DNA from: Methanocella paludicola SANAE
GTDB taxonomy: Archaea > Halobacteriota > Methanocellia > Methanocellales > Methanocellaceae
DNA: 64,000 bases
Reading direction: 5' to 3'
Assembly: GCF_000011005.1 (NCBI RefSeq)
Contig: NC_013665.1
Coordinates: 868,001-932,000 of the forward strand
Below are positions 1 to 64,000 of the stretch, in pieces. The notes beneath the pieces are model-generated. The model saw only the letters and a program-made list of their open reading frames with translations, ran no database searches and was not told the DNA's origin. Each line of letters begins with the position of its first letter. Position 1 is the first letter of the stretch. Both the position numbers and the translations under genes were made by a program.

Positions 1-449
1 GGTAACGGGTACGCGACGCCATTGATGGAGACCTGCTTTTCCTCCATCGCTTCCAGCAATGATGACTGGATCTTCGGCGACGCGCGGTTTATCTCATCGG
101 CGAGGAGCAGGTTAGTGAATATCGGGCCCTTGTACACGTTGAACTCCATGGTTTTCTGGTTAAATACCGGGCCGCCGGTGATGTCCGAGGGCATAATGTC
201 CGGCACGAACTGGATACGCTTGAAATTGAGGCCGGTGGACGCGGCGAAGACCTTGGCGATGGTCGTCTTGGCCACGCCCGGAACGCCCTCGAGCATAATA
301 TTGCCGCCCGCCAGAAGGGCCGTGAAAATGTCGAATACCAGGGATTCCTTCCCAATAATCGCCCGCCTGGTCTGAGCGTTGACTCGATCGACCATCGAGC
401 TAAAATCATTAATGCCACTGGCGGCTTTTGAATTAACCTCGATCACCAT
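1..449 (-). CDS. MoxR-type AAA+ ATPase, C-terminal part missing at window edge
   Basis: The reading frame starts at ATG 449 and runs off the left edge, so about 149 residues are visible. A Shine-Dalgarno-like GAGGAT lies about 6 nt upstream of the ATG. The Walker A region reads EGVPGVAKTT and is followed by a region ending LLLADEINRASPKIQSSLLE, the Walker B / sensor stretch typical of MoxR ATPases. MoxR proteins act as AAA+ chaperones that help fold or insert metal cofactors into partner proteins, usually together with DUF58 and von Willebrand-type proteins. The gene follows the DUF4350 gene by 15 nt and closes the visible part of a four-gene minus-strand operon. A DUF58 gene would be expected beyond the edge. 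The family call is secure; the substrate is unknown. Confidence 0.93.
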   Translation of the reverse strand, partial: MVIEVNSKAASGINDFSSMVDRVNAQTRRAIIGKESLVFDIFTALLAGGNIMLEGVPGVAKTTIAKVFAASTGLNFKRIQFVPDIMPSDITGGPVFNQKTMEFNVYKGPIFTNLLLADEINRASPKIQSSLLEAMEEKQVSINGVAYPL

Positions 450-464
450 GCTAATCCTCTAAGT

Positions 465-1412
465 TCAATCCGATTTTTTAATGTCTTTTTCTTTAACAGT
501 TAACCTATTCAATATAAGGTTTTTTATGGATCGCCTGATCATCCCTAGCCGAGGGATGAACATATCCCGGCCGATATATGCGATACAGGCGACGATTATC
601 AACAGCAGGACGGTCAACTGAGCAATGATATCGCCTTTTAAGGTAAAGTAAACGGACCCCAGCGGTGTAACGGCGTTTCCGTGAGAGACGTCGACCAGCA
701 CACGGCCGCGAGATAAATCCTGGAGGAAGGCGCGATTGTCGCCTTTATCGAGCATGCTATTGATGAAGATATCGGCATCGCTGACGACGATGAGCTCACC
801 GTTGCCTGCACTATAGCGGGCTGCTACCGGGTATATCCCCATTCTATCATTATAGTCTAACCATATATCGTCGTTATAGTCCAGCCAGGCGTCCGGGGAA
901 GTCGAGGCGAGCACCACCGCGTTCCCCGAAATGTTAAGCACTGCCGGGTGGTTGAGCACAAGTTTACTAACGTTCGCAGTGTAAGGGGTAGCCGCTATGT
1001 CCGTTATCGTCGGGAAAGACTGGTTAACATAATAGTTCTCGTACTGGCACATCGGGACCGGATCGATCGTGAAGGGCGAGCCGATGCCCGTGAGCAGGCT
1101 GTTCGCCTTTCCGAAGTCGTCCAGGACTACGACGGTCCCTCCCCGGCCAAGAAACGCGGCCACCTGCGATGACTCGCCGGCTGTATAGTTCACGGCGGGG
1201 CTTATGACCATTAATATATCACCGCTGCCCGCATTATCCAGGCCGGATAAATCATAAAGGGGCTGGATACCGGCATGCCGGGCCATATTATTTAATCCAT
1301 TCCAGTATGGATTGGTCAGGCGAAAATCCGCATCTGTGACATAGAGCCTCGCCGCAACGACCACGAGCACTATACTGACGACAATAACGATAAGTAGTGT
1401 CGTTTTTCTCAT
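465..1412 (-). CDS. DUF4350-type membrane-anchored protein of MoxR operon
   Basis: A 315-residue protein. It has an N-terminal membrane helix (residues 5-21), an extracytoplasmic domain of about 220 residues, and a second helix near residues 262-280 followed by a short basic tail. The segment around residues 60-100, with GDILMVISP and GRGGTVVVLDDFGKAN, matches the DUF4350 domain, a glutamine-amidotransferase-like fold that usually lacks catalytic residues. DUF4350 genes typically sit between DUF4129 and MoxR genes, which is the order here. The start overlaps the stop of the upstream DUF4129 gene by 4 nt (ATGA), so translation is probably coupled. Function is unknown beyond this conserved cell-envelope operon. 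Confidence 0.8.
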   Translation of the reverse strand: MRKTTLLIVIVVSIVLVVVAARLYVTDADFRLTNPYWNGLNNMARHAGIQPLYDLSGLDNAGSGDILMVISPAVNYTAGESSQVAAFLGRGGTVVVLDDFGKANSLLTGIGSPFTIDPVPMCQYENYYVNQSFPTITDIAATPYTANVSKLVLNHPAVLNISGNAVVLASTSPDAWLDYNDDIWLDYNDRMGIYPVAARYSAGNGELIVVSDADIFINSMLDKGDNRAFLQDLSRGRVLVDVSHGNAVTPLGSVYFTLKGDIIAQLTVLLLIIVACIAYIGRDMFIPRLGMIRRSIKNLILNRLTVKEKDIKKSD

Positions 1413-3469
1413 CGGCCCGTCTCCCTGATGCGGTCGTCCAGCTCTTTTAGGCTTCCGATAGCCCTATCGAGTTCTGAAGAGGTGATCGTACGGTTCGCAA
1501 ATACGGCCTTTTCATAGAGGAGGATTATGTCTTTTAACGGCAAGGAAAGGGATGGCATGGCAGCTACAGCCGCATTATAGAGCTCATGATGCGTCAAAGA
1601 CTCATCGAACTTGAAGCGGTCGGAGATTAATTTTCTCGAAATGGCATATAACCGTACCATCGCTTCGCGAGTGTCATTCACGCCAATGGCCCTTATCCGA
1701 TCGGACTCTTTCAAAACGTCCAGCGGCGGCTCTACGTGTTCCCTGGGGCGCTCTACGGGCCTGGATACTTCGGGCATAACAACGGCCTTTTCAGGCATCG
1801 GGGCATTGTACCGGCGATAGGCAAGGACAGCGGCCGCAGAAACTATCAGCAGGATAATGGCCCCAAGTATTATGGTCGTTAGCTGGTCTACAAGCGGCCC
1901 TGCCGGCTGGAAAATGACCGCCAGTGGAGAGCTCGAAGAACCTGTGAGCGACATGCCCGATCCGGGATCGTATGAGGCAATTATCGTGTAATTTCCAGCA
2001 GATGAATTATTCTGTAAAGTAATACTGGCATTGTAGGCCCCATCATCTCCGGTAGGGAAGGTACCAGCGGCCGAGCCATCGACGTAAACGGAAATGTTTT
2101 CCCCTCCGACGGGCACGCCATTATCGGCTAAAAGATAGCCATATACATTATAGGTACCATCAGCGCTGGCTGCATCCGATGCGCTAAGCGTTAAGCTCGT
2201 CGACCGGGCCGCGATGTTCAATGCAATATCGCCGGAGGACGCGCCAAGAAGAATATCATTAGCCCCTCGATGGTATGTAGCATTAATGCTGGATATACCG
2301 GCAGGCAGAGACGGTCCGATGCGCAGCGTATATGAATATGAGCCATTCTTATCCGTCGATACATTTGCCAGGGAAGAGCCGTTAAAGAATAATTCGACGG
2401 ACCTATACGGCATACCCATATCGCCGGCCGTCAGCTCGCCCATCACACTCACGGTGTCCCCGAACGACGCCGCATCCCTGTCGAGCCTGATCGACAACGT
2501 TGCGGGCATATCCTGAAGAGTTAGCTCGATATAGTTGCTGGTAATGACCGGGCCCGACGAAGAGTCAGGTAAGTATTCCGCATGGGCGAGAACGTGGTCG
2601 CCGGATACGCTTACCGGCACTTCGTAACCGACAGTGCCATCGCCATTTACATCCGTTATGAAGGTGCCCGCAAGCCTGCCATCGACGTACACGCTTACGC
2701 TCGCATTACTGATGGGCATGCCATTCATATCCTGGAGATCCCCGGAAAAATATATAATATCTCCCACGGACGTCCTGTTCTTGTCAACGCTCAGCTTTAG
2801 CCGGGAATTGTTTTCAGGTATGCGTAAATCGCTATAGGACTGGTTCAGCTGGTACATGTGATGGTCCAGGCTGCTTAAGGAACTGTCCAGCAGGCCCACG
2901 TCCACACCACGGCCAGTGAGGAAATCCTCTATGACCGTAGCGTTACGCCTCAGGCTCCCGTAGGACGAAGAGATATTCATATAGCTGTCCCGGACCCGTG
3001 CCGCGGCGATGCTGGCATTAGCCTGGTCGCCGGCGGACAATGAAGTATTATATAGCAGAACGCCCCGGTCGTAGGCATCGGACGCATCGATAATGGCCCG
3101 AATATCATCGTTCGTAAGGTTCATCTGGCGTGCCATAACCTGATAATCGGACTCCGAGAGGTTGAGCTGCCATAGGAGGTCGCCGAAGTCTTTATAAGAG
3201 GACGAGAATTGCGAGTAAGCCTTCCTGGCCGCAGTGATATTACCACTGTCAAGGGCGGAGGACACATCATTCAGATAGTCAAGCATATCCGCGAGGAGCC
3301 AGTTTAGCTGGTCTTCGAAGCTATCGCTATAGCTCGGGGTCGCAGTATCCGGGTTTTCATGGACGACCTGCGAATATGCGGGAGGACATAAAAGTAATAG
3401 TATGGCTACAGCCAGTCCAGTCAGCTTCGTCGGGAATGTAATTGAAGTACGCACTTTTTTACCTGCCAT
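1409..3469 (-). CDS. Secreted Ig-like/DUF4129 membrane protein of MoxR operon
   Basis: A 686-residue protein. It begins with a signal peptide (LTGLAVAILLLLCPPAYSQ), followed by a mostly helical region with coiled-coil potential to about residue 220. Three beta-sandwich repeats of bacterial Ig-like character follow, each with phrases such as VSVYVDGRLAGTF and NGDGTVGYEVPV. One membrane helix lies near residues 530-550. The cytoplasmic tail (about residues 590-686) resembles DUF4129: it has a conserved helical region with ISRKLISDRFKFDESLTHHE. DUF4129 is a regular partner of MoxR ATPases and transglutaminase-like proteins. Many N-glycosylation sequons lie in the external part. It probably senses or builds something at the envelope; the exact role is unknown. 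Confidence 0.8.
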   Translation of the reverse strand: MAGKKVRTSITFPTKLTGLAVAILLLLCPPAYSQVVHENPDTATPSYSDSFEDQLNWLLADMLDYLNDVSSALDSGNITAARKAYSQFSSSYKDFGDLLWQLNLSESDYQVMARQMNLTNDDIRAIIDASDAYDRGVLLYNTSLSAGDQANASIAAARVRDSYMNISSSYGSLRRNATVIEDFLTGRGVDVGLLDSSLSSLDHHMYQLNQSYSDLRIPENNSRLKLSVDKNRTSVGDIIYFSGDLQDMNGMPISNASVSVYVDGRLAGTFITDVNGDGTVGYEVPVSVSGDHVLAHAEYLPDSSSGPVITSNYIELTLQDMPATLSIRLDRDAASFGDTVSVMGELTAGDMGMPYRSVELFFNGSSLANVSTDKNGSYSYTLRIGPSLPAGISSINATYHRGANDILLGASSGDIALNIAARSTSLTLSASDAASADGTYNVYGYLLADNGVPVGGENISVYVDGSAAGTFPTGDDGAYNASITLQNNSSAGNYTIIASYDPGSGMSLTGSSSSPLAVIFQPAGPLVDQLTTIILGAIILLIVSAAAVLAYRRYNAPMPEKAVVMPEVSRPVERPREHVEPPLDVLKESDRIRAIGVNDTREAMVRLYAISRKLISDRFKFDESLTHHELYNAAVAAMPSLSLPLKDIILLYEKAVFANRTITSSELDRAIGSLKELDDRIRETGR

Positions 3470-3481
3470 TTCTCTCCCAGC

Positions 3482-3745
3482 TCAAATCCCCAGTATGGCC
3501 AGAACCTTTTCGACAACGATGAAGGAAAAGACGATGACGCCAAGGATGATCACGATGTTTACACGCGAGCGCCATGCGGGCCGGACGGTAAAAGGGCCGC
3601 TGAGCTCGACGATAACGAGGAAGCCGATGAGGCATAGGACAAAGAAATATTCGTAGCTGATGCTGTCGAACAGCGCCAACAGTGCCAGCACTACGAAGAT
3701 CCAGCCCCCGAAAATATATACAAGTCTCTGGCTCCTGGTCAACAT
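3482..3745 (-). CDS. Small three-helix membrane protein heading MoxR operon
   Basis: An 87-residue protein with three predicted membrane segments (about residues 9-26, 30-48 and 62-84) and short basic loops. I do not recognise the family. It is the first gene of the minus-strand operon and ends 12 nt before the DUF4129 gene. No clear ribosome-binding site precedes ATG 3745. A TATA-like stretch (GGATATATACAT, minus strand) lies roughly 50 nt upstream, so the transcript may have a short leader. It probably partners the envelope complex encoded downstream, judged only by position. Confidence 0.7.
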   Translation of the reverse strand: MLTRSQRLVYIFGGWIFVVLALLALFDSISYEYFFVLCLIGFLVIVELSGPFTVRPAWRSRVNIVIILGVIVFSFIVVEKVLAILGI

Positions 3746-3837
3746 CTTTATACCAAATTATTCGATAGTATAATAATTTTGTTATCAGGGGAGTAATGTA
3801 TATATCCTTACACAGATATTAACTATGGGTCGAGAGC

Positions 3838-6342
3838 TTGAAGTGGAAAAATAAATTTTCGGAAAGCGTAATAGTTATTACGATTATTTTTGCCATTATT
3901 TTTGGGGCAAATGGAATTGCTGTCTCTCAATCAGTAGGGGACTCTATTAGCGTTACGCGCATGATCAACGGATCTACGAGCGGCCCATTTGCTTATCAGC
4001 AGGGTGACGAGTTTACCGTAGAGTTGAACTATGCGGTCACAGGTAAGCAATATGGGGTAACGATTGGGGAAATATTACCGGAAGGATGGCAAATCATCGA
4101 CAGCTATCCAAAATATTCGGCATTTAATGCCGCCACAAATACTTACCGGTGGAATACTTCCACCTTTTTGAACGGCGTAAGTGACGGAACGATACTGTAC
4201 AAGGTAGAGATCCCGGACGATGCTATCGATGGCACCATCACCGGATATTCGAAATGGGTCAGTACCTTAAACGACGTCGCGAATGGCGAATACACCGGCA
4301 AAGCCTACTCGCCCGACTCGAGCATATTTATTGTCCCGGCCGAAGGTAATGGCCCGTGCAGCTGGATCTCCGGCGTAAAGGAGGAGATCGGCGACGGCGA
4401 CGGCCACCTGGAAAACGGCGAGACTGCCGCATACCGGTTCACCATTACGGATCGCGACGGCATAAGCGATTTCAAGCTATACTATAATGGCGCCGAGATA
4501 CAGGCAGCAGACTATTCCTTTGATGATGAAGGATCTATCATGACGGGTACTGCACATGTCTTGATCACCGGGAAGGCAGGCTCGAACGACCTCGAGAATA
4601 TTCTGAGCATCCAGGCGACAGATGGTACTGGCGTGACCAGCGAGTTCTCGCTGCCCGTTTATGCGCCAAAATACGATTATACGGCATGGACGAAGGGAGA
4701 ATTGAGCGGCTGGAGCCTCCAGGCGGCCAGCTTCGAGCCGAGCAGCTCCCTGACCGACGGCGGCTGGATCGTCCTGGAGGGCGGTAACCCGATCAGCATA
4801 CCCGCCCTTGAAGCACACTATAAGGGCCCCTGGAAGACAATTAACGAGGGTAAGTTCGGCGTTATATCGAATGTGCCCATCCTTGGCGAATTCGGCCTCT
4901 GGGGCCTGGGCGAATCGGGAGCGAGCGTGAACGTCACGCCCCGGACGGACGTCAAGGTGCCGATGAGCACGTATCCGATCTATGTGGAGAATTCGGCGAA
5001 TAGCGCCTCGGCGATATTCTACGGTACGCCCGAGATGGGCGGCGGCCAGCAGTTCCACGTCGTCCTGGTCAATACCAGCAAGCTGGCGAGCGCTGCCAGC
5101 CTGTCGGATATCGATGACGCGATCGACCAGGCGGACATATCCACGGACGCTTCCGGAGATTTCCAGATTACGAGCGCGAGCCTGCCTCACCTCGATGGGC
5201 TTAAGGAAGGCTACTATGCGCTGCTTGTCCTGGACTACCGCATGCCCAATACGCCCTGTCTCGTTGCCATGGCGCCGATCGTCGTGACGAAGAGCGAGAT
5301 GACGGCAGACCTGATCGACCCCGCGACGCCCATGCCTGGAGACCAGTTGTTATATAGCCTGAACATGGTCGGGGACACGAGGAGCGGAGCGGACTACATG
5401 TACATAGCGGCCATGATACCCGAGAAGGACTATTCGGGCACGTTCAACATGACCAGCGATGGTACCGCGACGGGGACATCGTTCTCGTTCGATGGGTTTA
5501 CCCTCCGGGAGAACATCTCCGTAAGCCCGGATGGTTCGACCATCATCGTCAAGGGCACGAATGGCACGTATTACTTTGACGAGGACAGCGCTGTGAATGA
5601 CCTGCAGCAGATGCTGATGTCGGAGTTTGGCCGGCTGAACGTATCGTTCGCGAATACGTCGGTGACCAAACTGACGAGCGTCGAGCTTCAGTTAAATACG
5701 AAGGCGACGATGCCGACGGGCAGATATATGCTGCTAACGCTGGCCCTCGACCAGGATACGGGAAAGATCGCGGCCATAAACCAGACGTACGTTGACCTGG
5801 GCCAGGCAACCTATACCTATGACCTGGTGAAAGATTGGAATCTGATATCAATCCCATTAGCTTTACAGGATAATAGCATATCCGCCGTCATCCCGGATGA
5901 CGTGAGGAGCAACATCGTGAATATCTGGGCCTGGGACGAGTCGGCGCAGAACTATATGTACTACTCGCCGAACCCCGAGCCCTATTTTGAGTCGCACTAC
6001 CCTGCACTGACGAAACTCGAGACTGGAAGGGCTTACTGGGTAGAGATGAATGAAAGTGGATCATTTACCATCACCGGCACGATACCGTCTACAGCGCCCG
6101 CGAGCCCGGTGCCGTTAGTGTCTGGATGGAGCTTTGTCGGGCCCACGGGCCTGACGCCATCGACTCCAGGTGCCTTATACCCCGGCAACGTGGTTAATGT
6201 CTGGGCCTGGGACGAGTCGGCGCAGAACTATATGTACTACTCGCCGAATCCCGAGCCCTGGTTTGAAGCGCATTACCCGCCGTTGACCTCGATCAATGCG
6301 GGCCATGGCTACTGGGTGGAGATGCCGGAGTCAATCGGATAG
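3838..6342 (+). CDS. Large secreted surface protein with duplicated C-terminal domain
   Basis: An 834-residue protein starting at TTG 3838; the nearby ATG at 3825 is out of frame. It has an N-terminal signal/anchor segment (VIVITIIFAIIFGANGIAVS). Next comes a domain with TGKQYGVTIGEILPEGWQI, which resembles DUF11-like surface repeats, and then a long beta-rich middle. The end carries two copies of a domain of about 85 residues. Both contain NIWAWDESAQNYMYYSPNPE or NVWAWDESAQNYMYYSPNPE, and they start with DWNLISIPL or GWSFVGP and end with YWVEM. The two copies share a nearly identical 50-bp DNA stretch (about 5923-5972 and 6199-6248), so the duplication is recent or kept identical. It probably forms an operon with the next gene, 14 nt downstream. 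Function unknown; cell-surface location inferred. Confidence 0.85.
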   Translation: MKWKNKFSESVIVITIIFAIIFGANGIAVSQSVGDSISVTRMINGSTSGPFAYQQGDEFTVELNYAVTGKQYGVTIGEILPEGWQIIDSYPKYSAFNAATNTYRWNTSTFLNGVSDGTILYKVEIPDDAIDGTITGYSKWVSTLNDVANGEYTGKAYSPDSSIFIVPAEGNGPCSWISGVKEEIGDGDGHLENGETAAYRFTITDRDGISDFKLYYNGAEIQAADYSFDDEGSIMTGTAHVLITGKAGSNDLENILSIQATDGTGVTSEFSLPVYAPKYDYTAWTKGELSGWSLQAASFEPSSSLTDGGWIVLEGGNPISIPALEAHYKGPWKTINEGKFGVISNVPILGEFGLWGLGESGASVNVTPRTDVKVPMSTYPIYVENSANSASAIFYGTPEMGGGQQFHVVLVNTSKLASAASLSDIDDAIDQADISTDASGDFQITSASLPHLDGLKEGYYALLVLDYRMPNTPCLVAMAPIVVTKSEMTADLIDPATPMPGDQLLYSLNMVGDTRSGADYMYIAAMIPEKDYSGTFNMTSDGTATGTSFSFDGFTLRENISVSPDGSTIIVKGTNGTYYFDEDSAVNDLQQMLMSEFGRLNVSFANTSVTKLTSVELQLNTKATMPTGRYMLLTLALDQDTGKIAAINQTYVDLGQATYTYDLVKDWNLISIPLALQDNSISAVIPDDVRSNIVNIWAWDESAQNYMYYSPNPEPYFESHYPALTKLETGRAYWVEMNESGSFTITGTIPSTAPASPVPLVSGWSFVGPTGLTPSTPGALYPGNVVNVWAWDESAQNYMYYSPNPEPWFEAHYPPLTSINAGHGYWVEMPESIG

Positions 6343-6356
6343 AGGTCGTGATATCA

Positions 6357-7211
6357 ATGAAGATAACATTAAAAGCATTAACAGCCCTACTGGTGCTGGC
6401 ATTGTTCATCGGGGCATTATCGGCATTTGCGACGGCGGGCACGCCGCCGCCCGTTCCGACGATACCGCCGGCCACCGCGACGCCTACAGCGACGCCTACC
6501 TCACAACCAAGTGGTGGGGGCGGTAGCGGCGGCTCGTACAATCCTCCCCATGAGGTCTACCCTAAGATCATCCCGGTGAAGAATAGCATGGGCGCAGTCA
6601 TCGGCAACGTGACGGCGAAATCGGCCAGCGATATTAGCGTATCGATCGAACAGCCGGTGACGGTAAATGGCCAGACATATACCGTACACATCGATGCAAA
6701 GCTGAACAGCCTGCCTTCGGATCCGAAGCTGGACATCGTCGGCGAGACCGGAGATAGTTCTAAATTACCTTCCTATCTGACGCTGAACTACATCCTGACG
6801 CAGGTAAACCTCACCAGGTTTAGCAACGGATGGAGTATCCAGGATGGCAGCCTGAAGCTCACCCTTACGGTACCGAAGGCACTTGTAGAAAATGCGATCC
6901 TGAGCAAGAGCACGATGGTCAGGTACGATGGAGCATCATATGAGCTGTTGACCGTGAACATTCAGGGTCCTGACGCAAACGGTAACGTCACGTTCAGCGT
7001 CGTATCGCCCAACGAGCAGTTCAAGTACGATAGCTATACCAGGTATGTCCTCGTGACGGATATCGTCCAGCCGACGGTAACGCCGACGCCTACGCCGACA
7101 CCGATGCCGGAAAGCGGGACGAGCTTCTCGACCCTACTTATAGCCTTTATTCTGATGGGCGTGGTCGCAGCTGCAGTCGTACTGTACTACGTGTTGACGA
7201 AGAAACAATAA
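6357..7211 (+). CDS. Anchored surface protein with PT-rich linkers
   Basis: I chose ATG 6357 over the in-frame GTG at 6348 because AGAGGT at 6341-6346 gives normal spacing only to the ATG. The product has about 284 residues. It has a signal peptide (LVLALFIGALSAFATA), a TATPTATPTS linker, a Gly/Ser stretch (GGGGSGGS) and a beta-rich ectodomain of about 180 residues. A second PTPTPTPTPMP linker and a C-terminal helix (LLIAFILMGVVAAAVVLYYVL) with a short KKQ tail complete it. The layout is that of an archaeal cell-wall protein held by its C-terminal helix. It follows the large surface protein directly and ends at a hairpin terminator. No enzymatic motif was seen. Confidence 0.82.
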   Translation: MKITLKALTALLVLALFIGALSAFATAGTPPPVPTIPPATATPTATPTSQPSGGGGSGGSYNPPHEVYPKIIPVKNSMGAVIGNVTAKSASDISVSIEQPVTVNGQTYTVHIDAKLNSLPSDPKLDIVGETGDSSKLPSYLTLNYILTQVNLTRFSNGWSIQDGSLKLTLTVPKALVENAILSKSTMVRYDGASYELLTVNIQGPDANGNVTFSVVSPNEQFKYDSYTRYVLVTDIVQPTVTPTPTPTPMPESGTSFSTLLIAFILMGVVAAAVVLYYVLTKKQ

Positions 7212-7220
7212 GCAAATAGA

Positions 7221-7257
7221 AATAATGGGTATTTTTACCCATTATTCCACTTTTTTA
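7221..7257 (+). terminator. Hairpin terminator after surface-protein operon
   Basis: AATAATGGGTA (7221-7231), a four-T loop, and TACCCATTATT (7236-7246) form a perfect 11-bp stem. It is followed by CCAC and a run of six T. It sits 10 nt after the stop of the preceding surface-protein gene. Confidence 0.75.
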
Positions 7258-7344
7258 TGATGGATTTTATTACATTAATTTGCCTTGAAATTGTATGAGA
7301 GATAATTATATGCGTGATTAGCGCATGTACGCTAACGGAGAACT

Positions 7345-8304
7345 ATGGAGAAGAATACCCAGCAGGTACTATTACCAGCACTCGTAGTCGTTATCATATT
7401 CGTTATCCTGGGCCAGTGGGCCCCGATCGCGAATTCCCAGACCGTGCAGATCATATCGGCGTCCCCGGGCCAGACGGTATCGTACCAGGGCCAGGGGAGC
7501 CCGAACTCCCAGGTAACGATGGAAGTGTCCGCGACGATAAGCGTGGGCGTTAGCAATAATCACTACGTTTCCCATATGAACGGGGTAAATATACCGGGAG
7601 GAAGCCGGTTCAGTATCTCGGCAAGCCCCGTCGATTCCCTCACCATCTCCGGAAGTATTTCCGGGCTGCCGTTCTCCACATCGATACAGGGCAACGTGAA
7701 CGGCCATACGGGCAGCGCATCCTTGAGCAACATACCGGCCGGCACGTATAGCATAACGGTCTCGGGCATTGCGAACGGCTCGGGGCCCGTATCGGTCACG
7801 GTGCGCGCTTCGCAACCGCAAAACGTCGGCGCCGATGGCACCTTCAAGGCGAGCATAAGCACATCCGGCCTGCCGGTTGCCGTGTATTCGGTCAAGCAAA
7901 ATAGCCAGGAGGTGGCGAGAGTGTACCTGGGCGTTCAGGCGCCCGCTACCCCGACACCGACGGCCACGATCACCGTCACGCCATCTCCGAATGGCACGAT
8001 AACGCCCGTTCCCTCAATAACGCCCGGCATGAATACGACCATAACGCCTGAGCCTGTAAAAATAACGCCTACGCCCATGCCGAACCAGGGAAATAACACG
8101 TTCTTAGGCATCCAGCTGCCATCGTTTAACCTCTTCGGCGGATCGCCATCGGCATCGGGTTCACCCTCCGCCCAGCCGCCGGGGACCGAGGCTGTGGCCG
8201 GGGGGCAGGAATCGACGGTAACGACGATCTTGATCTATATCGGCGCGATTGTCGCCGGACTGCTGATCGGGTACGCAGTGGTGTTCTTGGCATTCAAGAA
8301 ATGA
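7345..8304 (+). CDS. Secreted/anchored surface protein with PT-rich stalk
   Basis: A 319-residue protein preceded by GGAG, 5 nt before ATG 7345. It has an N-terminal membrane/signal segment (LLPALVVVIIFVILG), a Gly/Ser/Val-rich beta domain of about 180 residues, and a long stalk rich in Thr and Pro (PTPTATITVTPSPNG and more). The C-terminal helix (ILIYIGAIVAGLLIGYAVVF) ends in FKK. The arrangement matches the neighbouring anchored surface protein, but the ectodomain sequences are not obviously alike. No catalytic motif was seen. It stands alone between a terminator and the ABC exporter gene. Confidence 0.8.
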   Translation: MEKNTQQVLLPALVVVIIFVILGQWAPIANSQTVQIISASPGQTVSYQGQGSPNSQVTMEVSATISVGVSNNHYVSHMNGVNIPGGSRFSISASPVDSLTISGSISGLPFSTSIQGNVNGHTGSASLSNIPAGTYSITVSGIANGSGPVSVTVRASQPQNVGADGTFKASISTSGLPVAVYSVKQNSQEVARVYLGVQAPATPTPTATITVTPSPNGTITPVPSITPGMNTTITPEPVKITPTPMPNQGNNTFLGIQLPSFNLFGGSPSASGSPSAQPPGTEAVAGGQESTVTTILIYIGAIVAGLLIGYAVVFLAFKK

Positions 8305-8438
8305 ACCGTCGCTTATGAAAGCCATAAAGCTCCCTGAAAAGCTCATGGCGCGCTTATGATAAAAACGAGCAGGCGGTAACACATAAGAGTTAAAAGGGTT
8401 TTATAGTTTAAAGTATAGTATTTTTAGTAATTCGAGGG

Positions 8439-10388
8439 ATGCCTGTCGAGATGCCGGATCATATTTTAAGCAAGCTAAGCAGGGCGATGGATCAGCTTAA
8501 GGGCGTTTTCCGGAAGCGCGACACATCGAAGAATACGTTCGGATTGGGTGACCTGGCGTTCTTTTTTCAGTTTGTCCGACCGGTATGGAAACTGGGCGTC
8601 CTGAGCCTCATATTGACCGTCGCCATCGCGGCCTTCAGGTCCATGATACCACTGGGCGGAAAAGTGTTCATCGACTTTATCGTCAATCAGAACGGCTTCG
8701 AGGCCATTTCGGACATTCTTACGCCAATAGGCCTCGGATCCCTTGCACCGGCCATAATGAGCCTTTTCAGCTCGCTAAATCTAGTCATTGCCTTGCTGTT
8801 GATCGCCGGCATCTTTTACGGGCTGATGCAGGTCGTCCAGGGATACCTGACGGCAAAATACCAGCAGGAGCTGACATTTAACCTGGAGACACAGCTTTTC
8901 GACCATGTCCTGCGATTTCCCCTCACCTTCTTCAAGAATAAGCAGACAGGGTACCTGATGTCCCGGGTCTCGGACGACGTGGATACGCTGGAATATCTTT
9001 TCTCGAGCGCCATATCTCAGATCCTGTCGAGCGGGATGTACGTTATTTTTGGGGCAGCGATCCTGATATTATTGGATGTTAAGCTTGCAATTATCATGGC
9101 ATGCATGTTCCCGGTATATCTCCTGATACGATACTTCTTCTTTGCCCGGATCCGGGCCCTGAGCTATAGCGAGCGGGAATCGCACGCCGAGCTTTCGCAG
9201 GACATGCAGGAAGTGCTCTCCGGCGTCGAGGTGGTCAAGTCCCACGCGACTGAGGAGAAAGAGGTCGCAAGAGTCTCGGATCGGCTCCGGAAGGTCATCC
9301 AGGTGAGGCTCAACAACACGATCCTGATGTCCACGGCCAGCTCTGTCCTGAATAGCTTCCAGTATCTCTTATTATTAGTGATCATGATAGTCAGCGTCGG
9401 CGAGATACGCAGCGGCGCTATGACGATAGGCGACCTCGTGGCATTTATCGGCTACGTATTAACGCTGACCGGCTCGGTGAACAGCCTGTTTTATACTTAC
9501 CTGTCATTCCAGCCCGTGTTCGCGTCGATGGATCGGTTAAAGGAGATGTTCAGCATCGTGCCGGAGTTCGAGCGGCAGGGGAATAATAAAGCCCTGCTTA
9601 AGCCCGATAGAGTGACCGGGAATATAAAATACGCAGGCGTTTCCTTCGCCTATAACGTGAACGAGCCTGTGCTTAAGGATATTAGCTTTGAGGTGAAGCC
9701 TGGCGAAGTCGTGGCGCTAGTCGGCCCCAGCGGCGCAGGCAAGACCACGATGATCAATCTACTTCTTAAGCTGTATATCCCGCAATCGGGAGCCATCTAC
9801 CTGGACGGGAACGACCTGAACAAGATAGACCACGCCTGGCTGAGAAAACAGATAGGGATCGTGTCGCAGGATATTTTCCTGTTTAACGATACCATCGAGA
9901 ACAACATTAAGTATGGTAAAGCGTCTGCCACCCGGGAAGAAGTAATAGAGGCGGCGAAGAAAGCCCATATTCATAATCATATCCTGCAGATGCCGGATGG
10001 GTATGATACGGTTATCGGTGAGCGTGGCGCTAAGATGTCGGTGGGGCAGAGGCAGAGGATATCCATTGCGCGGGAGTTCTTGAAAGATGCGCCCATACTT
10101 ATTCTGGATGAGCCGACGTCGTCCGTTGATACGGAGACCGAGAGGTCTATAAAGGAGTCGATGAAGGAATTGACCAAAGGGAAGACTACGTTCATAATTT
10201 CACACAGGATGACGCTGGCGAATATGGCGGATAAGATCATTGTAATCGAGAATGGAAAGGTCGTGCAGACGGGGTCTCATCAAGAGCTCGTGATGAAAGA
10301 TGGCTTATATAAAACATTTTTTTCGACAGATGCTGCGGAATCGCCTGAAAGGACGTCCCCTGCGTATGGTTATAATGTAAACAATTAA
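8439..10388 (+). CDS. ABC exporter, fused membrane and ATPase domains (MsbA/LmrA type)
   Basis: A 649-residue half-transporter that would work as a dimer. The membrane domain spans roughly residues 45-340 with six helices. The nucleotide-binding domain follows with Walker A GPSGAGKT (about residues 429-436), Q-loop VSQDIFLFNDT, signature MSVGQRQR (about 533) and Walker B ILILDEPTSS, then the H-loop FIISHR. It exports lipids, peptides or drugs using ATP; the substrate cannot be told from sequence. It lies 2 kb from the modified-peptide cassette but on the other strand and with an insertion sequence between them, so a link to peptide export is only a guess. There are two possible ATG starts (8439 and 8451). 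GAGGG lies next to the first. Confidence 0.93.
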   Translation: MPVEMPDHILSKLSRAMDQLKGVFRKRDTSKNTFGLGDLAFFFQFVRPVWKLGVLSLILTVAIAAFRSMIPLGGKVFIDFIVNQNGFEAISDILTPIGLGSLAPAIMSLFSSLNLVIALLLIAGIFYGLMQVVQGYLTAKYQQELTFNLETQLFDHVLRFPLTFFKNKQTGYLMSRVSDDVDTLEYLFSSAISQILSSGMYVIFGAAILILLDVKLAIIMACMFPVYLLIRYFFFARIRALSYSERESHAELSQDMQEVLSGVEVVKSHATEEKEVARVSDRLRKVIQVRLNNTILMSTASSVLNSFQYLLLLVIMIVSVGEIRSGAMTIGDLVAFIGYVLTLTGSVNSLFYTYLSFQPVFASMDRLKEMFSIVPEFERQGNNKALLKPDRVTGNIKYAGVSFAYNVNEPVLKDISFEVKPGEVVALVGPSGAGKTTMINLLLKLYIPQSGAIYLDGNDLNKIDHAWLRKQIGIVSQDIFLFNDTIENNIKYGKASATREEVIEAAKKAHIHNHILQMPDGYDTVIGERGAKMSVGQRQRISIAREFLKDAPILILDEPTSSVDTETERSIKESMKELTKGKTTFIISHRMTLANMADKIIVIENGKVVQTGSHQELVMKDGLYKTFFSTDAAESPERTSPAYGYNVNN

Positions 10389-10406
10389 AGATGGAAAGAT
10401 TATAGC

Positions 10407-10430
10407 AGCATTAATGCTTTTTATTATTTG
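10407..10430 (+). terminator. Hairpin terminator after ABC exporter
   Basis: AGCATTAATGCT at 10407-10418 is a short perfect palindrome directly followed by TTTTATTATTT. It lies 19 nt after the exporter stop codon. Confidence 0.6.
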
Positions 10431-10532
10431 CAGACATAAAGTTGAAATTGGTTATCTAATCATTATATAGAGGCAATTAGTAATACCACGCTTAAGGGGA
10501 CGAGATGTTGTTGAGATAAGTAAAAAAAGTAT

Positions 10533-10710
10533 ATGGAACCGAGGTTAGTACCCCTTAGCAAAATCGGGGAATGGATAAAAGAGGATGTAGACAAATACGC
10601 CTAATAACTATAATAGTTTTAACGAGCTAACGGATAAGGTTCATAACAATGATGATCTATTGCATAAAATGGATATGCCTAAATTGAGTAATATGATAAA
10701 AAAAGAGTGA
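10533..10710 (+). pseudogene. Frameshifted small gene remnant beside IS copy 1
   Basis: ATG 10533 opens a 23-residue frame (MEPRLVPLSKIGEWIKEDVD...) that stops at 10604. A second frame, shifted by one base, continues with coding-like sequence (NSFNELTDKVHNNDDLLHKM...IKKE) to TGA 10710. Joined by one frameshift near 10598 they would give about 60 residues. A TATA-like CATTATATAG lies near 10460. The final codons and stop fall inside the target duplication of the insertion sequence, so the element landed exactly at the end of this frame. I recognise no family. It may be a broken gene or chance coding-like sequence. Confidence 0.3.
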
Positions 10711-11764
10711 TAGGGTGTTGCATAATTAGTTTATGATGGTTGTTCTGGGGCTTTTTTCGTGAATTAGTTGGTGGAGTGCTTGGATTAGTCTTGCGATTAG
10801 GGTTATGCCGACTTTTACTTGGACTTTTTCTCTCCCAGTGGTTTTTAAGTCGGAAAGTCCTAGCTGTTCTTTGAGTAGGAAATTCGCGTGTTCGCAATCC
10901 ATCCTGTTTTTATATAATTGGTCGATCTTTTCATCGGCGAGTTCGAGGTAATCTTGTATCCTGTATTTGTTTACTGGTTTTTTAGTGTTCCTTTTATTCC
11001 TCGCAGCGATGAATAATACGCCTACTTCTCCATGGTTTTCTATGTTCTCTTTTGTGTCGTAGGCCTTGTCAGCGAGTATCGTGTTTACCTTGAAAAGGCG
11101 TGCTCCAAGCCTTTTTATCAGTGGCCTGGTCTGAGTATTATCATGACGGTTAGCCCTGGTAACCGTATAACAGATGGGAGTCATGGACTGTAGATCGTAT
11201 AACAAGTGAACCTTGTAACCGTAGTAGAACTTTTTCCTGATATGGTCATAGCCCCAATCGGCGTCCTCGTCTCCGAGGCTGAAAGCCTCCACCTTGGTAC
11301 TGTCAATGCCCAGCATGGACATGTGGAGCGGTTCTTCTCTCATGATCCCTGTATTAATGATCATCATGATCCTCGGAATGTGCTCTCCAAATCTGTCTTT
11401 ATACCTGCTAAACAGGCTATGATGTGGTAATCGATTAAAGCCAAGATTCTTCATTTTATATTTATCCCGTTCCAACAATCGTACCAATTTTCTTACCGAG
11501 GTAATACCGCTAAGCTCCATGTACAAAAAAGCTCGCAGGAAGGCGATCACACTATACCCGAAAGGCCTACCCCTACCCGGGTAACGCTCCAGGAAAACAA
11601 GAAGTTGCCAATCAAACGAATCCAAAACCTCAAGATGCACATCAGAAAGTATATTTAACTGACAACCAAGACAACTATGGGTTATCAGCAAGCCGTTTTT
11701 CACTACCATGAACAAAGCTTGCCCAGATAACCCCAAATACTTTTATGAATTCTGCAACACCCTA
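10711..11764 (-). mobile_element. IS4-type insertion sequence, copy 1 (1054 bp)
   Basis: The ends are perfect 12-bp inverted repeats, TAGGGTGTTGCA and TGCAACACCCTA. They enclose one transposase gene on the minus strand. The flanks carry a 9-bp direct repeat, AAAGAGTGA, at 10702-10710 and 11765-11773, so this copy inserted on its own. Its partner at 16487-17540 has exactly the same length and orientation. Confidence 0.92.
10726..11709 (-). CDS. DDE transposase of IS4-type element, copy 1
   Basis: A 327-residue DDE transposase starting at ATG 11709. The frame could extend to TTG 11736, but the second copy starts at the equivalent ATG. Catalytic acidic residues are visible in LGIDSTKVEA, LADKAYDT and the C-terminal YKNRMDCEHANFLLK. 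The last motif fits the Y-(2)-R-(3)-E-(6)-K signature of the IS4 family. The enzyme would cut and paste the 1054-bp element. The gene is intact and closely resembles the copy at 16502-17485, with scattered substitutions. Confidence 0.92.
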   Translation of the reverse strand: MVVKNGLLITHSCLGCQLNILSDVHLEVLDSFDWQLLVFLERYPGRGRPFGYSVIAFLRAFLYMELSGITSVRKLVRLLERDKYKMKNLGFNRLPHHSLFSRYKDRFGEHIPRIMMIINTGIMREEPLHMSMLGIDSTKVEAFSLGDEDADWGYDHIRKKFYYGYKVHLLYDLQSMTPICYTVTRANRHDNTQTRPLIKRLGARLFKVNTILADKAYDTKENIENHGEVGVLFIAARNKRNTKKPVNKYRIQDYLELADEKIDQLYKNRMDCEHANFLLKEQLGLSDLKTTGREKVQVKVGITLIARLIQALHQLIHEKSPRTTIIN

Positions 11765-11829
11765 AAAGAGTGAGAAAAATAGATTTAGTTATCGAGATCT
11801 AATCGATTTTTTTATCTCGATAACCGTAG

Positions 11830-12465
11830 TCATACAATTTTTTCCGAAGGCTTCGGAAGCGACTTATCATCAATAAAAAGTCTAAACGGCGGCCGTATAT
11901 TCCATTTACCGGTTGCGGGCACATATTTTCCAAGCATATGCTGCCCAACGACTAATAATAGCTCGTCGCCATCGGGTCTTTTAATGGTTATGACACGGTA
12001 TTTGATAAATCTGGGTAAAATGGCTCTACATATTCCGAATCTCGAAAGTATTCTATAAGGCCAATTGAGTACTTTTAATAACAGGGCATTTACGGATAAA
12101 ATATAGCCGTAGATTTTAGAAAATATGATTCCACAACCCCCATTATATACCCTGGATATCCTTTTGCCATGCTTTACATAGTATACCATGCCCATGATAT
12201 ATTCAGGGGTGCGGAAACCTCTGTCAGGTAGTATATTATTATCGCCCTTGGTCGTTACTCCGTTTTGATGGATAGAGATAACCCGATGGGCGATAATTTG
12301 AGAGTCGTATTCGTCTTTCCATTTAAAAACGATTACATCTCCGGATTGTATATTATTACAGGGAGCAATATAAAGGACATCTAAATCTCGGAATAAGGGA
12401 TACATGCTGTTACCGGTATAAACGATCTGCTTGAAGTCATCTAAAGACTTGACAGAGGCATTCAT
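11830..12465 (-). CDS. S26-type (signal-peptidase-like) serine peptidase of RiPP cassette
   Basis: A 211-residue protein with signal-peptidase I motifs: GNSMYPLF (Ser20, the expected nucleophile), AHRVI (His60, as in Sec11-type enzymes) and TKGDNN..PD (Asp75/Asp81). The usual N-terminal membrane anchor is missing; the only long hydrophobic stretch is after the catalytic domain (about residues 112-140). It is the last gene of the minus-strand peptide-modification cassette. Peptidases of this type occur beside several RiPP systems and may remove the leader peptide. That job is inferred from context; general signal peptide processing is the alternative. The insertion sequence lies 66 nt downstream. 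Confidence 0.8.
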   Translation of the reverse strand: MNASVKSLDDFKQIVYTGNSMYPLFRDLDVLYIAPCNNIQSGDVIVFKWKDEYDSQIIAHRVISIHQNGVTTKGDNNILPDRGFRTPEYIMGMVYYVKHGKRISRVYNGGCGIIFSKIYGYILSVNALLLKVLNWPYRILSRFGICRAILPRFIKYRVITIKRPDGDELLLVVGQHMLGKYVPATGKWNIRPPFRLFIDDKSLPKPSEKIV

Positions 12466-12515
12466 AATCGATTCCTTTAATCAATAATGTATTATTTATG
12501 ATATGTAGATTGTCT

Positions 12516-13433
12516 CTACGAGATATCTGGAAGCACCTTTTCAATTTCTTCCCAAAATTTACCCGTTAGGCTTACGCTAAGCCTGTATGAGCGTATTTTA
12601 CGGGATATGTCACAGGCATTATTGAACATTTGCTTTCTTATTCGGGCTTTTTCTGAATCCTCTAGATTATAAAATAGCCTGCCTCCCGCCTGCATTGCAA
12701 AAGTAAAGATCTCCGTTGCTGCAGTACCCTGCAAAAGTGGGATGACTTTATCTGAGCTGGCCTGCTCAAGGAAAAAGATAGCTTCTACGGGCACATGGCT
12801 CTGGGCATCCCATGTATGCCCAGGTTTATGCAATAGGAAATTACTCCAGGTGGGAAAAGGATGCGCATGGTAATTTTTCTCTGCATCACATACTATTAAG
12901 GCTTCATCATCGCAGAGGGGATGCCATGGGGGGGAAATGCGCCGACAACACGTGGATTTACCAGTCTGGCCATTCGCTGCAAGTAGAATGCCATGACCGT
13001 TCTTCTCAATGAGAGCACAATGGAACGGAAGCCCGCCGGAATTAATAGCTCTTGAATAGAACGGATATAACAAATAGCTCATTTTAAATATTTCTACTTC
13101 ATAGGGACCCTCCGTGCCAATATCACATATCGTATCCAATGTTTCAGTGTTTTGCCATATCTTAGCGAACCCTTCATCGATAAAGACCCATTTATCTCCC
13201 GGTAAATTTATTATTTTTTTCGCCTCCGATAATAATTCCTGACTCGGAACATTACCTGAAAAGGAACGTATTATAACCATTTTTTTTGAACAGCATGTAA
13301 AACTTTCGCTTAATCCCATTATTCCGGCAAATGTTTTTGTAAAAAGCTTAGCGTTGTCATTGGCGATAATGTACCAACTTTGGCCGCCAAATAAATTAAA
13401 AGAAAATTCATTTTGGTTTTTAACGGATTTCAT
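12516..13433 (-). CDS. HPr-kinase-like P-loop protein of RiPP cassette (ScmC-like)
   Basis: A 305-residue protein with a P-loop NGQTGKST (residues 154-161) after LPFHCALIEKNGHGILLAA, the arrangement of HPr-kinase/PEPCK-like ATPases. DDEALIV follows near residue 175. Such proteins are regular members of modified-peptide clusters with a PqqD-like carrier and may phosphorylate the peptide or another cassette protein. From memory, the layout matches ScmC of the SynChlorMet cassette, which also has two radical SAM/SPASM proteins; I could not check a model score. It lies between the precursor and the S26 peptidase genes, 50 nt from the latter, in one operon. Substrate unknown. Confidence 0.78.
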   Translation of the reverse strand: MKSVKNQNEFSFNLFGGQSWYIIANDNAKLFTKTFAGIMGLSESFTCCSKKMVIIRSFSGNVPSQELLSEAKKIINLPGDKWVFIDEGFAKIWQNTETLDTICDIGTEGPYEVEIFKMSYLLYPFYSRAINSGGLPFHCALIEKNGHGILLAANGQTGKSTCCRRISPPWHPLCDDEALIVCDAEKNYHAHPFPTWSNFLLHKPGHTWDAQSHVPVEAIFFLEQASSDKVIPLLQGTAATEIFTFAMQAGGRLFYNLEDSEKARIRKQMFNNACDISRKIRSYRLSVSLTGKFWEEIEKVLPDIS

Positions 13434-13496
13434 AAAAAGTATATAATCAGAGATGGTATGAATTTCAACATCTCTTGCTAAATTACACGATAATAA

Positions 13497-13679
13497 TCAT
13501 ACAACCGTGTATCCACCAGCGCATCCACCATTACCGCCGGCATTATATCCTGCACCACAGGACCCTTTACCTCCAGGGTTATTTGGTGCTGAACCGGGAC
13601 CACAACTATAAGGACTGCCGCCCAATGCTTTTTCGTTCAATACAATGATTTTTGGCTCTTCATATTGTATTTTAACCAT
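13497..13679 (-). CDS. RiPP precursor peptide, 60 residues, Gly/Cys-rich core
   Basis: A 60-residue peptide with a clear ribosome-binding site (GGGGTG, 7 nt before ATG 13679). The first 19 residues (MVKIQYEEPKIIVLNEKAL) look like a leader. The rest is a core rich in Gly, with Cys26, Cys41 and Cys53, Tyr24, Tyr45 and Tyr57, and several Asn and Ser. The three blocks SPYSCGPG, GSCGAGYN and GGCAGGY look like a loose repeat. It sits directly downstream of the two radical SAM/SPASM genes and upstream of the HPr-kinase-like gene, the expected place for the substrate. The modification is unknown; Cys-linked crosslinks (thioether, ranthipeptide-like) or Tyr-based ones are possible. Confidence 0.85.
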   Translation of the reverse strand: MVKIQYEEPKIIVLNEKALGGSPYSCGPGSAPNNPGGKGSCGAGYNAGGNGGCAGGYTVV

Positions 13680-13752
13680 TATTACACCCCTTTTGGATAC
13701 CTTTTTTCCTAATAGATAATTTTTTACTAGCTATAATACTTTACTTGTTAAC

Positions 13753-14853
13753 CTATATATCATTTTTGATTAATCGGGAGCCCGGGAACATATTGAGCTT
13801 CAGGGATTCTTCACAGTACCAGAAGGGCGACCAGAGGCTACTCGTTCGATAATAATTCTGCGCGATACAGCTCCCGAGGCAAATATTTTTCATCAGACAA
13901 CCCTTACAAACACCCTCGAGATGTCCCGGGATTTTTTCACGTATCTCTTTTAATGTAAGCGTATTATTCCAAACATCGCTAAGGCGGTCTTTAGTAGCAT
14001 TGCCGAAAACCATCTCGGGAATGGACTCTCCGATACCGCACAGGGCATAGGACCCATCCGAGAGGACCCCTATGATGCCCTTGATACCACAGATGCCGCA
14101 TCCATTGCTATTTTCGCCGAACATCCTTGCCAGCGGCCTGAAAGCAGGTGGATGGCCGAAAAATATCTTAAGGCTCGTGGAGCTGGATAATATATTCTCT
14201 ACCCACTCGCCTATATGTATAAGCTCCTCAATGGATAGTGTTTCACCCGAGTTGTGTAAATGTTTTCCCCGGGCAGTCGGCTGGACAATATTGAATTTTA
14301 CTGACGATGCGCCCAGTGTTTCCGCCAGCCGGATCATCTCCTCCATCTGGCCTTTATTGTGCCGCATGACGGTCATGATGATCTGTGGCGATACACCAGT
14401 CTCTACAAGATTTTTAATCCCGCTAATAGTATCATTAAAACAACCTTTTACTCCTCTGACCCATTCATGTGTATCCGCATTCACCCCGTCGAGGCTTACG
14501 CTCACGAACGGCGCATTGCATTCGGCTATCCTTCTCGACACATCAGGAGTACAGAACACACCATTGGTCTCTATACCGAGCCCTAGGTTCTCCTGTTTTA
14601 TGAGCTCAAGGATATTATTGATATCCGGGTGCATGAGCGGCTCTCCGCCGGTCAATTTAACGGCAGCAAGGCCAAGCGGCCTAGCCTGTTTAATGATCGA
14701 TTGGAAGAGATTAAAGGGTAAAGATGGATATGTGTGCTTACTGTCCTGGTATTTTGGCGCAATCCAGCAATGGCGGCAGTGCAGGTTACAGCCTTCCGTC
14801 AAGTAAAAGTATATCTGGTTTAGGGGATATTTTTCAACAACAGGCTCTTGCAT
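13753..14853 (-). CDS. Radical SAM/SPASM peptide maturase (ScmF-like)
   Basis: I chose ATG 14853, which overlaps the upstream stop as TAATG; a GTG at 14868 is also in frame. The product has 366 residues. The radical SAM cluster motif CNLHCRHC is at residues 22-29 and KLTGGEP follows. The C-terminal SPASM region has C-x2-C (GCGIC), a Cys in SYALCGIG, and GVCKGCLMKNICLGSC, which would bind auxiliary Fe-S clusters. Enzymes of this kind install crosslinks in peptides. It is translationally coupled to the first radical SAM gene and lies just before the precursor gene. It resembles ScmF by remembered layout only. Confidence 0.88.
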   Translation of the reverse strand: MQEPVVEKYPLNQIYFYLTEGCNLHCRHCWIAPKYQDSKHTYPSLPFNLFQSIIKQARPLGLAAVKLTGGEPLMHPDINNILELIKQENLGLGIETNGVFCTPDVSRRIAECNAPFVSVSLDGVNADTHEWVRGVKGCFNDTISGIKNLVETGVSPQIIMTVMRHNKGQMEEMIRLAETLGASSVKFNIVQPTARGKHLHNSGETLSIEELIHIGEWVENILSSSTSLKIFFGHPPAFRPLARMFGENSNGCGICGIKGIIGVLSDGSYALCGIGESIPEMVFGNATKDRLSDVWNNTLTLKEIREKIPGHLEGVCKGCLMKNICLGSCIAQNYYRTSSLWSPFWYCEESLKLNMFPGSRLIKNDI

Positions 14854-15980
14854 TATTCCACATCCCACTTTTCCGTGTCGTTATAGATATCAGCGACCCT
14901 TCCACCTTCCTCGATGAAACGGCGAAGGCATCCTTCAGGGCTCGGATGATTCACTTCGCCCGTCAGCGTATAGGCAAGCGCAGGACAGTTCCCCGTACAA
15001 TAGGGAATGTACTTGCATCTATTGCAAAACTCGAACTGCGACAGTGGTATCGTATGCCGCTCTCTTAACATGGTAAGCTTCGGGTGATGCTGCCAGATCT
15101 CTAGCAGGCTATCACGGTTGATGTGCCCCAGCTCCATGTGGCTGAGCTGGAGGCATGGCACGATGACGCCGTCAGGCCTTACCGCGAACTTTTCCAGAGG
15201 CCCGTTACATCCTGTAAGATAGCCTCTATCCGGTATAGATCTCTCCCCTTTGCTCAACGCTTCTTCCATTCCCGCCCATCTTCTAGCATCTGATAATGGA
15301 CCTGCCGAGGCGCTAATACGCCCATCATATTTTTTATTGAGCCTTAGAAGACTTTCCATCGCGAGCATATATTCATCGGCAGTCAATTGCACCTGCTTTT
15401 TATTTTTCCTGCAGAGGCCCATATAGGAGGCCGCATTCGTAGAAAATTCAGGGAGCCCAAGGTCTTCTAGCAGAAGCTTTGCGATATTGTCCAGGTCGCC
15501 GACGTTGCCCCTATGTATCGTGACACGTATGGATACGGGAACATCGTGTGCCCGGAGGAGCTTAACGCCTTCCATCGCACGCATGAAGTTGCCTTCTCCC
15601 CTGAATACGTCATGAGTCGATGGGATCGACCCGTCAATCGATACCTGCACCGTCTTACAGCGCCGGGTAGACGATAAAAATGCCGCAAGCTCGTCGGTGA
15701 TCAGCGTCCCGTTCGTTAATATGCTGAACCTCATCCGGTTCAGGATGATTCCTTCTATGATCTCTCGGATGTCGCTTCGGCAGAACGGCTCTCCGCCGCT
15801 TAAAGTGACGTCCATGACGCTGCAGCGGTTCAGCCCTTTAAAAAACTCCAGCCATTCCTCTTTCGGCAGGTCGTTGCTAATGTCGGACGCGCTAGTAAAA
15901 TGGCTGCAGTAGAGGCACCTAAGATTGCATTTTCCCGTGATCTCGATATCTACGGACCTGGGTGACCTCATGAGCTTCAT
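14853..15980 (-). CDS. Radical SAM/SPASM peptide maturase (ScmE-like)
   Basis: A 375-residue protein with the cluster motif CNLRCLYC at residues 18-25 and LSGGEP shortly after. The SPASM tail carries TGCNGPLEKF, VPCLQLS, FCNRCKYIPYCTGNC and PEGC, enough cysteines for two auxiliary Fe-S clusters. It is the first of two different maturases in this cassette, 16 nt downstream of the PqqD-like gene and overlapping the next one by 1 nt. The pair suggests two successive chemical changes on the same peptide, or a heteromeric enzyme. The family is secure; the reaction is unknown. Confidence 0.9.
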   Translation of the reverse strand: MKLMRSPRSVDIEITGKCNLRCLYCSHFTSASDISNDLPKEEWLEFFKGLNRCSVMDVTLSGGEPFCRSDIREIIEGIILNRMRFSILTNGTLITDELAAFLSSTRRCKTVQVSIDGSIPSTHDVFRGEGNFMRAMEGVKLLRAHDVPVSIRVTIHRGNVGDLDNIAKLLLEDLGLPEFSTNAASYMGLCRKNKKQVQLTADEYMLAMESLLRLNKKYDGRISASAGPLSDARRWAGMEEALSKGERSIPDRGYLTGCNGPLEKFAVRPDGVIVPCLQLSHMELGHINRDSLLEIWQHHPKLTMLRERHTIPLSQFEFCNRCKYIPYCTGNCPALAYTLTGEVNHPSPEGCLRRFIEEGGRVADIYNDTEKWDVE

Positions 15981-15996
15981 ATGAATAACCTGTCTT

Positions 15997-16275
15997 TTAA
16001 ACTTCTTGTCCAGCTAGGCCACGCTTTGTCAGGTCGCTAACGAAGTTGTTGATATGGTCTATTGATTTTTCCGGCACTCTATCGAATTGCGATATCAACT
16101 CGTTATAGATGTCTTCTACGGTATGCCGGCCATCCAGGCGTTTCCATATGAAGACGCCGATGGGGTTTAAGCCGTATACCTCGCCGGTGTCCGGATCGAA
16201 GAGTAATGCCCAGTCGTCGAACTCCTCGCGGAGGACGACGGACGGGTTCGCTATAGCTCTATTTATTGTTTCCAA
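15997..16275 (-). CDS. PqqD-like peptide-binding protein (RRE domain) of RiPP cassette
   Basis: A 92-residue protein that fits the PqqD family over its whole length: WALLFDPDTGEVYGLNPIG, then FIWKRLDGRHTVEDI. PqqD-like domains bind the leader of the precursor peptide and present it to the radical SAM enzyme. It is the first gene of the five-gene core, with the two maturases immediately downstream. About 120 nt upstream is a perfect 8-bp inverted repeat that may control the operon. An insertion sequence begins 211 nt upstream and separates it from the nucleotidyltransferase gene. Confidence 0.88.
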   Translation of the reverse strand: METINRAIANPSVVLREEFDDWALLFDPDTGEVYGLNPIGVFIWKRLDGRHTVEDIYNELISQFDRVPEKSIDHINNFVSDLTKRGLAGQEV

Positions 16276-16394
16276 TTTGTTTAGCCCCCTACACCCAGCG
16301 ATGTTTGGATGCTTATGTCTAGCACATAATTAATGTACAGTATCTGCGGTTCCTTTGTTTACCTTTACACATAAATAGCTAGTGGTGAACGACA

Positions 16395-16415
16395 ATCAAT
16401 TTGATTAAAATTGAT
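16395..16415. promoter_or_regulatory. Inverted repeat upstream of RiPP operon
   Basis: ATCAATTT, a 5-nt spacer and AAATTGAT form a perfect 8-bp dyad about 120 nt upstream of the PqqD-like gene. It lies in the 211-nt stretch between that gene and insertion-sequence copy 2. It could be an operator; no regulator gene is seen nearby. Confidence 0.4.
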
Positions 16416-16486
16416 AAAATTTCTGCATTTTAAAATAATTTTGTTCAATAATTTAGATAGTTATTGTAAAATTGTTTACTAGAACA

Positions 16487-17540
16487 TAGGGTGTTGCATA
16501 ATTAGTTTATGATGGTTGTTCTTGGGCTTTTCTGGTGAATTAGTTGGCGTAGTGCTTGGATTTGTCTTGCGATGAGTGTTATGCCAACTTTAACCCTGAC
16601 TTTTTCTCTTCCAATGGTTTTTAAGTCTTTTAGGCCTAGCTGTTCTTTGAGTAGGAAATTGGCGTGTTCGCAGTCCATCCTATTTTTATAAATACGGTCT
16701 ATAGTCTCATCCGGCATGTTTAGGTAGTCCTGTATCCTGTATTTGTTTACAGGTTTTTTGGTGTTTCTCTTGTTCCTTGCCGCTATGAATAATACGCCTG
16801 CATCCCAGTGTTTTTCTATGTTTTCCCTGGTGTCGTAGGCCTTGTCGGCGAGTATGGTGTTTACTTTCAGGAGGCGTGCTCCGAGCCTTTTAACCAGGGG
16901 AGTGGTCTGGGTGTTATCATGACAGTTAGCCCTGGTAACTGTATAGCATACGGGTGTCATGGACTCCAGATCATACAGTAAATGTACCTTGTAACCGTAG
17001 TAGAACTTTTTTCGTACATGGTCGAATCCCCAGTCAGCGTCCATGTCTTCCCAGCTGAAAGCCTCCAGCTTGGTGCTGTCAATTCCCAGTATTAACATGT
17101 GTAATGGCTCCTCCTTCATTATGCTTGTATTAATGATTGTCATGATTCTCGGAATGTGGTCCCGCAGCCGTTGTTTATACCTGCTGAACAGACTATGGTC
17201 TGGTAAACGGTGAAAGCCAAGATTCTTCATTTTATATTTATCACGCTCTAATACCCTCACCAGTTTTCTTACCGAAGTAATACCACTTAGCTCCATGTAC
17301 ACGAGAGCTCGCAGGAAGGCGATCGTGCTGTACTCAAGAGGCCTGCCTCTGCCCTTGTAACGCTCCAAGAAAACAAGGAGTTGCCAATCAAACGAATCTA
17401 AAACCTCAATATGCACATCAGAAAGTATTCGTATCTGACAATCAAGACAACTATGGGTTATCAGCAAGCCGTTTTTACTGGACATAAATACTGCTTGACC
17501 AGATAACCCAAATACTTTCTAAGACTTTTGCAACACCCTA
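16487..17540 (-). mobile_element. IS4-type insertion sequence, copy 2 (1054 bp)
   Basis: It has the same ends (TAGGGTGTTGCA / TGCAACACCCTA), length and orientation as the copy at 10711. It is flanked by a 10-bp direct repeat TACTAGAACA at 16477-16486 and 17541-17550. The outer flanks of the two copies do not match each other, so the pair did not jump as one composite transposon. This copy splits the nucleotidyltransferase gene from the PqqD-like gene. Confidence 0.92.
16502..17485 (-). CDS. DDE transposase of IS4-type element, copy 2
   Basis: A 327-residue intact transposase, colinear with the copy at 10726-11709. It has the same acidic triad context (LGIDSTKLEA, LADKAYDT) and the same YKNRMDCEHANFLLK signature. 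Differences from copy 1 are scattered substitutions, so the copies are not a very recent duplication. Confidence 0.92.
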   Translation of the reverse strand: MSSKNGLLITHSCLDCQIRILSDVHIEVLDSFDWQLLVFLERYKGRGRPLEYSTIAFLRALVYMELSGITSVRKLVRVLERDKYKMKNLGFHRLPDHSLFSRYKQRLRDHIPRIMTIINTSIMKEEPLHMLILGIDSTKLEAFSWEDMDADWGFDHVRKKFYYGYKVHLLYDLESMTPVCYTVTRANCHDNTQTTPLVKRLGARLLKVNTILADKAYDTRENIEKHWDAGVLFIAARNKRNTKKPVNKYRIQDYLNMPDETIDRIYKNRMDCEHANFLLKEQLGLKDLKTIGREKVRVKVGITLIARQIQALRQLIHQKSPRTTIIN

Positions 17541-17589
17541 TACTAGAACATATAATATGTATACGAATAACAAGTTATTTATTTTAGTG

Positions 17590-18813
17590 TTATATTTTTT
17601 TAATCAGTCTAAACCATCGTTTGATATAGCATAATAAAACGAGCCGATTACTTTTGAGATGATAATGTCCCCGCATATCTATGAATGATGGGAAGATTAA
17701 GTATATTAATATTTTAATTTTTTCCAAAAATGGAGCTGACTTAGGCCATCGAAGTTTAAACCGGCCAATAGTATTATTTCGTCCAATCATAGCATAAGAA
17801 AAAGCGGTAATTTCATCTTTTGTTGGTTTTGGCCATTTTGAGAAATCGCTGAATTCTGAGGGTATTTTTAACCCAGTCCAGTACTGGGATAGGATAAGAG
17901 ACTTTTCTAATGATAGCCGAGCTCTACATTCGACACTTCTTTTTTGAAGAATTCTCCAATCAGCAATTGTAAGGTTTTTACATAATTGAGAGATATCATA
18001 GATCCAATTTAATCGTACTTCCTTGCTATGTTGTAGAAATAAATGTAGCGATAGATAGATAATTGTATCAATTGTAGTTAAAGTTTCAAATGAAAAGTTA
18101 GTTGACTCTATTTTTACCGATCTATAAAAAAAATTACGAATATCAACTATATCAAGTAGAGGGACAAAAATTAATCTCCAATGGAGTTCTACAATCATGG
18201 AATTTTTTGAACATTTATCATATGTTTCATGATGGTAGTAATATTTCGATATATCAAATCTTTTTTTCAGGCATTTATAGCCCAAACTTTCCATAATTGT
18301 TCTTGAGCGGACAACGTCTTGTGGTAAAACCAGTATATCAATATCACTGCATAATCTCAAGGCTGGATCTAGATATAAGGTTCGTGCCAGAGCAGAGCCT
18401 TTTAAGATAATCATAGGGATATTTTCTTTGTTAAATACATCCACCAATTCTTTAAGTTGCATATCAGTAGTAATTGCACATGCCTTACTCTCAAGAAAGT
18501 TTCTTCGGAGTTCATCGACTAATTCTTTTGCTGGTCGCGATTCTTGAGGAATATGTAAAATTTGCCAATATAGTAATGGTAATATCCCATGAGGCTTTAG
18601 TGCTGAAAAAAGTTCATACCATTGTGATATAGATGAACTGGGAAGCCTAGGGATTTCGTTTTTAAGCAAGGATATAACATATAACAGAAGATCGTCTGGA
18701 AAATTTGAAAGAGCATTCTCTGGATCTCCGTACAAAGGATAATGCGTATGAATAGAACGTATATTATTTAAATCGTTATAACAACTTTGGGTACATTCGT
18801 TTTGCTCGTTCAT
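17590..18813 (-). CDS. Nucleotidyltransferase-like protein (NTP_transf_5 type), probable RiPP-cassette member
   Basis: A 407-residue protein. Residues near 130-180 read PMIILKGSALARTLYLDP and then LRLCSDIDILVLPQDV, the KG...DIDILV signature of PF14907-type nucleotidyltransferases. Family members commonly accompany HPr-kinase-like and PqqD-like genes in lasso-peptide and other RiPP clusters. It lies on the same strand as the cassette and just upstream of it, with an insertion sequence in the 1.3-kb gap. It may once have been the first gene of the operon. Base composition is more AT-rich than in the radical SAM genes. The substrate is unknown. Confidence 0.75.
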   Translation of the reverse strand: MNEQNECTQSCYNDLNNIRSIHTHYPLYGDPENALSNFPDDLLLYVISLLKNEIPRLPSSSISQWYELFSALKPHGILPLLYWQILHIPQESRPAKELVDELRRNFLESKACAITTDMQLKELVDVFNKENIPMIILKGSALARTLYLDPALRLCSDIDILVLPQDVVRSRTIMESLGYKCLKKRFDISKYYYHHETYDKCSKNSMIVELHWRLIFVPLLDIVDIRNFFYRSVKIESTNFSFETLTTIDTIIYLSLHLFLQHSKEVRLNWIYDISQLCKNLTIADWRILQKRSVECRARLSLEKSLILSQYWTGLKIPSEFSDFSKWPKPTKDEITAFSYAMIGRNNTIGRFKLRWPKSAPFLEKIKILIYLIFPSFIDMRGHYHLKSNRLVLLCYIKRWFRLIKKI

Positions 18814-19016
18814 TAGTTCTCAATTGAATTAGATAATACATAAGTTTTACTCGGATAGCCATTATAGTGCTAATTAATAACAATGTTTACTATTATATAG
18901 ACTATACAATCCTCAAAACAGGAAAACAAATATTTATGATTACCTTATGAGAATACAGTCTTGAACCATTGTATATTCATTAGATAACAATATGTAAAAC
19001 TTCAATAGGTCATACT

Positions 19017-20459
19017 ATGAGTAATAAATTAAAAGATATACTTGATAAGAAAGGTCCAATCAAGAATATTGGTGTTGTAGGAATGGGCTATGTGGGTATA
19101 CCGGCTGCCATGTTGTTCGCTAATTCGCCGGCATTTGATCACGTTTATGGGTTTCAGAGAAACTCCAAGTCATCTGGTTATAAGATCGATATGTTAAATC
19201 GGGGCGAAAGTCCGCTAAAGGGCGAGGAGCCCGGTCTCGAAGATTTGATTAAGAAAGTCGTTCAAGCTAATAAGTTCAAATGTATATCCGATTTCTCAAA
19301 AATATCTGAGCTCGATGCCGTTACGTTATCTATACAAACGCCATTTAAAAATCCGAAAGATTTGATACCTGATTTCAGCGCTTTAACTGAAGGTATTACA
19401 TTAGTTGGAAAATATATCAAAGAGGGCTCTCTAGTCGTTCTTGAATCGACTATTACGCCAGGGACAACAAATAGTATGGCTAGACAGATCCTTGAAAAAG
19501 AATCCGGTATGAAAGCTGGTGTAGATTTCGCACTTGCACATGCACCTGAGCGTGTAATGGTCAGTAGACTTTTAAAGAATATCCAGGAACATGACCGAGT
19601 GATTGGCGGCATAGATGATATTAGCACTAAAAGGGCGATCGAGCTATATTCGCCAGTACTGACGAAAGGAAAAGTTATACCGATGACAGCAACAGCTGCT
19701 GAGGTAACGAAGACTGCTGAGAACACATTTAGAGATTTACAGATTGCTGCGGCGAATGAGTTAGCATTGTATTGCGAAGCAATGGGCATTAATTTCTATG
19801 AAGTTAGAGCTGGTATCGATAGCTTGAAAGGTGAAGGCATTACTAGGGCGATATTATGGCCAGGAGCCGGTGTCGGAGGACATTGCCTGACAAAGGACAC
19901 CTATCATCTTGAGCGCGGTGTTAAGACGAACGGAGGTAAGCTTGATTATCTTCAAGAGGAGGAATCGCTATTTGTGTTGGCTAGACATATTAATGATTTC
20001 ATGCCGAAACACATGTTTAACTTGACAATAGCAGCGTTAGAAAGGGTTGGGGAAACTCCTAAAGATGCCAATATTGCAATGCTCGGATGGGCATTCCTTA
20101 AAAATTCTGATGATGCTAGGAATACACCTTCAGAATATTATAGAGATTTAATGTTGAGTGTAGGAGCGAAAGTCAAAGTACATGACCCATATGTCAGAGA
20201 ATATCCGGGTGTAGATATCTCACATGATTTAAATGAAGTGATTAGTGGATCTGATGCGATTGCGATATTCACTGGACATGATGTATATATGGATATGGTT
20301 CGAACTGCTAATAATATTAAAAGGTTGATGGGAAAATATAATCCTATCATAATAGATGGAAGGAATATAGTTAACCCTGATGAGTATATTGAAGCTGGGT
20401 TTATTTATAAAGGCATAGGAAGAGGAGACAAAAATAGCCATAGCATAGTAAATTTATAG
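19017..20459 (+). CDS. UDP-N-acetyl-sugar 6-dehydrogenase (WecC/WbpA type)
   Basis: A 480-residue protein of the UDP-glucose/ManNAc dehydrogenase family. It has an N-terminal NAD-binding GVVGMGYVG (residues 19-27), VLESTITPGTTN, the substrate-binding AEVTKTAENTFRD, and the catalytic cysteine in GAGVGGHCLTKD. These enzymes oxidise C6 of a UDP-HexNAc twice to a uronic acid, using two NAD+. With the oxidoreductase, aminotransferase and acetyltransferase genes downstream it would supply UDP-GlcNAc(3NAc)A-type sugars. It is the first plus-strand gene of the glycan cluster, 60 nt ahead of the flippase. WecC and WbpA cannot be told apart by eye. Confidence 0.9.
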   Translation: MSNKLKDILDKKGPIKNIGVVGMGYVGIPAAMLFANSPAFDHVYGFQRNSKSSGYKIDMLNRGESPLKGEEPGLEDLIKKVVQANKFKCISDFSKISELDAVTLSIQTPFKNPKDLIPDFSALTEGITLVGKYIKEGSLVVLESTITPGTTNSMARQILEKESGMKAGVDFALAHAPERVMVSRLLKNIQEHDRVIGGIDDISTKRAIELYSPVLTKGKVIPMTATAAEVTKTAENTFRDLQIAAANELALYCEAMGINFYEVRAGIDSLKGEGITRAILWPGAGVGGHCLTKDTYHLERGVKTNGGKLDYLQEEESLFVLARHINDFMPKHMFNLTIAALERVGETPKDANIAMLGWAFLKNSDDARNTPSEYYRDLMLSVGAKVKVHDPYVREYPGVDISHDLNEVISGSDAIAIFTGHDVYMDMVRTANNIKRLMGKYNPIIIDGRNIVNPDEYIEAGFIYKGIGRGDKNSHSIVNL

Positions 20460-20518
20460 GCTAGAATTAAAAAGGTTATATAGAGTTAATATAGGCCGAT
20501 AATACGGAATAGTCAAAA

Positions 20519-21793
20519 ATGTCAGATATAAAAAAATATTATACTGAACCCATATATAGGAATTCGATAGGAATTATATTATTCCAAATATCCGGTTCTT
20601 TATTGGGTTTTATATTTTGGGTTATAACGGCTCATGTAATATCTTCTAGAGAAATAGGATTAGCGACAGCAGCAATTTCAGCGGCGACGCTTATTACAAA
20701 TTTTTCTAAATTTGGAATAGATGTTGGTCTTGTACGATATTTACCCCAAGTAAAAGATAAAAACGTCTTGTATAGCACAGTTTTAATAGTTACTACGATA
20801 CTAGCACTTGCATTCGCTGTTATCTTTTTATTATTTTTAAATATTATTTCGCCATCGTTGACATTTTTACTTGATTTTGCATTATTAATAATGTTTGTAA
20901 GTTATGTCATATTAACTTCAATTACTACTATGCAAAATACAACATTAATAACTTATCGAAAATCAAATCTTGTAGTTTTACAAAATATAATTTTAGGTGT
21001 ACGTATACCATTAATACTATTAATTTCATCGTTCGGTGTTCTTAGTATATTTTTTTCGCTAGATGTAACATTTTTAATTGGGTTATTAATAAATACATTA
21101 ATACTTTATAAATATGGAACTAAATTTATATTAAGGGTTGATATTATAACATTTAAGGAGATTATCGGATTTTCGTTAGGTAATTATACTGCAGGAATAT
21201 TTTCATTGATTCCTACAACGATTATTCCAATAATGATAATTAATACATTAGGTGCTGAGCAGAATGCATATTTCTATATAGCTTATACATTCGCAGGAGT
21301 ACTTCTCATGATTCCGAGTTCAATAACTATGGCTCTTTTCGTTGAAGGATCACATAATTTACCAGTAAAAAGTAATGTATTTAAATCAATCAAATTAATA
21401 TCTTTAATTTTGATACCTGCGGTAATATTTGTATTTTTATTCGGTGATAAACTTTTATTATTATTTGGAAAAGAATATGCTAATAATGCATTTAATTTGT
21501 TAAAGTTACTTGCGATATCGAGTCTATTTTCATCCGTAACATTGATTTATTTATCAATTAAAAAGATAAAGAAAGATATTAAAATATTAAATATTATGAA
21601 TTGTATTTCATGCATATTTACGTGTTTAACGGGATATATAATGCTTGTGAATTATGGGCTTATTGGATTAGGATATAGTTGGTTAATAACAAATTTCCTT
21701 CTATGTGTAATAACAATATATATTATAATAAAATATGAACACTGGATAAATTCTAGTCTCATTAAAACTTTTAAAAGTAGATCAGTAAATTAA
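20519..21793 (+). CDS. Oligosaccharide flippase (Wzx/MATE-like)
   Basis: A 424-residue, very hydrophobic protein with about 12 membrane helices and almost no loops longer than 15 residues. Its N-terminal region (NSIGIILFQISGSLLGFIFW) is typical of polysaccharide-biosynthesis flippases of the MOP superfamily. These move lipid-linked sugars across the membrane. It follows the UDP-sugar dehydrogenase gene and is probably cotranscribed. The DNA is strongly AT-rich (many AAT, TTA and ATA codons), unlike the window's core genes. It converges on the glycosyltransferase operon with a 147-nt gap. Confidence 0.85.
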   Translation: MSDIKKYYTEPIYRNSIGIILFQISGSLLGFIFWVITAHVISSREIGLATAAISAATLITNFSKFGIDVGLVRYLPQVKDKNVLYSTVLIVTTILALAFAVIFLLFLNIISPSLTFLLDFALLIMFVSYVILTSITTMQNTTLITYRKSNLVVLQNIILGVRIPLILLISSFGVLSIFFSLDVTFLIGLLINTLILYKYGTKFILRVDIITFKEIIGFSLGNYTAGIFSLIPTTIIPIMIINTLGAEQNAYFYIAYTFAGVLLMIPSSITMALFVEGSHNLPVKSNVFKSIKLISLILIPAVIFVFLFGDKLLLLFGKEYANNAFNLLKLLAISSLFSSVTLIYLSIKKIKKDIKILNIMNCISCIFTCLTGYIMLVNYGLIGLGYSWLITNFLLCVITIYIIIKYEHWINSSLIKTFKSRSVN

Positions 21794-21939
21794 CAATTTA
21801 TATACTGAGATTGGGATATCTCCTACCTTTTATTCATGGTGCAAATATTAAAAATTGGTTACTAGTCTTATAGGCATTATACTTGTAAATATTCGATTCA
21901 AAATTAATAAATAACGTATAAAAACTCATTATAATCACT

Positions 21940-23778
21940 TTAATCTCTTCTAGTATACCAGATATTACCAGTTTTGTGTTCAGAATTTGGAACCTTATCA
22001 ATATAGTATGTAGCAACTCTGCCTGAATCATATATTTGATAACTTAATGATCTTGTATCTAATTGGGTAAAATCATAATTGGTATAATAACCACCGTAAG
22101 GAAATTCCATAAACTTTCTCATTAAGTCGGTAACGACTGCATAATTAACATTATATATCTCAAGTTTGCTAACATTAATACCAATAGGTTCAGTATTACT
22201 AATTTCAGTTTGCATTAGTGTTGCATCTCTATCGCCATAACCAGCTATAAACCCTATTGTATGTGTTCCCTCAGTCCAGATAAGTGAATTATCATTAGTA
22301 TACTTATTAACCCATACAGATACATCTATATTATAATGCTCGATAAAACGAGGCGTCTGGCCTTGTGAATAAGCGATAACATCTTCAGGATTATTACTAT
22401 ATAACCAGTTACTTGGTAATACGACTTCCCCAGTAAAAAACGGGGCTGGTAATATTATAACAATTAGTATTAATAAGACAGCGATTAATTTTATATGTTT
22501 ATTTGAGATTATTTTAAAAAATTTATTTAATAAATAACCGGTAGCAATAATTAACCAAAGAGATGAATAAACAAGCGTTCTATAGAATGTAGTACTTCCA
22601 ACACCGCCTGAATAATTTATTATAAAAAATAACAATGCGAAAGCAGATAAAGGTAAAATAACACTAATAAATTTTTTTTCTCGAATTATAACTGTAAAAC
22701 CAATTATTGACATCAATATAAAAAAAGCTACCCTTAATAGACCAAAATATCTAAGTTCGGTACTAGCAATTGAATAAGAAGTTGAAGGGGCACTGCCAGT
22801 TGCAATTGCGCCAATAATCGAATCAGTAAATAAATTGTTATATGAAGTATAAAATTGGTGAATAATATGGATAAATGGATATAGCAAAAACGTATAATAT
22901 ATCCAAATGACGACAAGGCAAATCGTTAAAATAGCAGCAAAGAATGTAAAATTTTTATTACTTATTGGTGAATTATCAATAATTTTACTATATTTTATTG
23001 GAACATGCGATCGAATAAGTTCATATATCACAATCGTAATAAGGCTAAGAACCCCGAATAACGATACAACAGGATGAGAGAATAGGAGCACTAATGCAAA
23101 TATATACAATAGAATAGATATTGATACCGATTTATTACTTTGATATAATTTAATTATTAGGTATCCGAAGATAATTAAGACTGATACACCTATTGTTGTC
23201 CTTGTAAATTGAATCATCCATCTACTTACAAAAGCAAGAGAAATCCAAATCATCGATGTGATAAGAGCAGATTTATCATCATTAGTGATTTTTTTAATTA
23301 TTGTGTATATAAAAATAGTTGTAATTAAACTTAGAAGCGTTGGGACCCATATAGCGATATAATAAATTTTAAGAACATCCCCATACCCAGTTATTAACCC
23401 AATAAAAGCAGTATATAAATGAATAATCGGATAATGCCCAGAAATATAATAATTAGCTGTTTCGATAAACCCATTCCTAATAATATATTGTACTGATGCA
23501 AGATCGGTTTGTGAATCTCCTTGGAATAACCCAAACCTAAATGCGAAAACTGATATAATTGACATAGTATAAAATATTGATAATAATAGATAAATTGTCT
23601 TTAAATTATATATAATAGCTAAAAAAATAATTATCCAAATAAATATCATTAACAATAAATATGAGTATGGAAGAAAAATATTATAATGTAACACAATGTA
23701 GAGTAATATAATGATATTGATGAATACAGATACTAATAAGTAACTTAGCGACTTGTTTAATTTATTTTCCATAATCAT
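21940..23778 (-). CDS. Multi-spanning membrane protein, GT-C glycosyltransferase-like
   Basis: A 612-residue protein with 11-13 predicted membrane helices over its first 420 residues, followed by a soluble tail of about 170 residues. The region after the first helices (RFGLFQGDSQTDLASVQYII, then YYISGHYPIIHLYTAFIG) has the acidic first-loop layout of lipid-sugar-dependent GT-C enzymes. I cannot assign a family. It is the last gene of the minus-strand glycan operon, 6 nt after a GT4 gene. A second ATG two codons on is equally possible as start. The sequence is very AT-rich. Confidence 0.65.
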   Translation of the reverse strand: MIMENKLNKSLSYLLVSVFINIIILLYIVLHYNIFLPYSYLLLMIFIWIIIFLAIIYNLKTIYLLLSIFYTMSIISVFAFRFGLFQGDSQTDLASVQYIIRNGFIETANYYISGHYPIIHLYTAFIGLITGYGDVLKIYYIAIWVPTLLSLITTIFIYTIIKKITNDDKSALITSMIWISLAFVSRWMIQFTRTTIGVSVLIIFGYLIIKLYQSNKSVSISILLYIFALVLLFSHPVVSLFGVLSLITIVIYELIRSHVPIKYSKIIDNSPISNKNFTFFAAILTICLVVIWIYYTFLLYPFIHIIHQFYTSYNNLFTDSIIGAIATGSAPSTSYSIASTELRYFGLLRVAFFILMSIIGFTVIIREKKFISVILPLSAFALLFFIINYSGGVGSTTFYRTLVYSSLWLIIATGYLLNKFFKIISNKHIKLIAVLLILIVIILPAPFFTGEVVLPSNWLYSNNPEDVIAYSQGQTPRFIEHYNIDVSVWVNKYTNDNSLIWTEGTHTIGFIAGYGDRDATLMQTEISNTEPIGINVSKLEIYNVNYAVVTDLMRKFMEFPYGGYYTNYDFTQLDTRSLSYQIYDSGRVATYYIDKVPNSEHKTGNIWYTRRD

Positions 23779-23784
23779 TTTACC

Positions 23785-24786
23785 TTATATTGATTCATAT
23801 AATTTTAAATATTCTCTTGCCATACGCTCTAATGTAAATTTATCAAGAATACGCCTTCTATTATATAACCCCATTTTATTTTTTAAATCGTCGTCTTCAG
23901 CAATCAACTTTATATTAGATGAAAAGTCATTGATGTTATCTTTCTCACACAAAAAGCCTCCTTTGCCATCTATTATTAGTTCTGGCATTGAGGAACAATT
24001 CGTAGTTACAACAGGCTTTCCACAGGACATAGCCTCAGCAATTGCTAATCCAAATCCCTCTAATCTTGAAGGAAAAATAAATATATCGCATAAATTGTAA
24101 ATATTAACGAGGTCGTTTATATTTATTTTACCTAATGTTCGTATATTATTATAAGAATCTGCATGATAATTTCGTAAACCTGAAGTTGCAATCAACAAGT
24201 AGTCATCATCCAATTTTTTCATAATTTGTGGTAATAAATCGGATCCTTTCCTCTTAGAAAGATTTCCAACAAATAATAAAACTTTTTTATTACTGTCTAT
24301 GTTATAATGCGATTTATCAACTGTTCTTGGAGAAAATAAATTTTCATCTATTCCATTATAAATTACCTTTGAGTCAGTATAGCCAAGAATCTTCTCGAGT
24401 CTTTGCTGAGTATATTTACTTACACACGTAACAATATCTGCGACTTTTAAAGATTTTTCTTCATATTTTTTAATTAATTGATAATAGATCTTTTGCCTTT
24501 GAGATAAATAATTAGAATACATAGGATCATACATTATATGATGCTCTGTTACTACTAATGGGTTATCATTTTTAAAGGGAAATCCACAGGAGATATTGGA
24601 ATGCGTTATCGTATGTGGTTCATCATGTATATTCGTTAGATGTAATAAATATGGGCAAAATGCATCATACAATGGATAATATTTAACAGAGCTAATTACA
24701 CCAAAGTTAACTAATTCAGCAGATAAATTATTACTCCATACGTCGATACCTGAATTACCCTTTATCTGTTTAAAAATAACTCTCAC
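23785..24786 (-). CDS. GT4-family glycosyltransferase
   Basis: A 333-residue GT-B enzyme. The C-terminal half has VLLFVGNLSKRKGSDLL and RLEGFGLAIAEAMSCGKPVV, the E-x7-E nucleotide-sugar signature of GT4. The N-terminal acceptor half contains TEHHIMYDP and IVTCVSKYTQQRLE. It transfers a sugar from a nucleotide donor to a glycan acceptor in the cytoplasm. It starts where the upstream GT4 gene ends (shared base), so the two are coupled. Donor and acceptor are not known. Confidence 0.88.
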   Translation of the reverse strand: MRVIFKQIKGNSGIDVWSNNLSAELVNFGVISSVKYYPLYDAFCPYLLHLTNIHDEPHTITHSNISCGFPFKNDNPLVVTEHHIMYDPMYSNYLSQRQKIYYQLIKKYEEKSLKVADIVTCVSKYTQQRLEKILGYTDSKVIYNGIDENLFSPRTVDKSHYNIDSNKKVLLFVGNLSKRKGSDLLPQIMKKLDDDYLLIATSGLRNYHADSYNNIRTLGKININDLVNIYNLCDIFIFPSRLEGFGLAIAEAMSCGKPVVTTNCSSMPELIIDGKGGFLCEKDNINDFSSNIKLIAEDDDLKNKMGLYNRRRILDKFTLERMAREYLKLYESI

Positions 24787-26009
24787 TATTCCACCTCTTG
24801 GAGTAATTTTTCATATTCTAACGAGAAGTTATTAGCTATTATCTCCCAAGTAAAGTAATCATGCATTGTATTTAAACCATTAATTATAAATTTTTTAGAT
24901 AATCCATTGTCAGATAATATTTGTATTATCCTAGTTGATAATTCCTCTGGCGATTTTTGTTGAACTAAGTAACCATTATAATTGTCCTTAATAATATCTG
25001 GTATTCCACCAACATTTGTGCCGACAACTGGTACCCCGTATGACATAGCTTCTAATAGTACAACACCAAGCCCCTCTGTTTGCCCATCGATATCTATAGA
25101 TGGTAAAACAAAGACATCTGCTGAAAGATAATACTTTTCTAACTCTGCATTATCCACTTTATCAAGAAAAATTATATTACTATGTAGATTCAATTCATTT
25201 GAAAGTTTAATTAAACTTTCTTTCTCTGGACCTTTCCCAACAATTACTAATTTTGCATCGGGATATTGTTTAATAATATTCGACATTGCTATAATAAGAT
25301 ATTTTGTACCCTTCCAATTAATTAACCTGCCAACGTTTAATATTAATTTATTTGTATTTAATTCTTTTTTCAGGTTACATATATCATTACTAATCATATT
25401 TTCAGGAATAAATATGCCCATAGGAATTATCTTTACTTTACTTTTTTCAATTTTACATATTGATAGCAACTTGTCTCTCGTGTAACTACTGTTTGTAGTT
25501 ATTAAATCTGAATTATTACAAATAAATGAGCATACTTTACGTAAAATCATAGATTTTTTTATTGTATTGATATCGCTTCCATGAATCGTAGCGATATGAT
25601 AGGTTTGAAATATTTTTTTACATATTGCACCATTAAATCCTTGTGGCAATAGCCAGTGAGAATGTATTATTTGGATATTTTCTTTTTTTATTATTATAAT
25701 AGTATTATATAATTCTAATATAAAGAATAAAGGTAATTCAATTTTAGCTAAGTTGCTATTTTTTAAATTATTTGCTATGCCCCCACCATAAGATAATTTT
25801 TGTAAATTATTTGGATAAAAATATTTAAATCTATAAACCCTTAGAGAGCCTATAGATTCAATTAATTTCGAATTCATATCGTATGGCGCTAAAATTATCA
25901 TATGATAACCTTTCTTTGCGATACTTGCAGACAATTTAAAAATAAAATTTCCCGCATAATCGCCGTTATACCGAGGAAAAGAGCTTGTGATAGTTAATAT
26001 GTTTTTCAT
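24786..26009 (-). CDS. GT4-family glycosyltransferase
   Basis: A 407-residue GT-B enzyme. It opens with ILTITSSFPRYNGDYAGNFI, has IIHSHWLLPQGFNGAI in the acceptor half, and LILNVGRLINWKGTKYLI plus EGLGVVLLEAMSYGVPVVG in the donor half. It is one of two GT4 enzymes encoded side by side in the glycan operon; the two proteins differ clearly, so they probably add different sugars. The gene lies 31 nt after the double-GT2 gene and is coupled to the next. AT-rich like its neighbours. Confidence 0.88.
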   Translation of the reverse strand: MKNILTITSSFPRYNGDYAGNFIFKLSASIAKKGYHMIILAPYDMNSKLIESIGSLRVYRFKYFYPNNLQKLSYGGGIANNLKNSNLAKIELPLFFILELYNTIIIIKKENIQIIHSHWLLPQGFNGAICKKIFQTYHIATIHGSDINTIKKSMILRKVCSFICNNSDLITTNSSYTRDKLLSICKIEKSKVKIIPMGIFIPENMISNDICNLKKELNTNKLILNVGRLINWKGTKYLIIAMSNIIKQYPDAKLVIVGKGPEKESLIKLSNELNLHSNIIFLDKVDNAELEKYYLSADVFVLPSIDIDGQTEGLGVVLLEAMSYGVPVVGTNVGGIPDIIKDNYNGYLVQQKSPEELSTRIIQILSDNGLSKKFIINGLNTMHDYFTWEIIANNFSLEYEKLLQEVE

Positions 26010-26040
26010 TATTACTTACTCCATCAAGAAAAATATTGGA

Positions 26041-27612
26041 CTAATTAATCCTATTATGTTTATCCGCCTGCATATCAAACAACATTGCGAACATGAGGAA
26101 TTGTAACCCAATTAGAGTAATAAATACTGCAAGTAACGGATAGTTTTGAGAGACAAATCCATGCATGATTTTTACAATTAATATCCAAAAGCAGAAAAAT
26201 ACTCCAATTGGCAACGTTATCATGCTTGCCGCATAGAATAAAACTAATGGATTAAAGTCAAGCAATATATACTTAGTCTTCAATCTCCATAGGAACCCAC
26301 GAAACAGCATTGGAGATACTTTACGGATATATCGGCTATACTTAATTTTTGACCTCTCTCGCCCATATCTCGATGGCATTACGACATCCACCGTCCTCAT
26401 GCCGTAAGTATTTAGCTTCACGAGAAGGTCGTTACAATACCCATAATAAGTATAAACTGTATCAAGATCCATTGATTCTAATGCTTGCCTGGATATTGCT
26501 GTATACCCATTCTGCGGGTCCATAATATGCCAATAGCCACTCGCGATCTTGGTTAACATCGTGAGAATAAAATTACCAAAGGATCTCCATTTGCTCATGC
26601 CCTGCCGGAAATCTTTGCTAATAAGCCGGTTTCCTTTTGTATAATCAGCCTCCCTCTCAATAATAGGCATCAATAACCTTGGCAACTGCTTAGGATCCAT
26701 CTGGTTATCCCCTGCCATAATCGCAACAATATCCATATTATCTTGGAGAGCTCTTTTGTATCCGGTTATTATCGCAGCTCCGACGCCCTTATTCACTTCA
26801 TGCTTGATAGGAACGATGCGGGAATCTTTAAAGGAGTTAATGACATCCCAGGTGTAGTCCTTACTACCGTCGTCTATTACATATATACGATATACATACT
26901 TGGGAATATCCTGTAATGTCTCGCCAATCAATATTTCTTCATTATAAGCAGGAACTACGACAGCGATCTTATACAGGCTAAATAGATCGAAGTTCTCATC
27001 GCCATTTGAATCGAGCCGGTTTATAATTAGGCCTGCGCTCTCGAACCTTGCAGCAAGTTGCTCAGAAATATCAGAGCTTATATCCATTACAAAATCAGTT
27101 TTTATTCTATCAAAACATTTAACCGAGCATGCGATTATGCCCGAATTCCCTGTTCTCGGCCCTTTATTATTCAGGTATAAGATCGTCTCGTTGACATTAT
27201 GCCCATAGGTATAAGTTTTCGGGCCGATGACAAAATCAAATCCCTTATTAATATTATCGATAAATTCTGGTATTTTATCTGGATTATGAGACCCATCCCC
27301 ATATAGAGCGATCAGTAGGTCAGCTTTACTATCAGTAGCAATTGTTTTTATAAGCCTGACATAGGGGGTCTCCGCTTTATGAACAATATTTGCTCCTGCA
27401 GAAGTAGCCAATGAGACTATCCGGGGGTCTCCACCGTTTACAATGACGTATACTTCATCGACATAATTCCTGACTGATAACACAGTGCTGCCGATGGTCA
27501 GGTAATTTAGCTGGTGATAAATAATGCCAACAGTTTTTTTATCTCTTACCTGTATATCAGCTGTTGAATCGGGCAAAATGCCACTGGCTAGAACTATATT
27601 ATTCATATACAA
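26041..27612 (-). CDS. Double GT2 glycosyltransferase with C-terminal membrane helices
   Basis: A 523-residue protein with two GT2-like domains. The first (residues about 25-205) has LIALYGDGSHNPDKIPEFID but lacks the classic start motif. The second (about 215-435) is a full dolichyl-phosphate-mannose-synthase-like domain with VVVPAYNEEILIGETL, YVIDDGSKDYTW, NKGVGAAIITGY and MAGDNQMDP. Two helices near residues 455-515 anchor the end. The second domain likely charges a lipid phosphate with a sugar; the first may be a regulatory or degenerate copy. It is the fourth gene in an operon that starts with the acetyltransferase. Confidence 0.85.
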   Translation of the reverse strand: MYMNNIVLASGILPDSTADIQVRDKKTVGIIYHQLNYLTIGSTVLSVRNYVDEVYVIVNGGDPRIVSLATSAGANIVHKAETPYVRLIKTIATDSKADLLIALYGDGSHNPDKIPEFIDNINKGFDFVIGPKTYTYGHNVNETILYLNNKGPRTGNSGIIACSVKCFDRIKTDFVMDISSDISEQLAARFESAGLIINRLDSNGDENFDLFSLYKIAVVVPAYNEEILIGETLQDIPKYVYRIYVIDDGSKDYTWDVINSFKDSRIVPIKHEVNKGVGAAIITGYKRALQDNMDIVAIMAGDNQMDPKQLPRLLMPIIEREADYTKGNRLISKDFRQGMSKWRSFGNFILTMLTKIASGYWHIMDPQNGYTAISRQALESMDLDTVYTYYGYCNDLLVKLNTYGMRTVDVVMPSRYGRERSKIKYSRYIRKVSPMLFRGFLWRLKTKYILLDFNPLVLFYAASMITLPIGVFFCFWILIVKIMHGFVSQNYPLLAVFITLIGLQFLMFAMLFDMQADKHNRIN

Positions 27613-27620
27613 ATCCCCAT

Positions 27621-28604
27621 TTAGCTCGTAGCCTTACCTTTTTCTTCATAGATGGCGCTTGAGCCCTCTACAGAAGATACTTCTATGGCACTGCTTGTCT
27701 TATATGACTGTACCGCCGCAAGAGCAGTCTTGAGAGCATTTATACCGTCTTCACCTGTGGTCAATGGCGCATCACCATACTTACATGAATGGATGAACCC
27801 CTCGAGCTCACATCTTAGCGGCTCCTTCTTTTCGACCTTCGCTTCTTTTATCCAGTCCTTATCGTGAATGAACACTTTCTCCTCAATATAATCCCCATAC
27901 CCAACGCCTTCCGTGCCTATCACAGTAAAATTCCTCGTCTTATGGGGTGTAAGCCAGTTGGTCTCCACCAGGCCGGCACGATTGTCGTTAAACCTCAACA
28001 TGATCGTTGCGTGATCCTCATGCGGATGGATCTCTGAGCCTGCGATGGCATAGACCTCGGTTGCAGGAGAGTTATAGAGATAAGAAATAATATCGATATC
28101 ATGGACGCCTATGTCGAGTATCACACCGACATCCCTGATCCTCGGATTATTTGGGCCAACACGGCGAGCCGAAATTGAAACCACGCGGCCTAATTCGCCA
28201 CTGTCGATGATCTCTTTCATCTTTGTTACCGCCGGGTTAAACCGTTCTATATGGCCGACCATGAGCGTAAGATTTTCTTTTTGGGCGGCTGATACGATTG
28301 TCCTGGCATTCTCGATCGTGTCTGATATAGGTTTCTCGACAAGCAGGTTAGTATTAGCGTTAATTGCTGCCAGTGCGACCTTCTTATGCAGCAGCGTCGG
28401 CACCACGATGCTCACTGCATCCAGGTCCTGCTTAAGCAGTTCCTCATATTCCGTAAAGCCCATCGTATTGAACTGCTTTGAAAGTTTATTCACACGGTTA
28501 TTATCGATATCCGATATCCCGACCAGTTCGACGTTCGGCATCTGGCTATACATACGTATATGATTCTGCCCCATCGCTCCTGCGCCAATAACTCCCACTC
28601 TCAT
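27621..28604 (-). CDS. Gfo/Idh/MocA-family UDP-sugar 3-dehydrogenase (WbpB/GnnA-like)
   Basis: A 327-residue NAD-dependent oxidoreductase. The Rossmann motif is GVIGAGAMGQNHIRMY at the N-terminus; the family EKP motif is in LLVEKPISDT, and LDIGVHDIDIISYL carries the catalytic His/Asp region. Paired with the DegT-type aminotransferase gene immediately upstream (its stop abuts this start), it probably oxidises C3 of UDP-GlcNAc or UDP-GlcNAcA so an amino group can be added. That role is inferred from WbpB-WbpE and GnnA-GnnB pairs. Confidence 0.85.
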   Translation of the reverse strand: MRVGVIGAGAMGQNHIRMYSQMPNVELVGISDIDNNRVNKLSKQFNTMGFTEYEELLKQDLDAVSIVVPTLLHKKVALAAINANTNLLVEKPISDTIENARTIVSAAQKENLTLMVGHIERFNPAVTKMKEIIDSGELGRVVSISARRVGPNNPRIRDVGVILDIGVHDIDIISYLYNSPATEVYAIAGSEIHPHEDHATIMLRFNDNRAGLVETNWLTPHKTRNFTVIGTEGVGYGDYIEEKVFIHDKDWIKEAKVEKKEPLRCELEGFIHSCKYGDAPLTTGEDGINALKTALAAVQSYKTSSAIEVSSVEGSSAIYEEKGKATS

Positions 28605-29690
28605 TTATATCGACCTTATTGTATCCATTATGAAATCAATATCCGTTTTAGAAATTGATGGATGAACTGGAAGCGAGATCACTTCTTTTGCTAATTGTTC
28701 TGCGACCGGATAAGAGCCATTATAACCAAGCTGTTTATAGAACGGCTGCTGGTGTATCGGTAATGGATAATAAATTCCCGTGCCAATGCCCGCCTGGTTT
28801 AATTTCTGGATGACCTCATCCCTGGGTATGCCGAAATCTTTTGTAACACGAATTGTATATTGGTGGAAAACATGCTTGCAGCCAGGCTTAATCGTAGGCG
28901 GAATAATCCCTTTGGTGCCACTTAGCTTTTCGGTAAGGTATTTTGCATTCTCGATCCTTTTTTGGTTAAATGCATCAATTTTTTTCAACTGCGCAAGGCC
29001 TATCGCCGCTCCGATGTCGGTCATCCGCAAGTTGAAGCCGAGCATTTCATGATAATACCTTACTTTTGACCCATGCGACTTTATCATCCGTGCTTTTTCG
29101 ATAAACTTCTCATCGTTCGATGTAATGATGCCGCCTTCGCTGGTGGTCATGTTTTTCGTCGGGTAAAAGCTAAAACAGCCTATATCAAAAGAACCGGCCA
29201 TTTTACCATTATACAGTGCACCGTGAGCCTGGCATGAATCCTCGATCACCGATAAGTTATGGTCTCTGGCAATATCCATGATCGCTTTCATTTCTGCCGG
29301 GTGTCCATAAAGGTCCACTGGAATGATTGCCTTTGTTCTTTTCGTGATCTTATTCTTGATCGCTTCAGGATCGATATTAAACGTACTGGCCTCGACATCG
29401 GCAAATACCGGCTTTGCACCTGTATACAGGATAGAGTTCGCCGTGGCAATGAATGTAAAAGGAGTCGTGATCACTTCGTCGCCTTTGCCTATACCCTTTG
29501 CGAGAAGCGATACATGTAATGCCGCAGTCCCTGAATTGACCGCAACAGCATGCTTAACACCGATATATTTTGCGAATGCTTCTTCGAATTCTTTGACCTT
29601 TGGACCTTCTGCAATAGTCCCTGATCTTAAAACATTTATTACGCCATCAATCTCTTCTTGACCTATCAATGGTTTTGCTATTGGGATCAT
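28605..29690 (-). CDS. DegT/DnrJ/EryC1 sugar aminotransferase (WbpE/GnnB-like)
   Basis: A 361-residue PLP enzyme. It starts with [20 protein letters not shown], has [33 protein letters not shown] (PLP ring-binding Asp) and the Schiff-base lysine in [13 protein letters not shown]. It moves an amino group, normally from glutamate, onto a 3-keto UDP-sugar. The acetyltransferase gene ends 6 nt upstream and the 3-dehydrogenase starts at the next base, so the three steps (oxidise, aminate, acetylate) are encoded together. Confidence 0.9.
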
Positions 29691-29696
29691 TTCAAC

Positions 29697-30380
29697 TCAT
29701 ATCCGGTTTATTGTTTTTAAGGCATCAGGTAATTCCACTACTTGTGCAGGGAATCCGATAGCTAATTTCCAGGCAGGCACGTCTTTCGTTACGAGAGCAC
29801 CTGCAGCTACCATTGCGCCTTCTCCTATCTCGACACCTGGTAAAATTGTAGCATTGGCACCGACTGATGCACCTTTCCTTATAACAGCACCTTTTAGATC
29901 ATATTTTACACGAATAGGATACTTATCATTCGTTATTACTGAACACGGCCCCAGGAAAACATGGTCTTCAATTGTCGTATTCGTCGGAATGTAAACATTA
30001 CTTTGAATACTAACATTCGAGCCTATCTGTGTATTTCCATCGATGACCACATTGGTACCAATGAGCACGTTATCCCCTATTCTAGTCTGTTCCCGAACAA
30101 GGATGTTATGGCCAGTACGTAAGTTATTACCAATTACTACATCGCAATAGATCGTTGAGTTTGGCCTTATTAGCACATTATTTCCGATTATGGTTCCATT
30201 AAAAACATACTGGTCAATAGGGACGTTTTTAGCCTTAATTTCGCTCAGAATGTTTCCACTTGGATAGCCAATGGTAACATTTTCAAGGATAGTACAATTT
30301 CCACCGATCTCATTATTTCCATAAAATTTACATGAATTATCGATATAACAATTATTAGCTTTCTTTAAATGAGGAATAAT
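29697..30380 (-). CDS. Left-handed beta-helix N-acetyltransferase (WbpD-like), no standard start codon
   Basis: Hexapeptide repeats ([20 protein letters not shown], then [14 protein letters not shown]) mark a LbH acetyltransferase, which would acetylate the 3-amino sugar made by the next two enzymes. The only standard in-frame start is GTG 30176 (159 residues), which would cut the beta-helix in half. The open frame continues upstream to a stop at 30420-30422, with clear hexapeptide sequence ([19 protein letters not shown]) but no ATG, GTG or TTG. A strong GGAGG lies 7 nt before an in-frame ATT (start 30380), giving 227 residues. So it either uses a rare ATT start or has lost its start. The catalytic domain itself is open. 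Confidence 0.7.
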
Positions 30381-30561
30381 AATGCATCCTCCATAATTTT
30401 GTATAATTGGTATAGTAAATTAATAAATTATTAATTACGGCTATATCAGTCGCCATTATTGCTCACCTAACCCCTCTCTCCAATACTTTAACTAAGCATA
30501 TTTATATCTTTGTATGCAAGCGGTAAATATTTGAGCGAAATCACTTGAAATAAAATAATTT

Positions 30562-31596
30562 TCATACAAGAGCCTTGTTTTCCGGGTCATTATTGACTTC
30601 AGAATAAAGTTGATTTAATCGTTCGATTAGCGCTTTAAGAGCAGATACTACTTTCCGGCGATCAATATCATTACCGGCCTTTATCGTGACAGACAGCTTC
30701 TCGAGATCCCGGTCGATTTTCTTGAGGTATCTCTTTAATTCTTTTTCATGCCCTTCATCTTCTTCCGAGCATGCCTGCATGTGCCCTTTAACATCATCAG
30801 CCATCTTCAGGACCTCAGCATCTTCCTTGATAGTCTTAAGATACCTGAGCGCCTCTTTCTTATCCATCTCTTTATCCTTGATGGTCTCGTAGGCTGCCTG
30901 CTGAAGTTCCGCCGGCAGGCGGGCTATATCCTCGATGACGTTAACGTTCATCAAGTATGGCCCGGGCACGACATCGTCAATATCGCTCCTTGATGTATTC
31001 CGACTACATTTAGCCGACTGCCAGTCACTTATGACCATTGACTGAACTACCGGAACAAGCCGCTTAGCCAGCCCAACCTTGGCAGCCACATAATGCGGAG
31101 TCTTCTCGATGATCTCGGCCATTTCTTTAAACTGGTACCCGTACCCTTCATTGAGGGCGACAAAAGCATGGCCGAGCTCGATATCGTTGATATCTTCCCG
31201 CTGCACGTTGGCAATGAGCTGCTTGAACTTCTCATCTGCCTCAGTCTCCGCGGTCTCGACGATGACATCCTTCCCGATAATAAGCTCCTCGATGCCTAGC
31301 TCCTTCAGTGCTTCAAGTCTGCGCGCCCCGTCGACGACGGTATAGCCTCTATTCGTTTGTCTTACGAGGATGGGCTGTAGCAGGCCAACGTCCGCTATTG
31401 TACTTTTTAGCTCCTTGATGTCCTTCACATTCCGGCGAATATGGGTCGGATCAATTGAAATACGTTTAATATGGATAGTTAAAAAATCCGATGCATTGCT
31501 TTTTGAGCGCGTTTTCAAGCATACCAAACCCCAATGATGCATATTATTGATGTTATTGATAAGTTGTAGGTCGGTTAAATAGTTTTTTGCTCTCAC
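30562..31596 (-). CDS. ParB/Spo0J-like nuclease-fold DNA-binding protein
   Basis: A 344-residue protein. The ParB N-terminal domain starts near residue 44 (IKRISIDPTHIRRN) with VGLLQPILVRQ and VVDGARRLEALKELGI, the typical GxRRxxA-like CTP-binding box. A helix-turn-helix region follows (EMAEIIEKTPHYVAAKVGLAKRLVP). The C-terminal third is charged and coiled-coil-like. No ParA gene is in the window, so this looks like an orphan regulator or chromosome-organising protein. The first 40 residues do not look like family sequence; a downstream start is possible. Confidence 0.82.
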   Translation of the reverse strand: MRAKNYLTDLQLINNINNMHHWGLVCLKTRSKSNASDFLTIHIKRISIDPTHIRRNVKDIKELKSTIADVGLLQPILVRQTNRGYTVVDGARRLEALKELGIEELIIGKDVIVETAETEADEKFKQLIANVQREDINDIELGHAFVALNEGYGYQFKEMAEIIEKTPHYVAAKVGLAKRLVPVVQSMVISDWQSAKCSRNTSRSDIDDVVPGPYLMNVNVIEDIARLPAELQQAAYETIKDKEMDKKEALRYLKTIKEDAEVLKMADDVKGHMQACSEEDEGHEKELKRYLKKIDRDLEKLSVTIKAGNDIDRRKVVSALKALIERLNQLYSEVNNDPENKALV

Positions 31597-31657
31597 TTTG
31601 AGAAAATTGTAATTGTCACAATAGTATTTTAGGCTAACGGTAGACCATTAATATACT

Positions 31658-32230
31658 TTAATGATTATTATTGAGTGTCCCGTGTAAAATGAATTCTTTT
31701 AAGTTGGCTGGCACATATAATTTGTAGTAAAAAGCGAACATTGAGAGGATAATAATCCCGATAAACTCTGTCTGATACGTGTACAGGTTGTGGGAATTAC
31801 TATGAATAATGGAGGCGCTATAGTCAATGGTCCTTTCCGGGATCGTACTGTTGGCGAACGTGGCATTTAACTTAAACTTAGGGTCAAACCCCATTAAAGG
31901 CCAGAATAATGACCTCGGGGCCTCCCACATCTCATCCTGGATAATATGAAGCAGGGCAGCTACGGGTAAAGCGAATAATCCCGCATATCTCCGGTCTCTA
32001 TATACGACAATAGCTAAGCCTATGAGTATTAAAACGAAAAGTATCGTATGCCCTAAGAACCTGCCGCTTTCGGGCATCGTACCGTAGAGTAAAAGATAAA
32101 GCGGCTTATCGATGATATCCGGCAGAATGGAGCCGATAATAACGAGCCTGTAGTCCACATTACCCTTAACGATAAAGAATATGACCAGGAAGACTCCCAG
32201 GGTAATGCCTATGTGCCCGAAGAATAACAT
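31658..32230 (-). CDS. YdjM-like membrane protein (putative metal-dependent hydrolase)
   Basis: A 190-residue protein with five predicted helices. The motif pattern HIGITLG near the N-terminus, ILPDIIDKPLYLLLYG, GRFLGHTILF and ALLHIIQDEMWE fits the YdjM/DUF457 family, whose His and Asp residues suggest metal binding. It is a single gene on the minus strand after the ParB-like gene. No function is established for this group; hydrolase activity is only predicted. Confidence 0.7.
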   Translation of the reverse strand: MLFFGHIGITLGVFLVIFFIVKGNVDYRLVIIGSILPDIIDKPLYLLLYGTMPESGRFLGHTILFVLILIGLAIVVYRDRRYAGLFALPVAALLHIIQDEMWEAPRSLFWPLMGFDPKFKLNATFANSTIPERTIDYSASIIHSNSHNLYTYQTEFIGIIILSMFAFYYKLYVPANLKEFILHGTLNNNH

Positions 32231-32404
32231 CGCAATAGCTTAAGGTAGGTATGTATATTACTTTTCTCGTCATATGCAAATGGCCTATATAGGCAGTTTA
32301 CCACAATTACAAGAATATAATTACTTTGGCCCCCAACAAATAAATACAAATAATTGCAGCACAATGGTTTATATTAACGTAAAGGGGGCTTGAGGCTAAA
32401 TTAT

Positions 32405-32872
32405 ATGACCCTTAGAGCCGCGGACAGGTACTTCGCACTAGAACGACTCCACTCCAATTACGACAAAACAGACACCTACATCGCCGAGGACCCCGTATCC
32501 GGCCAGGTCATCCGACTACGATACGACCCCTTCGACGGTTCAATCGGTAGCATCACTCTGGACGACATCACCGAGCAGGTCAACGGCGGCGAAAAGGGCC
32601 GCGGCCCCTGCGAGCATTATAAAATCGACTACGAGAACTTTGTTACTTTAAACAGTCAGGGCGTGCTGGGCGTAGAATATCCCATCATACACCTCGACAC
32701 CGACCCTGCCGGCTTCTTATACGTTCGGATTTATTATGATGAGAACCGGAAGTATAAGTCCAACGACGGCGAGCGGTGGTATTATGGTACGATCGAGTTC
32801 ATCGAAGAACTCTTCCCTAATAGTGATGATGAAGAAGAAGCAATAGAAGAGTTCGACGAGGCGCAGCAATAA
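32405..32872 (+). CDS. Hypothetical acidic protein
   Basis: I chose ATG 32405 (GAGG 9 nt upstream) over the in-frame TTG 32390. The product has 155 residues. It is acidic, with a Tyr/Asp-rich middle (YVRIYYDENRKYKS) and a Glu/Asp tail (NSDDEEEAIEEFDEAQQ). No signal peptide, helix or known motif was seen, and I do not recognise the family. It stands alone, followed by a 215-bp hairpin repeat. Confidence 0.65.
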   Translation: MTLRAADRYFALERLHSNYDKTDTYIAEDPVSGQVIRLRYDPFDGSIGSITLDDITEQVNGGEKGRGPCEHYKIDYENFVTLNSQGVLGVEYPIIHLDTDPAGFLYVRIYYDENRKYKSNDGERWYYGTIEFIEELFPNSDDEEEAIEEFDEAQQ

Positions 32873-32881
32873 CGAGGTTTA

Positions 32882-33096
32882 AAGCCCGCTAAGAGGCATA
32901 TAAGCTCGCGAAGACTATTCGAGCACGAAGACCGCGAAGTTTACGCGAAGACCGCAAAGACTTTTTAAAAAAATTAATATCTTCGTATCCACTCATTTAA
33001 TATTATTTGTTTGATGGTAGCTTCGCGGTCTTCGCGCCAACTTCGCGGTCTTTGGGCCCGAATAGTCTTCGCGGACTTGCACCTCTTAGCGGGCTT
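32882..33096. repeat. Long hairpin repeat with GCGAAGAC units
   Basis: The two arms (about 32882-32961 and 33018-33096) are imperfect inverted copies about 80 nt long. Both outer ends read AAGCCCGCTAAGAGG when oriented alike, and both continue with a GCGAAGACTATTCG block. Inside each arm a unit close to CGCGAAGACC recurs three or four times. The loop is AT-rich. The repeat fills the gap between the hypothetical gene and the alpha/beta hydrolase gene and contains no coding frame. It is a different sequence from the ~500-bp repeats at 38-46 kb but built in the same style. Confidence 0.85.
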
Positions 33097-33179
33097 AATA
33101 CCAGAGAAACGCATGGAGTATATAATTATTCAAATAATTGATAATCATATAATCATTTATATATTGGAGGTCGAGCACC

Positions 33180-33995
33180 ATGCCAATCATCAAAATCAGT
33201 GATATAGATATGTATTATGAGGAGCACGGCGAGGGCGAGCCTCTCATACTCATCAGCGGCTATTCGGCGGATCATACGTCCTGGGCCCATCTCATACCTG
33301 TATTCTCAAAGAAATACCGCACGATCGTATTTGATAACCGGGGCGTCGGGCAGACCGTAATACCAGATACGCCTTTTACGATTGACGATATGGCTGATGA
33401 TACGGCAGCCCTCCTGGACGCCCTCAACATCGAAAAAGCGCATGTCATCGGCGTCTCCATGGGCGGCCGCATAGCGCAGGCGATAGCGCTCAGGCACCCC
33501 AAAAAGCTCAAATCCCTGGTCCTTTGTTCTACGACAGCGCGGGTGCCGCCTCGTACCAGGTTCGCGCTGGGCATGATGGCCGATGCGCTTGCTAAGGGAA
33601 ACATCGGCCACGAGTTCCACGATATGATGATGCTATCCTGGACATTCTCCGACCGGGCATTCTCTAGCCCAGAATTTATGAATAGGATTCGTGCAGGCGC
33701 ATCGTCGGGACGAGTTAGGCCTTTGCCGGCTAATATGGTACGGCAATTGCAGGCAGGCTACCAGTTCGATACCAGTCTACGACTTGGTGAGATTAAAACG
33801 CCGACCATGGTGATCCACGGTAACGAGGATATCTTGTTCCCGATAAGCTATGGCAGGGAGCTGGCTGCGGGTATCCCCGGGGCGAAGTTCGTCGAGCTTC
33901 AGGGCGCCGCACACTCGGCTTATTTAGAAGCAGCTGACCGGTTCGTTCCAGCTGCCATGAGTTTCCTGGCATGGGTTGATGCTTCATATCCTTAA
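33180..33995 (+). CDS. Alpha/beta-hydrolase (esterase/lactonase-like)
   Basis: A 271-residue protein with GGAGGT before ATG 33180. The oxyanion/HG region reads EPLILISGYSADH, the nucleophile elbow is GVSMGGRIAQ, the acid is in VIHGNEDILFP and the histidine in GAAHSAYLEA. This is a complete catalytic triad of the 3-oxoadipate enol-lactonase-like alpha/beta hydrolases. The natural substrate is unknown. It converges on the methyltransferase gene with a 4-nt overlap. Confidence 0.9.
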   Translation: MPIIKISDIDMYYEEHGEGEPLILISGYSADHTSWAHLIPVFSKKYRTIVFDNRGVGQTVIPDTPFTIDDMADDTAALLDALNIEKAHVIGVSMGGRIAQAIALRHPKKLKSLVLCSTTARVPPRTRFALGMMADALAKGNIGHEFHDMMMLSWTFSDRAFSSPEFMNRIRAGASSGRVRPLPANMVRQLQAGYQFDTSLRLGEIKTPTMVIHGNEDILFPISYGRELAAGIPGAKFVELQGAAHSAYLEAADRFVPAAMSFLAWVDASYP

Positions 33996-34807
33996 AGACT
34001 GGGCTTAGATGCGATCACGAACATCGTCTTCGACGGGAGCTCGATGTACTTCCCCGTCCTCATCGATTCCATTGCTTTTTTCATATCTTCCCGGGCACGG
34101 GCCCGCAGCTCTTCAGGTACATCCCTTAAAAAATTCCCGAACGAGCTGGCTTCCATTAGGTTAATAAGCTCCTCTGCGGACGAATACCGCACAGTCTTAT
34201 CAATATAATCCACATCGATGCGGCGGAACCGGGCATCGTATAATAGTTGCTCCAGCTGGTTACGGTCTACGAGCATGCTCATCTGGGCCATCAAGTCGAC
34301 CTTACCGGCATAAGGCTCTTCGGAAAAGAGTTTTTCAAAGACCTTCCTCATGGCAAATGGGTGGCTTTTATCAACAGTAGTGATGCCAATGTTGCCACCA
34401 TGCTTCAGCACCCGGTAAGCTTCTTCAGCCGCCGCCTTTTTATCGTCGACCCAGTGGAAGACCGAGCTATAGCACACACGATCAAAGCTCTCGTCAGGGA
34501 ACTGGCTAAGATCCTCACCTCTCCCTACCATGAGGCACACGTTAGGATATTTCTTTTCATTAAGCTTAGCCTCGGCCACTTTGATGCGGTGTGGAGAGAG
34601 ATCTATCCCGGTAACAGAGCCCAAAGGGCCGACAGTACCTACAATATAAAATGCTAAACGTCCCGTGCCACAACCCACATCAAGCACGTTATCGCCTTTT
34701 TTCACCTGCATTTTTTCTACGAGCCTGCGCCCGCTTTCATACTGTAAGTCGCTGATACGATCATATAGTTCCGCGAGCTCCTGGCCATCCCACGCTGCAC
34801 TGCTCAT
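33992..34807 (-). CDS. Class I SAM-dependent methyltransferase
   Basis: I chose ATG 34807, about 5 nt after an AGGGTG-like site; an upstream TTG 34828 is in frame. The product has about 271 residues. Motif I is VLDVGCGTGRLAFYIV, followed by GIDLSPHRIKVAE and the acidic FDRVCYSSVFHWVDD, a UbiE/Methyltransf_11-like core. The C-terminal part may bind a substrate. It is divergent from the nitrogenase-like operon by 187 nt and converges on the hydrolase gene. Substrate not predictable. Confidence 0.85.
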   Translation of the reverse strand: MSSAAWDGQELAELYDRISDLQYESGRRLVEKMQVKKGDNVLDVGCGTGRLAFYIVGTVGPLGSVTGIDLSPHRIKVAEAKLNEKKYPNVCLMVGRGEDLSQFPDESFDRVCYSSVFHWVDDKKAAAEEAYRVLKHGGNIGITTVDKSHPFAMRKVFEKLFSEEPYAGKVDLMAQMSMLVDRNQLEQLLYDARFRRIDVDYIDKTVRYSSAEELINLMEASSFGNFLRDVPEELRARAREDMKKAMESMRTGKYIELPSKTMFVIASKPSL

Positions 34808-34993
34808 CACACACACCCTGATACTCAAGAGAAAACGATTTTATCTCAACGTGGAATAGTGCTTTTTAATCATTTATATAAATTGTTAAAAATAATTATT
34901 GTTATGCCAGGGTAGTTAAGATGCTACTTTTATTATTGCGATTATATGAAAGTATATCATATTGTGTGCTAATTTACTTAATTAGTGTGAAAT

Positions 34994-36409
34994 ATGGACG
35001 ACGATTCCATCGTTTTTCACGGCACCTTAAGCCAGCTCCTGGCTAAGGTAGAATCGGGCGAGATGATACCCAAACTACAGGCATCGCACGCCCCCATGTG
35101 CAAATTTTTCACCGCTTATTACGTCATCAACGGCATCCGCCACGTGGTACCCCTGGTCCACGGCCCCACAGGATGCCCGCTTTACATGTCAGACATTGTC
35201 AGGACACGGGAATGCTGCGAAGAGCGCGGCGTCCCCCTCGAGCCCACCGCCTGCACCACCCTCGACGAGAGCAATGTCATTTATGGTGGAGAGGGAAAGC
35301 TTCTGGAAGCGGTCAAGGAAGCCGATAAAAAGTATCATCCAGACCTCATCGTCATCCTTTCCTGCTGCTGCTCAGGCATCATCGGCGACGACGTCGAGAG
35401 CATCGCCCGGGAGGCGGAGGAGCAGGTCAACTGCCGTGTACTGGCCCTCCGTAGCGAGGGGTTCGGCGGTGACTTCCGCAGCGGCTACGAGGACGCGTTC
35501 AAACTCATCATGGAACTCATGGAGCCCCCGAAGAAGAAAGTGAAGGGTACAGTTAATATCCTCGGCGCCCGCTGGGGCCCGACGCTCACCGAATTCAACG
35601 AGGACATGGAAGAGGTAAAAAGGCTGCTCGGCGAGATGGGGGTTACGATTAACGCGGTCATTGCCGGTGGATGTACCGTAGACGAGATCAAGAGGGCTCG
35701 AGAGGTCGAACTTAATGCATCCTGGTGCTATGACTGGGGACAAAAGCTGGGCGATATCATGCAGGAACGCTTCGGCATTCCCTACAGCAAGACCGGACAG
35801 CCCTACGGGCTCAGAGCTACGAAAGAGTGGATGCTCGGAATCGCCAGGCCAATGGGCCTTGAGGACAAAGCGCTCGAGGTCATCGAGCGAGAGACAGAGC
35901 AGGTGCAGCCGTATCTCGATTACCTGCACGAAGCCCTGAATGGGAAGACGGCCATCATCGAGATCTCCGAGTTCCCCGGGCCGATACGGGCTTTGTCCCT
36001 GGCGAGGATGGTCGAAGAGTTCGGCGCCCACCCTGTTGTTATAAACGTCCATCCATACACGATAAAAGAGAGAATGCCCAGCATCAAATTCTTACTCGAA
36101 ACGGGCGTAAACCCCGAGATCATTCTTACGAAAGGACTCTTCCGCCTGGGAAGCTTCCGCTCTTCCAAAGAGACCGAGGATGAGCTGGAGGCCATCGTGC
36201 GGAAGTACGAAGACCCCATTTTCTTCGGGAACTCCGCCCGGTACCCGCCCTGTCCTGTTGTAAATTTAACGCTCCTGAACCCGGCGTTCCAGCCCCAGTA
36301 CGGGTTCCGTGGGATCAAGAACATAGCCGCCCTGGTTCGGCAAGCCCTGGAGTACAAAGATCTTCCGCGCTCAAAGCTTTTGAGGGGGATGCTATATGGA
36401 CCAAAGTAA
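34994..36409 (+). CDS. Nitrogenase-like component 1, alpha (NifD/NifE-like) subunit
   Basis: A 471-residue protein of the nitrogenase component 1 superfamily. Cysteines at the three P-cluster positions are kept: Cys36 (APMCKFF), Cys61 (GPTGCPLY) and the Cys124-126 run (SCCCSGIIGDD). Cys245 in WCYDWGQKLGDIM lines up with the cofactor cysteine of NifD. In the C-terminal GFRGI region no histidine is found where NifD has its cofactor ligand, so it is closer in logic to NifE or to non-N2 reductases. It is the first gene of a D-K-H operon and overlaps the next gene by 14 nt. It is probably a reductase acting on an unknown small molecule; N2 fixation is unlikely. Confidence 0.85.
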   Translation: MDDDSIVFHGTLSQLLAKVESGEMIPKLQASHAPMCKFFTAYYVINGIRHVVPLVHGPTGCPLYMSDIVRTRECCEERGVPLEPTACTTLDESNVIYGGEGKLLEAVKEADKKYHPDLIVILSCCCSGIIGDDVESIAREAEEQVNCRVLALRSEGFGGDFRSGYEDAFKLIMELMEPPKKKVKGTVNILGARWGPTLTEFNEDMEEVKRLLGEMGVTINAVIAGGCTVDEIKRAREVELNASWCYDWGQKLGDIMQERFGIPYSKTGQPYGLRATKEWMLGIARPMGLEDKALEVIERETEQVQPYLDYLHEALNGKTAIIEISEFPGPIRALSLARMVEEFGAHPVVINVHPYTIKERMPSIKFLLETGVNPEIILTKGLFRLGSFRSSKETEDELEAIVRKYEDPIFFGNSARYPPCPVVNLTLLNPAFQPQYGFRGIKNIAALVRQALEYKDLPRSKLLRGMLYGPK

Positions 36410-37730
36410 GCAGTCGAGAGATGATAAGTGCAACGACCCCTATCTACGCTGTGCCTTCAACGGCGCCGCCCAGACGGCGTTGGGCGTCTCCCGATCAGCC
36501 TTACTGGCCCATTCGCCACAGGGGTGCGAGTACCTCGTGAACAATGCCTTCGCCTGGCAGGAATGCGACTACATGGAGACCATGACGCTATGCACTAAGC
36601 TGTGCGTTGACGAGATCGTACACGGCGGGGAGGACCTGCTCATGCGCACTATCCGGGAGGCTAAGGATCTCAAGATCGATGCGTTATTCGTGCTCAGCGC
36701 CTGTGGGCCGGAAATCGTAGGCGATGATATCGTGGCCGTATGCGAGGATATGCAGCCTGAAGTCGATTTCAAGCTTATCCCCATTCAGAGCCCGGGATTC
36801 AAAGGGTCACAGTATGATGGCATCGACATTGCGCTAGACACGATGATCAAGAGGCTGGCGAATGATGACGGTGAAAAGATACCCAATTCCGTATGCCTTA
36901 TCGCTCCCCATGCGAACGCCAATCCGACATGGATGGCTGACCTGGAATGGGTAAAACAGGTCTTATCCGAAATGGGCGTCAAGGTCGTGGCCACGCTCTC
37001 GCATAAGACGCCGCTGAGCGACATCGAGAACGTACCATCGGCCGAAGCCTCCCTCATATTGAGCCACGATGCCGGCCAGCGGGCGGCCGACTACCTTTCC
37101 GCAAAATATGGCATTGAACAGGTCTGCAAAGGTATGCCTCTACCGATAGGGATGACAAACACGCAGCGATGGCTGAATGCGCTGGGTGAGCGATTCGATG
37201 CACAAAAGAAAGCCGAAAAGATGGTGGAAGAAGGCGAGAGGATGGTGACGGCAACGTGCCGCCGCAAGTGGCCCATGGCCCGGTTCTTCTACAGGACGCC
37301 GGCGGCGATAGTCGCAGATGCCACGGTAGGCATACCGCTCGTGCGTTTTGTCACCGAGGAGATGGAGATGACGCCCGAGCTCGTTGCCCTGTACTCCTCA
37401 CGTAGCTCAGTCCGGGACATGCTTGAAGGAGAGCTAAAAGAGCTCGGGCTAAAACCGAACGTTGTATACGGTACAGACGTTTACAAGACGAGACGGGGCC
37501 TCATGGATGTAAGGCCAAAGATCGTCTTCGGGAGCACGATCGAGCGGCATGCCAGCGAAGGGCTTGGAGTGCCATATACCGTCGAAGTAGTGAGGCCAAT
37601 GCGCCAGTTCCGATTGATAAACAGGGCATATTTCGGCTATACCGGGATACTGAACCTTTTCGAGTGCGTCCAGAACGAGTGGGTCCTCCGATGGCGCTCA
37701 AAGGATAAAAGATACGAAGCAAAGTGGTAA
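36396..37730 (+). CDS. Nitrogenase-like component 1, beta (NifK/NifN-like) subunit
   Basis: A 444-residue partner of the alpha subunit; GAGGGGG lies about 8 nt before ATG 36396. P-cluster-type cysteines are present as Cys19 (RCAFNGA), Cys44 (SPQGCEYL) and Cys103 (SACGPEIVGDD). DEIVHGGEDLL matches the family's VFGG box. Together with the upstream protein it would form an alpha2-beta2 core with a cluster at the interface. It is shorter than NifK because the N-terminal extension is missing. Seven nt separate it from the reductase gene. Confidence 0.85.
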   Translation: MDQSKQSRDDKCNDPYLRCAFNGAAQTALGVSRSALLAHSPQGCEYLVNNAFAWQECDYMETMTLCTKLCVDEIVHGGEDLLMRTIREAKDLKIDALFVLSACGPEIVGDDIVAVCEDMQPEVDFKLIPIQSPGFKGSQYDGIDIALDTMIKRLANDDGEKIPNSVCLIAPHANANPTWMADLEWVKQVLSEMGVKVVATLSHKTPLSDIENVPSAEASLILSHDAGQRAADYLSAKYGIEQVCKGMPLPIGMTNTQRWLNALGERFDAQKKAEKMVEEGERMVTATCRRKWPMARFFYRTPAAIVADATVGIPLVRFVTEEMEMTPELVALYSSRSSVRDMLEGELKELGLKPNVVYGTDVYKTRRGLMDVRPKIVFGSTIERHASEGLGVPYTVEVVRPMRQFRLINRAYFGYTGILNLFECVQNEWVLRWRSKDKRYEAKW

Positions 37731-37737
37731 TGGACAT

Positions 37738-38589
37738 ATGAGACAGATAGCGATCTATGGTGAGGGAGGCATCGGGAAGAGCACGATCGCCTCGAACCTG
37801 TCCGCCGCCCTTAACGAAATGGGTTACACCGTCATGCAGGTCGGCTGCGACCCCAAGAGGGATTCCACCAGGAACCTGGCGGGCGGACGCCTGATCCCCG
37901 CTGTCCTTGAAACATACAGGGACCAGCTAAGGGTAGGCAAAGATGAATATGCGATCTCATTAGATAGCATCGTTTTCAAGTCTCCCGGCGGCATCTACTG
38001 TGTCGAGGCCGGAGGGCCTGAGCCGGGCATAGGCTGTGCCGGCAGGGGCGTATTGACAGCCCTGCAGATATTAAAGGATTTGAAAGCCTTCGAAACCTAC
38101 AAGATCGACGTGGCCATCTACGATGTCCTGGGCGATGTCGTCTGCGGCGGGTTTGCCATGCCCATCAGGGAAGGTTTCGCAAAGGAGATATACCTGGTCT
38201 GTTCAGGCGGTTTCATGAGTATCTATGCGGCGAATAATATCGCCCGTGCTGTACAGCGCCTGTCACGTAGAGCTGAAGCCGGGACAGGGCTTGCCGGTAT
38301 TATTTGTAACAGCAACGGCGACGAAACGCTTGAGCACTCGGTCATACCAGAATTCGCCCGGCGTCTCGGGAGCGAGTTTGTCCAGTTCGTTCCAAGGACC
38401 CCGGTGATCCAGGCCTGCGAGTTCGAGGGAAGAGCTGTCGTGGAGCATTCCCCTAACTCTAAGGAGGCGGGGATATTCAGAGATTTAGCTAAACAGATCA
38501 TGGAAAATAAAAAGACGGTAGTTCCGACGCCGATTAATGATTTAACCGAGCTCGAGCAGATGTACAGGCAGCATCTCAATAAAAAGTAA
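37738..38589 (+). CDS. Nitrogenase-like Fe protein (NifH/BchL/CfbC family) with altered P-loop
   Basis: A 283-residue Fe protein. The P-loop reads GEGGIGKST, so the signature lysine of the deviant Walker A (Lys10 in NifH) is Glu9 here. The phosphate-binding lysine is kept. Switch region GCDPKRDST and the 4Fe-4S ligands Cys100 (GIGCAGRGV) and Cys136 (DVVCGGFAMP) are present. It should form a dimer with one shared cluster and pass electrons to the two preceding proteins. It is the last gene of the operon, whereas H usually precedes D and K. No NifB, NifE/N or PII-type genes lie nearby. Confidence 0.87.
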   Translation: MRQIAIYGEGGIGKSTIASNLSAALNEMGYTVMQVGCDPKRDSTRNLAGGRLIPAVLETYRDQLRVGKDEYAISLDSIVFKSPGGIYCVEAGGPEPGIGCAGRGVLTALQILKDLKAFETYKIDVAIYDVLGDVVCGGFAMPIREGFAKEIYLVCSGGFMSIYAANNIARAVQRLSRRAEAGTGLAGIICNSNGDETLEHSVIPEFARRLGSEFVQFVPRTPVIQACEFEGRAVVEHSPNSKEAGIFRDLAKQIMENKKTVVPTPINDLTELEQMYRQHLNKK

Positions 38590-38713
38590 ATAAATATGGC
38601 TCAATTCCATATTTTGGATTTACAAATTCCATGAGTTATGCACATGTTCCCCGGGGAGTAGATTAGTTCTGTCAGTATCACTCACGTTTCTTAGGTCCTG
38701 CTTTCGCTGGTTT

Positions 38714-39219
38714 GTTCGGTCGGTATCACGAACCTCTCCAAAGGAATTAAATCCCTAATTCTTTTTTAAGATTTTACTCACTAAATCTCGAATGGCTCTA
38801 CAACACCGTCAATGCCCGAACTCTCGAATACTCAGGGCAATGCTCGAACGCACGAACGCGCAAACTCGAAACGAAAGCACTAACGCTCGAAAACGGTTTG
38901 AAACGCTAAACTGTGGAGCACGAACACCCTAAAAAACCCGGTCGTTCCCCACCTGGTCAATTTGTAATGGCTTGGTGCCGCTCGGGTTTTAACCGGGCTT
39001 TCGAGTGTTGGTGCTATGTCGTTTAGCGTTTCAAACCTAAATTCGAGAGTTCGTGCCTTCGTTTTGGGTTTGAGCATTCGAGTTTTAGAGCATTGCCCAG
39101 TGTGTTTGAGGCGTTCGAGTGTTGACGGTGTTGTAGAGACTTAGAGGTTTAGTGAGTAAAATCTTAAAAAAAGATTCGGGCTTTAATTCCTTTAGAGATG
39201 TTCGTGATACCGACCGAAC
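38714..39219. repeat. ~500-bp octamer hairpin repeat, copy A
   Basis: Both ends carry GTTCGGTCGGTATCACGAAC in inverted orientation. The arms run inwards for about 200 nt each and match when one is reverse-complemented. They share the ends, AAAGGAATTAAA, TTTTACTCACTAAA, CTACAACACCGTCAA and GTTTGAAACGCTAAAC. Between these lie strings of octamers of the form CNC(G/T/A)AANN, such as CCCGAACT, CTCGAATA and CACGAACG. A degenerate extra end (GTTCTGTCAGTATCACTCAC) lies 48 nt outside the left end at 38666. No gene is encoded; it fills the 720-nt gap after the Fe-protein gene. Confidence 0.88.
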
Positions 39220-39311
39220 AATCCACCACCAAATGGGAACGCGATATAAGTACCGAGAAAAAGGCTTTAAATATAGGTAGGTTAGCCCGCTGAGGCTAAC
39301 CCATAATATCA

Positions 39312-40046
39312 TTAAATATAACTCAGGTCGATGTTGCCGTTCGACGTCTGCAGGACCATGTGCAGGTTCCCTCTGCCCGACGCCGTAGAGCCGATCAGGC
39401 TCGTCTGGGACTCCTTGTCAGCCTGCATCTGTATCGAGTTATGGGTGATACGCCCATTCGATGTCGAAGCATCCACGAAGAACTGCGTGTCGCTCAATAG
39501 CTTAACGTTAATATTGCCGTTCGAAGTCGCAGCATCGATGGCCGAATAGTTGCCAGCGGCGGCATCGACATTGCCGTTCGAGGTGGCGATGATCATCTTA
39601 TTGCCGTTAAGCTGGGTCACCTTCACGTTACCGTTCGAGGTCATGAGGTTTAAATTATACGAGGAGTTCTTCGGCACCTTGACGAGGATGTCGCAGCCAT
39701 GATTAATGGGCAGCTTTTCGTTCGGGTCCGAAAGCTTTGCCTCCGCCGTGAGCTTCAAGGTGTTACCATCCCTGCTCCCGTTAGTGCCAGTCGTGACGTG
39801 CTGGAGATGCCCCTCGGGCGCCGTAATGTTATAGGTGACCTCGACATCGTACTCAGTCGACTCCTGGATCTCGATGTTTCCGTTAAACGTGGTAACGGTC
39901 AGGTCAATATTCTCCGCTGCGCCGTGCACGGTCTTATCCTGCCGGTGCTCGACGATGGTGTTCATCGAAGTGCATCCGCTCATCAATAGTACGGCCAGGA
40001 TAGCGATGGCAACTATCCCGCCGGTTATGATCTTACTGGTATTCAA
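39312..40046 (-). CDS. DUF4097-type beta-repeat lipoprotein
   Basis: A 244-residue lipoprotein: signal peptide then LLMSGC at residues 21-26. The mature part is a beta-solenoid with TSNGN or near variants recurring (LMTSNGNVKV, ATSNGNVDAA, ATSNGNINVK, STSNGRITH, QTSNGNIDL). This is the pattern of DUF4097 putative adhesins. It would sit on the outside of the membrane. The gene is alone on the minus strand, its stop about 90 nt from repeat copy A. Role unknown. Confidence 0.85.
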   Translation of the reverse strand: MNTSKIITGGIVAIAILAVLLMSGCTSMNTIVEHRQDKTVHGAAENIDLTVTTFNGNIEIQESTEYDVEVTYNITAPEGHLQHVTTGTNGSRDGNTLKLTAEAKLSDPNEKLPINHGCDILVKVPKNSSYNLNLMTSNGNVKVTQLNGNKMIIATSNGNVDAAAGNYSAIDAATSNGNINVKLLSDTQFFVDASTSNGRITHNSIQMQADKESQTSLIGSTASGRGNLHMVLQTSNGNIDLSYI

Positions 40047-40148
40047 GTTACTCCCCCCAGTCTCAAGAGACTGGCCAAGTTATTGTCGCTAATATAATTA
40101 TGTATATAAAAGGATTGCGAGATACCTCTTAGCATGGGGTATATATGT

Positions 40149-40868
40149 TTAGGAAATAGTATCGATCGCTTCTTTTAGAGTAAATAAGTGCTTGTATAAT
40201 GCCGAACCGATGACCACTCCGGCCGCACCAGTGTTCTTGATGGTAACTACGTCCTGTAGAGTCGTTATGCCGCCCGAGGCGATGACCGGTATGCTGACGC
40301 TGGAGACCAGTTCCTTTACCGGGCTTTCGTTCACACCTTTGAGCAGGCCCTCGACGTCAACGTTCGTGTACAGGATGCTGCCGGCGCCCATGTTCTCGAA
40401 CAGCTTGCCCATCTCGATGGTGCTCTTGCCCGAGGACTCCTTCCACCCTTCGACCAGCACCTCGCCTTTCTTCGAGTCCAGCGAGACCATTACCGAAACA
40501 TCATCATAGTTAGCAGCAATTTCACAGACGAGCTCGGGCTCCTTGATCGCAGCGGTGCCCAGGATGACCCGCGTAACGCCCATATCAAGCAAACGCCGGG
40601 CGGTAGGATAATCCCTTATGCCGCCCCCGACCTGGATCTTGACATTATAATGCTTGATGATGTCCTCGACGATGCGGGCATTCTTACGGTCGCCGCTCAA
40701 AGCGCCGTCCAGATCGATGATGTGGAGCCACTTCGCGCCCTGACTGACAAAATCTTCAGCAACGGACAGGTAATCGTCGATCGAGACCATCTCCGTCCCG
40801 GGCACGCCCTGGACAAGCTGGACAACTTTGCCTCCTTTGAGGTCGATGGCGGGGATGACTTCGAACAT
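40149..40868 (-). CDS. hisA: Phosphoribosylformimino-5-aminoimidazole carboxamide ribotide isomerase (HisA)
   Basis: I chose ATG 40868 because the family begins with FEVIPAIDLKGGKVV; starts at 40877 and 40916 are in frame. The product has about 239 residues. It is a TIM barrel with the catalytic Asp in AIDLKGG, the second Asp in YTNVDVEG, and phosphate-binding loops QVGGGIRD and ASGGITTLQDV. HisA catalyses the fourth step of histidine synthesis. No other his gene is adjacent. It is divergent from the DUF488 gene by about 57 nt, so a shared promoter region is likely. Confidence 0.93.
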   Translation of the reverse strand: MFEVIPAIDLKGGKVVQLVQGVPGTEMVSIDDYLSVAEDFVSQGAKWLHIIDLDGALSGDRKNARIVEDIIKHYNVKIQVGGGIRDYPTARRLLDMGVTRVILGTAAIKEPELVCEIAANYDDVSVMVSLDSKKGEVLVEGWKESSGKSTIEMGKLFENMGAGSILYTNVDVEGLLKGVNESPVKELVSSVSIPVIASGGITTLQDVVTIKNTGAAGVVIGSALYKHLFTLKEAIDTIS

Positions 40869-40925
40869 AAACACCATGGGAAACGCCCGCAATAAAAATA
40901 AAGGTTGTGCGGGCATCTCTTATTG

Positions 40926-41282
40926 ATGATCAGGATCAAGAGGGCATATGATGAGGCGGCGCCTGAAGACGGATTCCGGGTACTGGTGGAGCGGTTATGG
41001 CCGAGGGGAGTGACAAAAGAGCGGGCTGCCTTAGACCTGTGGCTTAAGGATGTATCTCCGAGCACGGAGCTTAGAAAATGGTTTCACAGTCACCCCGATA
41101 AGTGGGATGAATTTCGGGAGCGCTACTGGCGTGAGCTGGCCGATAAAAAGGAAGATATCGACTTCTTAAAGAAAAAAGCGGAGGAAGGTACGGTCACCTT
41201 CATCTATTCAGCCCGGGAACGGGAGCATAACGCGGCGACCGAGCTGAAAGCTTATATTGAGCAGCAGGCCAGGGGCCAGTAG
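40926..41282 (+). CDS. DUF488-family protein
   Basis: I chose ATG 40926, since the family begins IRIKRAYDEA; a GTG at 40905 is in frame. The product has 118 residues. DGFRVLVERLWPRGVTKERA, LWLKDVSPSTELRKWFHSHPDKW and FIYSARE are hallmark DUF488 stretches. The family is small, cytosolic and of unproven function. It is divergent from hisA and is followed 80 nt later by repeat copy B. Confidence 0.88.
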   Translation: MIRIKRAYDEAAPEDGFRVLVERLWPRGVTKERAALDLWLKDVSPSTELRKWFHSHPDKWDEFRERYWRELADKKEDIDFLKKKAEEGTVTFIYSAREREHNAATELKAYIEQQARGQ

Positions 41283-41362
41283 TTCCGTATTTGAGGTAAT
41301 ATCGTTTGCCGGGTATGCTTTGGTTAAAAAAAAGTTCGGCTGGTATCACGAGGAGCAGAATT

Positions 41363-41857
41363 GTACGGTCGGTATCACGAACCGCTCCAAAGGAATTAAA
41401 CCACTAATTTTTCTTTTAATTTTTACTCACTAAAGCCCTGAACCTCTAAAACACCGCCAACGCACGAACTCCCTAATACTCGGGACACTGCACGAACGCC
41501 CGAAGCCTCAAACCCGAAAAGAAGGCTCGAAAGCTCGAATGCACGTTCGAAACGCTAAACGAGCCTGCACTAACTCTCTAAGGCTCGGCTAAATCGCCAA
41601 CGGCCCGAACACCCAAAATGCTGGGGAACGACCGGGCTCTTAGAGTGTTCGTGCTCCACCGTTTAGCGTTTCAAACGTGTATTCGAGTTTTAGAGCCTTC
41701 TTTTCGGGTTAGCGCGTTAGAGGCTTAGAGCACTGCCCTGTGGATTAGAGAGTTCGGGCATTGACGGTGAGCTAGAGGCTTAGAGATTTAGTGAGAAAAA
41801 TCTAAAAACGAATTCGTGGTTTAATTCCTTTGGAGCGGTTCGTGATACCGACCGAAC
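41363..41857. repeat. ~500-bp octamer hairpin repeat, copy B
   Basis: It has the same ends (GTACGGTCGGTATCACGAAC at left; GTTCGTGATACCGACCGAAC at right) and inner landmarks as copy A. The central block with the string GGGGAACGACCGGG is in the opposite orientation to copies A and C. A degenerate extra end (GTTCGGCTGGTATCACGAGG) precedes the left end at 41334. Octamers such as CACGAACG, CCCGAAGC and CTCGAAAG stand in the same register as in copy A but with other variable bases. No coding frame. The 230 nt between the repeat and the next gene show nothing recognisable. Confidence 0.87.
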
Positions 41858-42088
41858 TAATTTGCACGAAGCATGCTTGGTAAGCGATTAAACCATATAT
41901 ACAGAACTTTGGCCATTATGGTGAAAATAGTGGCTCGGTCGGCTTTAGGCTAATGCCTTTCGAGCAGTGCCTCAAACAAAGCAAGCACTAATGATAAAGC
42001 ATGGAACTATTGGGTGTACTGAAAAAATGCAGGATGAAAGCTGCCCGTTGACCACTTGATTTTTAAATCGTGCCACCAATATCCTATC

Positions 42089-42394
42089 ATGTCATATACC
42101 CTTGAAGCCCTCGTTGAAAAGATGATGGCCAGCCTGCCGGACGATTATATTATCCAGAACGATGACGATGCCCTCATTAAGGCCGCTTTCACGGCCGAGG
42201 AGCTGGGCGAAGTAATAAAAGCCATCGCCCATGGCACAGACCGCGAGGTCGTCAAGGAATGTGCAGACGCAATCGTGGGCCTGCTCCAGATCATGACCTT
42301 TTACAATTACCAGGGGCCCGAGGGTATCGACTCGGCACTCGACGAGACGCTCGCGAGGCTCAGCAGGCGAAAGGCGTCGAAAATCGAGGAATAA
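42089..42394 (+). CDS. MazG-like nucleotide pyrophosphohydrolase
   Basis: I chose ATG 42089 (an upstream in-frame start at 42056 adds 11 unlikely residues). The product has 101 residues. AAFTAEELGEVIKAIAHG and VVKECADAIVGLLQIM give the E-x-x-E ... E-x-x-D metal-binding pattern of all-alpha NTP pyrophosphatases (MazG/HisE-like). It would hydrolyse NTPs or dNTPs to the monophosphate. HisE is possible given the nearby hisA, but the sequence looks more like a MazG-type housekeeping protein. Single gene. Confidence 0.72.
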   Translation: MSYTLEALVEKMMASLPDDYIIQNDDDALIKAAFTAEELGEVIKAIAHGTDREVVKECADAIVGLLQIMTFYNYQGPEGIDSALDETLARLSRRKASKIEE

Positions 42395-42499
42395 ATTAAA
42401 AATAGGCCGACATAAGAGCTTTTTTACATAGGCTATTTACTAATTACTACATATACTATATACATATAATTTAAATATTTAATAAAATGTAACCTTTTA

Positions 42500-42592
42500 T
42501 CTAGCAAGGCATTGGCTAGTAATGGTTAATGCCATACCCGTATGCCGCTTTAGTAATCAAGCGGTGATCATTGTTAAATTTGAACGTGATGT
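42500..42592 (+). other. Possible structured leader upstream of GYF-RDD gene
   Basis: The 200-nt gap contains overlapping inverted repeats: CTAGC...GCTAG, GGCATT...AATGCC and CCGCTT...AAGCGG (8-nt loop). They could fold into alternative hairpins just before ATG 42595, and no ordinary ribosome-binding site is seen. Conservation in relatives would be needed to call this an RNA element. Confidence 0.3.
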
Positions 42593-42594
42593 GA

Positions 42595-43332
42595 ATGAAC
42601 GAATCAGGCGCTGTACAAATGGATACATTAACACAAGAAAAGACGTGGAGCTATCGTAAAGATAACCAATCAACCGTAGAGGTTCCCGAAAGTAAGCTAA
42701 AAGAGCTGATCTCTTCCGGGCAGTTAAGCCCCGATACGCTCGTCTGGTCTTCCGGCATGACGGAATGGGTAAAAGCATCGAGTATAGGTTCGCTAGTACC
42801 CGATTATGACTTAAAGCCCCATCCCTGGCTACGATTTTTTGCCAGGCAGTTCGACCTTATGATATACAACTTCTTCTTGAGCCTGTTTATCGTCATGGTG
42901 TCGATATTCCTGCCTTCCCTGGAAATCTTATATACAGGGATTAGCGGAATGTTCCTATTACAGATAATAACCGTCTTGACCTGGATCGTCCCTGAGACTA
43001 TCCTGATGGCTGCATTTGGCATGACACTTTCAAAATGGGTATTCAACATTAAAGTTAGAAACGCATCTGAAGCGATACTTAGTCTTGGCGAAAGCTTCGA
43101 GAGGAGCCTGGGAGTTGCTGTGAAAGGCCTCGCGTTGGGCATCCCGGTCTTTTACCTTGTCACGATGCTCATGTCTTATAATAAGCTTGAAAATACGGGC
43201 CGGACATCCTGGGACCGCGAGGGCAACTTTAAGGTATATCACGGCAAGATCGGACCGATCCGGATGATGGCGATATTCGGCCTGGCCTGCATTTACATAT
43301 TATTCAGGATCATTACCGTGCTAACGATGTGA
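42595..43332 (+). CDS. GYF-like + RDD-family membrane protein
   Basis: A 245-residue protein. The N-terminal domain (residues about 18-68) reads WSYRKDNQSTVEV then DTLVWSSGMTEWVKAS, the GYF_2 type. The RDD domain follows: RFFARQFDLMIYNF with its Arg and Asp, then four helices and FGMTLSKWVFNIKV. RDD proteins may act as small-ion exchangers or membrane adaptors; GYF domains bind Pro-rich peptides. An alternative start is ATG 42619. The gene ends at a hairpin before tRNA-Gln. Confidence 0.85.
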   Translation: MNESGAVQMDTLTQEKTWSYRKDNQSTVEVPESKLKELISSGQLSPDTLVWSSGMTEWVKASSIGSLVPDYDLKPHPWLRFFARQFDLMIYNFFLSLFIVMVSIFLPSLEILYTGISGMFLLQIITVLTWIVPETILMAAFGMTLSKWVFNIKVRNASEAILSLGESFERSLGVAVKGLALGIPVFYLVTMLMSYNKLENTGRTSWDREGNFKVYHGKIGPIRMMAIFGLACIYILFRIITVLTM

Positions 43333-43340
43333 GCTATATC

Positions 43341-43365
43341 GGAGTTTTTACCAATCTCCTTTTTT
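43341..43365 (+). terminator. Possible terminator after GYF-RDD gene
   Basis: GGAG at 43341 pairs with CTCC ending at 43359 and is followed by six T. The stem is only 4 bp, so the T-run may matter more. Confidence 0.4.
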
Positions 43366-43440
43366 ACCGGTCACCGTTTTACGTTTTTACCCCAATAACT
43401 TTAAATAATCAAAGCGGCATAACTCGATTCGTTCCCGGAT

Positions 43441-43513
43441 AGTCCCGTGGGGTAGCGGTCAATCCTGTTGGCCTTTGGAGCCGAAGACTCCGGTTCGAAT
43501 CCGGACGGGACTA
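43441..43513 (+). tRNA. tRNA-Gln (anticodon TTG)
   Basis: The acceptor stem AGTCCCG pairs with CGGGACT (43506-43512), with discriminator A. The anticodon stem TTGGC/GCCGA carries loop CTTTGGA (anticodon TTG). The T arm is TCCGG-TTCGAAT-CCGGA. The D arm is GTGGGGTAGCGGTC. CCA is not encoded. A TTTAAATAA box lies about 30 nt upstream, as expected for an archaeal tRNA promoter. Confidence 0.96.
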
Positions 43514-43608
43514 CTATCTTACTTTTAAAATATTTATGAGATACTATTAATATCGGTTTTTCATAATATATCTAAAAAGGACTTAATGACAAAGCGGAAG
43601 TATACCCT

Positions 43609-44094
43609 ATGAAGAGATTGATCTTATTAATTTCAATAATCGCATTATCACTTTTAGCAGCAGGTTGTACAACCACACCCACCCCTACGCCGACTCCAGC
43701 CCCGACGATTACCCCCACCCCGACGGCCACTCCGATAGTCACGGCCCCGGCAAACATCACGGTAACATTGCCGCCAGGGACGCCCAGCGCGACGGTGACA
43801 ATAACCCATTACATACATGGAAAGATATCGTATACCCGGCAGCCTACCCCCTTATACACGGTCGTCGTGAACACCGATAAGGGCAACCAGTACAGCAACA
43901 CGACCGACATGAGCGGCAACTTCAATGTGACGTTCCTCAGCGACGGCTCGGAAACCTACAAGCTCAAGCTGCTGGACAGCAACAATAACACCGTCTACCA
44001 GGACACTCTGCCCAGATACCTGAATGCTACAGGACCTATGAACATCAGCATCGAGGTCCCCGGGACTACCGGGACTAACGTGACCATAACGTGA
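43609..44094 (+). CDS. Small secreted lipoprotein with PT-rich linker
   Basis: A 161-residue protein. It has a signal peptide with lipobox LLAAGC (Cys20), then a stretch of alternating Thr and Pro (residues about 21-50). An extracellular beta domain follows (YTVVVNTDKGNQYSNTTDMS), probably a carboxypeptidase-regulatory-like or Ig fold. Several Asn-X-Thr sequons suggest glycosylation. It stands alone between tRNA-Gln and the flavodoxin gene. Function unknown. Confidence 0.8.
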   Translation: MKRLILLISIIALSLLAAGCTTTPTPTPTPAPTITPTPTATPIVTAPANITVTLPPGTPSATVTITHYIHGKISYTRQPTPLYTVVVNTDKGNQYSNTTDMSGNFNVTFLSDGSETYKLKLLDSNNNTVYQDTLPRYLNATGPMNISIEVPGTTGTNVTIT

Positions 44095-44143
44095 AGGCCC
44101 GATACTTATATTTTTAACAGCGATTATAGTAAAAGGGATTACT

Positions 44144-44614
44144 ATGAAAATAGGCATTATCGTGCATTCTCAGACCGGCCACAATCTTGCCGTCGCCGAG
44201 GCGCTCAAGGCGAAACTGGCGGCAGCGGGACATTCTGCTAATATCGAACGCATCAACCCCGTCGACCCGAAGCAGACCGACGCGAAGAAAATCCAGATCG
44301 AAAAGCTACCGGACCTCAGCGCCTACGATGCGCTCGTGCTCGCGGCACCTGTGCAGGCTTTTTCGTTGTCTAACGTAATGAAAGCGTATCTTCCGCATCT
44401 CCCGGCGCTGAACGGCAAGAAGGTCGCCATCTTCGTTACCAAGGGCCTGCCATTTAACTGGACGGGCGGAAATTCGTCAGTTTCAGCTATAAAAAATGCT
44501 GTCGAGTCTAAGGGTGGAGTCGTTGTCGGCTCGGAGCTGATGGCATGGGGCGGCGACGCGGACAGGGATAAGAGGATCGGCGATATGGTCGACCGGTTGA
44601 GCAAGCTCTTTTAA
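44144..44614 (+). CDS. Flavodoxin-family protein
   Basis: A 156-residue protein. The FMN phosphate loop reads VHSQTGHNLAVAEAL, and the later loops LVLAAPVQAF and VTKGLPFNWTGGNSS fit a short-chain flavodoxin or NADPH-dependent FMN reductase-like fold. It is a cytosolic electron carrier or quinone reductase; the partner is unknown. It differs from the other flavodoxin-like protein at 46.6 kb. Repeat copy C begins about 50 nt downstream. Confidence 0.85.
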   Translation: MKIGIIVHSQTGHNLAVAEALKAKLAAAGHSANIERINPVDPKQTDAKKIQIEKLPDLSAYDALVLAAPVQAFSLSNVMKAYLPHLPALNGKKVAIFVTKGLPFNWTGGNSSVSAIKNAVESKGGVVVGSELMAWGGDADRDKRIGDMVDRLSKLF

Positions 44615-44879
44615 CTATTTTGTTTTTGTGTTATCAATCATACCATCTTCCACTGGCGTTGATTTGTTCGGTCGGTATCTCGAACTTCTCCAAAGGAATT
44701 AAACCACGAATTTTTCTTTTTAGATTTTTCTCACGAAGCCTCGAATGCTCTAGAACACCGTCAATGCCCGAACTCACTAATACACAGGGCAGTGCTCTAA
44801 TTCTCTAACGCGCTAACCCGAAACGAATGCTCTAAAGCCCTAAATCACGTTTGAAACGCTAAACGGTAGAGCACTAACA

Positions 44880-46163
44880 GGCTCTGTCCCTATTTTGCTG
44901 TAATTTGTTTTTATTTGGTTAATATTTTTAGCCCTGTATTCTCAATTTATTGTTTGGAGAACAAAATATGAGGAATACAAGGCCATACAGTGATACGAAG
45001 TACGCGTTGAAATATATTAGGGCAGACTCGGATGCTATGAAGAATCTTATCAGGGATCTTCTTAATAGTATTCTTGAGGAAGAGGCGTGTGAGCAGGCCG
45101 GGGCTATGCATTATGAGCGGGCGGAGGGAAGGAGGGCTCGTCGTAATGGGTATAAGTCTCGTGGATTGGTGACTCGTTATGGTAAGGTGGAGTTGGAGAA
45201 GCCTCAGCTTCGTGAGGTGCCTTTTGAGACCTGTCTGTTCGACCGGTACAGCAGGGCTGAAAAGGCGGTGGTGAATGTCATTAGCGAATCCTATCTTCAG
45301 GGCGTCAGCACGCGGAAAATGAGGAAGGTATTACAGACTCTTGGTGTTGAGGTGAGTAAAAGCAGTGTAAGCAGAATAAGTGAGGAATTGGATGATGATG
45401 TGAGACATTTCCTCGCGAGGCCTCTTGGAGGTACTCCGTACTTGTTCGTTGATGCCACCTACATCAAGGTGAGAGATAATGGGATGTACGTCTCGAAGCC
45501 CGTGTTCATCGCCATGGGCGTCAATCAGGATGGGTACAAGGAGATACTTGACTCGAGGATCATGGACCGGGAGGATGAGGACTGGTGGACCGTGTTCTTT
45601 GATGATCTCAAGAAACGGGGGCTCACAGGCATAAAAATGGTTATCAGCGACGGGCATAAGGGGATTAAAAAGGCTGTTGAGCAGTGTTTTCTGGGTGCCA
45701 GCTGGCAGTTGTGTCACGTACACTTCAGAAGAAGCGTGATAAAGACCGTACCAGCGAAACAGAGAGGCGAGATCAACCAATTACTGAAAGATCACATAGA
45801 ATCTCCTAACCTTTTGGCCAACCTGGCCGAAGATCTCGAAGCCCGTGGTCTTGACAAGGCCAGCAGCCTGATCGATAAAAACCTGCCTTGCCTCTATAAC
45901 TACCTGGCATTTCCCCCACACCAATGGATAAAACTACGAACGACCAACACCCTGGAGAACGTGAACAGTCTCATAAAACGAAGAACCAGGCCCATCGGAG
46001 CATTTCCAAGCAACCAATCCGCGTTACGAGTCATCGTAAACATCCTGATGGACGTGAACGAGGAATATGCAGTAGACAAAAAACATATAGACCTGGAACG
46101 CAATGACTAGAATAACGAATACAAGGGCTAAAACCAAAATTACAGAAAATACGGGACACTGCC
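44880..46163 (+). mobile_element. IS256-type insertion sequence (1284 bp) inside repeat copy C
   Basis: The ends GGCTCTGTCCC and (inverted) GGCAGTGTCCC extend as imperfect repeats of about 26 bp that include CTGTAATTT. An 8-bp direct repeat CACTAACA flanks the element at 44872-44879 and 46164-46171, as expected for the family. It carries one intact transposase. The target was an octamer in the centre of the hairpin. Confidence 0.92.
44968..46110 (+). CDS. IS256/Mutator-type transposase
   Basis: I chose ATG 44968 (MRNTRPYS); the frame extends to 44950. The product has 380 residues. It contains the family's YLQGVSTRKMRKVL, the first catalytic Asp in LFVDATYIKVRD, the second in MVISDGHKGIKKA, the QLCHVHFRRSV motif, and the C-terminal Glu in RTTNTLENVNSLIKRR. 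It appears complete and possibly active. Confidence 0.94.
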   Translation: MRNTRPYSDTKYALKYIRADSDAMKNLIRDLLNSILEEEACEQAGAMHYERAEGRRARRNGYKSRGLVTRYGKVELEKPQLREVPFETCLFDRYSRAEKAVVNVISESYLQGVSTRKMRKVLQTLGVEVSKSSVSRISEELDDDVRHFLARPLGGTPYLFVDATYIKVRDNGMYVSKPVFIAMGVNQDGYKEILDSRIMDREDEDWWTVFFDDLKKRGLTGIKMVISDGHKGIKKAVEQCFLGASWQLCHVHFRRSVIKTVPAKQRGEINQLLKDHIESPNLLANLAEDLEARGLDKASSLIDKNLPCLYNYLAFPPHQWIKLRTTNTLENVNSLIKRRTRPIGAFPSNQSALRVIVNILMDVNEEYAVDKKHIDLERND

Positions 46164-46592
46164 CACTAACACTCTAAGAGCCCGGTCATTCCCCCGTATT
46201 TTTGGGTATTAGTGGCGTTGGCGTTTTAGCCGTGCATTAGAGAGTTGGTGCAAGGCTCGTTTAGCGTTTCGAACGTGCATTCGAGTTTTAGAGCATTCTT
46301 TTCGGGTTTGAGGCTTCGAGAGTTCGTGCAATGCCCAGAGTATTAGGGAGTTCGTGCGTTGATGGTGAGTTCGAGGCTTAGTGGTTTAGTGAGAAAAAAT
46401 TATAAAAGAAAATTAGAGGTTTAATTCCTTTGGAGAGGTTCGAGATACCGACCGAACTATTCAGCGCCATAGGAAATACAGTATTGAATTAGCCTGGAAC
46501 TAATGGCCATTATCTATATATCGTTTAATATTAATTAAAAACCTGTTGACGACGATGCTTTTATATACAAAGTATGTATTGTATCGCATAAT

Positions 46593-46616
46593 AAGTAAGT
46601 TAACGTTTACTTACAT
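46593..46616. promoter_or_regulatory. Probable TetR operator and promoter of flavodoxin-tetR operon
   Basis: AAGTAAGTTAAC and GTTTACTTACAT form a 24-bp inverted repeat with 10 of 12 positions paired. It sits just downstream of a TATA-like CTTTTATATAC (46557-46567) and 20 nt before the flavodoxin ATG. A repressor bound here would block transcription; the TetR gene downstream is the obvious candidate. Confidence 0.6.
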
Positions 46617-46635
46617 AATTCATGAGGGATCAGAA

Positions 46636-47172
46636 ATGAAAGCATTGGTGATATACGGCACAAGAGGCGGCGCGACAAAGCAGATCGCCGAAGAAATAGG
46701 AAAAATACTGGGCGAACAGGGCTTCGAGGTCTCCGTTGACGACGCTAAAAAGTCAAAGAGCTACAATGTGAACGAATACGACCTTATAGTAGTCGGCAGC
46801 TCGGTCTGGGCCACATACTGGAAGTGGCAGGCGACCCGCTTCATGCGGAGGAACGCGAAGAAGCTGATGGGCAAGAAGGTCGCACTATTCTCATCGGGGC
46901 TGGCGGGCGGGGACCCGACACAGAAGGAGTATGCCCACAAGAGCATCGAAACTACTGCCGCAAAGTTCCCGTGGGTCAAGCCTATCGCCCTGGCCTATTT
47001 CGGCGGCTATGTTGATTTCGAGCACCCGACGTTCTTCGCGAGTTTCATGGCCAACGCCATGAAGAAGGATTTTGAAAAGAAGGGCCAGGACACGAGCAAG
47101 CCCTACGATACACGGGACTTTTCGGCGATACGCCAGTGGGCGCTGGATGTGGCGGCGAAGGCTAGAGTATGA
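46636..47172 (+). CDS. Flavodoxin-domain protein (HemG-like)
   Basis: I chose ATG 46636 (GAGGGATCAG just upstream) over an in-frame TTG at 46546; the longer start would also cross the operator. The product has 178 residues. The FMN loop YGTRGGATKQIAEEI, then YDLIVVGSSVWATYWKWQA and ALFSSGLAGGDPT, fit the menaquinone-dependent protoporphyrinogen oxidase / flavodoxin_5 group. It is coupled to the TetR gene by a 4-nt overlap, so its level is probably controlled by that repressor. The reaction is unknown. Confidence 0.85.
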   Translation: MKALVIYGTRGGATKQIAEEIGKILGEQGFEVSVDDAKKSKSYNVNEYDLIVVGSSVWATYWKWQATRFMRRNAKKLMGKKVALFSSGLAGGDPTQKEYAHKSIETTAAKFPWVKPIALAYFGGYVDFEHPTFFASFMANAMKKDFEKKGQDTSKPYDTRDFSAIRQWALDVAAKARV

Positions 47173-47819
47173 GCGTGAAACGTAAAACCGTTAAGACTGG
47201 CCGGCCCGTGAAGGTGCCGGGGGAAAAGGGCACGAAAGAGAAGATATTCGATGCTGCCGTCGACCTTTTTGCAGAAAAGGGCTATGACCGCGTGTCTATC
47301 CGGGACATCGCACGTGCGGTAGGCGTCACAGAAGGTGCCGTCTACAAGCACTATACGAGCAAAGACGAAATACTTGATTCGATCTTCAACTACGTCGAAG
47401 GCCGGATATATCCGGCGGTCCCCGAGGGCAGCACGGATGCCCTCATCGATTCCTATTCCTTGCGGGAGATACTCGAGATGACCCCCTGCTACATGCTGGC
47501 CGACCAGTCCCTGGCCAGGATCACGCGCATCATGCTCATCGAGATGTACCATAACGAGAAGATCAGGAACTACGTCCGGCGTGAGCTTTTCGAGAGGTCG
47601 GTCGACGAGACGGCGATCCTATTTAAAAAGCTCATGGAGAAGGGTAAAATAAAGCCCTGCGACCCCCGGGCGCTGTCGACCATGTTCATCTCCTATATGG
47701 TCTACTGGTACTTCGAGGTGTTCGTCTTTAGCTATGGCGTGCCGCGGGACCTCGACCGCATTGAAAAGGAAATGCGGGCGCAGATCGACCTGATCGTGGA
47801 TCTGGCCGGTGCTCTATGA
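47169..47819 (+). CDS. TetR/AcrR-family transcriptional regulator
   Basis: A 216-residue regulator. After a basic tail, the helix-turn-helix domain reads KIFDAAVDLFAEKGYDRVSI then DIARAVGVTEGAVYKHYTSK, the standard TetR recognition region. The rest is all-helical and would bind an unknown ligand. It overlaps the flavodoxin gene by 4 nt. An inverted repeat at the operon promoter suggests self-control. Such regulators often respond to drugs or redox-active compounds. Confidence 0.92.
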   Translation: MSVKRKTVKTGRPVKVPGEKGTKEKIFDAAVDLFAEKGYDRVSIRDIARAVGVTEGAVYKHYTSKDEILDSIFNYVEGRIYPAVPEGSTDALIDSYSLREILEMTPCYMLADQSLARITRIMLIEMYHNEKIRNYVRRELFERSVDETAILFKKLMEKGKIKPCDPRALSTMFISYMVYWYFEVFVFSYGVPRDLDRIEKEMRAQIDLIVDLAGAL

Positions 47820-47823
47820 CCGA

Positions 47824-48003
47824 TCAAATCATTTGCGCTCCATCCCTTAAGGCGATACAGCAATTGGAGCACCCTTCCCTCTCCTGGCAGAATACATTTT
47901 TCTCATGGATGCACCAGCTGCCGAAGTTCCCTTCTTTCACGACCCCGGGAATGGCTCGCCTGACCTCAACATAAGCTACTACGGCATTATCCACTTCGAA
48001 CAC
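47824..48003 (-). CDS. Small Cys-rich protein, 59 residues
   Basis: A GTG-started frame (48003) with a strong GAGGAGAGG 6 nt upstream. The product carries Cys31, Cys39, Cys45, Cys48 and Cys49 in WCIHEKNVFC and EGCSNCC. The spacing suggests a bound metal or Fe-S cluster. The N-terminal half is ordinary (VVAYVEVRRAIPGVVKEG). It converges on the TetR gene with a 4-nt gap. I do not recognise the family. The good ribosome-binding site and tidy Cys pattern argue for a real gene. Confidence 0.68.
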   Translation of the reverse strand: MFEVDNAVVAYVEVRRAIPGVVKEGNFGSWCIHEKNVFCQEREGCSNCCIALRDGAQMI

Positions 48004-48237
48004 GACATACCTCTCCTCAATTATATAACAATTAAAATATAAATATCGATTATCTATATATTTTTCGGTATTTAATCAATTATATACTATTGTATTGAGT
48101 TAAAAGTTTAAAAACAAGAAAATACAGCCGTTTTTTGCTCAAGTACATAATCCTCAAGCATCTAATGAGCAACAATACGTCACGGGGCCCTCATTGCACC
48201 AAATTTAAATACGGTAAGGCACTAATAGTAGGACGCC

Positions 48238-49401
48238 ATGGCCGACAACAGCACGAGCATTATCGAGAGCATCAGTCACTCCGCCTTCATCCAGGGCATC
48301 GAGGACGGCGTCATGAAGGCGACCGGTCTAAGCCAGGGATGGGTTGACTTTCTCGTCGCCATATTGATCGTCGTGCTAGCATATCTGCTGGCCAAGGCCA
48401 CCAGGCGTTTTATTAATGACGTTGCCCCGCACCTGGTCTCGAAGACGCAGACCACGCTGGACGACCATCTGTTAAAGGCGGTCAATGGCCCCCTCCAGGT
48501 CTTCATACTCGCCGTCGGCATATACCTTGCCTGTGCCACGCTCAACGAGCTGCCCGGCCTGGTCTCCGATAACCTGGCCACGCTGCTGACGATCGTTTTG
48601 GTCTATATCGTCGCATACGTCGTGTCGAACATTACCGGCGCTTTGATCAACTGGTACAAGGAAGACGTCGCCCCGAAGACTGATTCCGAGCTGGACGACG
48701 TGCTCATGCCGTTCATGAGCAAGGCCGTCGGCGCGGTCGTATTTATTCTGGCCACCCTGATGGTGCTGGGCATCCTGCATATCGAGATCACGCCGCTCCT
48801 CGCCACTCTAGGCGTGGGCGGCATTGCCGTCGCCCTGGCAGCGCAGGAGCTTTTATCGAACGTGTTCGGCGCGATCGCCATCCTCTCGGACCGCCCATAC
48901 AAGATCGGCGACCGCATCTAGCTTTCCAGCGGTATGGTGGGCGACGTGGTCGAGATCGGCCTCCGCAGCACCCGCATCCGGACGCTCGACAGCCGGCTCA
49001 TCGTCGTGCCCAACTCGGACATCTCCAAGTCCAACATCATCAACTACTCGCTCCCCGACGCAAAAGTACGATTCACTATAAACGTGGGCATCGCCTACGA
49101 CTCGAACGTAGACAAGGCCTTTGCCGTTCTCAAGGACATCGCTACCCATACCGAGGGCGTGCTCGTCGACCCGGCGCCGCAAGTTTACGTCAAAGACCTG
49201 GGCGACTTCTCCATAAATCTCATGATGCACGTCTGGGCAAAAGATTACAAATTGAGCTGGGAAGTTCCCGACCACATTTACCGGGAGATACTCAGGCGTT
49301 TCGCCGAAGAAAAGATCGATATCCCGTACCCGATACAGTCGGTCATCCTTAATCGGCCCCAGATCGCCATGGAAGCGGTCACTCCGCCAATAAAGCGCTG
49401 A
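48238..49401 (+). pseudogene. MscS-family mechanosensitive channel with one in-frame TAG
   Basis: One open frame of 387 codons apart from TAG at 48919-48921. Before the stop come about four membrane helices, the pore-lining GVGGIAVALAAQELLSNVFG and RPYKIGDRI; after it, in the same frame, LSSGMVGDVVEIGLRSTRI and the complete cytoplasmic domain. In relatives this position is a polar residue such as Gln or Glu, so CAG-to-TAG is a likely change. Channels of this type release solutes on osmotic downshock. The gene may be newly broken, read through (pyrrolysine is a possibility only if pyl genes exist), or a sequencing error. TAG is an ordinary stop elsewhere in the window. Confidence 0.8.
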
Positions 49402-49996
49402 TCTTTTTATAATCCTCTACGAGCGTATCCTTAAGCGTTCTCTTGTAGATCATTGCTGCGGGATGGTATGTTATGAGGTACCTGTGCCCGTCTTTTTCTA
49501 CGACGGTGCCGTGCTCCTTTCCCATTTCCACTTTTCTGCCGAGCATCGTCTCTGCTGCCGTTTTACCTAAAAGCACGATGCCCTTCGGCCCGATGACCTC
49601 TATCTGCTTTTGCAGGTACGGGTGGCAGGCCTCGACCTCGTAGTCGAAGGGCGGCCTGTTCTCGGGTGGGCGGCACTTCACGATGTTCGTGATGTAGACA
49701 TCCTTGCGGTCGATGCCCGCTTCCTCGAGGAGCTCGTTGAGGTTTCGGCCCGCGGCCCCGACAAAAGGCTGGCCCTGCTTGTCCTCGTTCTTTCCCGGCG
49801 CTTCGCCGATGAGCATGATCTTCGCATTGATAGGTCCCGAGCCTACCACGACGTTCGTCCTCGAGAGCTTAAGGTCGCAGCGTGGGCAGTGCAGGACGTC
49901 GTCGATCTTGTTGAGGATCTGTACCATGCGTTCTGTGTCGGGGTCCATATCAAGATGATATCGTCTTTGATTGTATTTGAGGATGTACCTACACAT
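49379..49996 (-). CDS. Family 4 uracil-DNA glycosylase
   Basis: A 205-residue protein (189 from the alternative ATG 49948, which fits the family better). It has the 4Fe-4S cysteines in CPRC and in KCRPPENRPP and EACHPY, the active-site GEAPGKNEDKQGQPFVG, and the C-terminal YLITYHPAA. It removes uracil from DNA as the first step of base excision repair, a task important in archaea with many deaminated cytosines. It converges on the MscS gene with a 23-nt overlap. Confidence 0.93.
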   Translation of the reverse strand: MCRYILKYNQRRYHLDMDPDTERMVQILNKIDDVLHCPRCDLKLSRTNVVVGSGPINAKIMLIGEAPGKNEDKQGQPFVGAAGRNLNELLEEAGIDRKDVYITNIVKCRPPENRPPFDYEVEACHPYLQKQIEVIGPKGIVLLGKTAAETMLGRKVEMGKEHGTVVEKDGHRYLITYHPAAMIYKRTLKDTLVEDYKKISALLAE

Positions 49997-50149
49997 TATG
50001 ATAAACTGTCTTTTATCCTATGCCGTCTCGGCATAACTGGAAAGCATCTGGTTTTACATAGCTAACGACTAACAATGGACCAGGCAAATAGAGAAATCAG
50101 GACACTGCTACCTCTATTCCTGGTAATTCATGCTTTCCCTTGAGTTTTA

Positions 50150-50285
50150 ATCTTTTAGGGAAGTTCGTGCCCTTCGGGAGGTTATTTCGTGTTTTAAAAC
50201 CCAAAGCATGCACCTTCGTGCATTTCGTGCCCTTACGTGGGATATAAAAAATTTTCGTGTTTTCGTGTTACCAACCGGAGGGCTG
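50150..50285. repeat. Degenerate TTCGTG-unit repeat
   Basis: In this 317-nt gap TTCGTG recurs in spaced units (TTCGTGCCC, TTCGTGTTTT, TTCGTGCATTTCGTG, TTCGTGTTTTCGTGTTACC). One end, TTCGTGTTACCAACCGGAGG, is similar to the outer ends of the larger hairpins. Only one arm is clear, so it may be half of a decayed hairpin. No gene is present. Confidence 0.5.
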
Positions 50286-50312
50286 TACGTGCATCGCTAA
50301 CACAATAAAAAA

Positions 50313-52151
50313 TTAAATCGACTGGATCAACACCATGATAAGCAGCGTCAGCGACAGGGCCGCAACTATAACGGCAACCGCAAAAGCCCCGCCCATGGCG
50401 ACCATGGCATTAGCAGTACTCGCGAGCTTAGCTATCTTATGCGACCCGAACACGTTCACATCCGTCGCAAGCTCGCTCTCCATGCCGGCCTTCACGGGCT
50501 CCAGGTCCGAGATAGCCTTATCCACCAGCTGAGCGACCGTATCCACCAGAAGGTCACAATCCAAATGCTGCCCCACGTAATTGGCGCCAGAAAGCGTATT
50601 CACGACGTGCGTATCCGTCGTCATGACCTCGGCCTCATCCACGGGCAATCTCCGGATGATATCCTCGCGCAGGCCGTTCACCATGTTGTTCCCGTCGATG
50701 ACGATGTACGCCGTGCGCTGGCCAAGCGCCTCGACGACGGCCACCTGTATGCCCAGGTCGCCCATGCCCTCGAGCCTCGTACAGATAGGCGGAGAGCTGG
50801 CGACACCAAGCCGGATGTCGCCCATGGGCATGGATAACAAAGCTTTCGACGAATTCTCGGCGGCACGGATGATATTATAGGAATCCCTGGTGCCGGGCTC
50901 GATGGCCGTGGCGAAGGGCTCGGTACAGTTATGAGCGTCGATAATAGTAGAATACCTGGCTCCGGCGACGCGGCTCTCGGCCATGGCGGTGAAGCCCACC
51001 GAGAACTCGATATCCTCCGTGGAAGTCGGCGCCTGCGTCGAGATAAGGAATACCGAGTCGTTGAACCGCTGGCCCAGGATCTTCGTGTTCCCGACGGTCA
51101 CGCGGTTAGACTTCGTGGCCTGAGTACTATATTGTACGCGTCCCAGGGCAGTCTTAGCGGCTTTAATGATCTTCTCGGACTCCTCCGCGCTCACGAGGTT
51201 AAAGTCGTGATAGGCAGTGCCGTGCGGGACGATGATAAGCCCCTCATTGAAAGCGCCGGAGACGATCGTGGGCAGGTTGCCGCCGCCGATCTCGCCCATG
51301 GGGCCCGGGTGAACGTAAGGCGTAACAATGACCGCCTTAATGGAATCGTCCATACGCTTGAAGCTCAGCACATTTACGGGGGCGTCGATGGACTCGCCGA
51401 TCTTCTCGAAGAACTCCTCCATGGCGGGCGAGCCCTCGGTCAGGTGGGCGATGAAGTCCTGGATGAAGTCCAGGCTGCTCACGCCGAAGGACTTCATCAT
51501 CGGGTGGTCGACGTAACGCACGAACGCATAGGCCGCCATGACAAAGATAATGCTGGAAATGGCCAGGTCAATATAAAGCACCGGCAACCGTGTATAATAG
51601 AGAAGCGCGAGGGCGCTGAAGAGCGACTGGACCGATGCGGGCACGATGACCTTGGGCAGGCTGTTCACGGAAATGCCCATAAGCACCAGCATACGGAAGG
51701 CGAATATCAGCGACAGCGCCATCACGAAGCCCAGGTACGTGTACGGGATATGGGCCAGGTAAGTGACCACGTTCTCGGCTAACGTAACGACCGCCACGAT
51801 GATGAGCATGAGGAGCGAGATAAGGGCCGAGCGGTCATAGTTCACATTCTCGCCGAAAACGTTCGACATGACCTTGGTCAGGAACGCCGACAGCAAAGCC
51901 GGCACGAAGAACAGGAGCAGCCCCGCTATAATATTATTGGAAAGCGTGAACGGGAACGATCCCGCGCCAATAAGTATCGATAGGGCCAGGGCTATGCCCA
52001 TGGATAGCTTGATGTCCGGGGCCTCGAAAATGTAATCAGCATAGCTGGCAAGCTGCTCTTCCATGCCTCGGGGCTTCTGTTTCCCGCGCCTCGGGCGTAT
52101 TCGCTTGATCCTGGCGATGGCCCGGGCCCAATAACCCTCGGACGTGTCCAT
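50313..52151 (-). CDS. DUF2070-family archaeal membrane protein
   Basis: A 612-residue protein with about seven membrane helices in the first 215 residues, a large cytoplasmic or external domain, and one helix at the C-terminus (AMGGAFAVAVIVAALSLTLL). The soluble domain contains VTPYVHPGPMGEIGGGNLPT and VPHGTAYHDFNLVS, hallmarks of the archaeal DUF2070 family. Its function is not known. It is the last gene of a minus-strand set with the UPF0212, DUF357 and HerA-like genes, 10 nt after the UPF0212 gene. Confidence 0.88.
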   Translation of the reverse strand: MDTSEGYWARAIARIKRIRPRRGKQKPRGMEEQLASYADYIFEAPDIKLSMGIALALSILIGAGSFPFTLSNNIIAGLLLFFVPALLSAFLTKVMSNVFGENVNYDRSALISLLMLIIVAVVTLAENVVTYLAHIPYTYLGFVMALSLIFAFRMLVLMGISVNSLPKVIVPASVQSLFSALALLYYTRLPVLYIDLAISSIIFVMAAYAFVRYVDHPMMKSFGVSSLDFIQDFIAHLTEGSPAMEEFFEKIGESIDAPVNVLSFKRMDDSIKAVIVTPYVHPGPMGEIGGGNLPTIVSGAFNEGLIIVPHGTAYHDFNLVSAEESEKIIKAAKTALGRVQYSTQATKSNRVTVGNTKILGQRFNDSVFLISTQAPTSTEDIEFSVGFTAMAESRVAGARYSTIIDAHNCTEPFATAIEPGTRDSYNIIRAAENSSKALLSMPMGDIRLGVASSPPICTRLEGMGDLGIQVAVVEALGQRTAYIVIDGNNMVNGLREDIIRRLPVDEAEVMTTDTHVVNTLSGANYVGQHLDCDLLVDTVAQLVDKAISDLEPVKAGMESELATDVNVFGSHKIAKLASTANAMVAMGGAFAVAVIVAALSLTLLIMVLIQSI

Positions 52152-52161
52152 CCCTGCCCTG

Positions 52162-52524
52162 CTAGTGAGATTTTTTCTCTTCCGAGCCCAGCTCGGATAT
52201 CTCGAGCACTTTGAGCGGCACGTCCTTCAGGGCTTTGCCGATCTCCTTTTTCGAGATACGCTCGGCGTGCTCCTTGCTCTCCGCGTTGAAGACCTTCATC
52301 TCTAGTAGTAGTCCGACAATGCCAGTGTTGGCCACGACGAAGACACTATCAAAGGGCTCTCCGCAGAACGGGCAGAACGTCGACCCGACGGATACTTCGA
52401 CGTAGTCCATCTTCGGGTTGAGCCTCTTGCCCGCTTCCGAGATGGCCACGCTCATCGCGTCGTCGACGGACTCGACATCCTTTACGACCCAGGCGGCTTC
52501 CAGTACCACCTTGTAATCTGACAT
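52162..52524 (-). CDS. UPF0212/DUF555 archaeal protein
   Basis: A 120-residue protein: [20 protein letters not shown], then [19 protein letters not shown]. The CPFC pair suggests a zinc site. The sequence fits the archaeal UPF0212 (DUF555) family over its whole length; function is unknown. It lies between the DUF357 and DUF2070 genes on the minus strand, with about 100 nt to the upstream gene and 10 nt to the downstream one. Confidence 0.88.
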
Positions 52525-52625
52525 TTTTCTCTTCCTCTTTTACCGGTCTCGCTTCTATGAAAATAGCGACAGGCATACATATTAGTCGATGATATTTAAT
52601 CCTATTCTCTCGTTTTTGTAAGACC

Positions 52626-52913
52626 TTACGCGGCGAAAAGGTCCTTTTTCGTAACCGTGAAAATGCCCAGCCTCACGCCGGCATCGAGCCAGGCGTGCCC
52701 GTAGCTGAAGCAGACCAGCGCGTTCACCCGGTCGCCGCTGCTTAAAAAGTGCGAGCCGTCCTTATAGTAGCTCTCGGCCATGTTGTAAAAGTCATTTGCG
52801 ATGTTGTCGAGCATAGGGTCCATGCCCGGCACCTTCTTCGCGTCGTCCAGCGCCTCCCTTAACAGCCTCTGGTAGCGGTCCGTCTTCTCCACGAGGTCAG
52901 CCGCCAGGCTCAT
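52626..52913 (-). CDS. DUF357-family protein
   Basis: A 95-residue all-helical protein with DPMLDNIANDFYNMAESYYK and ALVCFSYGHAWLDAGVRLG, matching the archaeal DUF357 family. Function unknown. It overlaps the end of the HerA-like gene by 4 nt (ATGA), so the two are translated together, which suggests a link to DNA processing. Confidence 0.87.
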   Translation of the reverse strand: MSLAADLVEKTDRYQRLLREALDDAKKVPGMDPMLDNIANDFYNMAESYYKDGSHFLSSGDRVNALVCFSYGHAWLDAGVRLGIFTVTKKDLFAA

Positions 52914-54439
52914 CCCCTCCCGAAAATCTTCCGGAAAATGCTCCCGCCCACCGAAGGCCTCGCCGGCTCTTCGATCTCCTCTTCTTCGTCCTCGTAGTCG
53001 ACCTCTTCGGGCTCGATATCCTCGGATATTTCCTTGGAGGCCCCGCCGTGCTTGCTCTTCCGCGCCCTGACCTGTACCATGACTGCCCTCGGGATGTCCG
53101 GGCTCACGAGCATGGCCACGCCCGGCGGGAGGCGCTTGATCTCCTCCTCCAGCTCGGTGCTGATGCCTTCCAGGCTCTTTGTGATGGCACGGATATCGTT
53201 CGGGTTCGTAACGCGCATGATGATCTGAGTGTTACACTGGGACAGAACGTTCTTATCCACTTTCGCAGGGCGCTGGGAAATGATCAGCAGGCCGAGGCCG
53301 AATTTTCTGCCCTCCGAAGCGATGGCCCGCAGCACGTCACTGCAGGTGGTCTTCGAAAAGCCCTTCTCAGGGCAGAAGTTGTGGGCTTCTTCGACCACGA
53401 CCATGCCCGGGGGCACGAGCCCGGCCTTGCGGGCCTCGAATAAGTTGGATAAGAGCTTCGACACGATGGTCTGCTGGACTTCGGGGTGTATGCCCTTCAT
53501 GTCGATAATGCTCGTGCGGCCCCTCGTGAATAATTCCACGAGCGGAGTAGGCTTATCAGATAAAAACTCCGAGTCCAGGAGCGGCTCCAGCTTATTGTAA
53601 ACGCCCCATTTAGTGTTGCTATGTGAAGAGCCGATCTCTACAAGAACATCCTTAATGGTATAATTGATATTGTCATGCTTCAGGGCATTGACAGCCTCGT
53701 ATATCAGGCCTATCTCCGTATTATTGAGCTCGGATGGGACGTACTCGATGATCTCTTTCGGCTTCAGGTTCAGCCCGTTTAGCCGCAGCGTCCGGTCGGC
53801 GTACTCGCAGACCTTCTTATTTCCGGGCGTATAGATATAGACGTTATCGTACCCATAAGGCTCAATATCGAACTTCTCTGAGAGAGCGTCCATATCCGGG
53901 TCATCGTTAGGCTCTTTTAAAGTAGCATATTCGCCGTGAGGGTCAATGATCAGTAAGGGCACTTCACGTTCCATCATCTCTTCCATGATGACCGCGGCAG
54001 TGTACGACTTGCCACTGCCCGTCATGGCCAGGATGCTGCAGTGCTTCTGGATGAGCTTGTTACGGTCGACGGTGACCGGTATGTCGGTCCCGTCCAGGAC
54101 GCCGAGGTATGCGCCGCCCTCGGAAAGGCCGAGCGTGTCCACGATCACGTCCTCTTCCGCGATATAGACCTTATCTCCGGGGCGGAACGGTGTCTTAGGC
54201 GACCTCAGCAGGCCGCTATTATCCCTGGCGCCGATGACCGATACAGTGGCCACTAACCGGTCTTTGTTATCGTTGCCTGCGGACCTGGTCATTGTAAGTA
54301 TCTGCCCCAGCACCCAGCCGTCCGTCGGGTGCCAGACCTTCACGTAATCAGTGCGCTTAACATCGGCCGGGTCCGTGACCGCGAACCTATAGGTATGCGA
54401 CCCGGTCTCCCCGAAAATTACCCCTACCGAGCCTATCAT
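52910..54439 (-). CDS. herA: HerA-like ATPase/DNA translocase
   Basis: A 509-residue protein. An N-terminal beta-barrel (HAS-barrel, residues about 1-120) precedes the FtsK/HerA ATPase core: Walker A LAMTGSGKSYTAAV, Walker B MVVVEEAHNFCPEKGFS, sensor LLIISQRPAKVD and arginine-finger region TKSLEG. The tail is acidic. HerA forms a hexamer that moves along DNA and, with the nuclease NurA, resects breaks with Mre11-Rad50. NurA, Mre11 and Rad50 genes are not in the window, so a different partner or a distant locus is implied. Confidence 0.9.
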   Translation of the reverse strand: MIGSVGVIFGETGSHTYRFAVTDPADVKRTDYVKVWHPTDGWVLGQILTMTRSAGNDNKDRLVATVSVIGARDNSGLLRSPKTPFRPGDKVYIAEEDVIVDTLGLSEGGAYLGVLDGTDIPVTVDRNKLIQKHCSILAMTGSGKSYTAAVIMEEMMEREVPLLIIDPHGEYATLKEPNDDPDMDALSEKFDIEPYGYDNVYIYTPGNKKVCEYADRTLRLNGLNLKPKEIIEYVPSELNNTEIGLIYEAVNALKHDNINYTIKDVLVEIGSSHSNTKWGVYNKLEPLLDSEFLSDKPTPLVELFTRGRTSIIDMKGIHPEVQQTIVSKLLSNLFEARKAGLVPPGMVVVEEAHNFCPEKGFSKTTCSDVLRAIASEGRKFGLGLLIISQRPAKVDKNVLSQCNTQIIMRVTNPNDIRAITKSLEGISTELEEEIKRLPPGVAMLVSPDIPRAVMVQVRARKSKHGGASKEISEDIEPEEVDYEDEEEEIEEPARPSVGGSIFRKIFGRG

Positions 54440-54545
54440 TACGTGTATTTGTGTATAGTCCCTTCTATAATAACCTTGTTCTGGGTCGGCGGCTAATTAA
54501 TTTTCGATTAATTTTATATATTTATTTTTTATATTTTATATTAGT

Positions 54546-54561
54546 GAGCTAAGATTAGCTC
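54546..54561. promoter_or_regulatory. Inverted repeat upstream of secreted-protein gene
   Basis: GAGCTAA-GA-TTAGCTC is a perfect 7-bp dyad 17 nt before ATG 54578 and just downstream of an AT-rich stretch containing TATATATTTATTTTT. It could be an operator overlapping the start of transcription. Confidence 0.45.
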
Positions 54562-54577
54562 TATAAAGGTGGGTATT

Positions 54578-54988
54578 ATGAGGATCAGCAGCTTATGGGC
54601 AGCGCTTGCGCTCGCCTGTATCATAATAGTCGCCGCCGCAGGGGCATCCTATGCACAAGCAGGCTTCACCGGCATGTTCACCCTGGCATTGCCTGAACAT
54701 GGCCATGCTCAGGCCTCTCCCCTGAAGAGCGGCGATTTCGTGTGGAGAGCCCTCGATATAGCTTCTCAGAGTGGCGTGGCCGCGGATCCCGGGCTTAACG
54801 AGGCCCTGGCGATAAAGAAAAATTTTAGCCTCGGCTCGCAATCGGCGCCGGCCCTTTCAACAAATCCGGACTGGATGAGCGCCCCCTTATTGCCCGGCAT
54901 CGCACCGAGTAATAATCTGGCCATGTCGTCATACGACGGCTTCCTGAAGCGTTATATGAACGGTACCGGGAACATCTTTACGTCTTAA
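54578..54988 (+). CDS. Hypothetical secreted protein
   Basis: I chose ATG 54578 (GGTGG 6 nt upstream) over GTG 54569. The product has 136 residues. A signal peptide (LWAALALACIIIVAAAGASYA) is followed by a short low-complexity mature part rich in Ala, Ser, Leu and Asn. No anchor and no known motif. It overlaps the diphthine synthase gene on the other strand by 11 nt. I do not recognise the family. Confidence 0.65.
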   Translation: MRISSLWAALALACIIIVAAAGASYAQAGFTGMFTLALPEHGHAQASPLKSGDFVWRALDIASQSGVAADPGLNEALAIKKNFSLGSQSAPALSTNPDWMSAPLLPGIAPSNNLAMSSYDGFLKRYMNGTGNIFTS

Positions 54989-55748
54989 GCCCGGCGAGCG
55001 CCTGCAGCGCTTCCTCCTCCAGGAAATGCAGCTCTGCCGGCACGACCATGATGTGCAGGGGCGCCCCGAAGTCGAGGGCTTTAAGCTCATCGAGCTTTGC
55101 TGCCTTAACACATGGTGCCGGTGAGCCGGCTCGCGCGATGCCTACGCCCAGCGCATCCGTGAGCACGCCCTCCTTCCGGCGCTCTTCGACCGCGAGTAAT
55201 AGCTCGACGCCCCGATTGATGGTCATGTAGCCTTTTTCCCGGTCGATGTCTAAAAACAGTAAGGTGTGGAGCCCGTTGGCCTTGTTCATCTTGATGGTGT
55301 CGTAGGGCGTCTCGGAAATGATGTTCTTATAGGGGAAGGCGATGGTCGCGGATTTGCCGAAGCGGTAGTTCTGGAGGCCCGTGGCGCCGCAGACGGCGGA
55401 CGATATCGAGGCGCCGTGGATGATGGCCGTATCTATGCCCATCTTCTGCGCCCTGAGCCGAAGGTCGACGTGAGTGGTGGCTACCATGGCGTCGCCGCCC
55501 GTTAAAAATACGACCTTCTTATCCAGCGCATCTTTGAGCACGTTGTCCTTCGGGTGCTGTTCGACGTCCTCCCTTACCAGCACCTTGACGGGCTTACCAT
55601 AGAGCGCTTCCATCTTCTCCAGCGTCGTGCCCATCAGCCTGGACGTATAAAACTCCGCATAGACAACGTCCGCCTCCCTGATGGCCTCAAGGCCCTTCAG
55701 CGATACGTCATTCTCGTCCCACAGGCCCAGGCCGATAAAAGTTAACAT
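54978..55748 (-). CDS. dphB: Diphthine synthase (DphB/Dph5)
   Basis: I chose ATG 55748 because the family starts MLTFIGLGLWDENDVS; in-frame starts up to 55814 add an unrelated tail. The product has 256 residues. It contains the SAM-binding VFLTGGDAMVATTHVDL and later IHGASISSAVCGATGLQNYRF, matching Dph5 throughout. The enzyme methylates the 3-amino-3-carboxypropyl-histidine of elongation factor 2 on the way to diphthamide, a modification found only in archaea and eukaryotes. Confidence 0.95.
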   Translation of the reverse strand: MLTFIGLGLWDENDVSLKGLEAIREADVVYAEFYTSRLMGTTLEKMEALYGKPVKVLVREDVEQHPKDNVLKDALDKKVVFLTGGDAMVATTHVDLRLRAQKMGIDTAIIHGASISSAVCGATGLQNYRFGKSATIAFPYKNIISETPYDTIKMNKANGLHTLLFLDIDREKGYMTINRGVELLLAVEERRKEGVLTDALGVGIARAGSPAPCVKAAKLDELKALDFGAPLHIMVVPAELHFLEEEALQALAGLKT

Positions 55749-55828
55749 GGTCACCACGCCTAATTCAGGGCGCATGGATATATTATTTACTGTTTGCCGC
55801 ATATTCAATTTCAAAGGGTTACTCGAAT

Positions 55829-56824
55829 ATGCAGTCGAATTGTGTTAAGGTGCCTAAAAGAGAGGGCGAATCTACCCGTAAGATGCTGGCCGAGTCGGAG
55901 GTCATCGACTACCGGCTGAAGATCAAGTCTGACGAGCAGTTCGTGTATATTCCCCTCATTCCTGGGATATCCAAGGATATTTTGTCGAAGATCGATCCTA
56001 CCCTGGCGCTTGCCGAATGCGACTTCGAGGAGAACGAGCGTACCCGCTCCGTTGAGGAGATACTGGGCTTTGCTCCTTCATTTGAGGTTATAGGTGACAT
56101 TGCAGTGGTCGCGGAGGAATATGACGTTAAGGTGGGCGAAGCCATCATGGAAGTCCATAAGAACGTCAGGACTGTGCTTGTGCCTACGACCCCGGTGGTC
56201 GGCGAATTCCGGATCCGGCACTATCGGGTTCTATGCGGCGAGGACAGGACGACCACCGTGTACCGGGAACACGGCTTCATCTACGAGATGGACCTGAATA
56301 AGGTGTATTTCAGCCCCCGGCTTTCCACGGAGCGCAAGCGGATCACCGACCAGGTCACCGATATGGAGCTGGTGCTCGATATGTTCGCCGGCGTGGGGCC
56401 GTTCGCCATTCCCATCTCTAAAAGGGCCATGTATACGATAGCAGTCGATAAAAATCCGGATGCTGTCGAGTACCTGAAGAAAAATATCGCCCTGAATAAG
56501 GCTTCCCGTATCGAGGCCGTCAACATGGACGCCCGCGATATTCAGACTCCACAGCCCCCTGACCGCATCATCATGAACCTGCCGCATACCGCCCACGAAT
56601 TCCTGGACGTCGCCTTCAGGCTGATAGCCACGGGCGGCATCATCCACTATTACGACATCCGGCCGGAGACCGAGATATTCGACGCAGTGATCAAGATGGT
56701 CCGGCAAAAGGCGAGCTACAGCGGGTGCCTCATCGATATCGTGAATAAGCGTATAGTAAGGTCATATTCGCCGCACGAATACAACATCGTGCTGGATATC
56801 CGCGTCGTCGGAAAACAAGACTAA
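55829..56824 (+). CDS. trm5: tRNA (guanine-37-N1)-methyltransferase (Trm5)
   Basis: A 331-residue protein. The N-terminal half covers the D1/D2 domains and the catalytic half has YFSPRLSTERKRITDQV, motif I LVLDMFAGVGPFAIPI, and the motif IV region IIMNLPHTAHEFLD. Trm5 methylates G37 next to the anticodon and so prevents +1 frameshifting. It is divergent from dphB with an 80-nt gap. Length and motifs fit the archaeal group; I cannot assign the a, b or c subtype. Confidence 0.93.
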   Translation: MQSNCVKVPKREGESTRKMLAESEVIDYRLKIKSDEQFVYIPLIPGISKDILSKIDPTLALAECDFEENERTRSVEEILGFAPSFEVIGDIAVVAEEYDVKVGEAIMEVHKNVRTVLVPTTPVVGEFRIRHYRVLCGEDRTTTVYREHGFIYEMDLNKVYFSPRLSTERKRITDQVTDMELVLDMFAGVGPFAIPISKRAMYTIAVDKNPDAVEYLKKNIALNKASRIEAVNMDARDIQTPQPPDRIIMNLPHTAHEFLDVAFRLIATGGIIHYYDIRPETEIFDAVIKMVRQKASYSGCLIDIVNKRIVRSYSPHEYNIVLDIRVVGKQD

Positions 56825-56913
56825 TCTTTTTTTCAGTTTTATTCTCTCTTGCAAAATGTTTATTAGGTATATTTGGCTAACCTATTGCTATAGAAACAGT
56901 TGGTGAACGAGGT

Positions 56914-57387
56914 ATGTTCGAAGTAAAATCTGAAAATTTCAACAAGTACGTGTCTTTCGCTGTCATGCTCATCGTTGCGGCTATCGTAGTACTCGCCGTA
57001 GGCGAAATATGCAAGTACATCCTGCCGCACGACACGGCATTTTACTTTACGGTAAACAAGATCTACTTCCTGGCCGCCGGGGCGCTGATACTCACGGCCG
57101 GGCTGGGATTGCTGAACCTGAGCAACCTCCGGAATCTGGCCGTGTTCTTTGTCGCCCTGCTGGCGCTGCTCGTAGTCTTATACTTCGTGGACAAGTTCGC
57201 CTGCAGCGCGCTCTGGGGCGGTGTATACGCATCCGTACTAACGAGGATACCAGAGCGATACTTCGATATGTACTATAAGGCGCTGGACGGCCTGAGCGTG
57301 CTGCTCGGGGCTGTAGGCCTGCTGTTCTTGCTCGTTAAGAGCCTCGACATCCTGAAGGACACGCTGTCCGGCCCCAAGAAAGCTTAA
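56914..57387 (+). CDS. Four-helix membrane protein, hypothetical
   Basis: A 157-residue protein with GAGGT just before ATG 56914. Four helices are predicted (residues about 13-32, 45-66, 73-92 and 125-145), with a conserved-looking loop FVDKFACSALWGGVYA. I do not recognise the family. It is a single gene 90 nt after trm5, with no obvious partner. Confidence 0.72.
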   Translation: MFEVKSENFNKYVSFAVMLIVAAIVVLAVGEICKYILPHDTAFYFTVNKIYFLAAGALILTAGLGLLNLSNLRNLAVFFVALLALLVVLYFVDKFACSALWGGVYASVLTRIPERYFDMYYKALDGLSVLLGAVGLLFLLVKSLDILKDTLSGPKKA

Positions 57388-57477
57388 GATAATCCCGGAC
57401 GCCCGGGGAACACCTCGCCCGGGCGTCCCCATCCTTTTCTGAGTGGGCCGGCATCGCTGGAAAAAGTTAAATATAGG

Positions 57478-57645
57478 TTAATTTTTTACGAGTTCTTCGA
57501 AAACCACTTGTATTAGCTCCATTTTTAAGGAATTCATCCCATGTTTTACCGGTAAATAGGTCGAGCCAATATTTTCTAATCGATATCCCTTCAACACCTT
57601 ATTGTCATTATCAATAGTATATTGTGCAATATAATACTTTTTAAA
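57478..57645 (-). pseudogene. Short coding remnant without a start codon
   Basis: A 55-codon minus-strand frame (with DNDNKVLKGYRLENIGSTYL and HGMNSLKMELIQVVFEEL) ends at a TAA. It reads like protein but has no start codon at its beginning; a GTG at codon 17 lacks a ribosome-binding site. It is probably the tail of a decayed gene. The rest of the 570-nt gap is AT-rich; I see nothing else in it except the terminator near its end. Confidence 0.35.
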
Positions 57646-57877
57646 TTACCATGGCAAATTTATGGAAAACTATCATAATCGCTAATCTAAATTTGATATT
57701 GGTGGTTAATGGAAAGTTTTGCTGTGTTGAATATAAACTAGCCTTAGTAAATAAACCGATTTGTAGAACATCGTTTAAATAGTTGAAAAATGCTAAAAAA
57801 TACGTTTTTTAAATGTAAGATTGGTGATAAATCCTAAATAGCTTACTCGGTAATCGATAGCACATATTCAACAAAGT

Positions 57878-57934
57878 AAAAAATAATAAAAAAGATTGAT
57901 GGCATGCAGATTCCACGGCAGATCTACGCATGCC
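57878..57934 (-). terminator. Hairpin terminator after YVTN-propeller gene
   Basis: On the minus strand GGCATGC and GCATGCC (57901-57934) pair around a 20-nt loop. They are followed by ATCAATC and a long T-rich run (57879-57897). It lies about 20 nt after the stop of the propeller gene. Confidence 0.7.
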
Positions 57935-57954
57935 AGGGCCGTGAGTCATCGACA

Positions 57955-59295
57955 TCAAGGTTGGATCGCGATACCCTCCGGATAATCTCCTACCGTTATC
58001 GGTGAGCCTATGACCGTGTTCGTCGTCGTATCGATCACCGAGACCGTATTATCAATGCTATTGGTGACGTAGGCTCTTGTCCCATCCGTCGTTATCGCAA
58101 TGCCCGTCGGCCCGTTTCCTACCGGTATTGTTCCTATGACGGTGTTCGTCGATGTATCGATCACCGAGACTGTATCACTATTGAAATTGGTGACGTAGGC
58201 TCTTGTCCCGTCCGGGGTGATTTTGATGCCATACGGGCCTTTTCCTACTGGTATCGGTGAGCCTATGACGGTGTTCGTCGCTGTATCGATCACCGAGACT
58301 GTACCGCTGTTGAAATTGGTGACGTAGGCTCTTGTCCCGTCCGGGGTGATCGCAATATTCTGCGGGCCATTCCCTACTGGTATCGGTGAGCCTATGACGG
58401 TGTTCGTCGATGTATCGATCACAGAGACTGTATTACTGTTGAAATTGGTGACGTAGGCTCTTGTCCCGTTCGGGGTGAACGCAATGCTCACAGGCGCATT
58501 TCCTACTGGTATCGGTGAGCCTATGACGGTGTTCGTCGATGTATCGATCACCGAGACCGTATTATCAATGCTATTGGTGACGTAGGCTCTTGTCCCGTTC
58601 GGGGTGATAGCAACGCCAAACGGGCCACGTCCTACCGGTATTGAGCCTATGACGGTGTTCGTCGATGTATCGATCACCGAAACCGTGCCACTACCGTAAT
58701 TTGCGACGTAGGCTCTAGCCCCGTTTGGAGTGATCGCAATACCAATTGGATAATTTCCTACCGGTATCGGTGAGCCTATGACGGTGTTCGTCGATGTATC
58801 GATCACCGAGACCGTATTACTGTTGAAATTGGTGACATAGGCCCGTCTTGGCGTGGGTACGGGCGTTGGTGTCGGTAATGGTGTCGGCGTTGGTGTCGGT
58901 ATTGGCGTCGGCGTTGGGGCCAGGTTCAGGAAGCTGAAGTCGAATTTCTCATTGTCAACGGCGGTCGTGGTATCCTGGTTGAACGCCGTGCTGCTCCCCG
59001 TGGATGTGATCACCGGGAAGCCGAAGGCGGTAGGCGTAAAGGATGATGGCAATAAGGAGCATGGTGCCGCGAACGTGGTACCAATATTGATATTCGGATA
59101 GGCGAAGGTGCTGAATTCGCTGGTACTTGCGAAATGCGTGGCGCTCGAATTGAGAGACTGTTCAGATGATTGAGATAGGGAGGGGTGGAATAACAGCCCG
59201 ATGTCAGGAATCGCATCCTGCGCTGATACTGGTATGGATGCGCAAATTAGTATTACAGCCATTAATACGGTGATTAGACTACCCTTTAACCTCAT
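57955..59295 (-). CDS. Secreted YVTN seven-bladed beta-propeller protein
   Basis: A 446-residue protein. A signal peptide ([19 protein letters not shown]) is followed by a region of about 110 residues without known motifs and a stretch of alternating Thr and Pro ([12 protein letters not shown]). Then come seven repeats of 42-43 residues that begin [20 protein letters not shown], or near it, and end GIAITPNGT. Seven repeats make one complete YVTN propeller, as in archaeal surface-layer proteins. The repeats are nearly identical also at DNA level, so copies may be gained, lost or homogenised by recombination. No C-terminal anchor is present; attachment must be by other means. Confidence 0.9.
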
Positions 59296-59511
59296 AAATA
59301 CCTACTACCCTCATGCTTAACATTAACTAATTTAGAAATTACATATATAATACCTAATAAAAAATAAACCGGATAAATGCCGATAGCCCGGTAAAATCCA
59401 GCTCTTCGCAGGGTCAAAAATTGTTGGAAGCTTTGTATGTTAGTTTTTCGACCATCCGTTAATTTTAGAACATAACAGATCTTTAATATTCAACACAACA
59501 CCAAGCCCGCA

Positions 59512-59554
59512 AGCCCCCGGCGAGATTTGAGCTCGCGACCTACTGATTACAAGA
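59512..59554 (-). repeat. 3' half of a tRNA-Thr(TGT)-like gene, orphan fragment
   Basis: Read on the minus strand: CTTGTAATCAG (anticodon loop with TGT and right stem), then a T arm GCGAG-CTCAAAT-CTCGC and CGGGGGC. The 5' half of a tRNA is absent: the bases before the anticodon loop do not pair. It is probably an integration scar. Confidence 0.6.
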
Positions 59555-59606
59555 CAGAGACTATGATACAAACATTTATAATCTATGTGTGCAGTATACG
59601 TGTAAA

Positions 59607-59668
59607 ATTGTTCGAGTCAGCATGTGGAGTCAAATAAGGATAAATTTGGCTCTTTATGTCAGCAATTG
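59607..59668 (-). repeat. 60-bp motif flanking tRNA-Thr, inverted copy
   Basis: Read on the minus strand: TGCTGACATAAAGAGCCAAA, TTTATCCTTATTT, then CATGCTGACTCGAACAATT. It closely matches the direct copies at 59853-59917 and 60588-60651. It lies about 60 nt upstream of tRNA-Thr. Nothing else is seen in the 59295-59727 gap except the tRNA fragment. Confidence 0.6.
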
Positions 59669-59726
59669 AAAATAAACCCGTTTGTCGAAAAAAGCATAAA
59701 TATGGCTTAATAATCGAAAATAATGG

Positions 59727-59798
59727 GCCGCCGTGGCTTAGCGGCAAAGCGGCTGATTCGTAATCAGCAGATCGGGGGTTCAAATCCCTCCGGCGGCT
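59727..59798 (+). tRNA. tRNA-Thr (anticodon CGT)
   Basis: The acceptor stem GCCGCCG pairs with CGGCGGC (59791-59797), discriminator T. The anticodon stem GCTGA/TCAGC has loop TTCGTAA. The T arm is GGGGG-TTCAAAT-CCCTC. A T-rich stretch (CTCTTTTCCTTTTT) follows. The gene is complete, and its 3' part is repeated at 60493 and 61537. Confidence 0.95.
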
Positions 59799-59852
59799 CT
59801 TTTCCTTTTTAATACCAAATTTATGGTCTATTTAATGATTTGGCTCATTTCC

Positions 59853-59917
59853 AAGTGCTGACATATTAAGCCAAATTTATTGGTATTTAGCATCTCCTGC
59901 TGACTCATACGATTCTA
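59853..59917 (+). repeat. 60-bp motif flanking tRNA-Thr, direct copy 1
   Basis: Contains TGCTGACATATTAAGCCAAA, then TTTATTGGTATTT and TGCTGACTCATACGATTCT. It starts 55 nt after the tRNA end. Copy 2 starts 54 nt after the first tRNA fragment, so the whole segment was duplicated. Confidence 0.65.
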
Positions 59918-60076
59918 TTATCATTAACCACCAATACTCCAGTAAATGTTAGTTTTTCGGGTACTATCAAGTATGCCGTAATCCCTTTAGATGTCAAAGC
60001 TTGTTGATAAAACAGTTCTAGAGCAATGGATAAAATATATTATTAAATAATAGAGTTTATTTTAAGGCGTATTGTT

Positions 60077-60469
60077 ATGGTCTTCAACGGTCTGGCCTTC
60101 GGTTTGCTTGAGACTATAGTTTTTGGCTGGATTTGTATCTTTTCTATGCTGGTCTGTTTATACGTCTGGAAGGGGGACTTTAAAAGTAGCTATAATTACC
60201 GGCCCTGGAAGATTGTCGACATACCCGAAGACGTGGCGACGAAGATCGATAAAGAGGCCGCCAAATTGATTGTCTTTATCGACGGCGCGTTCTTGTGTGC
60301 CATGACCATCGGATGGGTATATAGTATAGTATCAGGCGACTATAACAATCTACAGTTCATATTACTAGCCAGCCTCATTGGGTGGGTTTTAATTTTATTG
60401 GCCCTGATCGTCATCTTCCTTGTTTACGCATGGTTTGTAGACAAAAAGTATAAAACGGGCAAGACTTGA
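60077..60469 (+). CDS. Three-helix membrane protein between duplicated tRNA-Thr ends
   Basis: A 130-residue protein. Three hydrophobic segments are predicted (residues about 5-30, 65-86 and 92-120), with a soluble loop KIVDIPEDVATKIDKEAAKL. I do not recognise the family. It is the only gene in the 740-bp segment bounded by the two copies of the tRNA-Thr 3' end plus motif, so it is probably cargo of a small integrated element. No integrase is encoded there. Confidence 0.7.
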   Translation: MVFNGLAFGLLETIVFGWICIFSMLVCLYVWKGDFKSSYNYRPWKIVDIPEDVATKIDKEAAKLIVFIDGAFLCAMTIGWVYSIVSGDYNNLQFILLASLIGWVLILLALIVIFLVYAWFVDKKYKTGKT

Positions 60470-60492
60470 GAAAATTATCGACATATATTACA

Positions 60493-60540
60493 ATTCGTAA
60501 TCAGCAGATCGAGGTTCAAATCCATCCGTCGGCTCTTTTC
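60493..60540 (+). repeat. tRNA-Thr 3'-end duplicate 1 (attachment-site-like)
   Basis: ATTCGTAATCAGCAGATCG is identical to the tRNA-Thr anticodon region. It is followed by a T arm with two changes (GAGGTTCAAATCCATC), CGTCGGC and CTCTTTTC. The 5' half of the tRNA is absent. Confidence 0.8.
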
Positions 60541-60587
60541 ATTTTTATAACAAATTTATGCTTATTTTGTATTTTGGGCTTATTTTC

Positions 60588-60651
60588 GCATGCTGACAGA
60601 TAAAGCCAAATTTATGGGTAACCTACATCACATGCAGACTCGCACAATTCT
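60588..60651 (+). repeat. 60-bp motif flanking tRNA-Thr, direct copy 2
   Basis: Contains TGCTGACAGATAAAGCCAAA, then TTTATGGGTAACC and TGCAGACTCGCACAATTCT, with the same spacing to the tRNA fragment as copy 1 has to the tRNA. Confidence 0.65.
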
Positions 60652-60687
60652 GATGCAATATAAGCATTAAACTAAAAAATAATTATC

Positions 60688-60729
60688 CCTAAAAAGTTCC
60701 TTAGGGTATCGGCATTTCTGGGAGATGCC
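60688..60729. other. Two adjacent small hairpins
   Basis: CCCTAA...TTAGGG followed by GGCAT...ATGCC, then a T-rich run after about 15 nt. This could be a terminator or a small RNA. The remaining 240 nt before the next gene are AT-rich with a TATA-like TTTATATATG near 60804. Confidence 0.3.
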
Positions 60730-60973
60730 CCTCGCCTCATTATTTTTTATCTTATAGCCGCCAGGCGATTTAATATATAATACTATGCCATAACCAAGCT
60801 TGCTTTATATATGTAAGTCTTTGTTACCATTCCGCTCTTAAGATAAAAAAATACATTAGCATACAGTAACTTATATAATAAATAATAAATAAATAACATA
60901 TTATTGTCATATTGTTATCATATCTAGCACTACGCCAAAGAGCACTAAACGAATAACAAAAGGAGGAACTATA

Positions 60974-61462
60974 ATGAAAAAAATAACCATTGTTATAATA
61001 GGCTTATTTGTACTATTAGCATTTGCAGGCACGGCAATCGCGAAAAACCCAACAGAAACGAATAAGGCCACTGGTGGAGGAACGTTTTTGCTTCGTGATT
61101 TTAAAGATACGATCGGTTTTACGGCAATACAGATTGACGATCAATATGATGCTAAAGGACAGATAACCATACAATATAGAAATAATGAAGGCCCTGAAGG
61201 CCCTGGCCACAATTTAGTAAAGGTTGATGTTACGACACTTGTTGTCGAGGGTAACAAAGCCTGGATAGCCGGCGTGATAACAAAGTCCTTTGACCCGAGT
61301 TTTGTAGGCGATGGATTACTGCTAGAAGTGATCGATGACTCGCCCGATAAACTTGCTTTCGGGGGCGGCGATGTGACGCCTGAGGAAGCAAGAAATTTGG
61401 CCCTGGAGAAATTTGAATTCGAATCCCCGGCTTCAATTAGTGGTAGCATAAAAGTTAGTTAA
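60974..61462 (+). CDS. Secreted hypothetical protein
   Basis: A 162-residue protein with a very strong AAAGGAGG 8 nt before ATG 60974. It has a signal peptide (ITIVIIGLFVLLAFAGTAIA) and a beta-rich mature part beginning KATGGGTFLLRDFKDTIGF, with KAWIAGVITKSFDPSF. The pattern recalls small secreted proteins of soil bacteria and archaea whose function is unknown. It lies between tRNA-Thr 3' fragments 1 and 2, so it may be cargo of a second integration. Confidence 0.75.
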   Translation: MKKITIVIIGLFVLLAFAGTAIAKNPTETNKATGGGTFLLRDFKDTIGFTAIQIDDQYDAKGQITIQYRNNEGPEGPGHNLVKVDVTTLVVEGNKAWIAGVITKSFDPSFVGDGLLLEVIDDSPDKLAFGGGDVTPEEARNLALEKFEFESPASISGSIKVS

Positions 61463-61536
61463 AAACCATTTCCATTTTTATAATAGAAAATAATACAGTA
61501 CTTATTTGGTTTTTAAAAAAAGCCTTCAGATATCCT

Positions 61537-61579
61537 ATTCGTAATCCGCAGATCGGGGGTTCAAATCCCTCCATCAGCT
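61537..61579 (+). repeat. tRNA-Thr 3'-end duplicate 2 (attachment-site-like)
   Basis: ATTCGTAATCCGCAGATCG, then GGGGTTCAAATCCCTCCATC. It has the intact T arm of the tRNA but a changed acceptor end (ATCAGCT). No 60-bp motif follows. Confidence 0.78.
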
Positions 61580-61591
61580 TACCTACACAGG

Positions 61592-61618
61592 GTTTAAAAT
61601 ACCTATTTTATTTTAAAC
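61592..61618. other. Perfect 9-bp hairpin
   Basis: GTTTAAAAT, a 9-nt loop and ATTTTAAAC. It lies just after the last tRNA fragment in the 367-nt gap before the NHL protein gene; the rest of the gap shows nothing clear. Confidence 0.35.
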
Positions 61619-61828
61619 AGTTCAAATTCAAATAGACCCAAGATGTTTAAGGGTATATAGTTAGAGCCGGGATTTTGGAGTTAAAAATTCACAATTTTTC
61701 TTATAAAAAATGGTTGAATAATCATTACAGAACCTTAATATGCAAACGATTGATAATTACTTACGTTTAAATCTATGGGACTTTTAGGCTCCCGAATGAT
61801 CGCTTGTCGAAAGGTCGGTGTCTTGTGA

Positions 61829-64000
61829 ATGAGCAGTATGGCGAAAACGATGACTGCGTTGTTGATGATCGTAATGATGGCCGCATTGTTATTGCCGGCA
61901 AACGCTGACCGGCCCATCTGGAATGGCGGTAAATATCCGACTGCCATGGATGGGAAGCATGGTTCAGTGACCGGCAGAGTGACTACCTCGGTCAACGGTA
62001 CCGTCGGTGTCGGCGGTGCTTACATCGCTATCGTTAACGCATCGAACACCAGTGAAGAGTACTATAACACTACGTCTGATGTGAACGGTAACTATTGGAT
62101 CACTGGCATCAACGCTACCTACAGCTCTGTAAAGGGCACCGGCTCCGCCTGGTTCGGTGGCGACTACGCCAGGGGCATAAATGCCTACAAGATGTACGCC
62201 ATGAAGGACCCGTACGGCGAAGGTTACTCTGGTGCGTTCGGTATTGATGAAAACCTGAGCGCCGCCACGACCACTTCGGTCGTCTTATTCACAAAACCGG
62301 CTTATATGGGTATGTCCGTTGAGCGGTACTATGTTGTCGCTAATGGTATGGACAATATCAAGATCACTGCATACATGTATGATTCCCTCAATAACCCGGT
62401 GGCTGACGGCTACAACATTAATTTCACGGTCGGGAATGCCACGAATAATAGCTTCACGCCCGGAAGTTTCCCATGGGTTCCGAGTAATGGCAGCCTTGAT
62501 GGACTTGGAAATAACGTTTTGCTACAAAATCCGACCCACGATAACACCGGCAGCGCCAGTGTCCAATTCGGCTGGGTCGATAACGCCAATTCGAGCACGA
62601 GCTCGACTGTCTGGGCATATTATGAAGACGATCCGAACATCAACATACATGCAACGATTAATTTCAAATGGGATAACGAGATAAGGCCCCCGTGCATTAC
62701 CAATGTTTCGGCGAACAGGACATCGATCGGTCCGAATGACGATATAAAAGTAAGCTATATGTTAAATAACGCGGACATAACCGGCAATGACGTATGCTTG
62801 TTAATTACTGACCCCAATGGGGTTTCGATCAAGAACGTTGATACGGGCATACAGTATAATGGTCTGCACGATATCTTATGGGATGGGTGCTTTGATAATG
62901 GGACACGCGTTCCAAACGGCAATTACCTTCTGAAAATCGCCGTCCATACCCCCGAAGGCATTCCCGGGCAATTAAATCTAATAAAACAGTATGAATATAC
63001 ATTATCGCCATACGACGTGGCCATAGACTCCATGGGTAATGTGATAGTGGCGGATAATGATGGCAGTGCAATCAAGAGGATCTATCCCAATGGGACGACA
63101 CGATCTATCGGTAGCGGCTTCAACCACCCCTTTTCCGTGGCCGTTGACTCTCAGGATAATGTTTACATCGCCGATATGGACAACGTGATAAAAATCGTCT
63201 ACACCAATGGCACGATCAAGACCATAGGCAGCGGATTTATTAACCCTTCAGGCATAGACGTCGACTCGAAAGGCAATGTGTACGTGGCCGATTGGGGCAA
63301 TAATGCAATAAAGATGATCTATCCTAATGGAACGATCGTCACGCTTGGGAGCGGTATTGTCCATCCATATATGGTAGCGGTCGACGAGTTGGGTAACGTT
63401 TACGTGACTCAGAGTCTGGATGATATAGTCAAGGAAATTTATGTAAATAATACTGTCAGGACATTACCGTTCATATCATCCGATCCAAGGGGCGTGGCCG
63501 TTGACTCACACGGCAATGTATACGTTACGGACGATAGTGATAATTCTATCAAAATACTTTATGCCAATAACACAGTCGGGACATTCTATACCGGGCTAGC
63601 TTGGCCCGAGGGCCTGGAGGTCGACTCGCAAGATAACTTGTACGTGGCAGATACGAACCATGTCCGGGTCTTAGAGATTTATCCTAATGGCTCTACAAGA
63701 ACGTTCATGAGCAAGCTATCTTACCCCCGGGCCGCGGTACGTGATGTGAACGATGACATCTACGTGACCGAATCGGTGAATAATGACGTGAAGGTCATCC
63801 ATTCTAATGGTACCGTTGAGGTGATTGGCAGCGGATTCGATAATCCTCTTAGCATGGATATTGACGCATCAAGCAACATCTACGTAGCTGATTCGGGTAA
63901 CAGAATGATCACGGTCATATACCCCGATCATACGATCCATACTCTCGGAAGCGGGATCCAATATCCGTGGGGAGTTGCCGTCGATAGCAATGGATATGTC
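61829..64000 (+). CDS. Secreted NHL-repeat beta-propeller protein, C-terminus missing at window edge
   Basis: The frame starts at ATG 61829 (alternative ATG 61838) and is open for 724 codons to the right edge. A signal peptide (ALLMIVMMAALLLPANA) is followed by a carboxypeptidase-regulatory-like domain (GSVTGRVTTSVNGTVGVGGA) and beta-sandwich domains to about residue 390. At least eight NHL-type repeats then follow, such as YDVAIDSMGNVIVADNDGSA and PFSVAVDSQDNVYIADMDNV, in blocks of about 45 residues that include IYPNGT. NHL propellers bind proteins or glycans at the surface. The many Asn-X-Thr/Ser sites suggest heavy glycosylation. Confidence 0.9.
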   Translation, partial: MSSMAKTMTALLMIVMMAALLLPANADRPIWNGGKYPTAMDGKHGSVTGRVTTSVNGTVGVGGAYIAIVNASNTSEEYYNTTSDVNGNYWITGINATYSSVKGTGSAWFGGDYARGINAYKMYAMKDPYGEGYSGAFGIDENLSAATTTSVVLFTKPAYMGMSVERYYVVANGMDNIKITAYMYDSLNNPVADGYNINFTVGNATNNSFTPGSFPWVPSNGSLDGLGNNVLLQNPTHDNTGSASVQFGWVDNANSSTSSTVWAYYEDDPNINIHATINFKWDNEIRPPCITNVSANRTSIGPNDDIKVSYMLNNADITGNDVCLLITDPNGVSIKNVDTGIQYNGLHDILWDGCFDNGTRVPNGNYLLKIAVHTPEGIPGQLNLIKQYEYTLSPYDVAIDSMGNVIVADNDGSAIKRIYPNGTTRSIGSGFNHPFSVAVDSQDNVYIADMDNVIKIVYTNGTIKTIGSGFINPSGIDVDSKGNVYVADWGNNAIKMIYPNGTIVTLGSGIVHPYMVAVDELGNVYVTQSLDDIVKEIYVNNTVRTLPFISSDPRGVAVDSHGNVYVTDDSDNSIKILYANNTVGTFYTGLAWPEGLEVDSQDNLYVADTNHVRVLEIYPNGSTRTFMSKLSYPRAAVRDVNDDIYVTESVNNDVKVIHSNGTVEVIGSGFDNPLSMDIDASSNIYVADSGNRMITVIYPDHTIHTLGSGIQYPWGVAVDSNGYV

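Follow-up and report, generated by a model that had tools for sequence, protein, structure and literature searches.

A SynChlorMet (Scm) cassette in Methanocella paludicola and its proposed reading as a phosphopeptide-type RiPP pathway with two radical SAM/SPASM maturases

The window analysed here (a stretch of 64,000 nucleotides from the genome of Methanocella paludicola, which is a single contig of 2,957,635 bp) carries a real and complete cassette of an already named family, SynChlorMet (Scm). Our preferred reading, to which we attach a probability of roughly two in three, is that the cassette encodes a RiPP pathway sharing its six basic parts with the linear polyphosphorylated peptides (LPPs) and having two radical SAM/SPASM maturases besides, such that a precursor peptide would be crosslinked, phosphorylated, cleaved and exported. 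Wider and distinctly more tentative, with the balance if anything somewhat against it, is the proposal that Scm represents a RiPP class common to archaea and bacteria, in whose product repeated Cys thioethers form a ladder that also bears phosphate groups (possibly as phosphosugars), a structure of a kind that has not been reported.

When the Scm families received their name, from genomes, neither a mechanism nor a product was attached to them, and what can now be offered is a part-for-part match to an experimentally studied phosphopeptide pathway; this match, combined with a reading of the precursor repeat and cleavage region, makes an unknown cassette directly testable in a cultured methanogen. 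If the reading is correct, it would extend phosphorylated RiPPs to archaea, and would unite radical crosslinking, phosphorylation and an S26 leader peptidase within one pathway. No paper on the SynChlorMet cassette, or on RiPPs combining HprK with radical SAM enzymes, was found in the collection of open-access papers searched; new here are the longer list of parts, the code of repeats and cleavage read from the precursor, and the interpretation as an LPP-type pathway plus two radical maturases.

Gene content, surroundings and relatives

All five Scm equivalog models (ScmA, C, D, E and F) are matched above their curated cut-offs. With the S26 peptidase, the genes concerned occupy 11830-16275 on the minus strand, and comprise, in order of ascending coordinate: the S26 peptidase itself (11830..12465; archaeal signal peptidase model TIGR02228, 60.5 bits against a cut-off of 51.85); ScmC, an HprK/PEPCK-fold kinase (12516..13433; TIGR04249, 525 bits, cut-off 125); ScmA, a Gly/Cys precursor peptide of 60 residues (13497..13679; TIGR04252, 64.7 bits, cut-off 35); the radical SAM/SPASM maturases ScmF, with the motif CNLHCRHC (13753..14868; TIGR04251, 714 bits, cut-off 400), and ScmE, with CNLRCLYC (14853..15980; TIGR04250, 721 bits, cut-off 400); and ScmD, a PqqD-like RiPP recognition element (RRE) with a TTG start (15997..16275; TIGR04248, 162 bits, cut-off 100; PF05402). 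Also on the minus strand is a nucleotidyltransferase-like protein of the NTP_transf_5 family (NTF; 17590..18813; PF14907, 152.6 bits, cut-off 31.2), and on the plus strand an MsbA-like ABC protein with Pfam ABC_membrane and ABC_tran domains, the putative exporter (8439..10388).

A first-pass annotation of this DNA had listed seven genes on one strand and had remarked on their resemblance to Scm. All seven are indeed present on the minus strand, the curated models agree with them, and the search against the Scm models bears the resemblance out, five equivalogs scoring above cut-off. The crosslinked and phosphorylated peptide that the annotation proposed is likewise in keeping with the evidence. 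The extent then given to the cassette, 11830-18813, is sound as regards the genes listed, but it left out the exporter and overlooked an IS element lying inside it and a second copy at its edge. As to the name, we take it to have been coined from Syntrophobacter, Chlorobium and Methanocella, and since Methanocella figures in it the M. paludicola cassette is probably a founding example.

Two IS elements, neither of them a functional part of the cassette, interrupt it. One (10711..11764, minus strand, 1054 bp) has its transposase at 10726-11736 and is bounded by the target duplication AAAGAGTGA; the other, likewise of 1054 bp (16487..17540, minus strand, transposase 16502-17485, target duplication TACTAGAACA), lies between ScmD and the nucleotidyltransferase. 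They split the core cassette from the exporter on one side and from the nucleotidyltransferase on the other, and may disturb expression of the cassette in the window. The two copies are 83% identical across about 1060 aligned bases, and each has a separate target duplication of 9-10 bp, implying independent insertions; a composite transposon with ScmD to S26 as cargo, which copies on both flanks might bring to mind, is thereby ruled out. A plasmid-borne origin was also considered, and no ScmE relative at E<=1e-40 was found in the plasmid collection. Adjoining the cassette is a glycan locus (19017-30176) that includes a UDP-sugar dehydrogenase, a flippase and glycosyltransferases.

ScmC scores above cut-off in 9 of 394 genomes sampled from the organism's own phylum, in 17 of 395 from the phylum of a deltaproteobacterial record, and in 2 of 148 and 4 of 98 genomes of two further groups, while named records bearing it include Chlorobiaceae, Nitrospirae, Aminicenantes, Omnitrophota, Lentisphaeria, Brocadiaceae, Syntrophales and Methanogenium. 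The cassette had been described as archaeal, a label that has to be dropped, since it is also present in several bacterial phyla. Some 40 related loci, drawn both from archaea and from several bacterial phyla, were scanned with profiles built on the archaeal set. Among the 28 with enough flank for neighbourhood counts (loci gathered via ScmC, and scored against thresholds of our own choosing), ScmD is found in 26, ScmE in 24, ScmF in 24, the S26 peptidase in 25, the ABC protein in 21 and NTF in 18, NTF thus being missing from 10 of these complete neighbourhoods and the ABC protein from 7. In 22 of the 28 the S26 gene is next to or fused with that for ScmC, the fusion occurring in seven loci (L032, L034, L035, L148, L150, L151 and L152), and the exporter and nucleotidyltransferase sit with the cassette in relatives such as L029, L033, L037 and L041. 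To judge from these neighbourhoods, the S26 peptidase, the PF14907 nucleotidyltransferase and the MsbA-like ABC exporter are recurrent parts of Scm, and the exporter gene of the window is counted as a member of the cassette because its homologues accompany the cassette elsewhere.

Among the points raised at the outset for checking were gene order in relatives and whether the precursor frame persists beside the maturases there. The same genes do cluster together in relatives, and an ScmA-like frame is kept beside the maturases; given this recurrence, and the presence in most cassettes examined of a Cys-Gly peptide that has this leader too, the gene set is not a collection of chance open reading frames.

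Precursor peptide and radical maturases

The leader of ScmA in the window contains the motif YEEPKI (YxxPx[LIV]; 13647..13664, minus strand), predicted to be the site at which ScmD would bind the YxxP leader and so present the precursor. Beyond it, a conserved linker Gly motif suggests a leader cleavage region at Gly20-Gly21 (ALG/G; 13617..13622, minus strand). The core that follows, on the same strand, can be divided into three units: CGPGSAPNNPGGKGS (13560..13604), a C-x-x-G unit; CGAGYNAGGNGG (13524..13559), of the form C-x-x-G-x-x-A; and CAGGYTVV (13500..13523), assigned through the same comparison of units across ScmA precursors.

For that comparison 38 ScmA-like peptides were gathered, using a pattern that demanded the leader motif and at least two occurrences of C-x2,3-G. 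The leader [YW]xxPx[LIVM] is accordingly found in all 38, partly as a result of this selection, with Pro invariant, Y or W in first place and L, V, I or M at +5; Leu occupies the ninth position in 29 of 37 precursors. In the linker, Gly occurs at positions 15-17 counted from the motif Tyr in 33/37, and the motif [AG]xG, which was free of pattern selection, in 29/37 as against 8.7±2.3 in shuffled sequences. Within the cores, Gly is found at C+3 in 141 of 187 cases (40±5 in shuffles), a count somewhat biased by the search pattern, and Ala at C+6 in 75 (24±4 in shuffles), a count that, like the Cys spacing, is free of such bias. The number of Cys ranges from 2 to 15, with a modal spacing of 10 residues. 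As read from these peptides, then, the ScmA core is a tandem array of C-x-x-G-x-x-A units of about 10 residues each, in variable number; the clearest example is that of L033 (CTAGPTASRD CTAGTAALNN CSQGVSAIPA CTAGDSATGA CTAGGQVT), and ScmA of the window is a short and less regular member, having 3 Cys at spacings of 15 and 12.

The putative partners of this repeat are ScmE and ScmF. The 3 + 7 cluster Cys of the radical-SAM and SPASM domains are invariant in both, across 14 homologues of ScmE and 15 of ScmF, and these two are the best conserved of the aligned proteins (mean column identity 59-61%). For ScmF the assigned start is GTG, an ATG at 14853 being a further possibility. The closest solved structures to ScmE are SkfB and PqqE, its similarity to these, as to anSME (4k37), being weak, and ScmF weakly resembles the decarboxylase BlsE; PqqE and mycofactocin models match ScmE and ScmF at low score. 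These nearest solved maturases catalyse different reactions, so homology leaves the type of crosslink unfixed, and it is the Cys-Gly pattern of the cores that makes thioethers the likeliest radical product. ScmE and ScmF would then act on the tandem units, most likely forming one thioether per Cys, at a cost of 2 Da each.

Some other change at each repeat might of course be made instead of a crosslink (conversion of Cys to formylglycine as by anSME, epimerisation, or a C-C bond of the TvgA type), with phosphorylation, cleavage and export unchanged. The chemistry of SPASM enzymes is diverse, the resemblances just listed point in several directions, and in TvgB there is a precedent for a pathway of SPASM type that modifies each unit of a repeated core otherwise than by a thioether (PMC9062424); against this, the invariant core residues, Cys and Gly, are those typical of thioether RiPPs, and the C-x-x-G unit differs from the C-x-P-x-R motif of anSME, so that on balance we think this rather unlikely. 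A very improbable reading, in our judgement, is that ScmA gives rise to a small cofactor or redox carrier of the PQQ or mycofactocin kind, being degraded without any peptide being exported. ScmD is PqqD-like and the low-scoring matches of ScmE and ScmF point the same way, but precursors of PQQ and mycofactocin have a single modified site as against the 2 to 15 Cys and variable-number repeats of ScmA, and a leader peptidase, a kinase and an MsbA-like exporter belong to the Scm set.

Kinase, nucleotidyltransferase, peptidase and exporter

When an AlphaFold2 model of ScmC (pLDDT 88.8) is compared with the PDB, PEPCK comes out on top (best E 9.6e-9) together with the HPr kinase 1ko7 (1.8e-5); TM-scores are modest, and all 50 matches listed belong to the PEPCK/HPr kinase superfamily, the fold to which the model assigns ScmC. 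There is also a profile match to 1ko7, and the residues invariant among 12 ScmC sequences (H138, the P-loop residues G158-K159-T161, and D175-D176) belong to catalytic motifs and align with their counterparts in HPr kinase. In the preferred pathway ScmC would phosphorylate Ser or Thr in the core. Ser/Thr is present at C+4 to C+6 in 128 of 196 units, with Ser there in only 87, and a search of the ScmA precursor set for a Ser matching Ser3 of the LPPs turned up no conserved one.

The nucleotidyltransferase is the sole full-length copy of PF14907 in the M. paludicola genome. Its invariant residues are K138-G139, D157-x-D159 and E209, and comparison of its sequence with solved structures gave no match; by analogy of role and context it can be regarded as the counterpart of LppN and PsmN, in which case it may decorate the phosphate further.

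An alternative is that neither ScmC nor NTF acts on ScmA, the two being pseudoenzymes or else serving the adjacent surface-polysaccharide locus, in which event the peptide would be only crosslinked, cleaved and exported. The proximity of the glycan locus, the lack of NTF from some cassettes and the inactivity of LppN in a heterologous test (PMC13381572) all speak for this. We nonetheless consider it distinctly unlikely, since neither protein shows any variation in its catalytic motifs, ScmC is in seven loci fused with the leader peptidase, and the kinase-peptidase-RRE set of the LPPs phosphorylates its own peptide (PMC13381572).

The S26 protein retains Ser-His-Asp (S20, H60, D75 and D81 are invariant in 11 homologues), and its model (pLDDT 87) is closest, among PDB entries, to the human signal peptidase complex and to the LexA fold; beyond residue 108 the model continues into an additional C-terminal helix and beta domain. 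Its predicted role is that of a leader peptidase of SPC/Sec11 type, which would cut the leader off after the conserved [AG]xG. In the ABC protein at 8439-10388, Pfam searches matched membrane and ATPase domains and found no peptidase domain; it is likely to be the exporter of the finished product.

Order of events and comparison with known systems

What the sequences and models show is the gene content, the intact catalytic residues, the folds of ScmC and the S26 peptidase, the leader motif and the repeat; which reactions take place, in what sequence, and that the radical step yields thioethers, is what we infer from them. The order proposed, of RRE-guided radical modification of the Cys repeats, phosphorylation, leader cleavage and export, rests on the precedents of the LPPs, pseudomycoidin and TvgB. 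Several points weigh against the proposal: the lack of a conserved Ser equivalent to Ser3 of the LPPs, the different reactions of the nearest solved maturases, the neighbourhoods from which NTF or the ABC protein is missing, the short and irregular ScmA of the window, the two IS insertions there, and the deletion of LppN that had no visible effect.

The LPPs of Bacillota (LppA-K-B-S-D-N; Popov et al. 2026, PMC13381572) are made from a YxxP precursor by an HprK-like kinase (LppK), an RRE (LppB), an SpI-type peptidase (LppS), an MsbA-like protein (LppD) and an NTP transferase (LppN). LppK phosphorylates Ser3 of the core and accepts only Ser; LppS is a Ser-His-Asp leader peptidase that depends on the RRE, which itself binds the YxxP motif of the leader; deletion of LppN had no visible effect; and the clusters often lie beside capsule genes (all PMC13381572). 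Each of these six roles (precursor, kinase, RRE, peptidase, exporter and NTP transferase) has its match in Scm. The YxxPx[VL] motif bound by the LPP RRE has its equivalent in YEEPKI of the window and in the Y/WxxPx[LIVM] of the 38 precursors, cleavage residue T-1 of the LPPs falls on position 16 of a register in which the Scm linker Gly takes 15-17, and the Scm cassette too lies beside polysaccharide genes. Weaker matches to ScmC, S26, NTF and ABC in Clostridia loci (L050-L056) suggest that the parts of the two systems are homologous.

There are clear differences, however. The end of the Scm leader lacks HQxIxFET, its linker is Gly-rich, and the phosphoacceptor Ser3 is not conserved; the Scm peptidase is longer, with a C-terminal domain; and the Scm core is a Cys-Gly repeat. 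Scm adds two full SPASM maturases, whereas the LPPs have no other primary modification enzyme and a linear product, and radical SAM enzymes go unmentioned in the LPP paper, which restricts LPPs to Bacillota (PMC13381572); Scm is found in archaea and several bacterial phyla.

As for the existing Scm models (TIGR04248-TIGR04252), the S26 peptidase, nucleotidyltransferase and exporter fall outside their coverage, and they state neither a repeat code nor a mechanism. In pseudomycoidin, the kinase and nucleotidyltransferase pair PsmK/PsmN phosphorylates and then hexosylates the peptide (PMC9266682), and more generally the paeninodin-like and pseudomycoidin lasso peptides (PadeK, PsmK/PsmN) have in common with Scm an HprK-like kinase with a nucleotidyltransferase, a discrete RRE and [YW]xxP leaders (PMC9266682, PMC13381572), but there phosphorylation is on a C-terminal Ser. 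A lasso peptide was itself considered as the product and rejected, since a scan of the window's cassette proteins revealed neither a macrolactam synthetase (C) nor a transglutaminase-like B2 protease.

With the sactipeptides and ranthipeptides Scm shares a SPASM maturase having both auxiliary clusters and a core containing Cys, and with TvgA/TvgB (PMC9062424) and the Cys-every-fifth peptides (CefB, NF038107) the use of SPASM maturases on Cys-rich or repeated cores. It differs from all of these in that its repeat is a C-x-x-G-x-x-A unit of about 10 residues, and in that its two distinct maturases are accompanied by kinase, S26 peptidase and nucleotidyltransferase partners.

Insertions and neighbouring genes in the window

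Two related IS elements, each carrying a transposase with a DDE_Tnp_1 domain and TAGGGTGTTGCA ends, lie at window 10711-11764 and 16487-17540; each has its own separate target duplication, and the cassette was entered by the two in independent insertions. Further along, three consecutive genes at 34994-38589 are nitrogenase-like (putatively NifD-, NifK- and NifH-like, as assigned by eye); they have no relation to the Scm cassette.

Duplicated and enlarged components in related loci

The related locus L030 (8634-18159) has a single ScmD/E/F set but holds the ScmC-S26-nucleotidyltransferase set in two versions and encodes three ScmA peptides, a gene content suggesting that the tailoring module has diversified. 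Two further loci, L045 and L146, each have two ScmC genes and encode exceptionally large ScmA peptides (at 3758-4165 and 7345-7704, respectively) that contain 14-15 Cys each. In L039 a proper Scm cassette is adjoined by a second gene set (1622-5676), comprising a PqqD-like protein, an AhbD/NirJ-like SPASM protein, a kinase resembling HprK_rel_B and a Cys peptide with a YKKP leader (3027-3230).

The S26 peptidase and a clostridial relative

Scm-type S26 peptidases share a conserved C-terminal helix and beta domain (residues 109-190 for the gene at window 11830-12465), W188 and P193 being invariant; a short Clostridia homologue (158 aa), from the Ruminiclostridium locus L054, is without it. That locus (6171-12691) also encodes a nucleotidyltransferase, a PqqD-like protein, a ScmC-like kinase, an ABC exporter, small YxxP peptides (at 7449, 9177 and 9387) and one ScmE-like SPASM protein, whose score of 110 bits falls below the cut-off of 400; the locus is a related cassette lying outside the curated Scm models.
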